DNA from: Actinokineospora spheciospongiae
Lineage (GTDB): Bacteria > Actinomycetota > Actinomycetes > Mycobacteriales > Pseudonocardiaceae
DNA: 64,000 nucleotides
Reading direction: 5' to 3'
Assembly (NCBI RefSeq): GCF_000564855.1
Contig: NZ_AYXG01000016.1
Location: 1-64,000, forward strand
The translations under genes were made by a program, and so were the position numbers. This document shows, one piece after another, positions 1 to 64,000 of the stretch; positions within the stretch are counted from its first letter, which is position 1, and every line of letters starts with the position of its first letter. The notes under the pieces are model-generated. The model saw only the letters and a program-made list of their open reading frames with translations, was not told the DNA's origin and ran no database searches.

Positions 1-296
1 ATCTCGTGGCCGTTCTGCCTGGCCCAGTCGCGGATGGCCTTGGTCTGCTCCTTGGAGCGCCCCTCGCCCGCAGCCTTGACCGGGCTCGACGCGGCGGCCG
101 AGCGCTTGACGCGCCCGCCGGTGCGGCGCGCGGCCTCGATGAACTCGGCCAGCTCGTCGCGCAGCCTGCTCGCGTTTGATTCGTTCAGGTCGATCTCGTA
201 GCGCACCCCGTCGAGGCTGAACTCGACGGAGCGGATGTCGTCACCGGTCGAACCGTCCAGGTCGTCGAAGAGCTGGACAATTGTCTTCTGAGCCAT
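1..296 (-). CDS. lsr2: Lsr2 nucleoid-associated protein, 3' part outside window
   Basis: Lsr2 is the actinobacterial H-NS analogue. It binds and bridges AT-rich DNA and silences horizontally acquired genes. The visible 98 residues begin MAQKTIVQLFDDLDGS, the typical N-terminal dimerisation strand. They continue with the conserved block VEFSLDGVRYEIDLNESNA and a helical segment (RLRDELAEFIEAARR). A basic linker and the start of the DNA-binding domain (KEQTKAIRDWARQNGHE) follow. The short C-terminal piece with the RGR minor-groove hook lies beyond the left edge. ATG at 294-296 is preceded on the minus strand by GAGGTG about seven bases upstream. A TAACTT hexamer about 55 bases upstream of the start is a weak -10 candidate. 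Identification is secure; only the C-terminal end is unseen. Confidence 0.96.
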   Translation of the reverse strand, partial: MAQKTIVQLFDDLDGSTGDDIRSVEFSLDGVRYEIDLNESNASRLRDELAEFIEAARRTGGRVKRSAAASSPVKAAGEGRSKEQTKAIRDWARQNGHE

Positions 297-1248
297 GGGG
301 GGCACCTCGTGTGAGCATGGTTGTTGCTTGTGGACGGGAAGTTAGCAGCAAGAAGCATTCGACGGAAAGCTGACCCGCCGAAAAAGATACGGTTCGTCCA
401 CCATCCGGCAACTCACACCCGGTCGTGTTCGACTGATTTACCACCCCTGGGCCGGATAGGGGTACCTTGACGCGCCCTCGGGCTTTGTCCGGCTCCCGCC
501 CACACAGGGAGCCCACCTGGGGGAAAGCAGCCGCTTTCCCTTTCGCGCACGCGATATCCGCCACCGGCGATTAAACCCCATTGCCCACGCGGGCGCAACG
601 CGGCAGGTGAACCGGCGGAAACAGGACGTGGACGGCTCGGGGCAGGTCAGACCCCCGACCCGGCGCAGGTCCCACTTCGGGCGGCCGAACCGGCACCGCG
701 GAACCACGCCGACCGTACCGGCGGGTATCGGATCGGCGGATGCCGGTGGGCGAGACCCGTGCGAGCACCGCGCCGGACCGAGAAGTGGGAATGGGAAGCG
801 GTGCCACCGCCTCGCCCGCACCCCGCCGAGCACACCGCGCCCACCGCCATACCACCCCGCTTTATCACCGCGCGACAGCCCGCCTTCCCGGTCGATTTCC
901 CGGGCAGTTCGGCGGAAAGTGTCGGTTCCCGGACGCAGCGTCGCCCGCGCGCCCCGGCGGGAACGCCAATGAGCCGGGTGCGAAATCAGGCGGCCACCCG
1001 CACGCGGACATGACCGGAACCGCACGCGCGGGACGTGGACGCGGTGGAGGTGTTCCCGGGCGCGTTGTTCTCCGGCGACTCCAGCGGCGAAGGGGGATCG
1101 GCTCGCGGAGCGGCGATCGGGTGGCCGAGCCGGTGCCCGCGCATTCCGGAACGCCCACTCGACGGCACGGACGCGGTGACGAGCGGGCGGGGAAGGGACT
1201 TCGACGGCGATCCGGGGCCGGACCGCGCGGCCCGGCCCCGGGTGGTCG
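297..1248. other. gene-poor stretch (about 950 bp) upstream of lsr2
   Basis: No reading frame here has a convincing start, ribosome site or recognisable protein; the open frames are arginine/proline-rich shadows of high GC. The part nearest lsr2 (about 297-440) is less GC-rich and should hold its promoter and leader. The rest shows nothing I can name. Confidence 0.5.
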
Positions 1249-1902
1249 TCAATCGGTGACGGCGCCCAGGGTGTTCCAGAACAGCAGCTCGTAATTCTGC
1301 AGCAGGCGGCCGTAGCCCATGGCGCGCTCCTCGGTCCACCCGTCGTCCAAGGCCTGCTGGAGCGCCACGACGTACTGGGCCTCCAGCTCGGGGACGGGGG
1401 TGGCGAAGAAGTCGAAGAACGCGGTGCCGGTCTCGTCGAAGCCGTAGTGCTCGCGCAGGCCCGCGGAGATCGACGCGCAGTAGCCGCCCCACGCGGCGAA
1501 GTTGGCCAGGATGGCCAGCAGGGCGTCGCGCGGGTTGCCGTTGAGGGCCAGCCAGGCGAGGTAGGACGGGTAGGCCTGGCAGCCCGCGCGCGGCTCGGTG
1601 GGGGCGTCGGGGTCGAGGCCCGCGGCGGTGGCGAAGTCGCGCAGCCTGGCCAGGGCCACGCCCTCGCCACCGGCCAGCGCGGAGAAGACGTCGCGGGCGG
1701 CGGGGTCGACGGCCTGGGCGGCCAGGGTCAGGAAGGTGCGCCAGTCGCTGGGGACGATGCGCAGCTCCTCCTCGGCCAGCGCGCGCAGCGCCGCGAGCGG
1801 CGCGGCGCCGGAGGCCACCCGGGGGACGAACAGGTTCTCGTGCTCCCCCGGGAGCAGCTCCCGCTGCGCCCGGGCCAGCAGTTCACTCGCGGATCGCGTC
1901 AT
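1249..1902 (-). CDS. TenA/THI-4/PqqC-like helical protein
   Basis: This 217-residue protein has the layout of the haem-oxygenase-like TenA/PqqC superfamily. An N-terminal helix (ASELLARAQRELL) is followed by a run of amphipathic helices with paired aromatic residues. The central YPSYLAWLALNGNPRDALLAI block and the later NFAAWGGYC, LREHYGF and ELEAQYVVALQQALDDGW segments are typical. TenA members hydrolyse thiamin breakdown products, but many actinobacterial relatives have no proven reaction and are annotated as regulators, so the role here is open. The ATG at 1902 is preferred over an upstream in-frame GTG because the family starts at this point and GAAGGG lies just upstream. It is transcribed divergently from the chitinase gene. 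Confidence 0.7.
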   Translation of the reverse strand: MTRSASELLARAQRELLPGEHENLFVPRVASGAAPLAALRALAEEELRIVPSDWRTFLTLAAQAVDPAARDVFSALAGGEGVALARLRDFATAAGLDPDAPTEPRAGCQAYPSYLAWLALNGNPRDALLAILANFAAWGGYCASISAGLREHYGFDETGTAFFDFFATPVPELEAQYVVALQQALDDGWTEERAMGYGRLLQNYELLFWNTLGAVTD

Positions 1903-2008
1903 CGCATTCCCTTCGGCGGAAACCGGGCGCCTGCGGACCACCCGGGCACCACGAAGCGTAGATCAACGGCGGTGGCACGACGCCGACCAGGCATCGACCG
2001 ACGCGAGA

Positions 2009-2043
2009 GGTCTAAACCAAAAATAATGGTCTAGACCTTGACG
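2009..2043 (+). promoter_or_regulatory. chitinase-type direct repeats, candidate DasR (dre) sites, with -35 box
   Basis: Two copies of GGTCTA(A/G)ACC occur at 2009-2018 and 2028-2037, 19 bp apart. The second is a perfect palindrome (GGTCTAGACC) with a T before it. TTGACG (2038-2043) abuts the second repeat and is a plausible -35. Streptomyces chitinase promoters carry such 12-bp direct repeats over the -35 region, and the DasR dre consensus has the core TGGTCTAGACCA. The inference is N-acetylglucosamine/chitin-responsive control of the chitinase at 2136. Confidence 0.75.
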
Positions 2044-2135
2044 CGCCCAACCCCGGTCAGCTTGAGTAATCCTCACCACACGGTGGGTCACCGTGCCCAC
2101 CACGTGCCGGTCCGTCCACGAAACGGAGTGATCAC

Positions 2136-3017
2136 GTGTCGAGAACCCGCTTCCTCGCCCTCCTGTCCGCCCTCGCCGCCGCCGCGGGCCTCGCCGTCGC
2201 GGGCGCGGGCCCGGCCACCGCGGCCGACTGCGCCGCGCCATGGAACCCGGGCACCGTCTACGTCGGCGGCAACACCGCCTCGCACAACGGGCACAACTGG
2301 TCCGCGAAGTGGTGGACGCAGGGGGAGACCCCCGGCTCCGCGCAGGTCTGGGCCGACGCGGGCGGCTGCGGCGGCACGACCCCGCCGGACAACCCCTCCG
2401 GGTTCGTGGTCGGCGAGCAGCAGTTCAACTCGATGTTCCCCAGCCGGAACCCCTTCTACACCTACGCGGGGTTGACCGCGGCCATCAGCGCCTACCCCGG
2501 CTTCGCCAACACCGGCGACGACACCACGAAGCGCCGCGAGGCGGCGGCCTTCCTGGCCAACGTCAACCACGAGACCGGCGGCCTGGTGTACGTCAAGGAG
2601 ATCAACGAGGCGAACTACCCGCACTACTGCGACGCGACCCAGCCCTACGGCTGCCCGGCGGGCCAGGCCGCCTACTACGGCCGCGGACCGATCCAGCTCT
2701 CGTGGAACTTCAACTACAAGGCGGCTGGCGACGCCCTGGGCATCGACCTGCTGCGCAACCCGTACCTGGTGGAGCGCGACTCGGCCGTGGCCTGGAAGAC
2801 CGGCCTCTGGTACTGGAACACCCAGTCCGGCCCCGGCACCATGACCCCGCACAACGCCATGGTCACCGGCGCGGGCTTCGGCGAGACCATCCGCAGCATC
2901 AATGGCGCCCTGGAGTGCAACGGCGGCAACCCCGCCCAGGTCCAGAGCCGCATCGACGCCTACCGCAGGTTCACCGCGGCCCTGGGCACGACGCCGGGCA
3001 ACAACCTCGGCTGCTGA
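2136..3017 (+). CDS. secreted GH19 chitinase with N-terminal chitin-binding domain
   Basis: The enzyme hydrolyses beta-1,4 GlcNAc links in chitin outside the cell. Residues 1-30 form a Sec signal peptide (SRTRF, a long Ala/Leu core, then ATAAD). Residues ~31-76 are a CBM5/12 chitin-binding module with the hallmark AKWWTQGETPG and flanking cysteines. A short Pro/Thr linker follows. From ~90 to the end is a GH19 catalytic domain. VNHETGG and the following VKEIN supply the two glutamates expected of the family, and YYGRGPIQLSWNFNY is the substrate-groove signature. Length and layout match Streptomyces ChiC/ChiF-type enzymes. The GTG start at 2136 has ACGGAGTG ahead of it. The chitinase-type operators upstream and the terminator at 3044 make this a single-gene unit. 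Confidence 0.95.
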   Translation: MSRTRFLALLSALAAAAGLAVAGAGPATAADCAAPWNPGTVYVGGNTASHNGHNWSAKWWTQGETPGSAQVWADAGGCGGTTPPDNPSGFVVGEQQFNSMFPSRNPFYTYAGLTAAISAYPGFANTGDDTTKRREAAAFLANVNHETGGLVYVKEINEANYPHYCDATQPYGCPAGQAAYYGRGPIQLSWNFNYKAAGDALGIDLLRNPYLVERDSAVAWKTGLWYWNTQSGPGTMTPHNAMVTGAGFGETIRSINGALECNGGNPAQVQSRIDAYRRFTAALGTTPGNNLGC

Positions 3018-3043
3018 CACGCGCGCGTTGTGACGATTGAGTG

Positions 3044-3077
3044 ACGGGGCCCGCGGCGCACGCGCCGCGGGCCCCGT
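3044..3077 (+). terminator. strong hairpin after chitinase gene
   Basis: A perfect inverted repeat pairs 3044-3059 with 3062-3077 (ACGGGGCCCGCGGCGC and its complement), 27 bases after the chitinase stop. No long T-run follows, as is usual in high-GC actinomycetes. Confidence 0.75.
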
Positions 3078-3216
3078 CGTCCGCGGCGTTCCGACCAGGA
3101 CCGTTTGCAGGTCCTTTGTGGAGTGAGTGACCACCGCGACGGTTTCCGCTGTTCGCCACCGGGCAACAATGTTGGTAGTAATGGAAATTGCCGCCGACTC
3201 CCGGAAGGAGACACCC

Positions 3217-4419
3217 ATGACCGTCTTCGACAGCTCCTGGCGGGGGTACCACCGGGGTCAGGTGGACCGAGCCATCGGCGAACTCCGCGCCGCCGCCGCC
3301 GAGCACCAGCGCGCCGGGCAGCGCCTCGGTGCGGAGCTGACCACCCTGCGCGAGGAGAACCAACTCCTGCGCGGCCGCCTCGCCCGGATCAGGCGGGCAC
3401 CGCTGTCGGCGGAGTCGCTGACCGAGCGGCTGACGGGCATGGTCGAGATCGCCAGGGAGGAAGCCGAGGAGATCGTCGCCCGCGCCTCGGCCGAGGCGGC
3501 GGACATCCGCGGCCGGGTCCGCGCGGAGGACGAGCACGCCCGCCGGGAACGCGCCCGCCTGGACGCGCGGGCCGCCGCGGCCCGCGACGCGGAGTTCTCC
3601 GACGAGCGGGCGGCCCTGGTCGCCGAGCGCGAGGCGCTGATCGCCGACCGTGCCCGCACCACCGCTGAGCTGGCCGAACTCCGCACCGAGACCACCGCCG
3701 AGCTGGCGGAGCTGCGCACCCGGACCACCTCGGAGATGGCCGAACTGCGCACCCGCACCCAGGCCGAACTGACCGCGGACCGCCTCCGCACCGAGACCGA
3801 GCTGGCCGAGCTGCGCGCGAGCACGGAGGCGGAGCTGACCCGGCTCCGGCAGGCCACCGACGCCGACCTCGCCGCGGCGCGCGCGGAAACCGCCGCCGAC
3901 AGCGAGCAGACCAGCGCGGACCTGGTCCGGGCCAGGGAGCGGACCGACGCCGAGCTGGCCCGCACGCGCGAGCGGGTCGAGGCCGAGTTGGCCGAACTCC
4001 GCGCCCGCACCGGGGCGGACCTGACCGCCGAGCGCGAGCGGGTGGCCGAGGAGATGGCCGAACTGCGCGTGCGGCTGGCCGTCGAACTCGACGTCGAGCG
4101 CGCCCGCACCACCGCTGAGCTGGCCGAACGCACCGCCGCCACCGAACGCGAGTGCGCCGCGATGACCGAGGGCGCCCGGGAGCGGGCCAACCGCGTGCTC
4201 GCCGCCGCCCGCGCCGAGTTCGCCGAGCTGGTGGACCGCAAGCGCCGGGTCCACGCGCAGCTCGTGGCCAGCCTGGCCACCGTCCGCGAAGCGGGCCTGG
4301 ACCTCCTCTCGGACCCGGTGCCCACCCCGACCACCTCCCCCCGCACCCCGCCCGCCCCGGTGGACGACGACGACCCGGACCGCACCCTCCCCCGCATCCC
4401 GGTCACCGCGGGAGCCTGA
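3217..4419 (+). CDS. DivIVA-like coiled-coil protein with hendecad repeats
   Basis: The first ~25 residues (VFDSSWRGYHRGQVDRAIGEL) resemble the DivIVA/Wag31 N-terminal GY...VD motif. The remaining ~330 residues are almost entirely charged coiled coil (Ala/Glu/Arg/Leu-rich) before a Pro-rich, acidic tail. From 3658 to 3888 the protein repeats every 11 residues seven times in perfect register (TTAELAELRTE and variants). Such hendecads occur in Streptomyces Scy and FilP, which organise the hyphal tip and cytoskeleton. A polarity or cytoskeletal role is therefore plausible but not proven. The ATG at 3217 is chosen over upstream in-frame starts because GGAAGGAG lies eight bases before it. No transmembrane segment was seen. 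Confidence 0.75.
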   Translation: MTVFDSSWRGYHRGQVDRAIGELRAAAAEHQRAGQRLGAELTTLREENQLLRGRLARIRRAPLSAESLTERLTGMVEIAREEAEEIVARASAEAADIRGRVRAEDEHARRERARLDARAAAARDAEFSDERAALVAEREALIADRARTTAELAELRTETTAELAELRTRTTSEMAELRTRTQAELTADRLRTETELAELRASTEAELTRLRQATDADLAAARAETAADSEQTSADLVRARERTDAELARTRERVEAELAELRARTGADLTAERERVAEEMAELRVRLAVELDVERARTTAELAERTAATERECAAMTEGARERANRVLAAARAEFAELVDRKRRVHAQLVASLATVREAGLDLLSDPVPTPTTSPRTPPAPVDDDDPDRTLPRIPVTAGA

Positions 4420-4870
4420 CCGGCACCACTTCCCGCTGACCCGCGCGGGTGAACCGAGACCCGCGCGGGCAGCCCCCGCCACCCCGCGACCACACCCCCG
4501 CGCCGCCCGGCGAGCCCGCGCTCCGACAGCAGGCCCGCGCCGACATGAACAGCGGGCAAACCCGCTCCTGCCCACGTCACGGGCACCCGCCCGCCCCCGT
4601 CAGGCTGACCTGCGGGTTCACCGCGGCCCAGGTCCACGCAGCCCTCCCGGCCACCGCCCGCACCGGGTGAGAGCACGGGGCAGCGGCTTTCCGCCCCGTA
4701 TCCTCGGCAGGCGGTCATCGTTGTGCGGTTGTGCCATGATGTTGGGCCGAACGGGCGATGAGTCGGATACCGATGGTTCCCGCGCGGACCCCACCCGATG
4801 CGGCATGATCGCTGTCTGCCGACACAGCGCGACGGCCGGGCGGGCCGGAGCGGGATGAGCGTCCGGGGTG
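4420..4870. other. intergenic stretch without recognisable gene
   Basis: About 450 bp between the coiled-coil gene and the c-di-GMP gene. A 73-codon frame at 4449-4670 is Pro/Arg-rich, lacks a ribosome site and resembles nothing. The last ~150 bases (4720-4860) are less GC-rich and probably hold the promoter of the following gene. Confidence 0.45.
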
Positions 4871-7003
4871 ATGGAGACGGAGAACGGCGCGGGCGACCGG
4901 GGAGGCACCCGGCCCGACAACGGGACCGGCACCGCGCGCGGTGCCTGGCTGGTGTACCTGCTGGCAGGATTCGCGCTGGTCGTCGTGTACTACCTCACAC
5001 CCGTCCGCGCCGACGGCTTCCCCGTCCGGGTCGTGCTCTACAGCCTGCTGAGCGGGTCGGCGGCCGTGGCGGTGGGCGCGGGGGCGGCCCGGGCGCGGCG
5101 CGGGGACCGGTTGCCGTGGGCGCTCATCGCGGTGAGCCAGGCCACCTACTTCACCGCCGACGCGGTCTTCTACGTCTCGCACTACACCTTCGGGATCACC
5201 GCGTTCCCGTCCTGGGCGGACGTGTTCTACCTGGGGCACTACCTGCCCGCCGCGCTCGGGTTGCTGCTGCTCATCCGCAGGCGGGCGCCGGGGCGCGACC
5301 TGCCGGGGCTGCTCGACGCGGGGACGCTGGCCGTGGTCGCGGCGATGCTGTCGTGGGTGTACCTGATCGGCCCGCAGAGCAGGCGGGACGCGCCGGTGCT
5401 GGTCGAGCTGGCCTCGGTCGGGTACCCGGTGATGGACCTGGTGCTGCTGACCGTCGCGCTCGGGCTGCTGCTGGGCGCGGGCGCCCGGCCGAAGGCGTTC
5501 TTCCTGCTGGTCGGGTGGCTGGCGCTGATCCTCACCGCCGACACGATCTATGTGGCGCAGCAGGTGACCGGCACCTACGCGGCGGGCAACTACCTGGACG
5601 CGATCTGGCTCACCGGCAACCTCCTGCTCGGGGCCAGCGCGCTGCATCCGACGATGGGGCGGGTCAGCGAGCGGGCCCAGGTGCACGAGGGGCCGCTGAA
5701 CCCGATCCGGATCGCGCTGCTGTCCGGGGTGGCGCTGCTGGCCCCCGCGGTGCTGCTGGCGCAGTACTTCTCCGGCGCGCTGCGCGACATCCCGGTGGTG
5801 GCCGGGGCCTGCGCGCTGCTGTTCCTGCTGACCATCACCCGGCTGGCGATCCTGGTGTCCGACCAGCGCAGGCTGGCCATCACCGACGTGCTCACCGGCC
5901 TGCACACCCGGCGCTTCTTCGAGGCGCAGCTACCGCTGGAAATGGCCAGGGCCCGCCGCTCGGGCGGGTCGGTGGCGGTGCTCATCGTGGACGTGGACCA
6001 CTTCAAGTCCATCAACGACCGGTACGGGCACCCGGCGGGCGACGGGGTGCTGGTGGAGATCGCCGCCCGGCTGCGCTCGACCGTGCGCGGCGGCGAGGTG
6101 CTGGTCCGCTACGGCGGCGAGGAGTTCGCCCTGATCGTGCCCAACGCCGAGCTGGACTCGCTGGCGGTGCTGGCCGACCGGCTGCGCGAGCAGGTGGCCA
6201 GCGCCCCGATCGTGGTGACCCAGCAGCGGTGGGTGGCGGTCACCGTCTCCATCGGCACCGCGCGCTACCCCACCCACGGCACCAGCCCGGCCGAGCTGGT
6301 GGCCATCGCCGACCGCGCCCTCTACAGCGCCAAGGCCGCGGGCCGCGACCGGGTGGTGGTGGCCAGCGACAGCAACCCCGAGGTGCCCGAGGAACAGGAG
6401 CGGCCGGAGCCGCACGGCACCGACTACCTGCACCTGGTGGCCGACGCGGTCGACGACCTGCTCGACGACCACGGGCACAGCCGGGCGGTGGCCAGGTGGG
6501 CGCGGATGCTGGCGCACGAGTTCGGCTACGACTCCGACCTGGTCCGCCGCACCGAACTGGCCGGGCGGCTGCACGACGTGGGCAAGATCCTGCTGCCGCG
6601 CTCGGTGCTGGTGAAGCCGGGGCGGCTCGACGAGGACGAGTGGGAGCTGGTGCGCAAGCACCCCGAGCACGGGTTCCGGATGACCTCGCTGCTGCCGGGG
6701 CACCTGGGGGTGGCGCACGTGATCCGCCAGCACCACGAGCGGTGGGACGGGCGCGGCTACCCCGACCGGATGGCCGGGCGCGACATCCGGGTCGAGGCCC
6801 GGATCGTGGCGGTGTGCGACTCCTGGGCGGCGATGCGGTCGCAGCGGCCGTACCAGGCGGCGCTGTCGGCCGACCAGGCCCGCGAGGAGATCCGCGCCGC
6901 CCGGGGCACCCAGTTCGACCCGGACGTCGCCGACCTGTTCCTGCGGCTGCACGACCGCGGCGCCATCGCCGACCTGCACCTGGTGCACCGCGGCCCCTCC
7001 TGA
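4871..7003 (+). CDS. membrane-bound GGDEF / HD-GYP bifunctional c-di-GMP enzyme
   Basis: This ~710-residue protein joins a polytopic membrane sensor (about eight to nine hydrophobic helices, residues ~20-320) to a diguanylate cyclase domain (~340-500) and a C-terminal HD-GYP phosphodiesterase domain (~510-690). The cyclase signature is GGEEF (RYGGEEFALI), with the preceding VDVDHFKSINDRYGH metal/substrate motif intact. The position of the product-inhibition RxxD site reads RGGE, so feedback inhibition may be absent. The HD-GYP half has LHDVGK, HPEHG, QHHERWDGRGYP and CDSWAAM, all expected for c-di-GMP hydrolysis. Both making and breaking c-di-GMP is therefore possible. The start could also be the GTG at 4868. 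Confidence 0.92.
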   Translation: METENGAGDRGGTRPDNGTGTARGAWLVYLLAGFALVVVYYLTPVRADGFPVRVVLYSLLSGSAAVAVGAGAARARRGDRLPWALIAVSQATYFTADAVFYVSHYTFGITAFPSWADVFYLGHYLPAALGLLLLIRRRAPGRDLPGLLDAGTLAVVAAMLSWVYLIGPQSRRDAPVLVELASVGYPVMDLVLLTVALGLLLGAGARPKAFFLLVGWLALILTADTIYVAQQVTGTYAAGNYLDAIWLTGNLLLGASALHPTMGRVSERAQVHEGPLNPIRIALLSGVALLAPAVLLAQYFSGALRDIPVVAGACALLFLLTITRLAILVSDQRRLAITDVLTGLHTRRFFEAQLPLEMARARRSGGSVAVLIVDVDHFKSINDRYGHPAGDGVLVEIAARLRSTVRGGEVLVRYGGEEFALIVPNAELDSLAVLADRLREQVASAPIVVTQQRWVAVTVSIGTARYPTHGTSPAELVAIADRALYSAKAAGRDRVVVASDSNPEVPEEQERPEPHGTDYLHLVADAVDDLLDDHGHSRAVARWARMLAHEFGYDSDLVRRTELAGRLHDVGKILLPRSVLVKPGRLDEDEWELVRKHPEHGFRMTSLLPGHLGVAHVIRQHHERWDGRGYPDRMAGRDIRVEARIVAVCDSWAAMRSQRPYQAALSADQAREEIRAARGTQFDPDVADLFLRLHDRGAIADLHLVHRGPS

Positions 7004-7187
7004 GGTGTCGGCGGTGCCGGGGTGCTCGATCCCGGTGCCGGTGTCGGGCGCGACCACCCGCTCGGCCCCCCAGCCGCCCGATTCGCGCAGTCGAGTGGCC
7101 CCCGGTCCGACCCCGGGTGGGATCAGGGTGATCTCCGGGTTCTCCCAGGAGGTGGGAACACCCGCCCGCGCGGCAGGGTGTGCGCCC

Positions 7188-7844
7188 ATGGCGACGAAGA
7201 GATGGCGACACCTGCTCGTGTGGCTGCACGTGCTCACCTCGGTCGGTTGGATGGCGCAGGCGCTGAGCCTGTTCGTCCTGCTGTCCGCGAGCGAGGCGAC
7301 CGACGACCGGGCGGTGCGGATCGCGGCCACCACCATGGCCGAGAAGCTCGACCTGGCCCTGCTGGCGCCGATGGCGAACGCGTCGGCGATGACCGGCATC
7401 GTGCTGGCGGCGGCCACCTCGTGGGGCTTCTTCCGGCACTGGTGGGTGGCGGCGAAGTTCGCCATCACCCTGATCCAGTTGTATATCGGGATATTCGTGC
7501 TATCCGGAAAGCTGCACGCGGCCGTCGACGCGGCCGCGGCGGGCACCCCGGCCCCGCCCGCCCTGCTGGTCGGGCCCGCGCTCATGGCGGGCGCGATCGC
7601 CTTGCAGGCCTGGCTGTCGGTGGCCAAACCGCGCGGGCGCGTGCCCGGCGGGCGCGGGGCCGCCCCGGGCACGGCACCGACCTGGGTGTTCGCGCTCGCC
7701 TGCGCCGTGGTCCCCGCCGACATCGCGATCGCGACTGTGCTGGGTAACCCGATGCCGCTACTGTCGTTGGTCACGGTGGTGGTCGCGGTCGGCAGGCGGG
7801 CCGCCGCGTCCTCAGTGGACCCAGTGGCACCGGCTCCGGCGTGA
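7188..7844 (+). CDS. four-to-five-helix integral membrane protein, unknown function
   Basis: This 218-residue protein has hydrophobic helices near residues 8-30 (HLLVWLHVLTSVGWMAQALSL), 55-80, 85-105, 125-145 and 165-200. The pattern HVLTSVGWMA plus a later KFAITLIQLYIG resembles small actinobacterial DUF2269-like integral membrane proteins, but I cannot assign a reaction. The ATG at 7188 fits the start of the first helix. A strong AGGAGGTG lies 34 bases further upstream, so a slightly longer N terminus from a GTG there is possible. Bases 7004-7187 before it hold no separate gene. Confidence 0.6.
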   Translation: MATKRWRHLLVWLHVLTSVGWMAQALSLFVLLSASEATDDRAVRIAATTMAEKLDLALLAPMANASAMTGIVLAAATSWGFFRHWWVAAKFAITLIQLYIGIFVLSGKLHAAVDAAAAGTPAPPALLVGPALMAGAIALQAWLSVAKPRGRVPGGRGAAPGTAPTWVFALACAVVPADIAIATVLGNPMPLLSLVTVVVAVGRRAAASSVDPVAPAPA

Positions 7845-7867
7845 GCTGGTCCACACTGGACGACAAC

Positions 7868-7884
7868 CCCGAGGAGACCTCGGG
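7868..7884 (+). terminator. short hairpin after membrane-protein gene
   Basis: A 7-bp perfect stem (CCCGAGG/CCTCGGG) with a 3-base loop sits 24 bases after the stop at 7844. There is no T-run, so termination is only likely. A further GGTCGGAG/CTCCGACC inverted repeat (7893-7900, 7924-7931) lies between it and the TetR gene and could instead be an operator. Confidence 0.4.
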
Positions 7885-7987
7885 AACTCGCAGGTCGGAG
7901 GATATGTGGCGCAAATGGGAAATCTCCGACCGATAGGGGTCGCGCACGGCGACGCCGGGCCCTGGTACCCAGTACGATCGGAGAACC

Positions 7988-8788
7988 ATGGCTAAGGACG
8001 GGACCAAGGGTCAAACCAGGGACCACAGCGGCGGCGGCGACCCGGCGCGGAGCCTGGCGCTGCTGTGGCGGGACCAGAAGCGCCCCGCGCGCAGCGGCAG
8101 GCGCGACCTCAGCGTCGACCGGATCGTCGCGGCGGCCATCGAGGTCGCCGACGCCGACGGCGTGGTGGCCCTGTCCATGCGCCGGGTGGCCGACTCCCTC
8201 GGCGTGGGCACGATGTCGCTCTACACCTACGTGCCGGGCAAGGCCGAGCTGATCGACCTGATGCTCGACACCGTCTACGCCGAGACCGACAAGCCCGAGC
8301 ACGTGCCGGGCGGCTGGCGGGCGCGGCTGGAGCAGGTGGCCAAGGAGAACTGGGCGCTGTTCCACCGGCACCCGTGGATGCTGCAACTGGGCATCACCCG
8401 GCCGCCGCTGGGCCCCAACGTCATGGTCAAGTACGACTACGAGCTGCGCGCCGTCGCCGACATCGGCCTGGGCGAGATCGAGATGGACACGGTGCTCAAC
8501 CTGGTGGTCGGCCACGCGGAGAACACCGCGCGCCGGGCGCTCGACGCCCGCCAGGTGCAGAAGGACACCGGCCTGACCGACGTCGAGTGGTGGCAGGCCA
8601 ACGGCCAGGCGCTCGCCGCCCTCATCGACTTCGCCAGCTACCCCACGGCCGCCGCCGTCGGCGAGGCGGTCGGCACCGCGTACGGCTCGGCCTACGACGC
8701 CACCCACAACTTCGACTTCGGCCTCCAACGCATCCTCGACGGCGTCGAGGCCCTGCTCGCCACCCGCAAAACCCCCACCGGCGACTGA
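7988..8788 (+). CDS. TetR family transcriptional regulator (TetR_C-type ligand domain)
   Basis: A DNA-binding repressor of 266 residues. After a basic N-terminal extension, residues ~42-90 form the helix-turn-helix: LSVDRIVAAAIEVADADG, then LSMRRVADSLGVGTMSLYTYVPGKAEL. The longer C-terminal part carries the ligand-pocket pattern seen in TetR/AcrR-type regulators with a tetracycline-repressor-like C domain (for example FHRHPWMLQ and VGHAENTARRAL). ATG at 7988 is preceded by GGAGAACC. The target genes are not obvious, because the next gene downstream is a decayed methyltransferase. A stem-loop at 8867-8905 probably ends its transcript. Confidence 0.9.
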   Translation: MAKDGTKGQTRDHSGGGDPARSLALLWRDQKRPARSGRRDLSVDRIVAAAIEVADADGVVALSMRRVADSLGVGTMSLYTYVPGKAELIDLMLDTVYAETDKPEHVPGGWRARLEQVAKENWALFHRHPWMLQLGITRPPLGPNVMVKYDYELRAVADIGLGEIEMDTVLNLVVGHAENTARRALDARQVQKDTGLTDVEWWQANGQALAALIDFASYPTAAAVGEAVGTAYGSAYDATHNFDFGLQRILDGVEALLATRKTPTGD

Positions 8789-8866
8789 TCCGGCCACCCG
8801 GTCCACTGTGTCCGGTGCGCGGCGGGCCCGGTGCGCGGCGGCTCACCCACCGGCCTGAGTGGAGGC

Positions 8867-8905
8867 GACCGGTCCTGACCCGGAATCCTCGGGACAGGAC
8901 CGGTC
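8867..8905 (+). terminator. 11-bp inverted repeat downstream of TetR gene
   Basis: GACCGGTCCTG (8867-8877) pairs perfectly with 8895-8905 around a 17-base loop. It lies 79 bases after the TetR stop, so it could be a terminator or an operator for the next gene. No T-run is present. Confidence 0.4.
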
Positions 8906-9000
8906 TCCCTCCGACGCCTCGGGTCCGGTCCGCTGTGAGCGGAATGAGCCGAGGGTGAAATCCACTGCGCACCACCCCCGATGCCCACCACGATGACCCG

Positions 9001-9530
9001 GTGAGCGAACCGGGGTCCAGCGGCGACGTCGTCGACTTCCACCACCGGTACCGGCGCGGGTACCCCCCGTCGCTGGTGGAGGCGGTGTGCGCGGAGTTCG
9101 ACCTGACCCACCGCGACAGCGCGGTGGACCTCGGCTGCGGAATCGGCCAACTGACCCGCCCGCTCACCCGGCGGCTCCGGGTCGTCCTGGGGGTCGACCC
9201 GGAGCCGGACATGGCGGTCGCCGTCAGGGCAACGACCACCGAGGACACCACGCCCACGGGCACCCCCGGTGGCTGTCCGAGGAGTTGTCCACAGGCTCAC
9301 CGCCGGAGGCCGCGGATTGTCGGTGGTCGTCGGTAAGCTTGAGTCGGAAATGGCGCGCGGGGGCGGACAACATCCTCTGGGCCCTCGGCTCCGATGCCGA
9401 CCTGCCGGTACTGGCCCAGGTGCTCGGCCCGGCCACGGTCGGCACACTGACCGTGACACACGCCCTGCACCGGATGGACCACGACCGCCTCTTCGCCGAG
9501 GCCCACACCCAGCTCCGCCCCGGCAGCGGC
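9001..9530 (+). pseudogene. decayed SAM-dependent methyltransferase
   Basis: A GTG-started frame begins like a class I methyltransferase. It has VVDFHHRYRRGYPPSLVEAV, then SAM motif I AVDLGCGIGQLTRPLT and VLGVDPEPDM, but stops after 111 codons. The missing middle is replaced by unrelated sequence (about 9220-9345). The later part of the fold then reappears in another frame: WALGSDADLPVLAQVLGPAT, then LTVTHALHRMDHDRLFAEA and TQLRPG. In intact relatives these are one continuous protein, so there is at least one frame change plus a replaced segment. The reading frame then runs into the GGC/GGT repeat at 9520-9665, and no sensible C terminus remains. No function is expected. Confidence 0.75.
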
Positions 9531-9668
9531 GGCGCGGCAGCGGCAGCGGCGGCGGCAGCGGCGGCGGCGGCGGCGGCGCGGCGGCGGCGGTGGTGGCGCG
9601 GCGGCGGCGGCGCGGCGGCGGCGGTGGTGGCGGTGGTGGCGCGGCGGTGGCGGTGGGCGGTGGGCGGT
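9518..9668. repeat. GGC/GGT-rich simple repeat
   Basis: About 150 bases made almost only of GGC, GCA, GGT and GCG triplets on the plus strand. It starts exactly where the methyltransferase remnant loses similarity and ends about 57 bases before the next gene. In frame it would read poly-Ala or poly-Gly. It looks like trinucleotide expansion in dead sequence; assembly error is an alternative. Confidence 0.8.
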
Positions 9669-9724
9669 TCACGGAGTGGGTGCCGGTTCCGGCGCTGTTC
9701 GCGCGGGCGGACTACCGTGGCCGG

Positions 9725-10672
9725 GTGACCACCGCACACCCCCCACTGCGCTTGCGCGTCTTCACCGAACCCCAGCAGGGCGCGGACTACGCGGACCTGC
9801 TCGCCGTGGCCCGCCGGGCCGAGGACGCCGGTTACGACGCGTTCTTCCGGTCCGACCACTACCTGCCGATGGGTGGCGCCGACGGCCTGCCCGGTCCCAC
9901 CGACGCGTGGATCACCTTGGCCGGGTTGGCGCGCGAGACGGGCAGCATCCGGCTGGGCACCCTGATGACGGCCATCACCTTCCGCCTGCCGGGTCCGCTG
10001 GCGATCTCGGTGGCCCAGGTCGACCGGATGTCCGGTGGACGCGTTGAATTCGGCGTCGGCAGTGGGTGGTACGGCGACGAGCACACCGCCTACGGCATTC
10101 CGTTCCCGGACCTGGGTGAGCGGTTCGAGCGCTACGCCGAGCAACTGGCCGTCATCACCGGGTTGTGGCGCACGCCGGACGGGGAGCGGTTCTCCTTCCG
10201 GGGCAAGCACTACGAGCTGACCGATTCGCCCGCCCTGCCCAAGCCGGCCCAGCGGCCCGGCCCGCCGGTGATCATCGGCGGCTTCGGGGCGCGCAGCACA
10301 CCACGGCTGGCCGCGAAGTACGCCGATGAGTTCAACCTGCCGTTCGCGGGGATCGACGCGTGCGTCGAGCAGTTCGCGCGGGTGGACGCCGCCTGCGCCG
10401 CCGTGGGGCGGGGGCCGTTGGAGCGTTCGGTGGCGCAGGTGGTCTGCGTGGGGCGCGACGAGGCGGAGTTCGTCCGGCGTGCGGCCGCGATCGGGCGGGA
10501 ACCCGGGGAGCTGCGGGAGAACGGGGTGGCGGGGACGGTCGGGGAGGTCGTGGACGAGATCGGCCGCTGGCGGGAGGCCACGGCGATCAGCAAGCTGTAC
10601 CTGCAGTTCTTGGACCTGTCCGACCTCGAGCATCTTGACCTGGTTGCCGCTGAGGTGGCGCCGCAACTCTGA
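9725..10672 (+). CDS. LLM class F420-dependent oxidoreductase
   Basis: A 315-residue luciferase-like (TIM-barrel) flavin/F420 oxidoreductase. Family features include the opening LRLRVFTEPQQGADYADLLAVARRAEDAGYDA, FFRSDHYLP, TRIRLG-like SIRLGTLMTAITFRLPGPLA, and DRMSGGRVEFGVGSGWYGDEHTAYG. The barrel closes with the PPVIIGGFGARSTPRLAAKYAD block typical of the TIGR03560-type F420 subgroup. These enzymes move hydride between F420H2 and small organic substrates; the substrate here is unknown. The frame is open far upstream through the GGC repeat, but the GTG at 9725 matches where homologous proteins begin. No clear ribosome site is visible. It appears to be a single-gene unit. Confidence 0.88.
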   Translation: MTTAHPPLRLRVFTEPQQGADYADLLAVARRAEDAGYDAFFRSDHYLPMGGADGLPGPTDAWITLAGLARETGSIRLGTLMTAITFRLPGPLAISVAQVDRMSGGRVEFGVGSGWYGDEHTAYGIPFPDLGERFERYAEQLAVITGLWRTPDGERFSFRGKHYELTDSPALPKPAQRPGPPVIIGGFGARSTPRLAAKYADEFNLPFAGIDACVEQFARVDAACAAVGRGPLERSVAQVVCVGRDEAEFVRRAAAIGREPGELRENGVAGTVGEVVDEIGRWREATAISKLYLQFLDLSDLEHLDLVAAEVAPQL

Positions 10673-10879
10673 GCAGGCTGGGCGCGGTTCACCAGGCGGT
10701 TCGGCGTGGCTCCGAGCGGGTCGGTTCGCCGGACTGGTCCGGCACGGACCTGCCCTGCCCAGGCGCCGCCGATCACCGGGGTTGGTGGGCGGTTTCGCCA
10801 CCGGGTGCGTGTTCGGAGCCCGGGATCTGCGTGGCGCCCGGGCGGGTGGCCGCTGCGCCGGTTCGCCTCGGAGCGGTGG

Positions 10880-11165
10880 GTGGGCAAGCCGGTTTCGGGT
10901 TGGTCGGTTGCGTTCGAGCGGTTGGCGAGCAGGCCGCCGGTTTCGGGTTGGTCGATGGCCACACCGGGTTGCGTTCGAGCGGTTGGCGAGCAGGCCGCCG
11001 GTTTCGGGGTTGGTCGACAGCCACACCGGGTTGCGTTCGAGCGGCGATGGGCGGGCCGCCGGTTTCGGGGTTAGCCGGTGGCTACACCGGGTTGCGTTCG
11101 GGCAGCGATGGGCGGGCCGCCGGTTTGAGGGGTTGGCCGGTGGCCGCACCGGCTTGCGGGTGGTG
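10880..11165. repeat. 61-bp tandem repeat array, four-plus units
   Basis: Units beginning GGCCGCCGGTTT start at 10932, 10993, 11054 and 11115, exactly 61 bp apart. A shorter, diverged copy precedes them from about 10880. Each contains a TTGCGTTCGAGCGG-like half and an ACACCGGGTTGCG half. Sixty-one is not a multiple of three and no protein is continuous through the array, so it is non-coding and minisatellite-like. Confidence 0.9.
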
Positions 11166-11225
11166 GGCGGGCATGTGGCCAGGTGGTCGGCCACTGCGCC
11201 GATGGTGTCCAGCGCGGCGGGCGGC

Positions 11226-11451
11226 CCACACGCTTCTACTCATCCTCACTCAATACCAAATCAGCGTTATGAAACTTCCGTGACAAAATTTGAAGATCTT
11301 TTAGTGACGGAGAATGTTCACCTTGTCACAGTCAGTGAGAACGACCTACTCTCACTTTCGGTAGCCCGGCGCGCGGGATTCACCGGTTCCACCTGTGTGT
11401 TCAACCCCTGCATCACTCGTCTGTTCACTCAGTGTCGAGGAGGACCTGCCA
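11226..11451 (+). promoter_or_regulatory. AT-rich island / leader before secreted DUF6801-type gene
   Basis: The stretch 11226-11345 is conspicuously AT-rich (for example AAAATTTGAAGATCTTTTAG) in otherwise very GC-rich DNA. It directly precedes the GTG at 11452, whose ribosome site is GAGGAGG. Promoter function is likely. AT-rich islands of this kind are also the preferred targets of Lsr2, whose gene is in this window. No -10/-35 pair stands out. Confidence 0.5.
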
Positions 11452-12054
11452 GTGACGACCACTTTGGCCAAGGCGAAGCGCGCGGTGACCGGCGGCGGCA
11501 TCGTCGCCGTGCTCACCGCTCTCGCCCTCACGCTTCTCGGGACCAGCAACGCCTTCGCCGTCGACAAGAGCCTCACCTTCTCCGGTTCGTTCCCGCTGAT
11601 CGGCACGCAGAGCGTGGCGACGGTGACCCACGTGAACGTGCCCGCGTCGGTCAAGCGCGGGACGACGGTGACGGTGCCGTTCAGCATCGACGTCAACGCG
11701 GGTCAGACGGCGGCCGACGGCCTGCGGCTGGTCGGTGCCACCCAGATCTCGGGCACCATCACGGCGTCGGTTTCGGTCAAGGCCAGCAACAACACCGTGT
11801 ACAACGTGCCGGTTTCCCTGCCCATCGGCGCGACCCCGGTCCCGGCGACGGGTCCGCTGACGTTCACGGCTTCCGGCTCGGTGGCCTTCGCCCTCCCGGC
11901 GAGCGCCGCCACGGGTCCGGCCACCGTGTCGGTCAACCCGAACGCGTCGTCGCACATCGTCACCAACAGCGCCCTGGGCACGTTCGACGTGGCCCTGACG
12001 CTGAGCCCGGCTTCCCAGAACACGACCCTGGGGACCAGCAACATCACCAGTTGA
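11452..12054 (+). CDS. secreted DUF6801-like protein lacking the usual cysteines
   Basis: This 200-residue exported protein has an N-terminal signal peptide (basic LAKAKRAVTGGG, a hydrophobic core, cleavage near SNAFA). The mature part is an all-beta, Thr/Val/Ala-rich domain: LTFSGSFPLIGTQSV, VTVPFSIDVNAGQTAADGLRLVGATQISGT, then PLTFTASGSVAF. It is a paralogue of the protein at 29024-29647, which aligns as VTFSCAYPLIGNRDV. The cysteine of that motif is glycine here and the C-terminal cysteine is also gone, so the family disulfide is lost. Function is unknown; a cell-surface or spore-surface role is a guess. The GTG start follows GAGGAGG by eight bases. Upstream in-frame starts would spoil the signal peptide. 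Confidence 0.75.
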   Translation: MTTTLAKAKRAVTGGGIVAVLTALALTLLGTSNAFAVDKSLTFSGSFPLIGTQSVATVTHVNVPASVKRGTTVTVPFSIDVNAGQTAADGLRLVGATQISGTITASVSVKASNNTVYNVPVSLPIGATPVPATGPLTFTASGSVAFALPASAATGPATVSVNPNASSHIVTNSALGTFDVALTLSPASQNTTLGTSNITS

Positions 12055-12060
12055 CGACAG

Positions 12061-12132
12061 CCCGGGTCGACGAGGACCCGGGACGGCAGTGATTCCGATG
12101 GGGACGGCGGGCGTGGGGACCACGCCCGCCGT
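12061..12132 (+). terminator. two hairpins between convergent genes
   Basis: CCCGGGTC/GACCCGGG (12061-12068 with 12075-12082) is followed by a perfect 12-bp stem, ACGGCGGGCGTG with 12121-12132, around a 5-base loop. They lie between the stop at 12054 and the convergent stop at 12152, so they probably serve both strands. Confidence 0.7.
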
Positions 12133-12151
12133 TTCCGTCGGAGGCAGGGGG

Positions 12152-14152
12152 CTACTGCGGGAGGCGGAACCTGATGGGGGGCCACGGGTTCTGCGCCCGG
12201 GCCGCCCGCACCCGGGCCAGGAACCGCGACACCTCCGGGTACTCGCCCTCGGCTTCCAGGTAGTACGCCTCGGCTTCGTCGAAGGCGCCGCGCTGTTCGG
12301 ACATCTGGCCCAGGTAGCCCACCGCCCGCAGCCTGCCCGCGTCGGCGGCGGAGAGGAAGAGGAGTTGGGCGCTGAAGGTGTCGGTCTTGCGGAGGCGGAC
12401 GCCCAGTTCCTCCACCGCGTCCGACCTGCCCAGCCGGTGGGCCAGTTCGCACCACTCGCCCAGGGCGACGCGGCCCTTGCGGTCGTTGGCGAAGTGGCCG
12501 TAGACCAGCAGGGCGTCCATCAGGCCGGTGTTGGCGGCGCGGCGCAGCCAGTGCTCGGCCTCGTCGTGGCGGCCGGGGCGGTTGAGGAGCATCCCGAGCA
12601 GGATCATCGCGTCCGAGCGGGGGCAGGAGAACTCCAGGAAGTCGCCCGCCACCACGCCGGGGCGGGCTGAGCCCGCGGGCACCTCCAGGGGCAGGCCGTC
12701 GGTCAGCGGCAGCAGTTCGACCTCCAGGCGGTTGCCCTCGATCACCTTGCGCAGCCACCGGTCGGCCTCGCCGCGTTCGCCGCGTTCGATGAGCCTGCGG
12801 CCCAGGGCGACCATGGTCTCGGCGTTGCCCGCGTGCGCGCCCCGGCGGGCCCACAGCTCCATCGAGTCGACGTCGCCGGTTTCGCGGTAGAGCTGCACCA
12901 GGTGCCCGGCGGCGTCGGCGTTGCCCGCCTCCACCGCGCGCACCAGCCACGGGATGGCCTCGGAGGCCCGGCGCGGCGGGGAGACGTCGGTGCCGCCGCG
13001 GAAGAGCATGGCGCCGACGAGGCTCCAGACCGCCGGGTCGGCCGAGGAGTCGGCCCAGCGGACGAGGATGCGGCGGCCGATGTCCTCCTGCTTGGCCCGG
13101 TGCGCGGCGAGTCCGACCAGGGGCAGGTCGGTTGGCGCCAGGTGGCGCAGCAGCACCTCCCACACCGATTCCGGCACCGGTGCCTCGGCCCCGTCGACGA
13201 GGTAGTCGAAGGCCTCGAAGGTGTCGTCGGGGCGGGTGAGCAGGCAGCCGCCGGTGCCGCGCACCGGTTGGGTGGCCCAGGCCAGCCCGGCGTCGAAGGC
13301 GGCCGGGCCGATGGGGGCGTTGTCGAGGTAGTGCCCGTACAGCTCGGCGAGGACCTTGCGGGAGACCGGGGTGGTGCACCCGGCCCGCTTGACGTCCACG
13401 GCCGCGGCGACGATCGCGGCGCCGGTGAGGGCGGTGACGTCGTCGGAGTCGAAGCCGCGGTGCCAGCGGGCGGCGGTGGAGCGGCCCGCGCACAGCCGTT
13501 CGGGCAGGGCGTCGTCCTCGCTGCGGTCGAGGGCGTCGGCGATGCGCGGGTCGGTGCGCAGGGTCTCGGCGCGGTCGAGTTCGGCGGCGGAGAAGGCGCG
13601 GCGCAGGGTGACGGTGGTGGCCGGGCCGAGGACGTCGGCGGCGCGGCGGGCCAGTTCGGCCTCGGCCTGCGAACCGGCGGCGGTGAGGGTGAGCCTGGCC
13701 CGGGAGCGCAGCGTGGCGAGCAGGAGCACGTCGGTGCGACCGGCGGGGACCAGGCGGGTCAGGAGGTCCTGGTCGAGGCCGCCGGGGACGAGGAAGCGCT
13801 CCAGATCGTCGAGCCAGACGACGGTGTCGGTGGGGGCCGGGTCGGTGGTGGCCCAGGCGCGCAGGTCGGCGGCGTCGCGGGGCTGGACGAGGGTGCGGTC
13901 GGGCAGGGTGCGGCGGGCGGCCTCGGCGGCGGTGCGGGTCTTGCCGGAGGCCGAGTCGCCCTCGACGACGACCAGGCCGCCGTCGACGAGCAGGGCGTCG
14001 AGTTCGGGGTCGACGTCGCGGGGCACGTACGGCGGTGGGCCCGCGGCGGCGCCGGGCGCGGGCGCGGCGGGGTGCGCCCCGAGCTGCTCGGGGCCGAGGT
14101 CGCGCACCCGCGGCCCCCGACCGCGCCTGCCGAGGCGCCTCAAGCCCCGCAT
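12152..14152 (-). CDS. P-loop ATPase with Sel1/TPR-like repeats
   Basis: This 666-residue cytoplasmic protein starts with a basic, Pro-rich segment. A P-loop NTPase domain follows: Walker A GDSASGKT near residue 85, and a Walker B-like VVWLDDLERFL about 55 residues later. A helical segment comes next, and the C-terminal half has repeated TPR/Sel1-like units (AIPWLVRAVEAGNADAAGHLVQLY, WARRGAHAGNAETMVALGRR, AEHWLRRAANTGLMDALLVYG). The architecture recalls STAND-type signalling ATPases. There is no effector domain, so the output is unknown. The ATG at 14152 is preferred because AGGAGG lies nine bases upstream; longer frames upstream are out of character. It is divergent from the RsbW-like gene at 14409, with about 256 bp between them. 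Confidence 0.7.
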   Translation of the reverse strand: MRGLRRLGRRGRGPRVRDLGPEQLGAHPAAPAPGAAAGPPPYVPRDVDPELDALLVDGGLVVVEGDSASGKTRTAAEAARRTLPDRTLVQPRDAADLRAWATTDPAPTDTVVWLDDLERFLVPGGLDQDLLTRLVPAGRTDVLLLATLRSRARLTLTAAGSQAEAELARRAADVLGPATTVTLRRAFSAAELDRAETLRTDPRIADALDRSEDDALPERLCAGRSTAARWHRGFDSDDVTALTGAAIVAAAVDVKRAGCTTPVSRKVLAELYGHYLDNAPIGPAAFDAGLAWATQPVRGTGGCLLTRPDDTFEAFDYLVDGAEAPVPESVWEVLLRHLAPTDLPLVGLAAHRAKQEDIGRRILVRWADSSADPAVWSLVGAMLFRGGTDVSPPRRASEAIPWLVRAVEAGNADAAGHLVQLYRETGDVDSMELWARRGAHAGNAETMVALGRRLIERGERGEADRWLRKVIEGNRLEVELLPLTDGLPLEVPAGSARPGVVAGDFLEFSCPRSDAMILLGMLLNRPGRHDEAEHWLRRAANTGLMDALLVYGHFANDRKGRVALGEWCELAHRLGRSDAVEELGVRLRKTDTFSAQLLFLSAADAGRLRAVGYLGQMSEQRGAFDEAEAYYLEAEGEYPEVSRFLARVRAARAQNPWPPIRFRLPQ

Positions 14153-14408
14153 CCCGCCCCTCCTCGTCGACTCGCCCACCACACCGTCACACCCGCTCCC
14201 GCCCTGTCCCATCGTGGGAGCAACGGGGCGGGGACACCACCCCCAGACGGGCGGGCGCGGGTGCTCGGGCTGAATCGTTATTCGACCGGGCGCGGCGCAC
14301 CGGTCCGGTCGCCGGATCGTACGCACCCCCGGTCGCCGGGGGTGGTCGGACCGCCGTCCGGCGGTACGGTGATCGGGAACCACGGCGGACCGGGGAAGGG
14401 ACTTGGCG

Positions 14409-14885
14409 ATGATCGACGCGCACACCCCGGATGCGGAGCACCCGGGCACCGGGGGCGTGGCGGGTGCCGACCCGGCCGCGGGCGATCCGCGGGTGCTGGT
14501 GGTGACCGTGCCCGCGGACAGCACCCGGTTGCCCGCCCTGCGCAGGCGGCTGGGCCGGTGGTTGGACGGGCGCGGGGTGACCGGGCCGCTGCGCGACGAC
14601 GTGGTGCTCGCCGCGGACGAGGCCGTCGCCAACTCGGTGGAGCACGGCTACCGCGAGCGGCTCGGCGGTCTGGTCGGGGTGACGGTGACGGTGCTGGAGG
14701 AGTCGGTGACGCTGGTGGTCGTCGACCACGGCGCCTGGAAGCCGCCCGCGCCCGACCGGGAGGACGCGCGGGGCTGGGGGCTGAGGATGGTGGCGGCCCT
14801 GGCGGAGCGGCTCGACGTGGTGCACGCCAACGGGAGGACCACCGTCACAGCGCACTTCCGGCGGGACGCCGGGTGCAGGGGTTAG
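14409..14885 (+). CDS. RsbW/SpoIIAB-like anti-sigma factor kinase
   Basis: A 158-residue GHKL-type ATPase that would bind a sigma factor or phosphorylate an STAS-domain antagonist. After a Pro/Ala-rich leader of ~35 residues, the fold is recognisable. The N-box DVVLAADEAVANSVEHGYRE carries the Glu and Asn expected for Mg-ATP, the G1 box is VVDHGAW, and the G2-like box is DARGWGLRMVAALAERLDV. The ATG at 14409 sits eight bases after GGGAAGGGA; a TTG at 14403 is possible. The next gene encodes an STAS-domain protein, so the two probably form a kinase/antagonist pair, although no sigma factor gene of that partner-switch type lies beside them. Confidence 0.88.
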   Translation: MIDAHTPDAEHPGTGGVAGADPAAGDPRVLVVTVPADSTRLPALRRRLGRWLDGRGVTGPLRDDVVLAADEAVANSVEHGYRERLGGLVGVTVTVLEESVTLVVVDHGAWKPPAPDREDARGWGLRMVAALAERLDVVHANGRTTVTAHFRRDAGCRG

Positions 14886-14957
14886 GCTGGGGGCTCGGGA
14901 TCGGTTGAGCAACCAGCCGCCCGGTGGCGATATCCACCGCGCGATGGAGGGGCTCCC

Positions 14958-15311
14958 ATGCGTACCAACCTGCTCACCACCCGTGTCCTGCGGGTCGGCC
15001 ACGCCGAGCAGGACGTCGTCTTCCGCGCCACCGGTGAAGTGGACCTCAACACCGGTGCGGAGTTGGACGCCGAACTGGCCGAACTCGCCGCGCAACCGGG
15101 CGTGACCGGCGTGGTGTGCGACCTGACGGGGGTCGGGTTCTTCGGTTCGGTCGGGTTGACCGTGCTGCTCGCCGCGTGCGACCGCGGCCGGTTCGTGGTC
15201 GTCGCGGGCCCGGGCACGGCCGCCCACCGGACCCTGCAGGTGTCGGGGGTGCTGGAGGCGCTGCCCGTGGTCGACACGGTGGCGGACGGGTTGCTCGCCC
15301 TGGCGCGGTGA
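14958..15311 (+). CDS. STAS-domain anti-sigma factor antagonist
   Basis: A 117-residue SpoIIAA/RsbV-like protein. The core strand-loop LTGVGFFGSVGLTVLLAA contains the serine that RsbW kinases phosphorylate. The usual Asp before it (DSSG or DSTG) is Gly here. Other family marks are VVFRATGEVDLNTG near the start and the C-terminal ALPVVDTVADGLLAL. In the unphosphorylated state it would bind the neighbouring RsbW-like protein and free a sigma factor. It lies 72 bases after the kinase gene on the same strand, and GAGGGG precedes the ATG. Confidence 0.87.
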   Translation: MRTNLLTTRVLRVGHAEQDVVFRATGEVDLNTGAELDAELAELAAQPGVTGVVCDLTGVGFFGSVGLTVLLAACDRGRFVVVAGPGTAAHRTLQVSGVLEALPVVDTVADGLLALAR

Positions 15312-15353
15312 AGTCGGGGTTTGACCAGGGGGCGGGCCGGGAAGCCGGGGGTC

Positions 15354-15704
15354 ATGTTTCCCGCGGAGAACCTGCGTGACTGGGTCGGTTACGACATCGT
15401 CGACCCCGACGGCAAGACCATCGGCTCGCTGGAGGCGGTGTACGTCGACACCATCACCGACGAGCCGAGTTTCCTCACGGTGAAGGTGGGGTTCATCGGC
15501 AAGCACCGGTTGGCCTTCGCCCCGGCGGTGGGGGCGACGGTGGCGCCGAAGTTCATCCGGGTGCGCTTCCCCAAGGACCTGGTGAAGAACTCGCCGTCGA
15601 TCGACACCGACGGCGAGCTGCTGGCGGCCGACGAGCCCAGGCTGTTCGCGCACTTCGACCTGGACTACGGCTCCGGTGTGGAGCGCAGGCTCGCCCGCCG
15701 CTGA
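15354..15704 (+). CDS. PRC-barrel domain protein
   Basis: A 116-residue protein whose residues ~8-75 match the PRC-barrel beta domain: LRDWVGYDIVDPDGKTIGSL, then VYVDTITDEPSFLTVKVG and GKHRLAFAPAVGA. PRC-barrels occur in RNA-processing factors and as stand-alone stress-linked proteins in actinobacteria. The last part (ELLAADEPRLFAHFDLDYG) is also typical of the stand-alone form. It follows the STAS gene by 42 bases and may be the third gene of that unit. The ATG at 15354 is preferred to the frame opening further upstream. Confidence 0.85.
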   Translation: MFPAENLRDWVGYDIVDPDGKTIGSLEAVYVDTITDEPSFLTVKVGFIGKHRLAFAPAVGATVAPKFIRVRFPKDLVKNSPSIDTDGELLAADEPRLFAHFDLDYGSGVERRLARR

Positions 15705-15752
15705 CCGGTTTCCCGAGGCGGCCTCGCGGGAGAGCCGACCGGGGTCCGGCCT

Positions 15753-16262
15753 CTATGGACGCCCGCGCCCGGCCAGCACGCGCCGCAGGTACTCGTCGGT
15801 GGGCACGGAGCGGTTCTGCTCCAGTTCCACCTCGACCGGCGGCGGGTAGGGCTCCCAGCCGCTGATCAGCGCTCGGACCACGACGCCGTCGAGGCGCAGC
15901 GCGGCGCTGTCGCCGCGGGCGACCGGGACGTGGATGGGGCGCATGGTGGCCTGGTTCATGCCGATCACCAGGCCGTTGCCGAGCACCCAGCCGCGGGTCT
16001 CGCCCGGTGTGTTCTGCGCGCGGAAGCGGATGCGCACGCCGTCGGCGGTGTCGCGGACCTCCCCGCGCGGCAGCTTCTCCACCCGCTCCACGGGCAGGGG
16101 GATCGGCAGCAGGCCCGCGGTGAAGGCGGCTGCTGGGAAGTCTCGAACGGACTGTTCGATGCTGGACAGCGCCTCGGGTTCCACCAGGCGGCGGCGTTCG
16201 GCGTCGCGCGCCAGCCAGCGGGGCCAGCCCAGGGGGTCCAGCAGCGGGCTGCGGTCGGTCAC
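15753..16262 (-). CDS. conserved hypothetical protein, 169 aa
   Basis: A soluble-looking protein with an N-terminal DPLGWPRWLARDAERRRLV, a mixed beta-rich middle (RIRFRAQNTPGETRGWVLGNGLVIG) and an acidic C-terminal region. No signal peptide, helix-turn-helix or catalytic motif was recognised. Codon pattern and length look like a real gene. It is read away from the preceding PRC-barrel gene and lies 63 bases downstream of the TetR gene on the same strand, so the two may share a transcript. Confidence 0.6.
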   Translation of the reverse strand: MTDRSPLLDPLGWPRWLARDAERRRLVEPEALSSIEQSVRDFPAAAFTAGLLPIPLPVERVEKLPRGEVRDTADGVRIRFRAQNTPGETRGWVLGNGLVIGMNQATMRPIHVPVARGDSAALRLDGVVVRALISGWEPYPPPVEVELEQNRSVPTDEYLRRVLAGRGRP

Positions 16263-16325
16263 GGCGCGATCCTACGGTCGTCCGCGCGTTTCCCGGGCGA
16301 TCGAGGCCGAATCGCTACCGGCGGG

Positions 16326-16907
16326 TCACCCCGGGACGAGGACGCTCAGCGCGTCGGCCACCGCGGTCGGGGTGGTGCCCTCGGGGTCGATGAGCAGTTC
16401 GATGGCGAAGGCGTTGACCACGGCGAGCAGGGTGGTGGCGAAGGTGTCGGCGGGCAGCGGCAGCGGCATCCCCCGGCTGTCGAAGTAGGCGGTCGCCGCG
16501 GCGGCGACGGCGCGGCGCCTGCGGCGGCGCGGCTCGACCAGGGTGGCGCGCAGGCGTTCGTCCCTGGTGGCCTGGGCCACCAGTTCCAACTGGAGCTTGC
16601 GGTGCACCGGCAGTTCCCGCACCCAGTCGGCCACCAGGCGGCCGATGCCCGCGCGCAGCGCGCTCGGCGGGACGGCCGGGTCGAACACGGTGGTGCCGTC
16701 GACGGCCATCCGGTCCGATGTGGCGTCGACCACCGCGGCGAGCAGGTCGGCCTTGTCGGCGAAGTTGGAGTAGACCGCGCCCCTGGTGAACCCGGCGGTG
16801 GCGGCGACGTCCTGGATGCGCGTGGCCGCGATGCCCTTCTCGGCGAAGACCGCGGCCGCCGCCTCGACCACCCGGTGCCGGACCTCGGCGCGTGTGGGGC
16901 GTGCCAT
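16326..16907 (-). CDS. TetR family transcriptional regulator
   Basis: A 193-residue regulator with a classic N-terminal TetR helix-turn-helix (RHRVVEAAAAVFAEKGIAA, then IQDVAATAGFTRGAVYSNFADKADLL). The C-terminal helical ligand domain is Arg/Ala-rich and ends FAIELLIDPEG. Likely ligand and targets are unknown. It may control its own promoter in the ~120 bp shared with the divergent LuxR-type gene at 17031, and it may be cotranscribed with the hypothetical gene downstream. Confidence 0.92.
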   Translation of the reverse strand: MARPTRAEVRHRVVEAAAAVFAEKGIAATRIQDVAATAGFTRGAVYSNFADKADLLAAVVDATSDRMAVDGTTVFDPAVPPSALRAGIGRLVADWVRELPVHRKLQLELVAQATRDERLRATLVEPRRRRRRAVAAAATAYFDSRGMPLPLPADTFATTLLAVVNAFAIELLIDPEGTTPTAVADALSVLVPG

Positions 16908-17030
16908 GGCCGCGACCGTACCGGGTATGGGGCCGCGGCGAGGCCGGGTTGTTGACCCGCGGCGGGTTCCCGCCTACGGTGCCCGATACATCCGCGTATC
17001 CACTTTGCGTTCCGGGAGGTTACCGGCGGC

Positions 17031-17681
17031 GTGGACCCCCACATGCTGTCCCGGGACCCCGCGGTCGAGACGCTGTCCGACCCCGGGGACCAGCTCGCCG
17101 CTCTGCGGTCCCTGCACGCCGGGGCGCGGGTGCAGGTGCGCTCCATCGAGCAGTGCGACCCGTCGCGGCCCGGCACCCCGTGCGCGGCCCCCGGGTTGCG
17201 CGAGCTGCGGGCTGAGTCGCGGACCGCGCGCATCGCCGCGGGGGTGCGCTACCGCACGATCCACCCCGGGTACACCCCCGACAGCATCGCCCCGGTGTCC
17301 GGGGAGCAGTTGCGCACGCTGGCCGCGCCGCCGCTGGGCCTGCTGGTGGCCGACGACGACCGGGCGCTGGTGCACGTGGACGGGACCAGCCTGCTGGTGG
17401 GCGCTTCGGCGCTGCTGACCGCGCTGGCCCGGACGTTCGAGTCGCTGTGGGCGCTGGCGGTGCCGGTGACCGTGTCGGTGGCCGGGGGCCGGGACCTCGA
17501 CGAGCGGGACCGGCGGATCGTCACGCTGATGGCCGCGGGCGCCACCGACGACGCGATCGCGCGCAGGCTGGGCCTGTCCCGGCGGACGGTGGTGCGCCGG
17601 GTCGCGGTGCTGCAGGAGCGGCTGGGGGCGACCACCCGGTTCCAGGCGGGCGTGCAGGCCGCGCAGCGCGGTTGGCTGTAG
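17031..17681 (+). CDS. LuxR-type helix-turn-helix regulator
   Basis: A 216-residue regulator with a C-terminal LuxR DNA-binding domain (LDERDRRIVTLMAAGATDDAIARRLGLSRRTVVRRV, residues ~150-185). The ~140-residue N-terminal half (PLGLLVADDDRALVHVD, LLTALARTFESLWALA) resembles the TrmB/phospholipase-D-like sensor part of actinobacterial HTH regulators often found near natural-product or resistance genes. The GTG at 17031 is a reasonable start. No neighbouring target is obvious. Confidence 0.8.
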   Translation: MDPHMLSRDPAVETLSDPGDQLAALRSLHAGARVQVRSIEQCDPSRPGTPCAAPGLRELRAESRTARIAAGVRYRTIHPGYTPDSIAPVSGEQLRTLAAPPLGLLVADDDRALVHVDGTSLLVGASALLTALARTFESLWALAVPVTVSVAGGRDLDERDRRIVTLMAAGATDDAIARRLGLSRRTVVRRVAVLQERLGATTRFQAGVQAAQRGWL

Positions 17682-18048
17682 TGCGGCGCACTTGCGCCAG
17701 AGCACCCCTGTTCCGCGGTGGTGCTCTGGTCAACGGACCGTCCTCTGTGCACGATTCACGCGGTGGGGGGTGGACCGGTGACCCGGTCGGCTTCCCGGTC
17801 GGCGTTGCGGTCCCCGCACCGGCGCCGGACCTCGAATCCACGGATCGGAGCGGCAGATGTCCCCCAGCCCGGCTTTGGCACCCGTCCCCGCGAGCACCGG
17901 CGGGTCCCGGTGAGGAAGGGGACCGACCGTGCCGTCGTGCTCACCCACCGCTCCCCCGGCCGCGGGACCCGGGTCACCGCCTGACTGGCCGTGGGCCCTT
18001 CCGGAATGACCGGGCGGGAGACCGGGTCGATGCGGTTGGATCGGGGGC
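17682..18048. other. intergenic stretch, no gene recognised
   Basis: About 370 bp. Frames on both strands (for example 17718-17984) are Arg/Pro-rich and have no ribosome site or similarity. I see no strong hairpin. Confidence 0.4.
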
Positions 18049-18786
18049 ATGACCGACCTCGACCACGCCGCGACGTTCACCGACTACAACCGCCGCTTCG
18101 CCGCGGTGATCGCCGCGGGAGACCCGCGGGCGCCCGTCCCCACCTGCCCGGGGTGGACCCTGACCCAGCTCGGCAGGCACGTCGGCCGAGGTGACCGCTG
18201 GGCGGCGACCATGGTGCGCGAGCGGGCGACCGCCCCGCTGGACCCGAAGGCCGTGCCCGGCGGCAAGCCGGAGGACGGCAGGCTCGTCGAGTGGCTCGGC
18301 GACGGCCCGCGCGAGCTGTTCGACGCCGTGGCGCACACCGGCGCCGAGGTGCCGGTGTGGACGTTCACCGGGCCGCGCCCGGCCGGGTGGTGGGTGCGCA
18401 GGCGCCTGCACGAGACCGTGGTCCACCTCGCCGACGCCGCCCTCGCCTCGGGGGTGCCCTACGAGGTCGAACCCGAGGTCGCCGCGGACGCCCTGTCCGA
18501 GTGGTTGACCCTCATGGCCGAGATCCCGCAGCAGCGGGCGCTGCCGGAGGCCACCGTGCACCTGCACGCCCACGACGAGGGCCTGGGCGCCGCGGGCGAG
18601 TGGCTGATCACCTCGGGGGCGGGTGGCCTGCGCTGGGAGCACGGCCACGGCAAGGGCGACGTCGCCCTGCGCGGGCACTCGGCGGACCTGCTGCTCGTCG
18701 CGCTGGGCCGGGCGCGGGCGGACTCGGTCGAGGTGATCGGCGACCGGGCCGTGTGGGACGCCTTCGCCGCCGAGCTGGCGTTCTGA
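18049..18786 (+). CDS. maleylpyruvate-isomerase family, mycothiol-dependent enzyme
   Basis: A 245-residue DinB/MDMPI-fold protein. The N-terminal pattern PVPTCPGWTLTQLGRHVGRGDRW has the metal-binding His. The later RRRLHETVVHLADAAL has the second helix His/Asp pair, and a C-terminal lipid-transfer-like beta domain follows. Actinobacterial members use mycothiol as cofactor in isomerase or transferase reactions, and most have no known substrate. The stop is 14 bases before the next ATG, so it is probably cotranscribed with the FAD enzyme. Confidence 0.85.
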   Translation: MTDLDHAATFTDYNRRFAAVIAAGDPRAPVPTCPGWTLTQLGRHVGRGDRWAATMVRERATAPLDPKAVPGGKPEDGRLVEWLGDGPRELFDAVAHTGAEVPVWTFTGPRPAGWWVRRRLHETVVHLADAALASGVPYEVEPEVAADALSEWLTLMAEIPQQRALPEATVHLHAHDEGLGAAGEWLITSGAGGLRWEHGHGKGDVALRGHSADLLLVALGRARADSVEVIGDRAVWDAFAAELAF

Positions 18787-18800
18787 GCCGGGGGGCGGGC

Positions 18801-19727
18801 ATGGGTGTCGTGGTGGTGGGCGCGGGCATCGCCGGGGTCGCCTGCGCCCGGGTGCTGGCCGGGGCCGGTGTGCCGGTGCGGGTGCTGGAGCGCGGTCGGG
18901 TGGTGGGTGGTCGGATGGCCACCAAGCGCTACGGCGGGCGCCCGGCGGACATCGGCGCGGGCTACTTCACCGCCCGGGACGGGGCTTTCGGCGCGGTGGT
19001 GGCTTCGTGGTGCGACCGCGGCCTGGCCCGCCCGTGGACCGACACGCTGCTGGCGGTGGACGGGTCCGGGCGTGCGCCGACCACCGGTCCGGTGCGCTAC
19101 GCGGCCGCGGGCGGCCTGCGCTCGCTCGTGGCCGACCTGGCCGAGGGGCTGGAGGTGGTCACCGAGCACCCGGTGACCACAGTGGACACCGGGCTGGTCG
19201 ACGGGGAGCGGGTCGACGCGGTCGCCCTGGCCGTGCCCGGTCCGCAGGCGGCCCGCCTGCTGCCCGCGGGTTCCCCGGCCCGGCACGCGGCGGCGCACCA
19301 GTCCTGGTCCCCCGCCCTGGTGGCCACGCTGCGCCACCCGGCCCGGACGTGGCCCGCCTTCCACGGCGCGTTCGTCAACGACCACCCCACCCTCGCCGCC
19401 GTCTTCGACGACGGTTCCCGGCGCGGCGACGACGCGCCGGTCCTGGTCGCCCACACCACCGCGGAGTTCGCCGCCCGCCACCTGGAGTCCCCCGCCGCGG
19501 CCACCGCGGAGATCGCGGACGCGGTGGGTGCGCTGTTCGACCTGCCCGCGCCCACCGAGGCCCACGTCCACCGCTGGACCCACGCCACGCCCAACACCCC
19601 GGCCGACGCGCCGTTCCTGCTGGCCGACGGTATCGGGATCGCCGGTGACGCCTGGGGCAGGCCGAGGGTGGAGACGGCGTGGCTGTCCGGGACCGCCCTG
19701 GGCAAGGCCATTGTGGACGGTCTGTGA
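18801..19727 (+). CDS. FAD-dependent amine-oxidase/renalase-like oxidoreductase
   Basis: A 308-residue flavoprotein with an N-terminal Rossmann motif (VVVVGAGIAGVACARVLAGAG, then VLERGRVVGGRMAT). The C-terminal FAD-closing block reads LLADGIGIAGDAWGRPRVETAWLSG. The layout matches short renalase-like NAD(P)/FAD-binding proteins of bacteria. The ATG at 18801 is preceded by GGGGGGCGGG. It likely shares a transcript with the upstream mycothiol-dependent protein. Confidence 0.88.
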   Translation: MGVVVVGAGIAGVACARVLAGAGVPVRVLERGRVVGGRMATKRYGGRPADIGAGYFTARDGAFGAVVASWCDRGLARPWTDTLLAVDGSGRAPTTGPVRYAAAGGLRSLVADLAEGLEVVTEHPVTTVDTGLVDGERVDAVALAVPGPQAARLLPAGSPARHAAAHQSWSPALVATLRHPARTWPAFHGAFVNDHPTLAAVFDDGSRRGDDAPVLVAHTTAEFAARHLESPAAATAEIADAVGALFDLPAPTEAHVHRWTHATPNTPADAPFLLADGIGIAGDAWGRPRVETAWLSGTALGKAIVDGL

Positions 19728-19731
19728 CCGC

Positions 19732-21000
19732 TCACACCGGCGTCCGCTCCACCGCCTCGTCGTTGGGCGCCTCGCGCTCGCGCTTGCGGTCGAGGAACCG
19801 CATGACCGGTGTGGCGGTGACGCCGTGGAGCAGGATCGACCCGACCACGACCAGCCCCACCAGCCGCCACAGCCGGTCCGGGTCGGTGAACTCGGCCTCG
19901 CCGAGGGCGTAGGCGAGGTAGAACAGCGACCCCACCCCGCGCACGCCGAAGAACGCGATCACCGCCCGCTCCCGGGGCCCGGTCTTGCCGCCCGCCAACC
20001 CGATCAGCCCGGCCACCGGCCGCACCACCAGCAGCACCGCGGCCACGGCACCGACCTCCAGCCAGGTGGTGCCCGCGAACAGCCCGCTCACCGCGGCGCC
20101 GCCGAGCAGGAAGATGACCAGCACGGTCACCATCCGCTCGACCTGCTCCACGTACTGGTGCAGCACCTTGTGGTAGCCGTGGGAGTGCTCCGCGGCCCGG
20201 ATCGTGCACGCGCAGACGAAGACGGCCACGAACCCGTAGCCGTTGACCAGTTCGGTGATCCCGTAGGCGAGGAAGGTCGCGGCGAGGGCGACGAAGCCCT
20301 CCGCGTGCTCGGCGAGCCGGAACGTCTCCGAGGGCGCGGAGAAGAACATCTTGCGCAGCGCCCACCCGATCCCCAGCCCCAGGGCGACCCCGGCCGCCAG
20401 CCGCCACGCCACGTCGACCCCGAGCCAGTGCGGCACCCAGGCGGCCGGGGCGGCGGCGGACGCGGCGGCGATGGCGACGGCGGCGTAGGTGAACGGGAAG
20501 GCCAGGCCGTCGTTGAGGCCCGCCTCCGAGGTCAGCGCGAACCGCGCCTCGTCCTCCCCCGACTCGTCGGCGGGTTCGCCCACCTGCACCTCGGTGGCCA
20601 GCACCGGGTCGGTGGGGGCGACCACGGCGGCCAGCAGCGCGGCCCCGGCCACGCCGAGGCCCAGCCCCCAGCCCAGCAGGCCCACCCCGATCATCGACAG
20701 CGGCATGGTGATCCCCAGCAGCCGCCACGTGGTGGACCACCGCCGCCACCCGACCAGCCGGTCGAGCGCCAGCCCGGCGCCCATCAGCGAGACGATGACG
20801 CACAGCTCGGTCAGGTGCAGCGCGACCTCGGGGTGCTCGGCGGGCACCGGGTCGGGCAGCGCCGGGATGACCGCGAACGCCAGCGCGCCCGCGAAGAGGA
20901 ACACCATGGGCATCGAGACGGGCACCCGGCCGAGCACCCTGGGCAGCAGGGCCGCCCCCAGGGTGGCGACACCGGCCGCCGCGTAGATCAAAGCCCCCAC
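19732..21000 (-). CDS. cation:proton antiporter (CPA1/NhaP type)
   Basis: A 422-residue polytopic protein with about 11-12 hydrophobic helices. It exchanges Na+ or K+ for H+ across the membrane. The hallmark AAVVAPTDPVLATEVQ carries the TD/Asp pair of the exchange site. EAGLNDGLAFPF is the paired ND motif, and RERAVIAFFGVRGVGSLFYLAYAL is the conserved late helix. The GTG at 21000 is chosen because AGGAGG precedes it; a longer frame to 21063 has no such signal. Its stop lies five bases from the convergent FAD-enzyme stop. Confidence 0.93.
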   Translation of the reverse strand: MGALIYAAAGVATLGAALLPRVLGRVPVSMPMVFLFAGALAFAVIPALPDPVPAEHPEVALHLTELCVIVSLMGAGLALDRLVGWRRWSTTWRLLGITMPLSMIGVGLLGWGLGLGVAGAALLAAVVAPTDPVLATEVQVGEPADESGEDEARFALTSEAGLNDGLAFPFTYAAVAIAAASAAAPAAWVPHWLGVDVAWRLAAGVALGLGIGWALRKMFFSAPSETFRLAEHAEGFVALAATFLAYGITELVNGYGFVAVFVCACTIRAAEHSHGYHKVLHQYVEQVERMVTVLVIFLLGGAAVSGLFAGTTWLEVGAVAAVLLVVRPVAGLIGLAGGKTGPRERAVIAFFGVRGVGSLFYLAYALGEAEFTDPDRLWRLVGLVVVGSILLHGVTATPVMRFLDRKREREAPNDEAVERTPV

Positions 21001-21137
21001 GGGACCTCCTTCTGCTCCCGCCTGGCTACCCCGCCACCCGACCAGGTGAAACACCCGGCCCATCGGTTGACCGACAGCGACCGCCGACCACTCCGCCGGG
21101 TGGTGTAGCGATCAACAACCGGGGGTACCTCCTCGCC

Positions 21138-21389
21138 GTGACCATCACCAAGGACGATCTGCACCAACTGCTCGAGTCCGACCTGCCCGACCCCGTGCTG
21201 CTGTTCCTGGAGGGCCGCTCCCAGGTCGTCGACGGCAGCGTGCTGCGCCGCCCCGACTACGCGGGCGCGATGCTGATCGCCACGCGCGAGGAACTCGACA
21301 CCCGCCTGGGCGGGGCGCAGCCGCAGGACCGGGAGCTGGCCGAGGTCGCGGCGCAGTTGGACGTCCAAGTGAACCAGATGGGTGCCTGA
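21138..21389 (+). CDS. small conserved hypothetical protein, 83 aa
   Basis: A GTG-started 83-codon gene whose product (TITKDDLHQLLESDLPDPVLLFLEGRSQVV) is acidic and soluble-looking. It has no cysteines or motif that I recognise. It lies in the 460-bp gap between the divergent antiporter gene and the DUF6328-like gene. Codon usage resembles neighbouring real genes. Confidence 0.6.
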   Translation: MTITKDDLHQLLESDLPDPVLLFLEGRSQVVDGSVLRRPDYAGAMLIATREELDTRLGGAQPQDRELAEVAAQLDVQVNQMGA

Positions 21390-21460
21390 TCAGGGCCGTT
21401 CGGACGCCGCACGGCGCGGGGTGCGAGGTTGACGAGAGGTGTCGGGCAGGCTCTGCCCCC

Positions 21461-21940
21461 ATGACCGAGGAATCCCCGAAGCACGTGGAGCACGATGAAC
21501 ACCCGCGGGAGAAGCTGAACCGCAACCTGAACGAACTGCTCCAGGAACTGCGGGTGGCGCAGGCGGGTGTGCAGATCCTCTTCGGCTTCCTGCTGTCCAT
21601 CACGTTCACCGACGTGTACCAGGAGGAGACCGGCGCGTTCGAGCGGTCGACCCACATGGTGGCGGTGTTCTTCGCCGTGGGGGCGGTGGCGCTGCTGACC
21701 GCGCCCGCGGCGTGGCACCGCATCCTGATCGGGCAGGGCAAGCGCGAGCAGATCATGCGGTTGGCCACGCGCACGACGATCGCCGGGCTGGTCTGCCTGT
21801 CGCTGGCGGTGACGGCGTCGTTGCTGCTGCTCTCGGAGATGGTCGTGGGCGGGCCCCTGGCGTTCGTGATCGCGGGGGTGTGCGCGGTGGTCGTGGGGGT
21901 GCTGTGGTTCGTGCTCCCGATGCGGCACTGGGACGACTAG
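21461..21940 (+). CDS. DUF6328 family membrane protein
   Basis: A 159-residue protein with a charged N terminus (EHDEHPREKLNRNLNELLQELRVAQAGVQ) followed by four hydrophobic helices. The motif LLQELRVAQAGVQILFGFLLSITF, then a short loop and VAVFFAVGAVALLTAPAAWHR, matches the DUF6328 family of actinobacteria. Function is unknown. The ATG is not preceded by a strong ribosome site. Confidence 0.85.
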   Translation: MTEESPKHVEHDEHPREKLNRNLNELLQELRVAQAGVQILFGFLLSITFTDVYQEETGAFERSTHMVAVFFAVGAVALLTAPAAWHRILIGQGKREQIMRLATRTTIAGLVCLSLAVTASLLLLSEMVVGGPLAFVIAGVCAVVVGVLWFVLPMRHWDD

Positions 21941-21951
21941 AGTGACCCGGA

Positions 21952-21984
21952 TTGACAACCGGGCTAACCTACTCATGAGTAGGT
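21952..21984 (+). promoter_or_regulatory. consensus -35 box with 18-bp palindromic operator
   Basis: A perfect TTGACA (21952-21957) is followed by the exact palindrome ACCTACTCATGAGTAGGT (21967-21984), placed where the spacer and -10 of that promoter must lie. The cyclase gene starts 27 bases later. The arrangement is that of a repressor site; the regulator is unknown. Confidence 0.7.
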
Positions 21985-22010
21985 AACTCGTCGGCCCTGG
22001 GGGACACAGC

Positions 22011-23645
22011 ATGGTTGAGCGGGGACGGCCCGGGACGGCGGCCCCCTTCGGGTCGAAGTTGCTCGGCCCGGCCGGGCAGCACGGGCTGGCGCTGCGCATC
22101 CGGGTGCAGAGCCTGCTGACGATCACCCTCGTCACCGCGAACGTCATCGGCGCCGCGGTCGTGGTCGTGCTCTCCGGGGTGGTGATCCCCGGTCCGGACA
22201 TGACCGGGCGGACCCTGCTGGCCATGGCGATCGCGGTCCCCGCGTACGTGCTCGCGGCGCTGGTCGTCGGCGCCGTCTGGGGCACCGGGCGGGCGCTGCG
22301 GCAACTGCGCTGGGCCATCGACCAGCGCGAACCGACCGCGGCCGACCGCCACGCCACGATCAGGGTGCCGCTCGGGCTGACCCTCATGCAGGCCGCGCTC
22401 TGGGGCGCGGCCACGGTGCTGTTCACCCTGCTGGTGGCGTTCCTGCAACCCGAACTGGTCTTCGCGGTCGGGTTCACCGTGGCGTTCGCGGGCATCGTGG
22501 TCTGCGCGAACGCCTACCTGCTCAGCGAGTTCGCCCTGCGCCCGGTGTCGGCGCGGGCGCTGCAGGACGACCCGCCGCAGCGGGTGGTGGGCGCGGGCGT
22601 GCAGGTGCGGATGCTGCTGTTCTGGTGCCTGGGCACCGGCGTCCCGGTCGCCGGGGTGGTGATGGTGGCGCTGTTCGCCATGGTGCGCGGCAACGTCACC
22701 ACCAACCAGCTCGCGGTGACCGTGGTGGTGCTCGGCGGTGTGGTGCTGGTGTTCGGGCTGCTGGTCATGATCTTCAACGCGCGGGCCACCATCGCCCCCA
22801 TCGACTCGGTGCGCGACGGCCTGGCCCGGGTGCAGCGCGGCGACCTGGACAGCGAGATCCCGGTCTACGACGGCACCGAGCTGGGCCTGCTGCAGGCGGG
22901 CTTCAACCGGATGGCGGCGGGCCTGCGCGAGCGCGAGCGCATCCGCGACCTGTTCGGCCGCCACGTCGGGCAGAAGGTCGCCGAGGCCGCGGTCGCCGCC
23001 GGGGTGGAGCGCCTCGGCGGCGAGGTGCGCGAGGTGGCGGTGATCTTCGTCGACATCGTCGGGTCCACCACGCTGGCCGCCACCCGTCCGCCGACGGAGG
23101 TGGTGGACCTGCTCAACCGCTTTTTCGCCGTGGTCGTCGACGAGATCGACGCGCACGGCGGCCTGGTCAACAAGTTCGTCGGCGACGCCGCGCTGGCCAT
23201 CTTCGGCGCCCCGGTCGACCTGCCCGACCACGCCGGGCGGGCCCTGGCCGCCGCCAGGGCCATCGCCGCCCGGCTGCCGGTCGAGGTGCCCGAGTGCGAG
23301 GCGGGCATCGGCGTCGCCGCGGGCCCCGCGGTCGCGGGCAACATCGGCGACGCCCGCCGCTTCGAGTACACCGTGATCGGCGACCCGGTGAACGAGGCCG
23401 CCCGGCTGACCGAGCTGGCCAAGTCGTTCCCCGGCAAGCTGGTGGCCTCCGCGCACACCCTGGCCGCGGCCTCCCCCGAGGAGGCCGGGCGTTGGCGGGC
23501 GGCGGACACGGTCACCCTCCGCGGCCGCAACCGGGAAACCACCGTGGTCATCCCGGTCGACGCGGCGGACGCCCCGACCGACCCCGCCGAGGCAGCCGGG
23601 TCGGACCCGGTCGCCTCGCTGGACGACCCGATCGGCCAACCCTGA
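22011..23645 (+). CDS. membrane-bound class III adenylate/guanylate cyclase with HAMP domain
   Basis: A 544-residue enzyme resembling the mycobacterial Rv1318c group. About six transmembrane helices (residues ~30-265) lead into a HAMP linker (~265-320, ATIAPIDSVRDGLARVQRGDL). The cyclase homology domain runs from ~345 to ~500. Catalytic residues are in place: VIFVDIVGST gives the first metal Asp, NKFVGDAALAIFG gives the purine-recognition Lys and second metal Asp, and VIGDPVNEAARL gives the later Asp, transition-state Asn and Arg. The Lys/Asp pair suggests ATP as substrate, so cAMP is the likely product. The ATG at 22011 lies just after the palindrome and promoter, which suggests tight repression. 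Confidence 0.93.
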   Translation: MVERGRPGTAAPFGSKLLGPAGQHGLALRIRVQSLLTITLVTANVIGAAVVVVLSGVVIPGPDMTGRTLLAMAIAVPAYVLAALVVGAVWGTGRALRQLRWAIDQREPTAADRHATIRVPLGLTLMQAALWGAATVLFTLLVAFLQPELVFAVGFTVAFAGIVVCANAYLLSEFALRPVSARALQDDPPQRVVGAGVQVRMLLFWCLGTGVPVAGVVMVALFAMVRGNVTTNQLAVTVVVLGGVVLVFGLLVMIFNARATIAPIDSVRDGLARVQRGDLDSEIPVYDGTELGLLQAGFNRMAAGLRERERIRDLFGRHVGQKVAEAAVAAGVERLGGEVREVAVIFVDIVGSTTLAATRPPTEVVDLLNRFFAVVVDEIDAHGGLVNKFVGDAALAIFGAPVDLPDHAGRALAAARAIAARLPVEVPECEAGIGVAAGPAVAGNIGDARRFEYTVIGDPVNEAARLTELAKSFPGKLVASAHTLAAASPEEAGRWRAADTVTLRGRNRETTVVIPVDAADAPTDPAEAAGSDPVASLDDPIGQP

Positions 23646-23715
23646 GGCAACCCCGCGCGGGTGCGCCCCACCGCGGTTGAGGAGATCGACTCCGCGGCCC
23701 TACAGTCTTCCGGTT

Positions 23716-24357
23716 GTGACCGAACCCGCCACCCACCACCGGACGACAGCGGACGCCTACGACGCCATGGCCGTCCGCTACGCCGCACTCCCCCGCGACG
23801 ACCTCGCCAGCTTCCCCCTCGACCGGGCGGTGCTCGCCGCCTTCGCCGAGTCCGTCCGGGCCGACGGCCCCGGGACCGTCGCCGAGCTGGGCTGCGGCCC
23901 GGGTCCGGTGACCGCCCACCTGCGCGACCTGGGCCTGGACGTCTTCGGCGTCGACCTGTCGCCGGTGATGGTCGACCTCGCCCGCGAGGCGTACCCGGAC
24001 CTGCGCTTCGAGCTCGGCTCCATGGACGCCCTGGACCTGCCCGACGGCGGACTGCGCGGCGTCGTGTCCTGGTATTCGGTCATCCACGCCCCGCCCCGGG
24101 CCGTGCCCGCGTACTTCACCGAGTTCCGCCGGGTGCTCGCCCCCGACGGCCACCTCCTGCTCGCCTTCTTCGAGTCGGGCGGCGAGCCCACCACCCCGTT
24201 CGACCACAAGGTGACAACCGCCTACCTGTGGCCGATCGACGCCCTGGCCGAACTGGCGGTCGAGGCGGGGTTCGCGGAGGTCGGCCGGGTGCTGCGCGAA
24301 CCCCACGGGGGCGAACGCTTCCGCCGGGGCCACCTGCTGATGCGCGGAACCGGCTGA
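23716..24357 (+). CDS. SAM-dependent class I methyltransferase
   Basis: A 213-residue enzyme with motif I VAELGCGPGPVTAHL, acidic motif II VFGVDLSPVMVDLAREA and a LPDGGLRGVVSWYSVIH motif IV block, as in small-molecule methyltransferases of the Methyltransf_11/25 type. The substrate is unknown. The GTG at 23716 follows the neighbouring gene by 70 bases; an ATG-type longer frame from 23677 is less likely. Confidence 0.9.
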   Translation: MTEPATHHRTTADAYDAMAVRYAALPRDDLASFPLDRAVLAAFAESVRADGPGTVAELGCGPGPVTAHLRDLGLDVFGVDLSPVMVDLAREAYPDLRFELGSMDALDLPDGGLRGVVSWYSVIHAPPRAVPAYFTEFRRVLAPDGHLLLAFFESGGEPTTPFDHKVTTAYLWPIDALAELAVEAGFAEVGRVLREPHGGERFRRGHLLMRGTG

Positions 24358-24377
24358 CGGCTCGGGTCGGGCTCGGC

Positions 24378-25289
24378 CTAGCGCAGCTCCGCGCCCAGCC
24401 GCACGGCGTCCGTGCTGATCCGCTTCATCACAGCCCGGTGCAGCACCGCGTCCGGATCGCGCTCGACGGTGTCGGACTCGACGATCACCACGTCCCGCCC
24501 CGCCCGCTCAGCGGCGAACCCACCGCGGCTGAGCCGGTCGAGGCCGGGAACGGTGACCACCTGGTCGCGGAGCAGGTCGGTGACGCTCCCGGTGCCCTCC
24601 TGCCGAACCAGTTCGGTCAACTGGACCGACGCCTCCTCCGTGCGCATCCGGACGACGGCCACCGAGGTGAACACGGTCCGCCCACCCGGAAGCGCGGCCG
24701 AGTACACCGCGCGGGTCAGTTGCAGGCAGCGGTTGGCGACGAGGAACTCCTGCGTGCGACCGTAGGCGTGCGGCGCGCAGTCGCTGTCGCGGATGGGTTC
24801 CTCGGTGTCGGGCAGGCGGTGGAAGTCGAACTCCCCCACCGGCGCGGGCGCGACGGCGGCGGGCGGAGCGGGTTCCCCCGTGGGGAGCACCCAGGCGAAC
24901 AGCACCGCGACCGCGACGACCAGAACACCCGCCGCACCCACCGCCACCGACTTGCGCCGCCACCCGGCGGACCGCTCCACCCCACGGCGCCGGTCCTCCC
25001 CGGTGGACCGATCCTCCCCGCCACGCCGAATCCCCTCGGCGGACGAGCCACCCCCGACGGGCGGGGTCCGGTCCGCCGACGGGCGTGCCAGCGGGACGGC
25101 GACCGGGATCGGCGCGGCGGCGGCGCGCAGGGAGCGCGGGAGTTCGGCGGGCAGCGCGCTGACGATGAGCGGGCCCCGGACGGTGTCCTCGGGCTTGGGC
25201 GGGAACATCGGCAGCGCGGTGCCCGCCGATCGCGGGCGGACGGCAAGCTTCGCGCCATTAACCCATTCGGGGGTATTGAGGTCCGTCAC
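24378..25289 (-). CDS. single-pass membrane protein of unknown function
   Basis: This 303-residue protein has an Arg/Pro-rich cytoplasmic half (~115 residues). One transmembrane helix follows (SVAVGAAGVLVVAVAVLFAW), then an extracytoplasmic domain with two cysteines (DSDCAPH and NRCLQL). No enzyme motif was recognised. The start near 25289 is followed by a plausible N terminus (MTDLNTPEWVNG). It lies tail to tail with the methyltransferase gene. Confidence 0.65.
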   Translation of the reverse strand: MTDLNTPEWVNGAKLAVRPRSAGTALPMFPPKPEDTVRGPLIVSALPAELPRSLRAAAAPIPVAVPLARPSADRTPPVGGGSSAEGIRRGGEDRSTGEDRRRGVERSAGWRRKSVAVGAAGVLVVAVAVLFAWVLPTGEPAPPAAVAPAPVGEFDFHRLPDTEEPIRDSDCAPHAYGRTQEFLVANRCLQLTRAVYSAALPGGRTVFTSVAVVRMRTEEASVQLTELVRQEGTGSVTDLLRDQVVTVPGLDRLSRGGFAAERAGRDVVIVESDTVERDPDAVLHRAVMKRISTDAVRLGAELR

Positions 25290-25335
25290 GGGTACATAGC
25301 GTAACGGCTCACTCTCGAACAGGTGAATGCACTGG

Positions 25336-25794
25336 TCACTTCTTCCGCATCGACCCCGGGACCAGCCGCAAGATCGTTCCGAACCGGTTCCAGGCGTTGA
25401 TGGTGGCGATGGCCACGACCAGCGCCGCGAGCTGCTCGTCGTCGTAGTACTCGCGGGCCTCCTCCCACACCTCGTCGCGCACGCCCTCGCGGCCCAGCAC
25501 GGTCGCCTCCTCGGTCAGCGCCAGCGCGGCCCGCTCCTCAGGGGTGAAGAACGGCGCCTCCCGCCAGGTGACGACGGAGAACAGCCGCTCGTCGGTCTCC
25601 CCGTCGGCGCGCAGGTCGTGGGCGTGCATGTCGACGCAGAACGCGCAGCCGTTGAGCTGGCTGGCGCGCAGCTTCACCAGCTCGCGGGTGGTCTTCGGCA
25701 GGGCGCTGCCCGCCAGGAACCGCTCCAGGCCGTACATGTGCTTGTACGCCTCGGCGGCGGGGCCGGAGATGTCGAGCCGGGGGGTCGTGTTCAC
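25336..25794 (-). CDS. AhpD-like carboxymuconolactone decarboxylase family protein (ECF41 partner)
   Basis: A 152-residue AhpD-fold protein with the redox/proton relay motif CAFCVDMHAHD (CxxCxxxH) and the preceding KLRASQLNG. Actinobacterial relatives act as peroxidase-like or decarboxylase-like proteins. Genes of this family are the classic neighbours of ECF41 sigma factors, as here. Its GTG overlaps the sigma-factor stop by four bases (GTGA), so translation is coupled. GGAAGG lies in front. It is probably a target of the sigma factor through the promoter at 26666. Confidence 0.9.
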   Translation of the reverse strand: MNTTPRLDISGPAAEAYKHMYGLERFLAGSALPKTTRELVKLRASQLNGCAFCVDMHAHDLRADGETDERLFSVVTWREAPFFTPEERAALALTEEATVLGREGVRDEVWEEAREYYDDEQLAALVVAIATINAWNRFGTILRLVPGSMRKK

Positions 25795-26657
25795 GGTGTT
25801 CCTTCCACGTGGGCGGCCCGCACGCGGGCCAGTTTCTCGGGGTTGAGCACGATGTCGACGGCGGTGACCCGACCGTCGGCGACGGTGAGGGCCATGACGC
25901 CGGTGGGGTGACCCTGGTGCACCCGCAGCAGGCCCGCCCACCCGTTCACCCGGACGGGGCGCAGTTCGGCGGGCTTGCGCCGCTGCACGCCCGCCAGGAA
26001 CCGGGCCACCCGGTCCGCGCCGACGACCGGGTTGCGCGCGGCGGAGACGAACCCGCCGCCGTCGCTGCGCAGCACCACGTCCGGGTCGAGCAGGGCCAGC
26101 AGCGCGCCCAGGTCGTCCCCGGCGCAGGCCGTGGCGAAGGCGGACACGACGGCCCGCTGCCGGACCGGGTCCGGCTCGAACCGGGGTGCCCGGTCGGCCA
26201 CGTGCCGCCGGGCCCGCGACGCGAGCTGCCGCACGGCCGCCGGGGTGCGGCCCACCACGCCCGCCACCTCGGTGAACGGCAGGCCGAAGACCTCGTGCAG
26301 GAGGAAGACGGTCCGCTCGGCGGGCGAAAGCGTCTCCAGCACGACCAGCAGCGCCAGGGTCACCGACTCGTCGAGGGTGACCCGGTCGGCCGGGTCGGCG
26401 TCGAGTTCCACCAGGGGCTCCGGGAGCCACTGGCCGACGTACTGCTCGCGGCGGTGGCGAGCGGACTTCACCACGTCGAGGGCCAGCCGGGAGGTCACCA
26501 CGACCAGCCAGCCGGTCACGTCGTCGACGGGTTCGCGGCTGGAGACCAGGCGCAGCCAGGCCTCCTGCACCACGTCCTCGGCGGCTCCCCGGTCTCCGGT
26601 GATGCCGTAGGCCACGGCCAGCAGCCGCTCGCGCGCCCGGGCGAATTCTTCTTCCAC
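25791..26657 (-). CDS. sigJ: ECF41-type RNA polymerase sigma factor with SnoaL-like C domain
   Basis: A 288-residue extracytoplasmic-function sigma factor. Region 2 (RERLLAVAYGITGDRGAAEDVVQEAWLRL) and region 4 (ETLSPAERTVFLLHEVFGLPFTEVAGVVGRTPAAVRQLASRARRHV) are followed by a ~110-residue C-terminal extension. That extension carries the two motifs that define group ECF41: DGGG (LRSDGGGFVSAARNP) and NPxKL (LNPEKL). In this group the extension, not an anti-sigma factor, sets activity. The GTG at 26657 has no ribosome site. It lies about nine bases downstream of the predicted -10, so the message may be leaderless. The symbol sigJ follows the mycobacterial relative. Confidence 0.92.
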   Translation of the reverse strand: MEEEFARARERLLAVAYGITGDRGAAEDVVQEAWLRLVSSREPVDDVTGWLVVVTSRLALDVVKSARHRREQYVGQWLPEPLVELDADPADRVTLDESVTLALLVVLETLSPAERTVFLLHEVFGLPFTEVAGVVGRTPAAVRQLASRARRHVADRAPRFEPDPVRQRAVVSAFATACAGDDLGALLALLDPDVVLRSDGGGFVSAARNPVVGADRVARFLAGVQRRKPAELRPVRVNGWAGLLRVHQGHPTGVMALTVADGRVTAVDIVLNPEKLARVRAAHVEGTP

Positions 26658-26665
26658 ACCAGTAG

Positions 26666-26692
26666 GACGAGACAGGCCCCGGGAATGTGACA
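26666..26692 (-). promoter_or_regulatory. ECF41-type autoregulatory promoter
   Basis: On the minus strand TGTCACA (26692-26686) is followed after exactly 16 bases by CGTC (26669-26666), about nine bases before the sigma-factor GTG. TGTCACA-N16/17-CGTC is the published ECF41 target, so this operon is predicted to be autoregulated. Confidence 0.8.
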
Positions 26693-26767
26693 GCCCCGGG
26701 TGGGTGGAGTCGGCGCAGTGCCCACGATCACCCGACCGGGGAGCAGCGCGGCCGGGCGGTCGGTGCC

Positions 26768-26998
26768 CTACTGGCGGTAGCCCTCCACCTCACCCACCGG
26801 GCGCGCCTGGGCGTCGTCCGGGTCCTCCCCGGCGTCGCGGCGGGCGCGGCGCTGGCGCAACAGGTCCCAGCACTGGTCCAGCGCCACCTCCAGCTCCGAG
26901 AGCCGGGTGTGCTCCTCCGGGGAGGGGGAGCCCGAGCGCAGGCGGTGCTCCTCCGCGACCAGGGCGCTGATGCGGGCGTGGATCTCGTTGTCGTCCAT
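26768..26998 (-). CDS. DUF2630 family small protein
   Basis: A 76-residue highly charged helical protein matching DUF2630 from end to end: DDNEIHARISALVAEEHRL, then LSELEVALDQCWDLLRQRRARRDAGEDPDDAQARPVGEVEGY. It is widespread in actinobacteria and its function is unknown. The ATG at 26998 is the family start. Confidence 0.92.
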   Translation of the reverse strand: MDDNEIHARISALVAEEHRLRSGSPSPEEHTRLSELEVALDQCWDLLRQRRARRDAGEDPDDAQARPVGEVEGYRQ

Positions 26999-27139
26999 GG
27001 GGCCCAACGTAGTCCCCGGTGTCGGAGATCACGACTCGTTCGTCCGCTTCGTCGACTTCGCGGAGATCAGGGGATTGGGGGCGCGGGCGCCGGGGAGGAA
27101 AGTGGTCCGGACCATCCTTCGGTGAAGTGGGGGTCTGTC

Positions 27140-27862
27140 GTGGTCGGCAAAGCGGTGTTCGCCCTGGTGGTCCCGTTGGCGGCGGTCGGGGCGCTGCTGG
27201 CGGCGGGTGCGCCCGCGGCGGAGTCCGCGCCACCGCGGCAGAGCCCGATCGACGTCACCGCCTCGGCCATCCGGTTCGACCCGTTCGCCCCCGCGCTCGA
27301 CATCCACTACGGGCACTCGGCGGTGGACCTGGTCTACGTCCAGAAGGACGCCGACTGCGGCGCCAGGGGCGGCGAGGAGACCGAGGAGGGGGACGTGGCG
27401 CCGGGGTCGGCGTACGTCACCTACGCCGGAACCCGCTACGACCTGGTGCAGTTCCACTTCCACACCCCCTCCGAGCACACCTTCCAGGGCCATCACGACC
27501 CGCTGGAGATGCACCTGGTGCACCGCAGCGCCGCCGGGGGCGTGCTGGTGGTCGGGGTTCCGCTGCGCATCGGCGCACCGTCTGTTGTGGACAGCGTGTT
27601 GAGCGGGCTGACGCCGGAGTGCGGGACGCCCCGGCACCTCGACGACATCGACCTGAACGCGCTGCTGCCCGCCAGCCACCTCACCGCGCGCTACACCGGG
27701 TCGTTGACCACCGCGCCGTTCACCGAGGGGGTGCTGTGGTTCCTGATGCCCGAGCAGCACGTGACGGCCGCGACCGTGTCGGGCTTCCAGCACCTGTTCA
27801 CCGCGGGCAACTCCCGGGGGACCCAGCCGCTCAACGGGCGGACGGTGGTCCTGCACCCGTGA
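27140..27862 (+). CDS. secreted alpha-class carbonic anhydrase
   Basis: A ~240-residue exported enzyme interconverting CO2 and bicarbonate. The N terminus is a signal peptide (VGKAVFALVVPLAAVGALLA, then AGAPAAESA). The mature part begins with the conserved QSPIDV and contains the zinc site QFHFHTPSEH plus MHLVH, the three-histidine arrangement of alpha-class enzymes. The C terminus keeps FLMPEQHVTAATVSGFQHLF and SRGTQPLNGR. The GTG at 27140 gives a good signal peptide and has GGGGG upstream; a GTG at 27122 is also possible. Its last 32 bases overlap the convergent MOSC gene. Confidence 0.93.
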   Translation: MVGKAVFALVVPLAAVGALLAAGAPAAESAPPRQSPIDVTASAIRFDPFAPALDIHYGHSAVDLVYVQKDADCGARGGEETEEGDVAPGSAYVTYAGTRYDLVQFHFHTPSEHTFQGHHDPLEMHLVHRSAAGGVLVVGVPLRIGAPSVVDSVLSGLTPECGTPRHLDDIDLNALLPASHLTARYTGSLTTAPFTEGVLWFLMPEQHVTAATVSGFQHLFTAGNSRGTQPLNGRTVVLHP

Positions 27863-28631
27863 CCTCGTCGCCGACCTCGATCCAGCCAGGGGTGGTGACG
27901 GCGAACTTGACGCCGAAGGCCACGCCCTCGGGCGTCCTGCGGTAGGTGGCCAGGGTGCGCAGGGGCTCGGGACCGGTGCGGGCGGCCGTGGCCTGGTCGA
28001 CCGTGGTGACCGCGCAGCGGATGGCGGGTTTGGTGTAGCCGAGGGCGACCCCGCCGACGGTGATCGCGCGCAGGTCGTCCTCGGCGTGCGGGGGGCCGCC
28101 CGCGACCAGGACGTTGGCCCGGAAGCGGTCCAGCGGGACCGGGGTGGTCAGCCTGCGGTTGAGTTCGGCGTGGGAGGCCAGGCCGAGCAGGTGGACCGCG
28201 CTGCTGTCGGCGTAGCCGGAGGTGCCGGGGGTCAGGCCGGTGGGGGCGCGGTCGTGGTCGGGGGGCACGCGGACGAGGCGGCTGGGGCGGCCCAGGACCC
28301 GGGTGAGCCAGTCGGCGGCGGGGTCGCCCTGGTCGATGCCGCGGAAGGGTTCGCCGAAGAGGGTGACCGGGCGGGCGGGGGCGTGGTCGTCCACCTCGAC
28401 CTCGATGACGGGGGCGTCCGGTGCGGAGAGGATCAGCACGTCGTCGGCGACCCGGGGGTGGACCAGGGCCAGGCGGGGATCGCGGCGCTGGCTGCGGAAG
28501 GTGCCGTCGGGATCGGTGACCATCCAGGCCCGGTCGTGTTCGAGGCCCGCGGCACCGACCCTGGCGCGGGTCAGCGGGACCGGGGCGCATCCCTTGACGG
28601 GGAAGGTGTTCAGCCCGGCGACCGTCAGCAC
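27831..28631 (-). CDS. MOSC domain protein (molybdenum cofactor sulfurase-like)
   Basis: A 266-residue protein with an N-terminal beta-barrel MOSC_N domain (VAGLNTFPVKGCAPVPLTRARV, HDRAWMVTDPDG) and a C-terminal MOSC domain (DRFRANVLVAGGPPHAEDD, YTKPAIRCAVTTVDQATA). The Arg-Cys of the latter is the conserved sulfur/Mo site. Family members act in Mo-cofactor sulfuration or N-hydroxylated compound reduction. The GTG at 28631 matches the family start (TVAGLNTFPVKG); an ATG at 28700 would add 23 unusual residues. It overlaps the end of the carbonic anhydrase gene tail to tail by 32 bp. Confidence 0.9.
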   Translation of the reverse strand: MLTVAGLNTFPVKGCAPVPLTRARVGAAGLEHDRAWMVTDPDGTFRSQRRDPRLALVHPRVADDVLILSAPDAPVIEVEVDDHAPARPVTLFGEPFRGIDQGDPAADWLTRVLGRPSRLVRVPPDHDRAPTGLTPGTSGYADSSAVHLLGLASHAELNRRLTTPVPLDRFRANVLVAGGPPHAEDDLRAITVGGVALGYTKPAIRCAVTTVDQATAARTGPEPLRTLATYRRTPEGVAFGVKFAVTTPGWIEVGDEVTGAGPPSAR

Positions 28632-28698
28632 GGGTGGACTGTACCGATCGGATCGCGGGTGGAGGGTTCGGACGGTGGCGACCGGGTACCCGAGACCC

Positions 28699-28836
28699 AT
28701 GTCACAGCCGACACCGAACCCCGTGCCCACGCCGCCCGTGCCGGACCCGGGACTGCCCGAACCGGGGCAGCCCATCCCGGAACCCGCCACCGAGCCGCCG
28801 GTGCCGCCCACCCCGCAGCCGCCGAACCCGACCTGA
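28699..28836 (+). CDS. small proline-rich protein, 45 aa (possible gene)
   Basis: A short ATG-started frame whose product alternates Pro with Thr, Glu, Gln and Val (MSQPTPNPVPTPPVPDPG...). About 45% is proline, it has no Cys or Trp, and it ends PQPPNPT. Short Pro-rich proteins like this occur beside actinobacterial genes, but no ribosome site is strong here. It is followed immediately by two tandem hairpins that look like terminators, which supports expression. The function is unknown and the call is tentative. Confidence 0.4.
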   Translation: MSQPTPNPVPTPPVPDPGLPEPGQPIPEPATEPPVPPTPQPPNPT

Positions 28837-28844
28837 GACCCGGG

Positions 28845-28922
28845 CCGGGGCTCAGAGCCCCGGGGTGGACTGCCCGCGCGAATCGCGCTCCGCCGTCCGG
28901 GAATCAGACGGCGGAACGCGCG
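28845..28922 (+). terminator. two tandem hairpins
   Basis: CCGGGGCT/AGCCCCGG (28845-28852 with 28856-28863; 3-base loop) is followed by TCCGCCGTC/GACGGCGGA (28889-28897 with 28907-28915), extended by a CGCG pair. Both follow the stop of the small Pro-rich frame. Confidence 0.55.
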
Positions 28923-28973
28923 AACGGAAAAGGTCGGGCCCGGGAAAAGCGATCTCGGAAATGACCGCACAGG

Positions 28974-29012
28974 AAAAGGCCTCCCGGCCGCGCCGCCGGG
29001 AGGCCCTTTCTT
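28974..29012. terminator. strong bidirectional terminator
   Basis: GGCCTCCCGGC (28978-28988) pairs with 28994-29004 around a short loop. It is flanked by AAAA on the left and TTTCTTT on the right, so on either strand the hairpin ends in a T-run. It serves the minus-strand DUF6801 gene stopping at 29024 and any readthrough from the left. Confidence 0.85.
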
Positions 29013-29023
29013 TCCCCGATCGG

Positions 29024-29647
29024 TCAGACGACCGGGATCGAGACCAGTGCCGGGTCCTGGCCCGGGAGCATCGAGCAGTTCAAGTCGAAGGTGCCCAGCC
29101 CGGTGAGCGTGCCGTCCGCGCGCTTCGGGGTGATCTTGCCGGAGAAGGTGCTGCCGATGGCGATGTCGACCTGCCCGGGGGCCTTGACCGTCAGCGACGG
29201 GACCTGGCCGTTGATGTTCAGCGCGACCGGGGCGGGGCCGGTGACGTTGGTGACCGGGATGTTCAGGCCCGGCAGCGTGACGCCCAGTTCGGTGCCGTTG
29301 ATGTCCAGCTCGACCCCGGCGGTGGTGGTGCCCTCGACGGTGGCCGAACCGATCAGGGTCAGGGCCTGCAGGGTCAGCGCGTCCAGCGACACCGCCACGG
29401 AGAAGTTGGTGGTGTTGATGGGCGAGCCCACTGCGACGCTGTTGGGGAAGGTGGCGGTGACGGTCGCCGGGACGTCGCGGTTGCCGATGAGCGGGTACGC
29501 GCAGCTGAAGGTGACGTTCTTGGTCACCACAGCCGTGGTGTGCACGGTGTCGGCCTGGGCGGTGCTGGGCGCCACGACCATGGCGACGGCACCGGCGGTG
29601 CCCGCGGCGAGGGCGAGCAATCTCTTCACACGAACGTTCCGGGACAT
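29024..29647 (-). CDS. secreted DUF6801-type protein
   Basis: A 207-residue exported protein. A signal peptide (SRNVRVKRLLALAAG, hydrophobic run, cleavage near AQADT) precedes a beta-rich domain with the family cysteine pair (VTFSCAYPLIGNRDV near the start, TFDLNCSMLPG near the end). Conserved pieces are VGSPINTTNFSVAVSLD and IGSATVEGTT, then VPVTNVTGPAPVALNINGQ. It is a paralogue of the protein at 11452, which lacks the cysteines. The role is unknown. The ATG at 29647 follows GAGGAG by seven bases. The ~410 bp upstream hold its promoter and nothing else recognised. Confidence 0.85.
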   Translation of the reverse strand: MSRNVRVKRLLALAAGTAGAVAMVVAPSTAQADTVHTTAVVTKNVTFSCAYPLIGNRDVPATVTATFPNSVAVGSPINTTNFSVAVSLDALTLQALTLIGSATVEGTTTAGVELDINGTELGVTLPGLNIPVTNVTGPAPVALNINGQVPSLTVKAPGQVDIAIGSTFSGKITPKRADGTLTGLGTFDLNCSMLPGQDPALVSIPVV

Positions 29648-30059
29648 GCGAAACTCCTCGATGAATACGCACGAAGCGAACGGAAAGAACAGCGGGGGAT
29701 GAGCCGGGAGCGTGGACGCCGGACCGGAACCCGACCCGGTCGGCGTGCAAATGGAGCGTAACCACGCAATAGCCGGACGGGCAAGGGAAAACCAACCGAT
29801 GGCGGATCGGGGAAAATCGATCCTCGTTTCCTTGTCACGCCGTGAGGGCCACCTCATCGCACCGGGAGCAAAATGTGGCCCCGACCACAGGCCGCTCCGC
29901 GACGGGCCGCTGACCAGCGATCTCGCGGGGTGACTTTTCCGGGCGGGGGCGGCAGACTGGACCCGACCCCCACCGGCGATCGGGTCCGCACAAGTCGTGC
30001 GCGCAGTTTTGTCATCCCCGTGCGTATTCCCGAATCCCCAGCTCAACTAGGCTGGGCGG
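29648..30059. other. divergent intergenic region
   Basis: About 410 bp between the divergent DUF6801 and MMPL genes, with A-rich patches (for example around 29735-29840) compared with its surroundings. It must contain both promoters. I could not pick a convincing -10/-35 pair or operator. Confidence 0.4.
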
Positions 30060-32309
30060 GTGCGGGCTCTTGCGATCTTCTGCTTCCGCCACGCGCGATT
30101 GGTCATCGTGTTGTGGCTCGCCGTGCTGGCCGGGGTCACCTTCGGGGCCCAGTCGGTGGGGGTCGACTTCCGGGACATCCTGGCGCTGCCCACCTCCGAC
30201 AGCACGACAGCGCAGGAGCTGCTGCAGGAGAGCGCGGGCGGGGTCAGCGGCGCCACCGAGCGGGTGGTCTTCGAGGCGACCGGCGTGCCGGTGTCCGACC
30301 AGTCCGTGCAGGGGCGCATCGAGCCGATGCTGGCCGAGGTCGCCGCGCTGCCGCACGTGGAGACCGTCGTCTCCCCCTACAGCCCGCAGGGCGCCGCGCA
30401 GGTGTCGCCGCAGGGGCAGGTCGCGTTCGCCACCGTCACCTTCGACGTCAAGGCCGACGACCTGACCATCGAGGAGGCCAAGAGGTTCGTCGAGGTCGCC
30501 ACCGGGGCCCAGGGCGGGGTGCTCAGGATCGCCGTCGACGGCGCGGTGGCCGGGCGGACCCTGGCCCCACCGGACCTCGACGACGCCGGGCTGGGCCTGC
30601 TGGCCGCCGCCCTGGTGCTGCTGTTCACCTTCGGCTCGCTGTTCTCCATGCTGGTGCCGATCCTGACCGCGATCATCTCCGTCGGCACCGCGATCGGCGT
30701 GGTGGGGCTGCTGACGCACCTGATGGACGTGCCCACGGTCAGCCAGGAGATCGTGGTGCTGCTCGGCCTCGGCGTCGGCGTCGACTACGCGCTGTTCGTG
30801 GTCACCCGCTACCGGCAGGCGCTGGTGGGCGGGGCCCGGCAGGAGGACGCCCTCGGCTTGGCCGCGGCGACCTCGGGGCGCAGCGTGCTCTTCGCCGGGG
30901 TGACCGTCTGCGTCTCGCTGCTCGGGCAGTTCACCGTGGGGATCAGCTTCCTCGACGGCATCGCCATCAGCTCCAGCATCGCGGTGCTGATGACCATGTT
31001 CGCCGCGCTGACGCTGCTGCCCGCGCTGCTCAAGCTCTTCGGCATCCGCATCCTGTCGGCCTCGGTGCGCCGCGACCTGACCCTGCGCCACCGCAAGGTG
31101 CTGCCCGAGGGCAGGCGCTGGGGCGCGCTGGCCAGGGTGGTGACCCGCAAGCCGGTCTGGAGCACGGTGGTCGCGCTGCTGATCATCGGCGCCCTGACCG
31201 TCCCGGTGTTCTCCCTGCGCCTGGGCATCCCCGACGCGGGTCTGCAAGCGCCGACGGCGACCACCCGGCAGGCCTACGACATGCTCGCCAAGGGCTTCGG
31301 CCCCGGCTTCACCGGCCCCCTGGTCGTGGTGGGCCGCGCCGACTCCGACGAGGAGCGCCGGGCCGCCGAGGAGGTCCACGCCGAACTGGTGGGCCACCCC
31401 GACGTCGCCCTGGCCGTGCCCCCGGTGGTCAGCCCCACCAAGGGCGGCGGCCAGATCACCGCCGTCGTGGTCTACCCGAAGGCCTCCCCCCAGGACGAGG
31501 CCACCGACGCCCTGGTCGACTCGCTGCGCGCCGAGGTGATCCCCCGCGCCACCGACGGCACCAACGCCCAGCTCTACGTCGGCGGCTCGACGGCGGTGCA
31601 GTCGGACTTCGCCCGCGCCATCACCGACCGGCTGCCGCTGTTCCTGGGCACGGTCGTGGCCATCTCGTTCCTGCTGCTGGTCGTGGTGTTCCGCAGCGTG
31701 CTGATCCCGCTGACCGCGGCCGTGATGAACCTGCTGGCCGCGGCGGCCATGTTCGGCGTGCTGGTGGCGGTGTTCCAGTGGGGCTGGTTCGGCATCGCGG
31801 GCACCGGCCCGATCGAGCCCTACATCCCGGTCTTCCTCTTCGCGGGCCTGTTCGGCCTATCGATGGACTACGAGGTCTTCCTGGTCAGCCGAATCCAGGA
31901 GGAGTACCACCGCCGCGGCGACACGGTGGAGGCCACGGTCAACGGCCTCGCCGCCACCGGCCGCACCATCACCGCGGCCGCCCTGATCATGGCCCTGGTC
32001 TTCATCTCCTTCGTCACCACCGGCGACCGCGTCGTGCAGGAGTCCGGCCTCGGCCTGACGGTCGCGGTCCTGCTCGACGCGGTGGTCATCCGCATCGCCC
32101 TGGTCCCGGCCATCATGGCCATGTTCGGCAAGGCCAACTGGTGGCTGCCCCGCTGGGCGGGCCGCGTCCTCCCCCGCCTCGACGTCGAGGGCACCGGCCA
32201 CAGCCACCGCCTGGAAGACGACGAGGAACCCCCCGGCCCGTTCGACTGGTTCTCCCCCGCCACCGAGGAGCAGCCCGAACCCAAGCAGCTCACCGGCCAG
32301 GTCGGCTAG
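30060..32309 (+). CDS. MMPL/RND family transporter
   Basis: A 749-residue membrane protein of the MmpL type with two repeats of one helix, a large extracytoplasmic loop and a five-helix bundle (total ~11-12 helices). The first bundle contains LLGLGVGVDYALFVVTRYRQAL and the second GLFGLSMDYEVFLVSRIQEEY, the paired Asp-Tyr motifs used for proton coupling. Such proteins export lipids or small hydrophobic compounds. The C-terminal ~50 residues are acidic and cytoplasmic. The start is GTG at 30060. The stop codon TAG shares its CTAG with the stop of the convergent sigma factor gene. Confidence 0.92.
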   Translation: MRALAIFCFRHARLVIVLWLAVLAGVTFGAQSVGVDFRDILALPTSDSTTAQELLQESAGGVSGATERVVFEATGVPVSDQSVQGRIEPMLAEVAALPHVETVVSPYSPQGAAQVSPQGQVAFATVTFDVKADDLTIEEAKRFVEVATGAQGGVLRIAVDGAVAGRTLAPPDLDDAGLGLLAAALVLLFTFGSLFSMLVPILTAIISVGTAIGVVGLLTHLMDVPTVSQEIVVLLGLGVGVDYALFVVTRYRQALVGGARQEDALGLAAATSGRSVLFAGVTVCVSLLGQFTVGISFLDGIAISSSIAVLMTMFAALTLLPALLKLFGIRILSASVRRDLTLRHRKVLPEGRRWGALARVVTRKPVWSTVVALLIIGALTVPVFSLRLGIPDAGLQAPTATTRQAYDMLAKGFGPGFTGPLVVVGRADSDEERRAAEEVHAELVGHPDVALAVPPVVSPTKGGGQITAVVVYPKASPQDEATDALVDSLRAEVIPRATDGTNAQLYVGGSTAVQSDFARAITDRLPLFLGTVVAISFLLLVVVFRSVLIPLTAAVMNLLAAAAMFGVLVAVFQWGWFGIAGTGPIEPYIPVFLFAGLFGLSMDYEVFLVSRIQEEYHRRGDTVEATVNGLAATGRTITAAALIMALVFISFVTTGDRVVQESGLGLTVAVLLDAVVIRIALVPAIMAMFGKANWWLPRWAGRVLPRLDVEGTGHSHRLEDDEEPPGPFDWFSPATEEQPEPKQLTGQVG

Positions 32310-33553
32310 GGCGTGCCTCCCGCCCGGTCGGTCACCGGCGCGGCGGTGCCCAGCCGAGCAGCCCGACCCTCCAGGTACCGCCGCTCGGGAGGGCTGAGAG
32401 TCCGCCGAGCCGCCCGCCGGTAGGCCTCCCGGGCAGCCCCGTGCTCCCCCGCCATCTCCAGCAGGTGCCCCCGCGTCGAATCCAGCCGGTGGTGCTCAGC
32501 GAGCCGGGCATCCCCGGCCAGCGGCTCCAACAAGGCCAGCCCCGCCCGCGGCCCCGCGGCCTCCGCGACGGCGATCGCCCGGTTCAGCGTCACCATCGGG
32601 CTCGGCGCCAGGCGTTCGAGGACCCGGTACAGCAGCGCGATCTGCGCCCAGTCCGTCTCCCGGGTGCTCGGCGCGGTGGCGTGCAGCGCGGCGATGGCCG
32701 CCTGGAGCTGGTACGGCCCGAGCGGCGCACGCGCCATGGTCGCGGTGATCAACCCAGCCCCCTCGGCGATCACGGCGGCGTCCCACAGCGCCCGGTCCTG
32801 CTCCGCGAGCGCGACCAGTGAGCCGTCCGGGCGGGTGCGGGCGGGGCGCCGGGCGTCGGTGAGCAGCATCAGGGCGAGCAGGCCCGCCACCTCGCCGTCG
32901 TCCGGGAGCAGGGAGTGGGCCAGGCGGGTGACGCGGATGGCCTCGGCGGTCAGCTCCGGCCGGTGCAGGTCGGTGCCGGAGCTGGCGGTGTGGCCCTCGT
33001 TGAAGATCAGGTAGAGCACGTGCAGCACGACCCGCAGGCGTTCGGCGCGCTGGGCACCCGCCGGGGGCACGGTGAACCCGGTGGCCCGGACGCGGAGCTT
33101 GGCCCGGGTGATGCGCTGGCCCATGGTGGCCTCGGGCACCAGGAAGGCGCGGGCGATCTGGGCGGTGGTGAGACCGCCGACGGCGCGCAGGGTCAGCGCG
33201 ACCTGCGACGGGGCGGAGAGTTCCGGGTGGCAGCAGAGGAACAGCAGCGTCAGCGTGTCGTCCTCGTCGGGCACCGCGGGCGCGTCGCCGGGTTCCAGGG
33301 CGGCGACGGCGGCCTCGCGGCGGGCACGGGCGGCCTCGGCGCGGAAGGCGTCGGTGAGCTTGTGCGAGGCGACGGTGACCAGCCAACCCCAGGGGTTGTC
33401 CGGGACGCCGTCGCGCGGCCACTGGGTGCCCGCGGCGAGCAGGGCGTCCTGCACGGCGTCCTCGCACATGTCGAAGCGGCCGTGCCTGCGCACGAGCAGG
33501 CCGAGGACCCGCGGCGCGTGCTCGCGCAGCAGGTCCTCGACCGCGGTGCTCAC
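32306..33553 (-). CDS. ECF42-type sigma factor with TPR-like C-terminal extension
   Basis: A 415-residue sigma factor. Region 2 is GLLVRRHGRFDMCEDAVQDALLAAGTQW and NPWGWLVTVASHKLTDAFRAE. Region 4 is GGLTTAQIARAFLVPEATMGQRITRAKLRVR. The ~220-residue helical C terminus (LYLIFNEGHTASSG, then LLALMLLTDARRPAR, ETDWAQIALLYRVLERLAPSPMVTLNRAIAV) is the extension that defines ECF42. Such sigma factors sit beside DGPF/YciI-like genes, as here: the start GTG overlaps the YciI stop by four bases. No anti-sigma gene was seen, in keeping with the group, and the signal is unknown. Confidence 0.92.
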   Translation of the reverse strand: MSTAVEDLLREHAPRVLGLLVRRHGRFDMCEDAVQDALLAAGTQWPRDGVPDNPWGWLVTVASHKLTDAFRAEAARARREAAVAALEPGDAPAVPDEDDTLTLLFLCCHPELSAPSQVALTLRAVGGLTTAQIARAFLVPEATMGQRITRAKLRVRATGFTVPPAGAQRAERLRVVLHVLYLIFNEGHTASSGTDLHRPELTAEAIRVTRLAHSLLPDDGEVAGLLALMLLTDARRPARTRPDGSLVALAEQDRALWDAAVIAEGAGLITATMARAPLGPYQLQAAIAALHATAPSTRETDWAQIALLYRVLERLAPSPMVTLNRAIAVAEAAGPRAGLALLEPLAGDARLAEHHRLDSTRGHLLEMAGEHGAAREAYRRAARRTLSPPERRYLEGRAARLGTAAPVTDRAGGTP

Positions 33554-33918
33554 AGGTCGGGGCCCGCCGAGAACATCACCGGCCGCACCTCGACGCCCAA
33601 CCCCTCGACCGCCGCGTCGGGGATCATCGCGGCGAGTTCGAGCGCCCGCTCCCGGCTCTCGCAGTCGACGAGGTAGAACCCGGCCAGGTACTCCTTGCCC
33701 TCGGCGAACGGGCCGTCGGTCACCGCCGGGACGCCGTCGCGGACGCGGACGACGGCGCTGGTGGCCGGGTCGCCGAGGGCCTGGGTGCTGATCATCTCCC
33801 CGGACCCGGTGATGGCCGCGATGAAGCCGTCGTGCCCGTCCATGATCGCCTTCTGCTCGTCCTCGGTGAGCCCCTCCCAGGCGGCGGGGTTCATGTGCAT
33901 GATCAGCAGGAACTTCAC
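33550..33918 (-). CDS. YciI-like DGPF-domain protein (ECF42 partner)
   Basis: A 122-residue YCII-fold protein: KFLLIMHMNPAAWEGL at the start, then AVTDGPFAEGKEYLAGFYLVD, which contains the DGPF motif. Its gene is the standard partner of ECF42 sigma factors. It starts with GTG after GAGGAG and overlaps the sigma gene (GTGA). The biochemical role is unproven; related YciI proteins bind small molecules. Confidence 0.92.
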   Translation of the reverse strand: MKFLLIMHMNPAAWEGLTEDEQKAIMDGHDGFIAAITGSGEMISTQALGDPATSAVVRVRDGVPAVTDGPFAEGKEYLAGFYLVDCESRERALELAAMIPDAAVEGLGVEVRPVMFSAGPDL

Positions 33919-34129
33919 GGTGTGCTCCTCGTGTGCCGGTGTCGGATCGCCAAGGGGTCGGAGCCGGACCCGCGATCCCTACACCCGTCCCGGCGGATTC
34001 TCCCACCCGCAGCCGCCGCAGTCCCACCCGCGACCGCCGCGGCCCCGTCCGCGACCGCGGCGGCCCCGCCCCGACCCGGCGCGACACCGCCGGGCCGGGG
34101 GTCGGCCCCGCTCCACCGGACCGGGCGGC

Positions 34130-35860
34130 TCATTCCGGCGAGCGCAGCGCCAGGACCGCGGCGACCGGCCCGGCGAACGCGAGCACCCCGCACACCAGCC
34201 ACGTCGCCTGCACGCCGACGGCCAGCGCCAGCGACCCGAACAGCGCCACCGAGAACGGGGTGGTCCCGATGCCCGCCAGGGCCAGCGTCGCCATCGCCGC
34301 GCCCATCCGGTCCGGCGGCGCGGCGGCCTGGTAGAGGCTGACGATCGCGGGCCCGTTGAACCCGGACGCGACACCGGTGGCGTAGGCGGTGACGGCCAGC
34401 GCGAACACGGTCGGGGTCAGCGCCATGACCAGCACACCCCCGGCCAGCACGACCCCGCTCACCACGAGCCGCACGACCAGCGGCAACCGGTGCCCGAACA
34501 GCGCCCCGAGACCGGTGGAGGTCAGCGCACCCGCGCTGAACGCGGCGATGACCGCCCCGACAGCGCCGACGCCCCACCCCCGGCTGTCGGCCAGCAGCGG
34601 CAACGCGGCCAGCATGGGCCAGCCGAAGCAGAAGTCGAGGGCGAACGCCGCCACGAACAACCAGCGCAACCGCCTGCTCACGGCCAACACCCGCACCCCG
34701 TCGAGGGACCGGCGCAGCAACCCGGTGCGAACGGGCGCGGCAGGCCGCACCATCCCCCGGGTCACGTGGAACAAACACCCGAACGAGGCCGAACAGGTCA
34801 CCGCGACGACGGCCATGGCCATCCACAGTTGCCCGGTGGCGATCAGCCAGGCCCCCAGCGGCGCCCCGGCGATCGGGGCCAACCTGGTCACCATGGAGTA
34901 CAGGGAATTCGCCCGCACCAGGTCGTCCCCCGGCGCCAACTTCGGCAGGACGGTCCCGAAGGACGGCCCACCCAACCCCACCAGGACGCCCTCGACGACC
35001 GCGATCACCGCCAACACGGGCACCGACTCGGCCAGCCCGACCGCCACCGCCCCGGCCGCCAGCAGCGCGACCCGGCCGGAAGTGGTGCGCAGCAGCATGA
35101 AGCGCGGACCCACCAGGTCGGCCACCGCGCCACCGAAGATCAGCATGAGCGCCTTGGGGATGGTGGAGCACAACATCAGCAGCGTCACCGCCCCCGGCCC
35201 ACCCAGCCGCACCGCGCTCCAGGTGAGCGCGATGGTCAGCATGTTGTCGCCGACCAGCGAGATCCCCTGCCCGCCGATCAACGACCCCAACCGCGACCAG
35301 TCGGTCCGCGCAGGCGCGGCCCGCTCCGCCCCTCCCCCACCCCCCGCCCCGACGCCCAACTCGACAAGCGACCCAACGCCCGACCGGACACCCGGCTCCG
35401 CAAGCGACCCAACGCCCGACCGGACACCCGGCTCCGCAAGCGACCCAGCGCCCGGCCCGGCACCCGGCTCCGCGAGCGGGCCGATGGTCGGCCCAGCGAG
35501 CAGCCCAGCGCTCCGTCCAGCAGCCGGTCCCGCAGGCGGCCAGGCAGGCGATCCGGCGGCCAGTCCCGCACCCGGCCCCGCGACCGGCTCGGCCCCCGGC
35601 CCGGCGGTCAGTCCCGTAGGCGGCGCGGCAGGCGGTCCGGCAGCCAGTCCAGCGCCCAGCCCGGCAGCCGATCCGGCGCCCTGCCCAGCGGCCACTCCAG
35701 CACCCGCCCCGACGGGCGACCCGGCACCCAGCCCAGCACCCGGCCCGGCAACCAATCCGGCACCTGGTCCGGCGGGCAGTGCGGTAGGCGGCTCGGTGGG
35801 CGGGCAGGCGGTCGGGTGGGCGATCGGGTCGGTGGCTGTGTCGGTGTCCATGGTGGTCAT
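34130..35860 (-). CDS. MFS exporter with long low-complexity N-terminal extension
   Basis: This 576-residue protein joins an MFS transporter (residues ~185-576, about 12 helices) to a ~180-residue Gly/Ala/Pro-rich leader. The transporter begins DWSRLGSLIGGQGISLVGDNMLTIALTW, with MLLRTTSGRVALLAAGAVAV and GPSFGTVLPKLAPGDDLVRANSLYSMVTRLAPIAGAPLGA typical of the enterobactin/macrolide-type exporters. The leader (for example PAGPGAGLVAGPGAGLG) is internally repetitive, including a 36-bp DNA tandem. In an NRPS cluster the transporter is the likely product exporter. The ATG at 35860 is preceded by AGGAGCG and overlaps the upstream stop (ATGA). The true N terminus could be internal, near residue 180. 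Confidence 0.85.
   Translation of the reverse strand: MTTMDTDTATDPIAHPTACPPTEPPTALPAGPGAGLVAGPGAGLGAGSPVGAGAGVAAGQGAGSAAGLGAGLAAGPPAAPPTGLTAGPGAEPVAGPGAGLAAGSPAWPPAGPAAGRSAGLLAGPTIGPLAEPGAGPGAGSLAEPGVRSGVGSLAEPGVRSGVGSLVELGVGAGGGGGAERAAPARTDWSRLGSLIGGQGISLVGDNMLTIALTWSAVRLGGPGAVTLLMLCSTIPKALMLIFGGAVADLVGPRFMLLRTTSGRVALLAAGAVAVGLAESVPVLAVIAVVEGVLVGLGGPSFGTVLPKLAPGDDLVRANSLYSMVTRLAPIAGAPLGAWLIATGQLWMAMAVVAVTCSASFGCLFHVTRGMVRPAAPVRTGLLRRSLDGVRVLAVSRRLRWLFVAAFALDFCFGWPMLAALPLLADSRGWGVGAVGAVIAAFSAGALTSTGLGALFGHRLPLVVRLVVSGVVLAGGVLVMALTPTVFALAVTAYATGVASGFNGPAIVSLYQAAAPPDRMGAAMATLALAGIGTTPFSVALFGSLALAVGVQATWLVCGVLAFAGPVAAVLALRSPE
35365..35472 (-). repeat. 36-bp tandem repeat within MFS leader
   Basis: Three adjacent copies of a 36-bp unit (CAAGCGACCCAACGCCCGAC...; copies end at 35400, 35436 and 35472). 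The third is diverged. They encode 12-residue repeats of the type AEPGVRSGVGSL. The period is a multiple of three and keeps the frame. Confidence 0.85.
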
Positions 35861-36210
35861 CGGTCGCTCCTGGGGTCCACCACGTCGGTGAGGGCTCGGG
35901 TGTCGGTCAGCAGGCGGTCGAGGAGGGGCCAGCGGGCGTCCTCCCGGTGACCGCCCCGGGCGGCGTCGTCCACGGCCATGACGGTGGCCAGCCGGGCGGC
36001 GGCGTCGTGCCTGCCGTCCGACAGCACCACCAGGGCGCCGCCGAGGTGGGCCCGGCCCAGGGCGGCCAGCGACCAGCGGGCGGCGTGCCCGGCGCCCGCC
36101 CGGCACCACGGTGGCCACACGGTCAGCACGGGGTCGTCCGACGGGGTGAAGAAGGCGTGCGAGACCGCACCGCCCGACTCCGCCTCGCCCACCCCGACTC
36201 GCTCGCGCAC
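35857..36210 (-). CDS. small unknown protein of the peptide cluster, 117 aa
   Basis: Nothing in the sequence (VSHAFFTPSDDPVLTVWPPWCRAG, then HAARWSLAALGRAHLGGALVVLSDG) matches a family I know. It has one Cys, Trp-rich motifs and an acidic/Arg-rich C terminus. It is sandwiched in the cluster operon: its stop overlaps the MFS start (ATGA), and its GTG start follows the FMN enzyme stop by ten bases. A function tied to export or precursor supply is only a guess from position. Confidence 0.55.
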   Translation of the reverse strand: MRERVGVGEAESGGAVSHAFFTPSDDPVLTVWPPWCRAGAGHAARWSLAALGRAHLGGALVVLSDGRHDAAARLATVMAVDDAARGGHREDARWPLLDRLLTDTRALTDVVDPRSDR

Positions 36211-36220
36211 CTCAGCCCCC

Positions 36221-37499
36221 TCAGACCGGGACCCGCTCGACGGCCGGGGTGCCCGGCCACCACAGGTCCTCGGGGTCGAGGTCGGTCGCGGTGTACTTGC
36301 CCAGCGCGCTGATCAGCAGCCGCGCCTCCAGCGCCAGGCACTCGGCCAGCCGCACCAGCCCAGCCCGGGGGTCCTCGGCGACGGCGAGCAGCGCGGCCCG
36401 GCCCAGCCCGGCGGCGGTGGCGCCCAGGGCGAGCCCGCGCACCACCCGGCTGCCCTCCCACATCCGCCCGGTGACCAGCAGGCACCCGGAGGGTGGGCCG
36501 ATCCGGCGCAGGCACTCGGCCAGCGGGAGCCCCACGTGCCGCAGGAACGCCGTCGGCGCCCAGCCGGTGCCGCCCTCGGCGCCGTCGACGGTCACCGAGT
36601 CGGCGCCCGCGGCCCAGGCCACCTCGGCGGCGCGGGCGATGTCGCGGCCGGGGTGGAACTTCACCCACACCTTGGCGCGGGGGAAGTTGTTGCGCATGAA
36701 CCGGATCTGCTGGCGCACGATCTCCTCGGTGAACGTGCCGGGGGTGGCGCAGCGCAGCCGTTCCCCGGAGCCGAACACGTCGTGCATGGAGAACCGGTCG
36801 GCCAGCCGGGTGGCCTCGGCGGCGTCGAGGACGGTCATGCCGCCCAGGCCCGGCTTGGCGCCCTGGCCGATCTTCAGCTCGAAGGCCAGCCGCCCGGTTT
36901 CGAGCAGTGGGGCGGCGGCGGGTGAGCTGTGGACGAGGTTCCACACCTCGGAGTCGGCGTCCTCGGTGCTCTGCTGCACCACGACCCCGCCGAGCCCGTC
37001 GGCCACCGCGTCCAGGTACGCCTCGATGCGGGCGAGGATCGGCGAGCCGCCGAACCCGTGCACCGGCACCATGTTCTCGCCGATCACCATCGGCACGCCG
37101 AGCTGCCCGGCCTGGGTGCTCGCGGCGACGCCGAGTTCCCGGCTGCCCAGTTCCGTCGACCCGAAGGCGGACAGGAACACCGGCAGCGCCGAGCGGAACC
37201 CACCGACCACAGTGGACAGGTCCACGTCGGTGTGCTCCGGCTCGCGACCCAGGTCGATCAGCTTCTCCAGCCGCCGCGGCATGAACACCGGTGGCACCAG
37301 CCGCGCGGCGTCCAGGTCGTCCACCGGGCCCGCGGCCGGGTCGGGGACCGCGCCGAACATCGCCCGGCCGTAGCCGGCGGCGGGCGGGAACGCCTCCGCC
37401 GTGCCGTTGCGGGCCCGCGCGCGGACCTGCTCCTCCGGGAACCCGGCTGCCGTGGCACCGGTCGTCATCGAACTGCCGGGGGTGCTCACGGCGTCGCCA
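36221..37499 (-). CDS. FMN-binding glutamate-synthase-like enzyme
   Basis: A ~425-residue TIM-barrel protein corresponding to the FMN/catalytic core of the large subunit of glutamate synthase, without the glutaminase or FAD parts. Hallmarks are FELKIGQGAKPGLGGMTVLDAAEATRLADRF, GRDIARAAEVAWAAGADSVTVDGAEGGTGWAPTAFLRHVGLPL and LLVTGRMWEGSRVVRGLALGA. The family moves electrons in 2-oxoglutarate amination; stand-alone forms of this type are not well understood. In this operon it follows a glutamate mutase and an asparagine-synthetase-like enzyme, so it may supply or reshape glutamate-derived precursors. The GTG at 37499 overlaps the upstream gene by 14 bp; ATG 37468 is an alternative. Confidence 0.82.
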
Positions 37500-38472
37500 C
37501 CCCCGGCAGCTTCGGGTAAGCGCTGACCTGCCACAGCGCGTCCAGCCCGGTGAGGAAGCGGACGAGCCGCTCGACGCCCATGCCGAACCCGGCGCTGGCC
37601 GGGATGCCGTCGCGGGCGGTGTCGAGGTACCACTTGTACTTGGCCGGGTTCTCGCCGCTCTCCCGCATCCGGGTGACGATGGTGGCGTAGTCGGCCTCGC
37701 GCTCGCTGCCGCTGACCAGCTCGCCGAACCCGCCGTGCGCGATGAGGTCGAAGTTGCGCAGCTCACCGGGGCGGTCGGGGTCCTCGCGGTCGTAGAAGCC
37801 GCGCGAGCCCTTGGGGTAGCCGGTGACGAAGAACGGCCGCTCCGCCTTGTGCGACAGCATCTCCTCGCCCTCCCAGTCGATCTCGCCGTCGGGGTTCTGC
37901 GGGTGCCCGACCGACACCAGCCGCTCCACGGCCTCGGTGTGGGTGATCCGGTCGAACGGCCCGGCGAGCAATTCGGTGAACGACTCCCGGTCGCGGCCGA
38001 GTTCGCGCAGCACGTCCGGCACCGCCCGCCACATGTGGTCGACGACGTGGGTCAGCAGCCCCTCGGCCAGCGCCATCGCGTCGGCCCGGGTGGCGCCCGC
38101 CACCTCCACGTCGATCTGGTGGAACTCCACCAGGTGCCTGCCGGTGCCCGCGGTCTCGGCCGGTTCGACGCGCACGTTCGGGGCGATGTAGAACAGCTTG
38201 CCGAACCCGCGCAGCGACGCCTGCTTGTAGAGGATGGCGCTGGTCATCAGCTTGTACCGGTGCCCGTAGAAGTCGACGTCGAGCGCCTTGGCGCCGCGCC
38301 CGCCGGGGTCGGTGACCGGCCCGATCAGCGGTGGCAGCAGCTCCTGGAAGCCCTGGGCGCGCAGGTGGTCGCGCGCGGCCTGCAACGCCTCCTGCTGCAC
38401 GCGCATGGCGGCCGCGGTCGACCGGGCGGCGAGGTGCTCGCCGAGCGGGGCGAGCGGGGACTCGTGGGACAT
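37486..38472 (-). CDS. class II aaRS-like asparagine synthetase A-type enzyme
   Basis: A 328-residue protein with a class II aminoacyl-tRNA synthetase core but no anticodon-binding domain, so not a normal AspRS/AsnRS. Motif 1 region: ARDHLRAQGFQELLPPLIGPV. Motif 2: FYIAPNVRVEP, then GTGRHLVEFHQIDVEVAG. Motif 3: SAGFGMGVERLVRFLTGL, with the ATP-binding Arg. Related archaeal asparagine synthetases, derived from AspRS, activate aspartate with ATP and amidate it with ammonia. Beside glutamate mutase the likely substrate is aspartate or 3-methylaspartate. AGGAGA precedes the ATG. It belongs to the mutase operon, 12 bases after GlmE. Confidence 0.8.
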   Translation of the reverse strand: MSHESPLAPLGEHLAARSTAAAMRVQQEALQAARDHLRAQGFQELLPPLIGPVTDPGGRGAKALDVDFYGHRYKLMTSAILYKQASLRGFGKLFYIAPNVRVEPAETAGTGRHLVEFHQIDVEVAGATRADAMALAEGLLTHVVDHMWRAVPDVLRELGRDRESFTELLAGPFDRITHTEAVERLVSVGHPQNPDGEIDWEGEEMLSHKAERPFFVTGYPKGSRGFYDREDPDRPGELRNFDLIAHGGFGELVSGSEREADYATIVTRMRESGENPAKYKWYLDTARDGIPASAGFGMGVERLVRFLTGLDALWQVSAYPKLPGVATP

Positions 38473-38484
38473 GTCTCCTCCGGG

Positions 38485-39687
38485 TTATCGGTCGAACGAG
38501 CGGGCGACGTGGGTCAGGGCGGTGAGCAGACGGTCCGAGGTCAGGGCGCTGTCGGGCTCGGTGGGGACGATCGGCATGGCGCCGACGGCGGTCCAGCGCA
38601 ACCGGCCGTCGGCCCCGACGGTGCTGCGCGACTGCCCGGCGTTGTCCGGGTGCAGGCAGAACGGGACGTCGAGCAGCCCCCGGGCGAACGCCTCGGCGAA
38701 CGCCCTGCCGAGGTCGTCGTCGAGGTCGAGCACCGCCTCGACCAGGGCTTTCGCTTCACCGAGGATGCCGGTGTCGGCGGTGGTGGCGGTAGGGACGGTC
38801 TCGCGCGCCGCCGTGGCGGCGACCTCCAGCGCCTGCACGTTCTCGGCGATGGTGGGAATCCGGTGCGCCTCGGCGACGGTCTTGACGATGAGCCGCTCGG
38901 TTCCGGTGCGCGCTGCCAGTTCCGCGGACGCCTGGAGCAGCCTGAGCGCCCCGCGCCGGGTGGTCGGGTAGACGCCCATGTAGCCGTAGAGGACGACGTG
39001 CCAGTCGGTGCCTGCCGGGAGGTACCGCGCGGCAAGGGTCCTGAGCGCGCGGATCGCCTCTTCGTCCTGGGCGGGGTGGGTCTGCTGGGCGTAGCTGAGG
39101 GACACGCTGGTGATGCCGTACCGGGTGAAGAACAGCGCTTCGAGCACGCTGACCGCCACGAGCAGCCCGGGTGGGCAGAGCTGCCCGAGCAGGCAGCCGC
39201 CGAAGCTCTCCAGGTGCGGGGTGTCCGCGCGCTCGGCGAGCAGTTCGCACGTCTCCCGCCAGTTCGCGATGGATTCGCGGATCGGGGTGCGCCCGTAGGG
39301 CAGGCAGTAGGAGATGGGGCCGCCCTCGGTGGCGTCGAGCCCGGCGGCGGTGAGGGCGCGGACGATGTCCTGCGGCTGCGCCGAACCGTGCCGCACCTGC
39401 ACGGGGAACCCGCTGTCGCGGATGCCGTCGAGGAGGGCCGCGGTGGTCTCGGTGCTGTGGCTGACGATGGGGTAGCCGTTGAGGGGCGCCCGCTCGCGCA
39501 GCGCCTTCGCCGCGGCCTGGTGGTCGCCGACGCGGGTGTAGCTGTCCAGGGTCAGCGTCCCCACGGTGGTGGCGTCGGCGTCGCGGGTGGCCCGGAGCCC
39601 GTCGCGCATGGCGACCGGGTCGCCGAAGCCCATCCTGGGCTGCACCACCAGGCTTGCGGCCCGCTTGACGAACCGCCCGAAGCTCAC
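38485..39687 (-). CDS. glmE: methylaspartate (glutamate) mutase, E subunit
   Basis: A 400-residue catalytic subunit of coenzyme-B12-dependent glutamate mutase, which converts L-glutamate to (2S,3S)-3-methylaspartate. Matching blocks are GDPVAMRDGLRATRDADATTVGTLTLDSYTRV, then NGYPIVSHSTE, SGFPVQVRHGSAQPQDIVRALTAAGLDATEGGPISYCLPYGRTPI and LESFGGCLLGQLCPPGLLVAVSVLEALFF. Enzymes of this type supply 3-methylaspartate in friulimicin-type lipopeptides and in vicenistatin. Its ATG overlaps the end of the S subunit gene (ATGA), so the two are coupled. Confidence 0.92.
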   Translation of the reverse strand: MSFGRFVKRAASLVVQPRMGFGDPVAMRDGLRATRDADATTVGTLTLDSYTRVGDHQAAAKALRERAPLNGYPIVSHSTETTAALLDGIRDSGFPVQVRHGSAQPQDIVRALTAAGLDATEGGPISYCLPYGRTPIRESIANWRETCELLAERADTPHLESFGGCLLGQLCPPGLLVAVSVLEALFFTRYGITSVSLSYAQQTHPAQDEEAIRALRTLAARYLPAGTDWHVVLYGYMGVYPTTRRGALRLLQASAELAARTGTERLIVKTVAEAHRIPTIAENVQALEVAATAARETVPTATTADTGILGEAKALVEAVLDLDDDLGRAFAEAFARGLLDVPFCLHPDNAGQSRSTVGADGRLRWTAVGAMPIVPTEPDSALTSDRLLTALTHVARSFDR

Positions 39688-40103
39688 GAGGCCACCGCCT
39701 GCGGCAGCCGCAGGAACGCGTCGAAGGCGGTGAGGTCACCGTCGTCGAACACGGCGTCGAAACCCGCGCGCAGCAGGGCGTCGGTCCGGTCGGCGTGCCT
39801 GCGCCCGTCGACGCCGAGCTTGCCGCCGAGCACGATCCGCGGTCGCGGGGCCCGCGGCCGCAGGGCGGTGATGGCGGTGAGCCCGTCGGTGAACCCGTGG
39901 CCGTTGACGCTGCTCAGCACGACCAGCTCCGGGCACAGGGCGGTGGTCTCGGCCACCAGCAGCGCGTCCGGCACGCAGGGGCCGAGGTTGACCACCCGGT
40001 GGCCGCGCTCTTCGCAGAAGAGCTGCAGGAAGATCAGGTTCCAGGTGTGCGAATCCGACGCCGTTCCGGCGACCAGGACGTCACAACCGCTCCGCGAGGA
40101 CAT
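39684..40103 (-). CDS. glmS: methylaspartate mutase, S (cobalamin-binding) subunit
   Basis: A 139-residue B12-binding flavodoxin-fold subunit. The cobalamin motif D-x-H-x-x-G reads DSHTWN: the lower-ligand His and its Asp are kept, and the Gly is Asn, a variant I associate with natural-product mutases. Other landmarks are GHRVVNLGPCVPDALLV, LVVLSSVNGHGFTDG and IVLGGKLGVDGRR. It pairs with GlmE to form the active mutase. The ATG at 40103 has no clear ribosome site; a leaderless or short-leader message is possible. It lies 54 bases downstream of a GNAT gene. Confidence 0.9.
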   Translation of the reverse strand: MSSRSGCDVLVAGTASDSHTWNLIFLQLFCEERGHRVVNLGPCVPDALLVAETTALCPELVVLSSVNGHGFTDGLTAITALRPRAPRPRIVLGGKLGVDGRRHADRTDALLRAGFDAVFDDGDLTAFDAFLRLPQAVAS

Positions 40104-40157
40104 GCGGCAAAACTAGGTTCGCCGCCCCGGCGCGGGCGGTAGTTGCACCGGCAGTAT

Positions 40158-40661
40158 TCAGGCAGCCTGCCCGGCCCACAGCTCCCGGTACATGATGTGC
40201 AGGCCGACCGGCCCCGCCGTGGCGTGGTGGTACCCGCCGGGCAGCGTGGCGATGACCTCGAACCCGAGCGAGGTCCACAACCGGACCGCGGCCGTGTTGG
40301 TCGACACCACGGCGTTGAACTGCATGGCGGTGAACCCCGCGGCCTCGGCCTCGACCAGCACCCGCTCCCCCAGCGCCCGCCCGATGCCCCGACCGGCGTG
40401 CGCCGGGTCGACCAGGAAGCTCGCGTTGGCGATGTGCGCGGCCGGACCGGCGTGGTTGCGGGCGAACCGGGCGCTGCCCACCACCGCCTCCCCGTGCACG
40501 GCGACCAGGGTCCGGGCCGGGCTCGGCGCCATCCACAGCGCGCGGGCGTCCGGCTCGGTCAGGTCGCGGTCGAGGGTGTAGGTCTCCCCCGCGGCAACGA
40601 TGTCGTGCATGAACGGCCAGATGTGCGGCCAGTCCTCGGCCACCGCGGTTCGGATGCGCAT
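40158..40661 (-). CDS. GNAT family N-acetyltransferase
   Basis: A 167-residue Gcn5-type acetyltransferase (RIRTAVAEDWPHIWPFMHDIVAAG at the start; VDPAHAGRGIGRALGERVLVEAEAAGF is the acetyl-CoA motif A; VRLWTSLGFEVIATLPGGYHH the C-terminal block). This pattern resembles phosphinothricin- or amino-acid N-acetyltransferase-like members. It could modify the peptide or an amino-acid precursor, or give self-protection. It starts five bases downstream of the other GNAT gene on the same transcript. Confidence 0.85.
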   Translation of the reverse strand: MRIRTAVAEDWPHIWPFMHDIVAAGETYTLDRDLTEPDARALWMAPSPARTLVAVHGEAVVGSARFARNHAGPAAHIANASFLVDPAHAGRGIGRALGERVLVEAEAAGFTAMQFNAVVSTNTAAVRLWTSLGFEVIATLPGGYHHATAGPVGLHIMYRELWAGQAA

Positions 40662-40666
40662 ACCCC

Positions 40667-41515
40667 TCACTCTCGTTCCGGACCGCCCTGCTCGCCACTG
40701 GATTTCCGATAGGTGCGGGTTTCCGCGTAGCCGCGGAACCCCAGGTCCCGGTAGAACGCCTTCGCCTCGTCCGTGATCGGGTACACCACCGCCTCCACGG
40801 CCCCGGTGTCCCGCAGGGCGTGCAACGCGGCCAGGCAGACCGCCCGCCCCAGGCCGAGGCGCCGGTACCGCGCGACCGTGCCCACGGGCTCCAGCTCGCC
40901 GACCCGGTTCACCTCGTCCGGCCAGATCAGGCACTGGGCGGCCACGGTGCCGTCCGCCGCGACGGCCGTCCAGTCGAGCTCGGCCCGGTAGGGCCAGGCC
41001 GCCATCACCTGCCGGTAGCTGTCCTCGGTGACCCGGGACGGGTGCCAGACCGAGCGGTGGCAGGCCACCCTGGCGGCGACGTCCCCGACCGGCGCCAGGG
41101 TGAACCCGGGCGGCGCCACCGCGGCGGGCAGCTCCACCAGGGAACGGGCCAGGTACTGGAAGGACGGGGCGTCCACCCGGTGGAAACCCCCCGCCACGAG
41201 ACCGGTGATCACGTGCTCGGCACCGTCGAGGACCTCCACCTCGCTCGGGTCCGCCCACGCCAGCACCTCGGCCACCAGCTCCGGCGCCTCCGGGTCCACC
41301 AGCAGCGACAGCGAACCCGGGGCGTGCAGCCATCCCCACGCCACCACCCGCCCGTCGCGCTCCCACAGCGCGGTCGGCCACTCGGGTTCACGGCCCAGGT
41401 GTTGGAAGCGCTGCCAGGCCAGGTCCCCGATGTGCCACTGGCTGCGGTGCGACCAGGTCCGCTGGACCAGCTCCTGCATCAGCCGCAGGTCCGCCGGTCC
41501 CGTGTAGGGGCGCAT
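40667..41515 (-). CDS. GNAT family protein, two-domain
   Basis: A 282-residue protein with a divergent GNAT-like N-terminal half and a C-terminal GNAT domain (GELEPVGTVARYRRLGLGRAVCLAALHALRDTGAVEAVVYPITDEAKAFYRDLGFRGYAE). The acetyl-CoA loop RRLGLGRA is intact. Function is unknown, possibly modification or resistance. It lies between the mutase operon and MbtH, with an extensive hairpin upstream of its ATG. Confidence 0.8.
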   Translation of the reverse strand: MRPYTGPADLRLMQELVQRTWSHRSQWHIGDLAWQRFQHLGREPEWPTALWERDGRVVAWGWLHAPGSLSLLVDPEAPELVAEVLAWADPSEVEVLDGAEHVITGLVAGGFHRVDAPSFQYLARSLVELPAAVAPPGFTLAPVGDVAARVACHRSVWHPSRVTEDSYRQVMAAWPYRAELDWTAVAADGTVAAQCLIWPDEVNRVGELEPVGTVARYRRLGLGRAVCLAALHALRDTGAVEAVVYPITDEAKAFYRDLGFRGYAETRTYRKSSGEQGGPERE

Positions 41516-41526
41516 GGTGGAGTTCT

Positions 41527-41554
41527 ACCCCAGGACGCCCGCGGGCGTCCTGGG
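41527..41554 (-). terminator. perfect 14-bp palindromic hairpin between MbtH and GNAT genes
   Basis: CCCCAGGACGCCCG (41527-41540) and its complement (41541-41554) form a loopless palindrome 12 bases after the MbtH stop and 12 bases before the GNAT start. The T-run lies on the plus-strand side only. It may end or attenuate the NRPS transcript. Confidence 0.6.
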
Positions 41555-41566
41555 GTTTTCCGGACC

Positions 41567-41773
41567 TCAGGCGTACTGGGCGACCAGGCTCTTGGGGCGC
41601 ATGTCGGTCCAGTTGGCCTCGACGTAGGCCAGGCACTCGTCGCGGGAGGACTCCGGCAGGGCGGTGGCCCAGCCCGCCGGGACGGTCACGAACGACGGCC
41701 ACAGGGAGTGCTGGCCCTCGTCGTTGACCAGGACGAGGTAGGTGGCGTCGGTGTCCTCGAAGGGGTTCGACAT
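41567..41773 (-). CDS. MbtH-like protein
   Basis: A 68-residue MbtH-family partner of NRPS adenylation domains, needed for their solubility or activity. All family residues are present: NPFEDTDATYLVLVNDEGQHSLWPSF, VPAGWATALPESSRDECLAYVEANWTDMRP, then KSL. AAGGAG precedes the ATG at 41773. It follows the NRPS-1 stop by 55 bases, so it is translated from the same message as the synthetase it should assist. Confidence 0.97.
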   Translation of the reverse strand: MSNPFEDTDATYLVLVNDEGQHSLWPSFVTVPAGWATALPESSRDECLAYVEANWTDMRPKSLVAQYA

Positions 41774-41828
41774 GGTGTGCTCCTTCAGTTCTCGGTGTTC
41801 GGCTGGTTTCAGTGGGTCGAACGGGTGC

Positions 41829-44800
41829 TCAGCGGGTGAGCTGGGTGGGGACGATCCCGGCGAGGGTTTCGCCGATGGTGGTGAGCGGCGCCGGGTCGGC
41901 CAACCCGAGGTGGGTGGCGTCGACGTCGACGACGGTGAGGGCACCGGTCAGGTGCGGGTGCCAGCGGTCGGGGGCGGGCCCGTCGCCCCGGGTGGCGCGG
42001 AAGAGCAGGGCGCCGCCGGTGACCAGGCGCGGGGTGTGGGCGCGGAGCAGGGCGGTGTGGGTGGCCGCCGCGCGGACGAGGGTGGTGACCTCGCGGTGGT
42101 CGAAGTCGGCCAGGACCGGGTCGCGGTCGCGCAGGGCCGTGGCCAGGGCCGCCGGGTCGGTGTCGGTGATGGAACCCGGGTCCTCGAAGAGGGCGCCGAG
42201 GACGTCCGGGGTGATGGTCTCGGTCAGCTCGGCGGGAGCGGCCGAGATCGTGGCCGTGTGGGCGCCGGGGAGGTCCAGGGGCACGCCCCCGGCGGCGGAC
42301 CCGGTCGGGGCCTGGGCCGGGTAGGAGTCGAGCAGGGCGAGCAGGTCGACGTCCTCCCCGACCTCCTGCAACTGGGCCGCCATCTCGTGGGCGACGACCC
42401 CGCCGAAGGACCAGCCGAGCAGCCGGTACGGGCCGTGCGGCTGGACCCGGCGGATGAGGGTCAGGTAGTCGGCGGCCATCTCGGGGACCGAGCGGGCCAC
42501 GTGGTCGGGGTTGGTCAGGGCCCGGGTCTGCAGGCCGTAGACCGGCTGGTCCGGTCCCAGGTGCCGGGTCAGCCCGGCGTACGGCCAGGCCAGCCCCATC
42601 CCGGGGTGCACGCAGAACAGCGGGGTGGCGGTGCCGCCGCGGCGCAGCGGCAGCAGGGTGTCCAGGGCCCGCCCGTCGGCGAGCGGCGCGTCCGCCAGCG
42701 CGGCCAGCGCCGCCGGGGTGGGCGCCCGGAACAGGTCGCGCACCGCGAGTTCGGTTCCCAGCGCGGCTCGGACGCGGCTGACCAGCCGCACCGCGAGGAG
42801 CGAGTGCCCGCCCAGGTCGAAGAACGCGTCGTCGACACCGACCTCCGCCAGCCCCAGGACCTCGGCGAACAGGTCGCACAGGATTCGCTCGCGCGGGGTC
42901 CGGGGCGCCCGGCTGACCCCGGTGCAGACCGCGGGGGCGGGCAGTGCCCGCCGGTCGGGCTTGCCGTTGGGGGTCAGCGGCAGTTCGTCGAGCACCACGA
43001 ACGCCGAGGGCACCATGTACTCCGGCAGCGCGGCCGCCGCCAGCGCCCGCAGCCCGTCGACGTCCACGGTGGACCAGGCGGCGGTCACGTAGGCGACGAT
43101 CCGCTTGTCGCCGGGCCGGTCCTCGCGGACCAGCACGACCACCCCACCGACCTGCGGCGAGGACGCCAGCACCGACTCGATCTCACCGGTCTCGACGCGG
43201 AACCCGCGCAGCTTGACCTGACCGTCGACCCGGCCGAGGAACCGCAGCTCCCCCGAGGTCGACCAGCCCACCCGGTCGCCGGTGCGGTACATCCGCGCCC
43301 CGGCCGGGCCGAACGGGTCGGCGACGAACCGGTGCGCGGTCAGCCCCGGCTGCCCGAGGTACCCGCGGGCCACCTGCTCACCGGCGATGTACAGCTCACC
43401 GACACCGCCCAGCGGGACCGGGAGGAGCCGGTCGTCGAGGGCGTAGAGCCGGTTGTTGTCCAGCGGGATTCCCAAGTGGACGCTGTCGACCGCGCGGGTG
43501 TCGGTGCCGAACCGCTGGTGGCTGGAGGCGAACGTGGTCTCGGTGGGGCCGTAGCTGTGCACGACCACGGTGTCCGGGCAGTGCGACAGCACACGTTGCA
43601 GCGTGGCCGGGGCGACCACGTCCCCACCGGTCCACACCTCACGCAGCCGGGCCAGCGCGTCGAGGTGCTCCTCGGCCATCAGCGCGAACAGGCCCGCGGT
43701 GAAGTAGGCGGCGGTGACGTCGCGCTCGGCGATGACGGTGGCCAGGTGGCGCAGGTCGGCGCCGTCGCCCCCGGCGACCACGAGCGACCCGCCGGTCAGC
43801 AGCGGCACCCACATCTCGTAGGTGGAGGCGTCGAACCCGAAGGCCGAGTGCACCAGCATCCGCCGGTGGGTGTCCGGGTCCCAGCACTCGTCGTGCGCCA
43901 ACTGCACCACGTTCCGGTGGGTCACGCCGACGCCCTTGGGGCGGCCGGTGGAGCCGGAGGTGAACATGATGTACATCAGCGAATCCGCGCCGACCGGGAT
44001 CGCGGGAGCGGGAGCCGGGGTCAGGGCGCCGAGTGCGTCCAGCAGCACCGAGGCGCCGGTCTCGGCCATGATCGTGCGCAGCCGCGCCTCGGGCACCCCG
44101 TCCGGGATCGGCACGTACGCCGCGCCCGCCTTGAGCACACCGAGCACGGCCACCAGCAGCTCGGCGGTGCGGTCCATCCGGATAGCCACAGCCGACCCCG
44201 GGGTGACCCCGTCGGCGATGAGCCGGTGCGCCAGCGCGTTGGCCAGCCCGTCCAAATCGCCGAAGGTCAGCGACCGGGTCCCGTCGCACACCGCCACCTC
44301 GTCCGGGGCGGCCTGGGCGCGGGCGGCGACCAGGTCGTGCACGCAGCCGTCCGGGACCTCGACCGGGGCCCGGTTGAACCCGGTGACCAGTCGCGCCCGC
44401 TCCCCCTCGACCAGCAGGTCCACCTCGCCGACCCGCAGGTCCGGGTCCGCGGCGACGGCGTCGAACAGCAGCCCCAACCGCCGCACGAGCAGTTCGACGG
44501 TCTCCCGGTCGTAGAGGTCGGTGGCGTACTCCACCGTGCCGCGCACCCCGCCGCCCGGGGTTTCCCGCACCGCCAGCGTCAGGTCGAACTTGGCCACGGT
44601 GGCGGCGAACGGCTCCTCGACCGCGTCGAGCGCGGCGTCGGCGGCCTCGGCGTTGTTCTGCAGCACCAGCATCACCTGGAACAGCGGGTGGTGCGCGGTG
44701 GACCGGACCGGGTTCAGCGCCTCCACGACCGCGTCGAACGGCAGGTCCTGGTGCTCGTAGGCGGCCAGGTCGGCGTCGCGGACCCGGTCCAGCAGCTCGG

Positions 44801-47800
44801 CGAACGTCGGCTGCCCGGCCACGTCGGTGCGCAGCACCAGCGTGTTGACGAAGAAGCCGACCAGGTCGTCCAGCGCCTCGTCCAGGCGCCCGGCCACCGG
44901 GGTGCCGATCGGGATGTCGGTGCCCGCCCCGAGCCGGGACAGCACCGCCGCCAGACCGGCCTGCAAGACCATGAACACCGTGGCACCGCGGCCCGCGGCG
45001 ACGCGGCCGAGCCGGACGTGGGTGTCGGCGTCCAATTCGAACGGCACGACGTCGCCGCGGTGGGAGGCGACCGCGGGGCGCGGCCGGTCGGTCGGCAGCT
45101 CCAGCACCGGGGGCGTGTCGGCCAGGGTGGTGCGCCAGAAGTCGAGCTGCGCGGCGGAGACCCCGTCGAGCAGGTCCCGTTGCCAGAGCGCGTAGTCGGC
45201 GTACTGCACCGGCAGCGGCGCCCACCGCGGCGCGTCCCCGGCGAGTCGGGCGGCGTAGGCGGTCGACAGGTCGCGGGTCAGCGGCGCCATCGACCAGCCG
45301 TCGCCCGCCACGTGGTGCAGCAGCAGCACCAGCACCGACGAGTCGCCGTCGCCGAACAGCCACGCCCGGATCGGGATCTCCCCGGACAGGTCGAAGGTGT
45401 GCGCGACCGCGGCGTCCACGCACCCGGGTTCCAGTGTGGACACCGAGAGCACCGGCGTGACCTCCTCAACCGGCAGCACGACCTGGAACGGCTCGCCGTC
45501 GACCGACGGGAACACCGTCCGCAGCACCTCGTGCCGGGCGATGACGTCGCCGAGGGCCGCCCGCAGCGCGTCGGCGTCGACCGAACCGGGCAGGCGCAGC
45601 ACCACCGGCACGTTGTAGGAGGAGCTGGACTCCTCCATCTCGGCGAGGAACCACAGCCGCCGCTGCGCCGCGGACAGCGGCAGCACGTCCGGCCGGGCCA
45701 CCGGCACCAGCGCGGGCCGCACCGGGGCACCGGACAGCTCACCGACCCGGACGGCCAGCCCCGCGGGGGTCGGCGCGCGGAACAGGTCGCGGATCGCCAC
45801 GTCCACCCCGAGGGTGGTGCGGATGCGGCTGATCAGCCGGACCGCGAGCAGCGAGTGCCCACCGGAGGCGAAGAAGCTGTCGTCCGCACCGAGCGCGGGC
45901 AGCCCCAGCACCTCGGCGAACAGCCCGCACAGCGCTTCCTCGCGCGGCGTCCGGGCCGCCCGGCCATCCACCTGGTGGGTGGGGGCGGGCAGGGCGCGGC
46001 GGTCGAGCTTGCCGTTGGCGGTCAGCGGCAACGCGTCGAGCAGCACGAACGCGGCCGGGACCAGGTGGTCGGGCAGGGTCAGCGCGGCGTCGGCCCGCAG
46101 TCGCTCCGGGGTGATGTCGGAGCGGGGCACGCAATAGGCGACCAGGCGCTTGTCGCCTGCGGTGTCCTCGCGGACGACGACGGCGACCCTGGCCAGGTCG
46201 GGGTGGGTGGCGAGCAGGGCCTCGACCTCGCCCGGCTCGACCCGGAAGCCGCGGATCTTGACCTGGTCGTCGGCGCGGCCGAGCAGTTCGACCACCCCGT
46301 CCCCGGTCCAGCGGGCCAGGTCGCCGGTGCGGTACATCCGGTCGCCGGGCCCGCCGTGCGCGTCGGCCACGAACCGCTCCGCCGACAGCGCGGACCGGCC
46401 CAGGTAGCCGTCGGCCAGGCCGGTGCCCGCCACGTACAGCTCGCCCACCACACCGGTCGGGACCGGGCGCAGCCGCTCGTCGAGGACGTAGGCGCGGCGG
46501 TTGCCCATGGGCAGCCCGATCGGCAGCGGGTTGCCGCCGGTCTGCGCGGTGACCTGCTGGGTGTGGGTGAAGACCATGCTCTCCACCGGCCCGTACCCGT
46601 GCACCAGCCGCAGGTCGGGGAACAGCGCGCGGGCCCGGTCCACGTGGTCCAGCGACGGCTTGTCGCCCCCGGTCACGACCTCGCGGACCCGGGTGAAGAC
46701 CTCCGGGTACTCGTCGACCACCAGCGCGAACAGCCCGGCCGACAGCCACAGCGTGGTGATGCCGTGCGCGGCGACCAGGTCGGTGATGCGGTCGGGTTCC
46801 GGGCGCTGGCCGGGTTGCAGCACGCAGGTGCCGCCGTTGAGCAGCGCACCCCAGAACTCCAGGGCGCCCGCGTCCCAGGACACCGGGGCGGCGTGCAGCC
46901 ACACCTGGTCGGGTCCGAAGTCGACGAAGTCCTGGCCGGTGAGCGTGCCGACGAGCGAGCGGTGCGAGGCGAGCGAACCCTTGGGGCGCCCGGACGAGCC
47001 GGAGGTGAACATGACGCTCGCGGCGTCACCCGGGTCCCCGGTGCCCCCGAGCCGGGTGGGGTCCTCGTGCGCGGCGTCGGCCACGGCGATCGCGGGCAGG
47101 CCGAGGGCGAGCCGGTCGGCGGCGGTGACCAGCAGCGCCAGGTCGGCGTCGGCGGCCATCGCGATCAGCCGCTCGTCGGGGAACTCCGGGTCGAGCAGGA
47201 CGTACCCGGCGCCGGTCTTGAGCACCGCCAGCATCGCCACGGCCAGGTCGGTCCCCCGGTCGAGCAGCACGCCGACCAGCCGTCCGCGCCGGGCACCGCG
47301 CGCCGCCAGGTGCCGGGCGAGCCGGTTGGCGGCGGCGTCCAGTTCGGCGTAGGTGGTGCTCCGCCCGTCGAAGACGAGTGCGGTGGCGTCGGGGTTGTCG
47401 TCGACCCGCCGTTCGAAGACCTCGTGGACACGCAGGTCCGGCGCACCGGTCTCGGACGACTCACCGATCCGGGCCCACTCGGCGTCGGTGAGCACGTCCA
47501 CGTCGGCGACGGAGCGGCCCGGGGCGGACAGCACCGCCTCGAACAGCGCGGTCAGCCGGGCCGACAGGATTTCCGCGGTCGCCCGGTCGAACAGGTCGGT
47601 GGCGTACTCGATGCCGCCGGTCAGGCCCGCCTCGGACTCCGCCACGGCGAGGGTCAGGTCGAACTTGGCCACCCCGGGCCGCGACGCCTCCTCGGCGACC
47701 CGCAGCCCGGTGAGGCCGGTGTCCGCGGCAGCGTTGTTCTGCAACACCAGCATCACCTGGAACAGCGGGTGGTGCGCGGTCGAGCGGGTCGGGTTGAGGG

Positions 47801-50800
47801 CTTCCACGAGCTGGTCGAACGGCAGGTCCTGGTGTTCGTAGGCGGCCAGGTCGGCGTCGCGGACCCGGCGGACCAGCTCGGCGAAGGTGGGGTCGCCGGA
47901 CACGTCGGTGCGCAGGACCAGGGTGTTGACGAAGAACCCGACCAGCTCGTCGAGCGCCGCGTCCAGCCGCCCGGCGACGGCCGCGCCGATCGGGACGTCG
48001 GTGCCCGCGCCGAGCTTCGACAGCAGCAGCGCCAACCCGGCCTGCACGACCATGAACGCGGTCGCGCCGGTCTCGGAGGCCAGCGCCCGCAACCGGGCGT
48101 GGGTGTCGGCGTCGAGTGCGAACGGCACGACGTCGCCCGCGTGCGAGGCCACGGCGGGCCGGGGCCGGTCGGTCGGCAGGGTCAGGACCTCGGGGGCACC
48201 CGCCAGCTCCCGCTGCCAGAAGTCGAGCTGCGCGGGCTGGAGGTCGGTCAACAGGTCGCGCTGCCAGAGCGCGTAGTCGGCGTACTGCACCGGCAGCGGC
48301 GGCAGGTCGGCGGCGGTGCCGGAGTACGCGGCGGCCAGGTCGCGCAGCAGCGGGGCCGTGGACCAGCCGTCGCCCGCGATGTGGTGCAGCAGCACCACGA
48401 GCACGTGCTCGGCCGGGGCGACCCGCAGCAGCGTCACCCGGATCGGAATCTCCCCCGCCAGGTCGAAGGTGTGCGCGGTGGCGGCGTCGACCGCGGCCAC
48501 GACGTCCGTGCAGTCGGCGACGGTGACGATCGGACGGACCTCCTCGACCGGCAGCACCACCTGCATCGGTTCGCCGTCGACCGACGGGAACACCGTTCGC
48601 AGCACCTCGTGCCGGGCGACGACCGCGCCGACGGCGGCGGTCAGCGCCGCCACGTCGAGCGCGCCGGTCAGCCGCAGCACGGTGGAGACGTTGTAGGAGT
48701 GGCTGGAACCCTCCAGCTCCGCCAGGAACCACAGGCGGCGCTGGGCGGCGGACAGCGGCAGCACGTCCGGGCGCGGCTGCGGGACCAGCGCGGTGCGCAC
48801 CGGGGCGCCCGCCAGCTCACCGACCCGCGCGGCCAGGTCGGCCACGGTCGGGGTGCGGAACACGTCGCGCACGCCCAGTTCGACGCCGAGCGCGGCCCGG
48901 ACCCGGCTGACCAGGCGGGCGGCGAGCAGCGAGTGCCCGCCGACGGCGAAGAAGTCGTCGTCCGCGCCGACCTCGGCCAGACCCAGGACCTCCGCGTAGA
49001 GCCCGCAGAGGATTTCCTCGCGCGGGGTGCGCGGGGCGCGGCCGGTGGCGGTGAACTCGGGGGTGGGCAACTGCCCGCGGTCGAGCTTGCCGTTGTTGGT
49101 GATCGGCATCCGGTCCAGCAGCACGACCGCCGCGGGCACCAGGTGCTCGGGCAGCGCGCCCGCCGCCCAGGTGCGCAGGTCGCGGCCGGAGACCGCGGCC
49201 CGGGGAACCACGTAGGCGACCAGCCGCGCCGGTTCCCCCTCGGTCTTCCAGGCCACCACGGCGACCTGGGCGACGGCGTCGTGCTTGGCGAACGCGGCCT
49301 CGACCTCCCCGGGCTCGACCCGGAACCCCCGGATCTTCACCTGGTCATCCGCCCGACCCACGAAGTCCAACACCCCGTCAGCGGTCCACCGGGCAAAATC
49401 ACCCGTGCGGTACATCCGCTCACCGGGCTCCCCATGCGGATCAGCCACGAACCGCTCCGCCGTCGTACCGGGCCGACCGGCATACCCACGGGCCAGGCCG
49501 ACACCGCCGAGGTACACCTCGCCCACGACACCGGGCAGGACCGGCCGCAGGTGGGCGTCGAGCACGTAGGCGCGCTTGTTGACCACGGCCCGCCCGACCG
49601 GCACCGAGCCTTCGACGTCGGCGGGCACCACGTGCGTCGTGGTGAAGCCCATCGACTCCGCCGGGCCGTACCCGTTGGCCACCACCAGGTCCGGGAACCG
49701 GGCGAGCACCCGGGCGACGTGCACGGCGGAGGCCGCCTCACCGCCGGTGAAGGCGATCCGCACGCCCTCGAACGCTGCCGGGGTCTCGTCGACGAGGAAG
49801 TTGAACAGGCTGGAGGACAACTGGAGCATGGTCACCCCATGCTCGCCCACCAGCCGCTCCACCACCGCGGGCTCGGGCCGCTGCCCGGGGTGCAGCACGC
49901 ACAGCCCGCCGAAGGCGAGCGCCCCCCAGAACTCCAGCGAGAAAGCGTCCCAGGAGACCGGGGAGCACTGGAGGAACACCTCGTCGGGGCCGAAGGTGGC
50001 GTAGTCCTGGCCGAGCAGGCTGCCGACCAGCGCCCGGTGCGATGCCACCACGCCCTTGGGGCGGCCGGTGGAGCCGGAGGTGAACATGACGCAGGCGACG
50101 TCGTCGGGCGAGATCGGCAGGTTCAGGTTCGCCTCGGACAGCGCCGGGACCCGGGCGATGTCGAGGGTCGGTACGCACACCCGGGCGGCCGATGTCGAGT
50201 CGGTGACGACCACGCCGACCCCGGTGTCCTCGACGACCACGGCGAGCCGCTGGTCGGGGAAGTCGGGGTCGAGCACGGTGTAGCCCGCGCCCGCCTTGGC
50301 CACCGCGACGACGGCCACGGCGAACTCGACCCCGCGCTCCAGCAGCACCCCGACCACGTCACCGCGCCGGACACCGTGCGCGAGCAGGTGCCGGGCCAGC
50401 CGGTTCGCCCGGGCGTTCAGCTCGGCGTAGGTGACCCGGGTGCCGTCGAAGGCGAGCGCGTCGCCGGTGGTGTGCCGCTCGACCAGGTCGACCAGCGTGA
50501 CCTCGCCGAGGGAGACCGGCGCCGGGTTCCACCCGTCGAGGACCTGCCCGCGCAGGCCCGGGGTGAGCACGTCGAGCCGGTCGACCGGGCGGGTGGGGTC
50601 GGCGGCGAGCTGGTCGAACAGGTGCGCCAGCGCGTCGGCCACCCGCAGCACGGTGGAGCGGTCGAACAGGTCGGTGGCGTACTCCAGCACACCTTCCACG
50701 CCGTGCGCGGTCTCGTGCACGGCCAGGGTCAGGTCGAATTTGGCCGCGCCGGTGGTGAACGGCACGTCGGTCGCCGCCAGGTCCGCGAAGGGCGCGGGCG

Positions 50801-53800
50801 CCGGGGCATCGTTGAGCAGGAGCAGCACCTGCACCAGCGGGTGCCAGGCCAGCGAGCGGGTGGGGTTGAGCGCCTCCACCAGCGACTCGAACGGCAGGTC
50901 CTGGTGATCGAAGGCGGCCAGGTCGGCGTCGCGGACCCGGGCGACCAGGTCGGCGAAGCCGGGGTTGCCGGACACGTCGGTGCGCAGCACCAGCGTGTTG
51001 ACGAAGAAGCCGACGACCTCGTCCAGCGCGGCGTCGGTGCGCCCGGCCACCACGGTGCCGATCGACACGTCGGTACCCGCTCCCAGCCGCGACAGCAGCA
51101 GCGCGAACCCGGCCTGCAACACCATGAACGGCGTCGCCCCGGCTTCGGCGGCGATCCGGCGCAGTCCGGCGTGGGTCTCGGCGGAGAGGGCGAACGGGAC
51201 GGTGTCACCGCGGAAGGTCGGCGCGGCCGGGCGGACCCGGTCGTGCGGCAGGGCCAGCACCTCCGGGGCACCGTCGAGCGCGGTCCGCCAGAAGTCGAGC
51301 TGCCCGGGGCCGATGTCGGCGAGCAGGTCGGCCTGCCAGAGCGCGTAGTCGGCGTACTGCACCGGCAGCGAAGTCCACTGTGGAGCGCCCCCGGCGCGGC
51401 GGGCGGTGTAGGCGTCGGCGAGGTCGCGCAGCAGCGGGCCGGTGGACCAGCCGTCGGTGGCGATGTGGTGGACCAGCAGGACGAGCACGTGCTCGGTCGG
51501 GCCGACCGCGAACAGCCAGGCGCGGACGGGCAGTTCGGTGGCCAGGTCGAAGGTGTGCGTCAGCGCGCGGGCGACCTCGGCGGGCACGGCCACGGCCGGG
51601 CAGTCGCGCACCAGCAGGCTCGGCGCGGCGTCGAGGAGCACCTGCCTCGGCTCGCCGTCCACGGCCGGGTACACCGTGCGCAGCGCCTCGTGCCGGGCGA
51701 CGACGTCGCCGAGGGCGGCGGCGAGCGCGGCGTGGTCGAGCAGGCCGGTGATCCGCTTGGCGACCTGCACGTTGTACGACGTGCTCGGCCCCTCCATCCG
51801 GTTGGCGAACCACAGGCGGCGCTGCGCCGACGACAGCGGCAGCACCTCCGGGCGCTCGGCGGCCACGACCGCCGGGCGGACCGGCAGCCCGGCCAGCTCG
51901 CCGACCCTGGCGTCGAGACCGGCCGGGGTGGGTGCGCGGAACAGGTCCCGGACCGCGACCTCCACCCCGAGCACGGCGCGGATGCGGGCCACCAGCCGGA
52001 CCGCGAGCAGCGAGTGCCCGCCGACCTTGAAGAAGTTGTCGGTGGCGGCGACCGGCCTGCCCAGCGCCTCGCCGAAGAGCCCGCACAGGATCTCCGCCCG
52101 CGGCGACACCGATCCCGCGACCGCGACTTCGGCGGCCTGCTCCACAGCCACCCGCCTCCGGAACGCCGACCGCTCGGCCTCGGTCAGCGGCACCAGGTCG
52201 TCCACCGGGGCCTGGGCGTCGCCCATCGCGGTCAGCAGGCGCAGGTAGATCCCGGCGAACGCCTCGACGGTCGCGGCGTCGAACAGGTCGGTGGCGTACT
52301 CGAACCAGACGGCCAGCCCGGACCCGGTCTCGGTGCAGGAGATGGTCAGGTCGAACTTGGTGGCGGTCAGCCGCGCCTGGTCCAGGGTGACCGCCAGCCC
52401 ACCGAGGGTCAGTTCGGCCTTGGCGGTGTTCTGCAGGGTCAGCATCACCTGCACCAGCGGGTGCCACGACGGCGAGCGGTCCGGGTTGAGCCCCTCGACG
52501 AGCAGGTCGAACGGCAGGTCCTGGTGGTCGAACGCGGCCAGGTCGGCGTCGCGGACCCGGGCCAGCAGCTCCCCGACGGTCGGGTTGCCGGTGGTGTCGG
52601 TGCGCATGACCAGGGTGTTGACGAAGAACCCGACCAGCTCGTCCAGCGCGTCGTCGGACCGCCCGGCGACCGCGGTGGCGATCGGGACGTCGGCACCGGC
52701 GCCCAGCCGGGACAGCAGCAGGCCCAGGCCCGCCTGCAACGCCATGAACAGGGTCGCGCCGGACTCGGCGGCCACGGCGGTCAGCCGGGCGTGCGCCCGC
52801 GCGTCGAGGGTGACCGCCAGGCCCGCGCCGCGCTGCGTGGGGGTCTGCGGGCGGGGGCGGTCGGTGGGGAGGTGGACCACGGTGGGGGCGCCGTCGAGGG
52901 CGGTCCGCCAGAAGTCGAGCTCGGTGGCGGCGGACCGGTCGAGCAGGTCGCGCTGCCAGAGGGTGTAGTCGGCGTACTGGACCGGCAGCGGCGCGAACCG
53001 CGGCGCGGCGCCGAAGCGGCGGGCGTCGTAGGCGGTGGCCAGGTCGCGCAGCAGCGGCGCCAAGGACCAGCCGTCGGCGGCGATGTGGTGCAGCAGCAGG
53101 ACGAGCGTCGAACCGGTCAGCAGCGCCCGCACCGGCAGCTCACCGGCCAGGTCGAACGGCAGGTTCGCGAACGCCTCCACCTCGGCGGAGTCGTCGACCA
53201 CCAGTTCGGGGCGCGCCTCGGGCAGCACGAGCTGGCACGGCTCGCCGTCGGTGGCCGGGTAGAGCGTGCGCAGCACCTCGTGCCGGGCCACCAGGTCGGC
53301 CAGCGCCGACTCCAGCGCCACCGCGTCCACCGGCCCGCCGAGCCGCAGCACCATCGGCAGGTTGTACGAGGAGCCGGAGCCCTCCATCCGGTCCACGAAC
53401 CACAGTCGGCGCTGCGCGTAGGACAGCGGCAGCACCTCGGGGCGCTCGGCGGGCACCAGTGCCGGGCGCACCGGGGCGCCGGACAGCTCGCCGACCCGGG
53501 CGTCCAGGCCGAGCACGGTCGGCGCCCGGAACAGGTCGCGCACCCCGACCTCCACGCCGAGCACGGCGCGAATCCGGCTGGTCAGCCGCACCGCGAGCAG
53601 CGAGTGCCCGCCGTGCCGGAAGAAGTTGTCGGTGGCCGCGACCGGCCGCCCGAGCGCCTCGGCGAACAGGCCGCTGAGGATCTCCTGGCGCGGGGTCAGG
53701 ACGTGCTCCCCCACCACCGCCTCCGGCGCCGACAGGGACTCGACGAGCCGCGCCGACTCCGCCCGGACGGCGGCGCGGTCCGCGACGAGCAGCAGGTACT

Positions 53801-55133
53801 CCTCCTCGGTGACCACCCGGGCGTCGCCGATCCGGGTGCCCGGCGCGGTCACCATGGTCCGCAGCACCCGGGCGAACACGTCCGCCACCAGGGCGACGGT
53901 CCACTCGTCGAACAGGTCCGTCGCGTACTCGAACCACAGCTCGACCCCGGCGGGCGCCCCGGTCGGCCCGAACGCCTCCGCGCAGGACACCGACAGGTCG
54001 AACTTCACCGATTCCAGCCGCGACGGTTCCTCCACCGCGGTCAGCCCGGGGAAGTCCACCACGGCCGCGGCGTTGTTCTGCAACGTGAGCATCACCTGCA
54101 CCAGCGGGTGCCAGGCCAGCGAGCGCACCGGGTTCAGCGCCTCCACGACCAGGTCGAACGGCAACTCCTGGTGCTCGAACACGGCCAGGTCGGCCTCCCG
54201 AACCCGGCCGAGCAACTCGGCGAAGGTGGGGTCGCCGGAGGTGTCGGTGCGGGTGACCAGGGTGTTGACGAAGAACCCGACCAGGTCGTCGAGCGCCTCG
54301 TCCCCACGACCGGCGACCGCGGTGGCGATCGGGATGTCCTGACCCGCGCCCAGCCGGTCCAGGGCGACCGCGAGCCCGGCCTGCAACGCCATGAACAGGG
54401 TCGCCCCGTGTGAACGCGCCAACCCGAGCAGACCGGCGTGCAGGTCGGCGTCGAGCGCGTGGATGACCCGGCCGCCCCGGCTGGTGGGGGACGCGGGGCG
54501 CACCCGGTCGGCGGGCAGGGCCAGCACCGGGGGTGCCCCGGTGAGGGCGTCCCGCCAGAAGGCGGACTGGACCTCCGCCAGCGTCCCGGAGTCCTCTTCG
54601 GACTCCAACACGTCCCGCTGCCAGAGCGCGTAGTCGGCGTACTGCACCGGCAGCGGTTCCCACCCGGGGGCCGTGCCGGTGCGGCGGGCTGCGTAGGCCT
54701 CGGCCAGGTCCCGCAGCAGCGGGGCCATGGACCAGCCGTCGGCGGCGATGTGGTGCAGCAGCACGACCAGCACGTGCTCCTCGGCCGCGACCCGGAACGC
54801 GGTGGCCCGCACCGGGAGGTCCGCCGCGAGGTCGAAGGTCGAGTTGGCGAACTCCGCCACCCTCCCCGTGGCCTCGTCGGCGGAGCACTCCTCGACGGTG
54901 AAGGCGGGCGCGGTGGCGGGCAGCACCCGCTGGAGCGGCTCGCCGTCGACCGCCGGGTAGACCGTGCGCAGCACCTCGTGGCGCTCGACCACGTCGGCAA
55001 GTGCCGCGGCCAGCGCGCCGGTGTCCAGCGCGCCGGTCAGCCGCAGCACCACCGGCACGTTGTAGGACGAACTGGGCCCCTCCAGGCGGTTCACGAACCA
55101 CAGCCTGCGCTGCGCGTAGGACAACGGGATCAT
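41829..55133 (-). CDS. NRPS-1: C-T-C-T-C-A-T-C-A-T-C-A-T-TE
   Basis: A ~4434-residue non-ribosomal peptide synthetase, the final assembly-line protein of the cluster. Approximate coordinates: C1 55133-53840, T1 at 53610, C2 53430-52130, T2 at 52020, C3 51845-50560, A3 50510-49030, T3 at 48935, C4 48765-47480, A4 47440-45960, T4 at 45860, C5 45690-44420, A5 44350-42900, T5 at 42805, TE 42655-41829. All C domains have HHxxxDGWS (for example [10 protein letters not shown]). Each T has GGHSL. The TE serine is in GWSFGG. Modules 1 and 2 have no A domain; only a ~55-residue linker sits between C and T. No epimerase or methyltransferase domain was seen. ATG 55133 follows GAAGGAG by seven bases; TTG 55139 is possible. 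Confidence 0.97.
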
Positions 55134-55185
55134 TGCCAACTCCTTCGGCTGTGGTGGGTGGACCCTTGGGACAAGAGGGGTTCGG

Positions 55186-56877
55186 TCAGGAGAAGAGGGC
55201 TTCGATGACCTGCGCGAGGTCGCGCAGCCGCGGGTTCTGGTAGACCGCCTTGACCGGCAGGGCGACCCCCAACTCCGCGCGCACCTTGGCCACCAGCTTG
55301 ATCGCCAGCAGCGAGTGCCCGCCGAGCTTGAAGAAGTTCGCGTCCGCCGACAGGTCTTGCACGCCGAGCACGTACGACCACACCTCGGCGATCAGCCGCT
55401 CGACCGGACTGTCCAGTCCGGTCGTCCCGGCGTCGGCCGGGGCGGTGACCACTGGTGCGGGCAGTGCTCGGCGGTCGAGCTTGCCGTTCACCGTGCGGGG
55501 GAAGGATTCCACTGCGACGAGGACCCCCGGGACCATGTATACCGGAAGAGTTTCCTTCAGGCGTTCAGTTGTCCACAGGGGGGAGATCCCGGGCTTGCCA
55601 CGGTAGTAGCCCACCAGGCCCGGACCGGTCGGGGAGTCGTCCCGGTAGAGCACGGCGGCTTCCTCGATGCCCTCGCACCGGGTCAAGGCGGCTTCGATCT
55701 CACCCAGCTCGATCCGGTGACCGTGCACTTTGACCTGTCCGTCGCGGCGGCCCAGGTACTCCAGGCGACCGTCGGCGTGCCTGCGGGCCAAGTCACCCGA
55801 ACGGTAGACCCTGCTGCCGTCCGCGGCGGCGATGAACCGCTCGGCGGTGAGGCCGGGGCGGTTGCGGTAGCCGCGGGCGACCCGCTCGCCGCCGAGGTGG
55901 ATCTCGCCGACCTCGCCGTCGTCCACCGGGTTCAGCTTCTCGTCGAGCAGGTGCAGCTCCAGGCCGGGCAGCACGGTGCCGATGTGCGGCTCGTGCTCCG
56001 CGGTGACCCACCCGGCAGTGGCGTCCACAGTGCACTCCGTCGGACCGTAGAGGTTGACCGCGCGCAGGTTCTCCTGCGCGGCCATCCGCTGCCACAGCGA
56101 CGGGCTGATCGGTTCACCACCGACCAGCAGCGTCAGCGGCCACGCGATCTCCGCCAGGTGCGGCAGCAGCGGGTCGGCGTGCGAGGGGGTCAGGTCCAGG
56201 TCGGTCAGCCGCTGGTCGACGACCAGCTCGGCCATCAACGCCGGGTCGGCCCGGGTGGCGTCGTCGAGCACGACCACGGTGTCCCCGCGGCACAGCCGGG
56301 TCCACTGCTGCACCGACGCGTCGAACGAGGCGGACGCGTTCCAGCCGACCCGACCCGCGGTGGTGGCGGCGATCCCGGCCGACTCCAGCGCGTCGAGCAG
56401 CAACGCCGCGCTCCCCCGGGTGATCTCCACGCCCTTGGGCAGGCCGGTGGAACCGGAGGTGTAGATGACGTAGGCCAGCGTGTCCGGCTCGACCGGCACC
56501 GGGGCGAAGTCGGCGACCACGCCCGCGGTCAGCGCCTCGACGGACACGGTCCGCACCGCGGCGGTCGCGGACTGGCCGATGACCAGCTCGGCGCGGGCGT
56601 CCTCGACGAGGTACCGCCTGCGCTGCTCCGGCAGCGCCGGGTCGACCGGCAGGTACGCGACCCCGGCGGTGAGCGTGCCCAGCAGGGCGACGACCAGGTC
56701 AGCGCCCCGGGGCAGGCTGATCGCGACCAGGCTCTCCGGGCCGACCCCCCGGGCGGTGAGGGCGGCGGCGACCCTGGCGGCCTCGGCGCGCAGTTCCCCG
56801 AAGCTCAGCTCGCGGTCCCCGGCGACGAGCGCCTGCCGGTCGGCGGGCTGCTGGGCGAGGCGGGTGATGAGGTCCAT
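55186..56877 (-). CDS. stand-alone NRPS adenylation-thiolation didomain
   Basis: A 563-residue A-T protein. The A domain keeps A3 [17 protein letters not shown]5 [10 protein letters not shown]7 [14 protein letters not shown]8 [20 protein letters not shown] and A10 [10 protein letters not shown]. The T domain has [11 protein letters not shown]. By my reading the pocket residues are D-A-Q-S-L-G-L-V-D-K, closest (8 of 10) to the glutamine-type code D-A-Q-D-L-G-V-V-D-K as I remember it, so a polar amide or acid-like substrate is possible. It starts one base after the hydroxylase stop (TGACATG) and 52 bases separate it from NRPS-1. It is the natural candidate to feed the A-less modules. Confidence 0.93.
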
Positions 56878-56878
56878 G

Positions 56879-57907
56879 TCAGGCCCCGTACGGGGTGGTC
56901 GAGGGCTGCGCGGTGGGGGCGCAGTCGGACAGCTCCACCGGGTCGCCCATGCCCACCACGATCTTGCGGGCACCGGAGAACGCCTCCCGGCCGTGCGCGC
57001 ACAGGATGTTGTCGACCAGCAGGAGGTCACCCACCTGGTAGGTCTCGCGCATGGTGACCTCGTCGTAGGCGGCGTTGAGGGTCGCGGCCTCCTCCTCGGT
57101 GAGGGGGGCTCCGTCGCCGAGGTAGGTGGCGAAGGGCAGGCCGTCGGCGCCGTAGGTCTCCACCAGCACGTCGCGGATGTCCGGGTCGAGCGTCCAGGAG
57201 TTCCAGAACGCCATGTGGTTGAACCAGACCCGCTCACCCGTCACCGGGTGGCTGACGATCGCGGACCGGCGCTGGGTGGTGCGCAACGAGTCCTCGTCCA
57301 GCCACTCGTAGCCGATGGTGTGCTCGTCGCAGTAGGCCTCGGCGACGGCCTTGTCCTCGGTGGCGAAGCTGGTCTGCCACGGCAGGCCCGCCATCTCCGA
57401 GAAGTTGCGCACCAGCAGCCACCCGGCCTCCTCGCAGCGGGCGCGCAGGTCCTCGGGCAGCAGCGCCAGCACCCGGCGCATGTCGCCGACGGTGGTGGCG
57501 CCGCCTTCCTCGGGGGCCACCAGGCAACCGAAGAGCAGCGCGCCCGGGAAGTCCAGGGTGTAGCTGTTCTCGTTGTGCAGCCGGATGGGCTGGACCGCGG
57601 GGAGGTCGGTGGAGGAGAAGACACCGCCGCCGAAGTCGCTGCGCGGTGTGGCCTTCTCCTTGTACGAGGCCAGCTTCGGGAAGAGGACGTCGCGGATGGC
57701 CGCGAACGCCTCGTTGCCGGTGACCGGCAGGCCGCGCAGCATCAGGCAGCCCGAGCGCAGCAGCTCGGCGCGGATCGCGGGCAGCGCGTCGGCGACCCAG
57801 CGGGCCGCCTCGTCCAGGTCGGCCACGGCCGGGGCGGTGGCGATCGGGGGCTTTCCCGGCTCGCGGCTCAGGTCCAGCTCGCGCACGGAGTTGTCGAGGG
57901 ATGTCAT
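56879..57907 (-). CDS. SyrP-like Fe(II)/2-oxoglutarate amino-acid hydroxylase
   Basis: A 342-residue TauD/clavaminate-synthase-fold dioxygenase. The iron site HNE (LHNENSYTLDFPGALLFGCLV) and distal AHGREAFSGARKIVVGM provide His, Glu and His plus the 2-oxoglutarate Arg. GGATTVGDMRRVL, YEWLDEDSLRTTQ and HPVTGERVWFNHMAFWN are characteristic of the SyrP/AsnO-like group that beta-hydroxylates Asp or Asn, often tethered to a carrier protein. The ATG at 57907 is preceded by AGGAGG. The very tight junction with the A-T gene suggests the substrate is the residue held on that T domain. Confidence 0.92.
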   Translation of the reverse strand: MTSLDNSVRELDLSREPGKPPIATAPAVADLDEAARWVADALPAIRAELLRSGCLMLRGLPVTGNEAFAAIRDVLFPKLASYKEKATPRSDFGGGVFSSTDLPAVQPIRLHNENSYTLDFPGALLFGCLVAPEEGGATTVGDMRRVLALLPEDLRARCEEAGWLLVRNFSEMAGLPWQTSFATEDKAVAEAYCDEHTIGYEWLDEDSLRTTQRRSAIVSHPVTGERVWFNHMAFWNSWTLDPDIRDVLVETYGADGLPFATYLGDGAPLTEEEAATLNAAYDEVTMRETYQVGDLLLVDNILCAHGREAFSGARKIVVGMGDPVELSDCAPTAQPSTTPYGA

Positions 57908-57928
57908 GGGGTTGTCGTTCCTCCTGGG

Positions 57929-58699
57929 TCAGCCGAGCAGGCTCTGGACGACCTGGCCGACCCGCGTCAGGAACGGGGGCAGGTCCTGCTGGAAGTAGAA
58001 GTGGTCGCCCGCGAACAGCTCCACGGTGGCGCGGTCGGTGGTGACCTCCGACCACGGCGCCAGGGTGTCGAGCGGGACGATCGGGTCGGCGTCGCCGCCG
58101 AGCACGGTCACCGGGCAGCCCAGCGGCGTGGCCGGGCCGGTGTAGCGGTACACGTCGTCGATGCCGAAGTCGGCGCGGATGGCCGGGAGGATGATCTCCC
58201 GCAGCTCCGGCTCGTCGAGGATGCCGTCCTGGGTGCCGCCGCGCGCCTTGATCGCGGCCACGAGCTGGTCGTCATCGAATCGCCCGGCGTCGACCGGGGC
58301 GGGGTTGGCCAGTTGCGGCGCACGGCAGGCGCTGACGACGAGCCCCAGCGGCGGGGTGCCGCGCTCGGTGAGAATCCGGGCCACCTCGAAGGCGACCAGC
58401 GACCCCATCGAGTGACCGAGGACGACCAGCCGACCGGTGTCCTCCGGCAGGCAGTCCACGACCGGGCCCGCGAGGTCCTCGACGTTCTCCGGCAGGTCGT
58501 CGACAAACCGGGCGCCGCGACCGGGGTACTGGCCGATGAGCAGGCGGATGCTCGCGGGCAGGTGCTCCCGCCACTCGGCGTAGGCGTGCGCGTTGCCGCC
58601 CGCGTGCGGCAGGACGAGCAGGTCGGTGGTGCCGGTGCCGAGGGCCCAGACCACGTCCTCGCGGTCGGCCATCGTGCCGGTGCCGTGGGCTGCACTCAT
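57929..58699 (-). CDS. type II thioesterase
   Basis: A 256-residue alpha/beta-hydrolase of the editing type II class that removes stalled or misprimed groups from NRPS carrier domains. The motifs are LVLPHAGGNAHAYAEW, the nucleophile GHSMGS, and the final GDHFYFQQDLPPFL histidine. Nucleophile is Ser, so it is not a SyrC-type cysteine aminoacyltransferase. GGAG precedes the ATG. It heads the downstream operon with the hydroxylase, A-T protein and NRPS-1. Confidence 0.94.
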   Translation of the reverse strand: MSAAHGTGTMADREDVVWALGTGTTDLLVLPHAGGNAHAYAEWREHLPASIRLLIGQYPGRGARFVDDLPENVEDLAGPVVDCLPEDTGRLVVLGHSMGSLVAFEVARILTERGTPPLGLVVSACRAPQLANPAPVDAGRFDDDQLVAAIKARGGTQDGILDEPELREIILPAIRADFGIDDVYRYTGPATPLGCPVTVLGGDADPIVPLDTLAPWSEVTTDRATVELFAGDHFYFQQDLPPFLTRVGQVVQSLLG

Positions 58700-58778
58700 G
58701 TTCGCTCCAGGGGTTCCGGTGCCGGGGTGGGGCCCGGTCTCGATGGCAGAACACTATGTGCGCCAGGGCTTCCCGAGC

Positions 58779-58830
58779 GGCGGCACGACCGGCAGTTCCG
58801 GGTGTTCGCGGTACTGCCGGTCGTGCCGCC
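58779..58830. promoter_or_regulatory. 18-bp perfect inverted repeat between NRPS-2 and thioesterase genes
   Basis: GGCGGCACGACCGGCAGT (58779-58796) is matched by its exact complement at 58813-58830, with a 16-base spacer. It sits between the NRPS-2 terminator and the thioesterase start 80 bases away. It could be a second hairpin, or an operator for the thioesterase-NRPS-1 transcript. Confidence 0.6.
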
Positions 58831-58840
58831 CGGACGCGAA

Positions 58841-58870
58841 AAGGGCCCCGCCGCGGTTGACCGCGGCGGG
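58841..58870 (-). terminator. terminator of NRPS-2 gene
   Basis: On the minus strand an 11-bp perfect stem (58870-58860 with 58857-58847; 2-base loop) is followed by GGCCCTTTTC, that is, a T-run right after the hairpin. It lies 20 bases after the NRPS-2 stop. Confidence 0.8.
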
Positions 58871-58889
58871 ACCTCCTCGTCGTGTCCGC

Positions 58890-61800
58890 TCAACTGGGGG
58901 CGCCCGCCTCGGTGCGCCTGCGCAGCATCGGCCTGCGCGCGGGCTTGGCGGTGCCCTTGGCCTCGATGACCTCGGCCAGTTGCGCCACCGTCGGCGCCTG
59001 GAAGATGTCCCGGATCGTCAGCTCCACGCCCAACGCCGTCCGGACGCGGCTGATCAGCCGGGCGCCGAGCAGGGAATGGCCACCCAGGTCGAAGAAGCTG
59101 TCGTCGATGGTGGGGTTGTCCACAGCCAACAGCTCCGCGTAGAGCCCACAGAGCACGGTCTCCCTCGGATCACGCGGGGGACGACCTTCGGCCTTCGCGG
59201 CGAACTCCGGCGCGGGCAGGGCCCTGCGGTCCAGCTTGCCGTTGGGGGTGAGGGGCAACCGGTCCAGGACGGTGATGACCGACGGCACCATGTGCTCCGG
59301 CAGCCGTTCCGCCGCCCACGACCGCAGCTCCGCACCGGTCGCCGCGGCGACGACGTAGGCGACCAGCCGAGCCGGGCCGTCGGCGCCCCAGGCGACCACC
59401 GCCGCCTGCCAGACCTGTTCGTGGCCGGTCAGCAGCGCCTCGACCTCCCCGGGCTCCACCCGGAACCCCCGGATCTTCACCTGGTCATCGACCCGGCCCA
59501 CGAAGTCCAACACCCCACCAGCGGTCCACCGCGCAAGATCACCTGTGCGGTACATCCGCTCACCAGCCTCCCCGTACGGATCAGCCACGAACCGCTCCGC
59601 CGTCGTACCGGGCCGACCGGCGTACCCACGGGCCAGGCCGACACCACCCAGGTACACCTCGCCCACGACGCCCGGGGGAACCGGTTGGAGCCACCTGTCC
59701 AGTACGTACGCGCGCTTGTTGACCACCGCCCGGCCGACCGGAACCGACCCCTCGACGTCAGCGGGCACCACGTGCGTCGTGGTGAAACCCATCGACTCCG
59801 CCGGACCGTAACCGTTGGCCACACGCAGGTCCGGGAACCGGGCGAGCACCCGGGCGACGTGCACGGCAGAGGCTGCCTCGCCACCGGTGAACGCCAACCG
59901 CACGCCGGTGAACGCTTCCGGTGACTCGTCGACCAGGTAGTTGAAGAGGCTCGAGGACACCTGGAGCATCGTCACCCCGTGTCGGGCCACCAAGTCCGCC
60001 ACCACGGCGGGTTCCGGGCGCTGTCCTGGGTGCAGCACGCACACCCCACCGAACGCGAGCGCGCCCCAGAACTCCAGCGAGAATGCGTCCCACGACACGG
60101 GCGAGCATTGGAGGAACACCTCGTCGGGGCCGAAAGTGGCGTAGTCCTGCCCGAGCAACGTCCCCACCAACGCCCGGTGCGGCGCCACGACCCCCTTCGG
60201 CCGTCCCGTCGAACCCGACGTGAACATCACGCACGCCACGTCGGCAGCCGACAACGGCAACCCCAGGTTCTCCGCCGAGCCGACCGAGTCCTCCACGACC
60301 GCACGCACCCGCGAGGCCGACCCCGTCGAGGTGACCACCAGCGAAACCCCGGTGTCCTCGACCACCACCGCCAGCCGCTCGTCCGGGAAGTCCGGGTCCA
60401 GCACGGTGTACCCGGCCCCGGCCTTCACCACCGCGACGACCGCCACGGCGAAATCGATCCCACGCGGCAACAACACACCCACCACATCCCCCCTCCGCGC
60501 TCCCGCAGCCACCAACTGGCGGGCAAGCCGGTTCGCGCGCATGTTCAAGTCCGAGTACGACAACTTCTCACCCTTGAACACCAACGCCGTCCGATCGGTT
60601 GCAGCGACGCGCTCGAACAGGTCGACCAGGGTCACCTCGGGAACCTCGACGGGGGTCGGGTTCCACTGCGCCAAAACACGCGACCGGTCGTCCTCGGAGA
60701 GGACGGCAACCTCACCCACCCGCAGCCCCGGATCGGCGAGCACCTGGGCCAGCACCCGCCCGAGCGTCATGACCAGCCGCTCGACGGTGGGGGCGTCGAA
60801 CACGTCGGTGTTGAACACGACCAGACCGGTCATGTCCTGGCGCAGCAGGAACTCCAGGTCGAACTTGGCCGTCCCGGTCCCGACGTAGTCCATCCCGGCA
60901 GGCGGGGTGTCCTCCAGCGCCAGGCAGACCTGGAAGAGGGGGTGCCGGGAAAGGGATCGCGCGGGGTTCACCGCATCAATCACCCGATCGAATGGGATCT
61001 CCTGGTGGGAGTAGGCGTCGAGGTCGGTGGAACGCACCCGTCCCAGCAGTTCGGCGAAGGTCGGGTCGCCGGAAGTGTCGGTGCGCAGAACTACCGTGTT
61101 GACGAAGAAACCGACGAGACCGTCCAGGGCGCTGTCCTGGCGGCAGGCCACAGGAGAACCGATGGGGATGTCCGTACCCGCGCCGAATCGCGTCAACACC
61201 ACCGCGAGTGCCGCCTGCACGACCATGAACGGGGTCGTCCGGGTGCTCCGCGCCACCTCGACGAGCCGATCCCGGTCCCCGGGGTCCAGTCCGAACGGGA
61301 CAGTGCCGCCGCGGTGCGACCGCACCGGCGGGCGCGGGCGGTCGAACGGGAGCACGATCTCCTCGGGCAGGTCCGCCAGCGCTTCCCCCCAGAACGCGAG
61401 ACCCCGGGCCACCGTGCTCGTCGGGTCCGACTCGGCGCCGAGGAGGTCGCGGTGCCACAGCGTGTAGTCGACGTAGGAGATGGGCAGCGGAGCCCACTGC
61501 GGGTCGTCGCCTGCGAGGCGGGCGGTGTAGGCGGTTTCGAGGTCGGCGAGCAGGGGGCGCAGCGACAGGCCGTCGGTGGCGATGTGGTGCAGCAGGATCA
61601 ACACGCGGTCGTCGAACAGGGTCACCCGGAGCGGTGCCTCGACGGCGAGGTCGAACCGGTGCGCGGCGGCGGCCCGCACGGCCTCCTCGCTCGCCTGGCC
61701 CGCCTCGTGGAACACCTCGGCCTCGGGCAGCACCCGCTGGTACGGCTCGTCCTCGGCCACCGGGAACACCGTGCGCAGCGGCTCGTGCCGGGCGACGACG

Positions 61801-64000
61801 TCGCGCACGGCCGCGGCCAGTGCGCCGGGTTCGACCCGGTCGAGGCGGAACACCATCGGCACGTTGTAGGCGGTGCCCGCGCCGTCGAAGCGGTCGAGGA
61901 ACCACAGGCGGCGCTGGGCGGGCGACAGCGGCGGACGCTCCGGGCGCTCGGCTGCCACCAGAGCTGGGCGCTCGCCGTCGGAGACGGTGATGCGCGCATC
62001 CAGGGCGGCCACGGTCGGCGCCTGGAAGACATCCCGGATGGTCAGCTCCGCGCCGAGCACCGCGCGGACTCTGGCGGCGAGGCGGGCGGCGAGCAGGGAG
62101 TGCCCGCCCAGGTCGAAGAACCCGTCGTCGACCGTCACCCTCGGCACCCCGAGCACCTCGGCGTAGAGCCCGCACAGGATCTCCTCGCGCGGGGTGCGCG
62201 GCGCCCGGCCCGCACCGGCGGCGGTGAACTCCGGCGTGGGGAGCGCGGCCCGGTCGAGCTTCCCGTTGGCGGTCAACGGGAGCCGGTCGAGGACCACGAC
62301 GGCGGCGGGCACCAGGTGGTCGGGCAGCCGTTCGGCGGTCCACGCCCGCAGGTCCGCCCCGTCGACGTCCCCGACGACGTAGGCGACGAGCCGGTCCGGG
62401 TCCCGCAGCACGACCACCGCGACCTGGGTGACGGCGTCGTGCCGGATGACGGCGGCCTCCACCTCCCCCGGCTCCACCCGGAAACCGCGCACCTTCACCT
62501 GGTCGTCGACACGGCCCACGAAGTCCAACGCCCCCTCGGCGGTCCACCTGGCCTGGTCGCCGGTGCGGTACATCCGCTCGCCGGGCACGCCGAACGGGTC
62601 GGCGACGAACCGCTGCGCGGTGAGCCCCGGCCGGGCCGCGTACCCGCGGGCCAACCCGACACCGCCCAGGTACACCTCACCGACCACCCCGACCGGCACC
62701 GGCCGCAACCGGCCGTCCAGCAGGTACGCGCGCTTGTTGACGACCGCCCGCCCCACGGGCACCGAGCCCTCGACGTCGGCGGCGACGGTGTGGGTGGTGG
62801 TGAACCCCATCGACTCCGCCGGACCGTACCCGTTGGCCACGCGCAGGCCGGGGAACCGGGCGAGCACCCGGGCGACGTGCGCGGCGGAAGCAGCCTCACC
62901 ACCGGTGAACGCCAACCGCACCCCCGCGAACGCCTGCGGCGACTCGTCGACCAGGTAGTTGAACAGGCTCGACGACACCTGGAGCATCGTCACCCCGTGG
63001 CGGCCCACCAGGTCGGCGAGCAGCGCGGGGTCGGGCCGCTGCCCGGGCTGGAGCACGCACGTCCCGCCGAAGGCCAACGCACCCCAGAACTCCAACGAGA
63101 ACGCGTCCCACGACACCGGGGAGCACTGGAGGAACACCTCACCCGGCCCGAAGGTGGCGTACTCCTGTCCCAGCACTGTGCCCACCAGAGCCCGGTGCGG
63201 TGCCACAACCCCTTTCGGCCGCCCGGTCGAGCCGGAGGTGAACATGACGCAGGCGACGTCCTCCGCGGCGACGGCGATGCCCAAGTCGTCCTCGTCCCGG
63301 CCACCGTCGCTCCGTTCGCCGTCGATGACCACTGGCGCCGCCTCGACCCGGCCGAGCTGCGCGGCCTCCACGGCCACGACCCGCACCCCCGCGTCCGCGA
63401 CGACGAGGGCCAGCCGCTCGTCCGGGAAGTCCGGGTCCAGCACCGCGTACCCGGCCCCCGCCTTGAGCACGGCGACGACCGCCACGGCGAACCCGATCCC
63501 GCGCTCGGCGAGCACCCCGACCAGGTCACCGCGCTCGACACCCGCCGCCCGCAACCTACGGGCGAGGTGGTTCGCCCGGGCGTTCAGGTCGCGGTAGGAG
63601 AGGCGTTCGTCATTGAAGACCAACGCCGTCCGGTCGGACCGCGCGACCTTTTCGAACAGGTCGACCAGCGTGACGTCCCCGGTGTCGACCGGGGCGGGGT
63701 TCCACTCCCGGAGCACAGTGTCGCGCTCGGCAGCGGAAAGCACGTCGACATCGGCGACACGGACGTCCGGGTCGGCGGCGAGGGCCCGCAGCAGCTCCAC
63801 GTAGGTGCGCAGGTGGGCGCTCAGGTCGACGGGCAGGGCTTCGTCGATGGTGAACTCGGCCCGCAGACCGCCCTCGGCGAACCTGGTGACGGTCAACGCC
63901 AACTCGTCGGCCGTGCCCCCGACCGACAGGACGTGCGGCCGGGCCACCACGCCGTCGAGGTCGGTGTCGGCGTCGTCGGCGATGACGTTGACGACCGGAC
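58890..64000 (-). CDS. NRPS-2 (partial at 5' end): ...C-A-T-C-A-T
   Basis: The last ~1700 residues of an NRPS that continues beyond the right edge (the frame stays open through base 64000). Visible domains: C-terminal piece of a C domain (64000-63740), A (63690-62200), T (GGHSL near 62110), C with HHIATDG (61930-60680), A (60640-59200), T (59080). It ends with a short basic tail ([13 protein letters not shown]) and no TE, consistent with handing its peptide to NRPS-1. Both A domains have the pocket residues D-A-L-S-F-G-G-G-F-K by my alignment, the same as the A domain of module 3 in NRPS-1. It is followed by its own terminator. Confidence 0.95.

Follow-up and report, generated by a model that had tools for sequence, protein, structure and literature searches.

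How does a nonribosomal peptide synthetase (NRPS) extend its chain at two consecutive modules that lack an adenylation (A) domain, and from where would their carrier (T) domains receive an amino acid? The question is raised by a locus of Actinokineospora spheciospongiae in which, according to a preliminary description, the protein NRPS-1 runs C-T-C-T ahead of its first A domain. The window, that is, the whole stretch of DNA that was analysed, spans positions 1-64000 of a contig of 78323 bases, in a genome of 7.5 Mb and 262 contigs. NRPS-1 (41829-55139, minus strand) is 4436 aa long, and Pfam profiles recognize in it five condensation (C), three A, five T, and one thioesterase (TE) domain in the order C-T-C-T-C-A-T-C-A-T-C-A-T-TE, which confirms the described arrangement.

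The first A-less module (module 3, all coordinates being on the minus strand) consists of the condensation domain C1 (53793..55136, residues 2-449; Pfam Condensation, 295 bits), a linker of 34 residues (53691..53792), and the carrier T1 (53490..53690, residues 484-550; PP-binding, with the motif FFR-HGGHS). The second (module 4) consists of C2 (52167..53438, residues 568-991; Condensation, 283 bits), a linker of 22 residues (52101..52166), and T2 (51900..52100, residues 1014-1080; PP-binding, FFK-VGGHS). The remainder, C3-A3-T3-C4-A4-T4-C5-A5-T5-TE, occupies 41829..51848, with C3 at residues 1098-1529 and the first A domain at residues 1546-2025. The span originally reported, 51930..55133, fits C1 to about T2, and its upper end is an ATG located two codons downstream of the listed TTG start at 55139.

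Both linkers are as short as had been described, and the AMP-binding profile finds no match in either of them at E<=10. Longer fragments, composed of linker plus T or of C plus linker, likewise contain neither AMP-binding nor AMP-binding_C at E<=10 in HMMER, whose filters discard many weak matches; PP-binding and Condensation are their sole matches over the curated cut-off, and two weak matches fall below it (UBA_RAD5A, E 0.027; NTP_transf_5, E 0.013). The reading frame, inspected throughout, has no internal stop and no frameshift, and the same C-T-C-T recurs in another species of the genus and four further actinobacterial genomes, so that a sequencing error does not account for it. A hidden A domain is thus ruled out by the open frame, the profile search, and the layout conserved elsewhere, and no C-T-C-T homologue has C-A-T-C-A-T at the corresponding place. 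Judged by their domain content, modules 3 and 4 of the line are incapable of activating their own substrate.

As read from the translation, HHxxxDG is retained in C1 and C2 and GGHS in T1 and T2. Compared with G119, the sister species, C1, T1, C2, and T2 are 75%, 84%, 77%, and 81% identical, whereas linker 2 reaches only 41%. Module skipping is known in NRPSs, and one or both of these modules might be idle in elongation, with the chain passed through or the module skipped; we regard this as the least probable of the explanations weighed here and as highly improbable in itself, given the intact motifs, the contrast between domains and linker, and a C-T unit that was doubled in separate lineages (see below). 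A single-sequence structure prediction of C-T-C-T, with a mean pLDDT of 35.6, is too poor to carry weight here.

Conservation was followed in two kinds of material, a scan of matching stretches (the source of the L-numbered loci) and genomes carrying the dioxygenase gene that lies upstream of NRPS-1. Among the best 80 of 594 matching stretches, a first architecture table contained C-T-C-T in four loci (L011, L019, L021, and L022). Once weak A hits are included, again among the best 80 of 594, C-T-C-T leads into C-(stump or long linker)-T in L011 and L022, whose neighbours in the table, L019 and L021, read C-T-C-(stump)-T, and L014 reads C-T-C-(broken A)-T. All five loci have genes for a type II thioesterase (TEII), a TauD-type dioxygenase, and a stand-alone A-T protein immediately upstream (5/5, although in L014 the stretch ends within the TEII). 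The order TEII-TauD-(A-T)-(C-T...) is found in the window, G119, L011, L014 (TEII cut), L019, L021, L022, and G673.

Within the genus, TauD is matched at 1e-80 in 4/16 genomes, of which the window and G119 have C-T-C-T, and G119 keeps the gene order of the window from a VinN-like ligase through C-T-C-T-C-A-T-C, where its contig ends. The other two, G179 and G228, pair a related TauD (63-66% identity) with complete modules and have no adjoining A-T protein, which counts against the loading scheme favoured below and is why TauD was rejected as a marker of A-less lines. In the family, 66/297 genomes match TauD at 1e-80; among 7 of the 65 others whose surroundings were read, C-T-C-T occurs in G119 only, and the layout of G184 is C-T-C-(linker of 154 residues, A hit of 28 bits)-T. 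In the class, 8/394 genomes match at 1e-105, the window's own counted, and the surroundings of all seven others were read: C-T-C-T is present in G628 and G673, one of the two places in G652 shows a lone A-less module, C-T-C-T was not seen around the TauD matches of G619 and G573, G333 is broken off inside the first C domain, and the short contig of G589 holds only C-domain pieces. Two A-less modules in a row, which had been called unusual, are therefore real and conserved.

From where could they be loaded? The general kind of A-less, trans-loaded module has C and T, lacks A, and has a stand-alone A domain in the cluster, and all of this is found here. Directly upstream of NRPS-1 lies a stand-alone A-T didomain (55186..56883, minus strand; AMP-binding, AMP-binding_C, PP-binding), the proposed loader, with the specificity code DAQDVGLVDK. 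Farther upstream lie a TauD/TfdA-type dioxygenase (56879..57907, minus; PF02668, with HNE and NILCAHGR motifs), the proposed hydroxylase of the loaded residue, and a TEII (57929..58699, minus; PF00975, Ser in GHSMG), a candidate aminoacyl shuttle. The code DAQD(V/I/M/L)G(L/V)VDK recurs in 12 other loci, in the TauD-linked A-T proteins of the alignment, and we take a DAQD-type code to denote Gln or Glu. The HxE...H motifs of the dioxygenase presumably form its metal site; TEII and TauD motifs are present in at least six loci. Since the A-T didomain is the only extra amino-acid-activating protein beside the modules, one loader for two carriers, as the preliminary description had supposed, is the most economical reading and is supported; to that picture we would add the hydroxylase and, possibly, the TEII as further parts of the loading system.

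In the reading that we favour, and hold to be probably correct as a whole, the A-T protein would activate one amino acid, probably Gln or Glu, and load it onto its own carrier T0, the probable site of its hydroxylation by the TauD-type dioxygenase. Delivery to both T1 and T2 would follow, most likely with the TEII of the cluster as the aminoacyl shuttle; C1 would accept the chain from NRPS-2, and C2 would repeat the addition, so that the same residue enters twice in succession.

The shuttle step is the one that the main rival dispenses with. Here the A domain of the A-T protein would charge T1 and T2 directly in trans, the TEII would only edit, and TauD would act on residues bound to T1 and T2. 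Direct trans-iterative loading is reported for capreomycin, from CmnA-A1 to CmnI-T (PMC12400406), and in yersiniabactin one A domain is described as loading three cysteines in cis and trans (PMC7539972). The TEII itself looks ordinary: among solved structures it best matches ordinary TEIIs such as RifR, and its GHSMG motif would suit editing no less than shuttling. A direct route would, however, leave the intact carrier T0 of the A-T protein superfluous, and equally the TEII, which accompanies the TauD and A-T genes in seven other loci. We therefore consider direct loading a serious competitor but an unlikely one, and retain delivery through T0 and the TEII as the working scheme.

The carriers themselves offer a further clue, which either route could use. 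At the residue after FF, two before GGHS, T1, T2, and T0 have Lys or Arg (K/R) in common, and the cis-loaded carriers of the window do not. K/R is found in 10/10 A-T carriers of the family and, over 10 family loci, in 23/23 modules without a working A domain (module 5 of G119, whose A domain is dead, being placed among these), vs 1/19 modules with an A domain in the protein, a pattern noticed post hoc in the same data and among related rows. The single exception is the A-C-T module of L014, which has R. On the tree, four independent pairs agree, one does not differ, and none disagrees (sign test, p 0.125). The module-1 carriers of the window, G119, L022, and G673, all of which have D, stand outside the count, and three C rows (L036_c1, L036_c6, and G119_c6) have no carrier in the same frame. 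With the non-family loci L036 and L053 added, the figures become 23/24 vs 1/26, the lone A-less module of L036 having A.

K/R is rare in the remaining loci, with 13/320 carriers with an A domain (pooled with an unreliable label, dA, for A domains split into several hits), 0/15 A-less carriers, and 0/17 A-T carriers, the denominators also counting carriers with an unreadable motif; it is thus no general mark of A-less modules. Sister clusters with both carriers have A or S on the A-T carrier and A on the A-less carrier in 4/5 loci, and the sister locus G142 has A on T0 and D on the A-less carrier. The pattern suggests that one partner may read the A-T carrier and the A-less carriers alike, and K/R before GGHS of T0, T1, and T2 is proposed as part of this recognition.

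The shared residue also bears on whether T1 and T2 receive the same building block. They might instead get different ones, one through the A-T protein and the other through one of the cis A domains of NRPS-1 or through an enzyme encoded at another locus. Other A domains do exist, as the genome, with 79 C-domain matches, has many NRPSs. Nevertheless, T1 and T2 are 85% identical, C1 and C2 are sister copies, and the marker is common to T1, T2, and T0 but missing from the carriers of A3-A5, all of which makes two different residues very unlikely. A single supply for both carriers is accordingly kept in what follows.

The closest demonstrated precedent for the shuttle is legonmycin. Its LgnA, a Ser-type TEII, is described as moving Thr from the stand-alone A-T0 to T1 of an A-less C-T (PMC8748450), and the set of LgnA (TEII), LgnB (A-T0), and LgnD (C-T-C-A-T-TE) resembles the present locus in combining a stand-alone A-T, a Ser-type TEII, and an N-terminal A-less C-T in the main NRPS (PMC8748450). 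Here, the A-T protein is likewise encoded beside the main NRPS, the co-encoded TEII has the Ser motif GHSxG (as GHSMG, which ordinary TEIIs have too), and the putative A-less C-T recipient is present in two copies. The differences are that two A-less modules stand in a row instead of one and that a TauD gene lies between TEII and A-T. Moreover, LgnD-T1 carries GGDSx for a dehydrating C domain (PMC10880069), whereas T1 and T2 both read GGHSL; by extension from that paper, this speaks against dehydrating C domains as in LgnD. Because GGDSx is missing, the system is regarded as working like the LgnA/LgnB/LgnD cassette but is not filed as a member of it.

Other assembly lines share single elements, as far as the cited excerpts go. 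C-T didomains in the middle of other NRPSs have been noted, and WS9326A and rotihibin discussed, in PMC8748450. In WS9326A, the stand-alone A proteins Cal22 and Cal23 serve the A-less C-T module of Cal19 (PMC7539972), and TEIIs were proposed as shuttles (PMC8748450); there, two loaders supply one A-less module, which is used twice, whereas in the present locus two modules seem to depend on one loader. In rotihibin (RthB/RthD/RthA), an A-T protein and a protein resembling a TEII likewise accompany a main NRPS that has an A-less module, but this module is single, and the consulted part of the report describes no hydroxylase for its residue (PMC8552735). Capreomycin (CmnA-A1/CmnI; PMC12400406) and yersiniabactin (HMWP2) resemble the locus in using one A domain for several carriers. 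That A domain lies within another NRPS module, the mark of the trans-iterative type, whereas the candidate loader here is a stand-alone A-T. Finally, in syringomycin (SyrB1/SyrC/SyrE), enduracidin, ramoplanin, and albicidin, a stand-alone A-T feeds a module in which A is absent (SyrE) or inactive (albicidin, as in module 5 of G119), with one such module each as opposed to two here (PMC8949500).

The TEII of the locus has Ser in its motif and so lacks the Cys of the aminoacyltransferase of the SyrB1/SyrC/SyrE system, and the genes searched contain no candidate for a SyrC-like Cys transferase. SyrC is a Cys-type transferase. That an A-T protein can feed a single A-less module is known, and the tandem run appears to be a new variation on this: the open-access literature searched, in the excerpts available, contains no description of tandem A-less C-T modules. 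Also unusual are the repeated doubling of the C-T unit, the erosion that can be seen in the A domain next to it, and a carrier residue that may serve as an address.

How such a run arises can be followed in the relatives. In a tree of 53 C domains, from which the starter C domains of the window, G119, L022, and G673 were omitted, C1 and C2 of the window each pair with their G119 counterpart, and these four domains together make up a clade (99/96). A separate clade (98/94) unites the A-less C domains of L022, G673, and G628, two from each, and those of L011 fall beside L019 (100/99). These clades imply either that the A-less C-T unit doubled separately in each of three lineages or that conversion has homogenised older copies.

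The module that follows shows a series of decay in its A domain, as far as sequence comparison can trace it. A3 of the window retains its core motifs, as assessed by eye. Its ortholog in G119 has kept its full length (72% identity) but not the SGSTGRPKG loop; moreover, Asn replaces the Asp that presumably holds the amino group, and the last motif lacks its Lys, the loop and both residues being assigned their customary roles in A domains. L014 has an A segment of 415 residues without the loop; L011, L019, and L021 retain 152-157 residues, with a match limited to positions 358-467 of the 479-position A profile; and L022, G628, and G673 retain 151, 158, and 106 residues, in which the profile gives no A hit, an A remnant being discernible by eye in L022. 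The series thus runs from intact (window) through full-length but dead (sister species) to stumps (Streptomyces). The carrier of the decayed-A module of G119 resembles T1 and T2 and, in a tree built on few columns, clusters with the two (SH-aLRT 92), and the carrier of the A3 module of the window is not in this group. The A domain had been described as precisely absent from modules 3 and 4; its absence stands, and the decay stages in the following module suggest that the clean gap may have come about by erosion carried to completion and not by excision.

Together, these patterns would fit a C-T unit doubled in tandem and a next module captured by the same supply while its A domain decays. More generally, we tentatively propose that a block of modules exchanged cis for trans supply, with one set of A-T protein, hydroxylase, and shuttle serving two or three identical residues, that the run lengthens by C-T doubling and by capture of the neighbour, whose carrier changes to K/R as its A domain dies, and that K/R is a carrier address readable from the sequence; this broader account is somewhat less likely than not. 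Related natural lines offer A-domain loss at several stages together with a candidate one-residue carrier address, so that both carrier choice in trans-loading and the way in which NRPSs lose A domains become testable. Provided that the address is real, engineered lines could repeat a residue by means of bare C-T units, with no A domain added.

The rest of the line is predicted to bring the total to seven modules plus a starter. NRPS-2 (C-A-T-C-A-T, modules 1 and 2; 58890..64000 in the window, minus strand) lies upstream and starts at contig position 64970, beyond the window. The A codes taken from the alignment are DALQTGGGFK for A1, A2, and A3, DALWTGGVFK for A4, and DAYYTGSFAK for A5. An MbtH protein (41567..41773, minus; PF03621, 96 bits) is a probable A-domain helper. 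The minus-strand order is VinN-like ligase, BtrK-like decarboxylase-ACP, SARP regulators, SDR, ACP, NRPS-2, TEII, TauD, A-T, NRPS-1, and MbtH, past which a glutamate mutase, an AsnA-like protein, and an FMN protein resembling glutamate synthase are encoded. In the one-contig genome G673, the full line reads C-A-T-C-A-T, TEII, TauD, A-T, C-T-C-T-C-(106 residues)-T, A-C-T-C-A-T-TE, GlmS, GlmE, AsnA, FMN. The ligase (contig 75728-77263, minus, outside the window) has 3wvn as its best solved match (496 bits), and the decarboxylase fused to an ACP (contig 74194-75747, minus, likewise outside) matches 2j66 (183 bits). The structures 3WV4, 3WV5, and 3WVN are of VinN, whose substrate is given as beta-methylaspartate (PMC11253843), and the VinN-like ligase thus makes a starter built from methylaspartate plausible.

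The GlmS-GlmE-AsnA-FMN gene set lies at 36221-40103 of the window and also adjoins related NRPSs, for example those of the matched contig stretches L014, L015, L021, L028 and L053 and of the genomes G252, G573 and G673. At these NRPSs, A domains with a DALQ, DGLQ or DALH code are its frequent companions, and the residue that they use may be the product of the set. The glutamate mutase genes (window 38485-40103), together with two genes beyond the window (contig 74194-77263, which is L009:14194-17263), one for a ligase resembling VinN and one for a BtrK-like decarboxylase-ACP, suggest a methylaspartate-derived starter unit on an NRPS. Outside the window, the contig end (77264-78323, the end of L009) gives a translation that, to the eye, resembles a degraded transposase with stops.

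In the C-domain tree, the C domain of the A-C-T part of a Streptomyces protein falls with those of the A-less modules. This protein, which comes next after the A-less NRPS in the Streptomyces relatives, has the odd domain order A-C-T-C-A-T-TE (L014:8450-11683, L019:8652-11717, L021:8594-11641 and L022:15952-18984).

Window positions 34130-36118 encode a protein that, judged by eye, resembles membrane transporters. Its N-terminal stretch is long, repeated and Gly/Ala/Pro-rich in the listed frame, and the start codon may lie further inside than listed.
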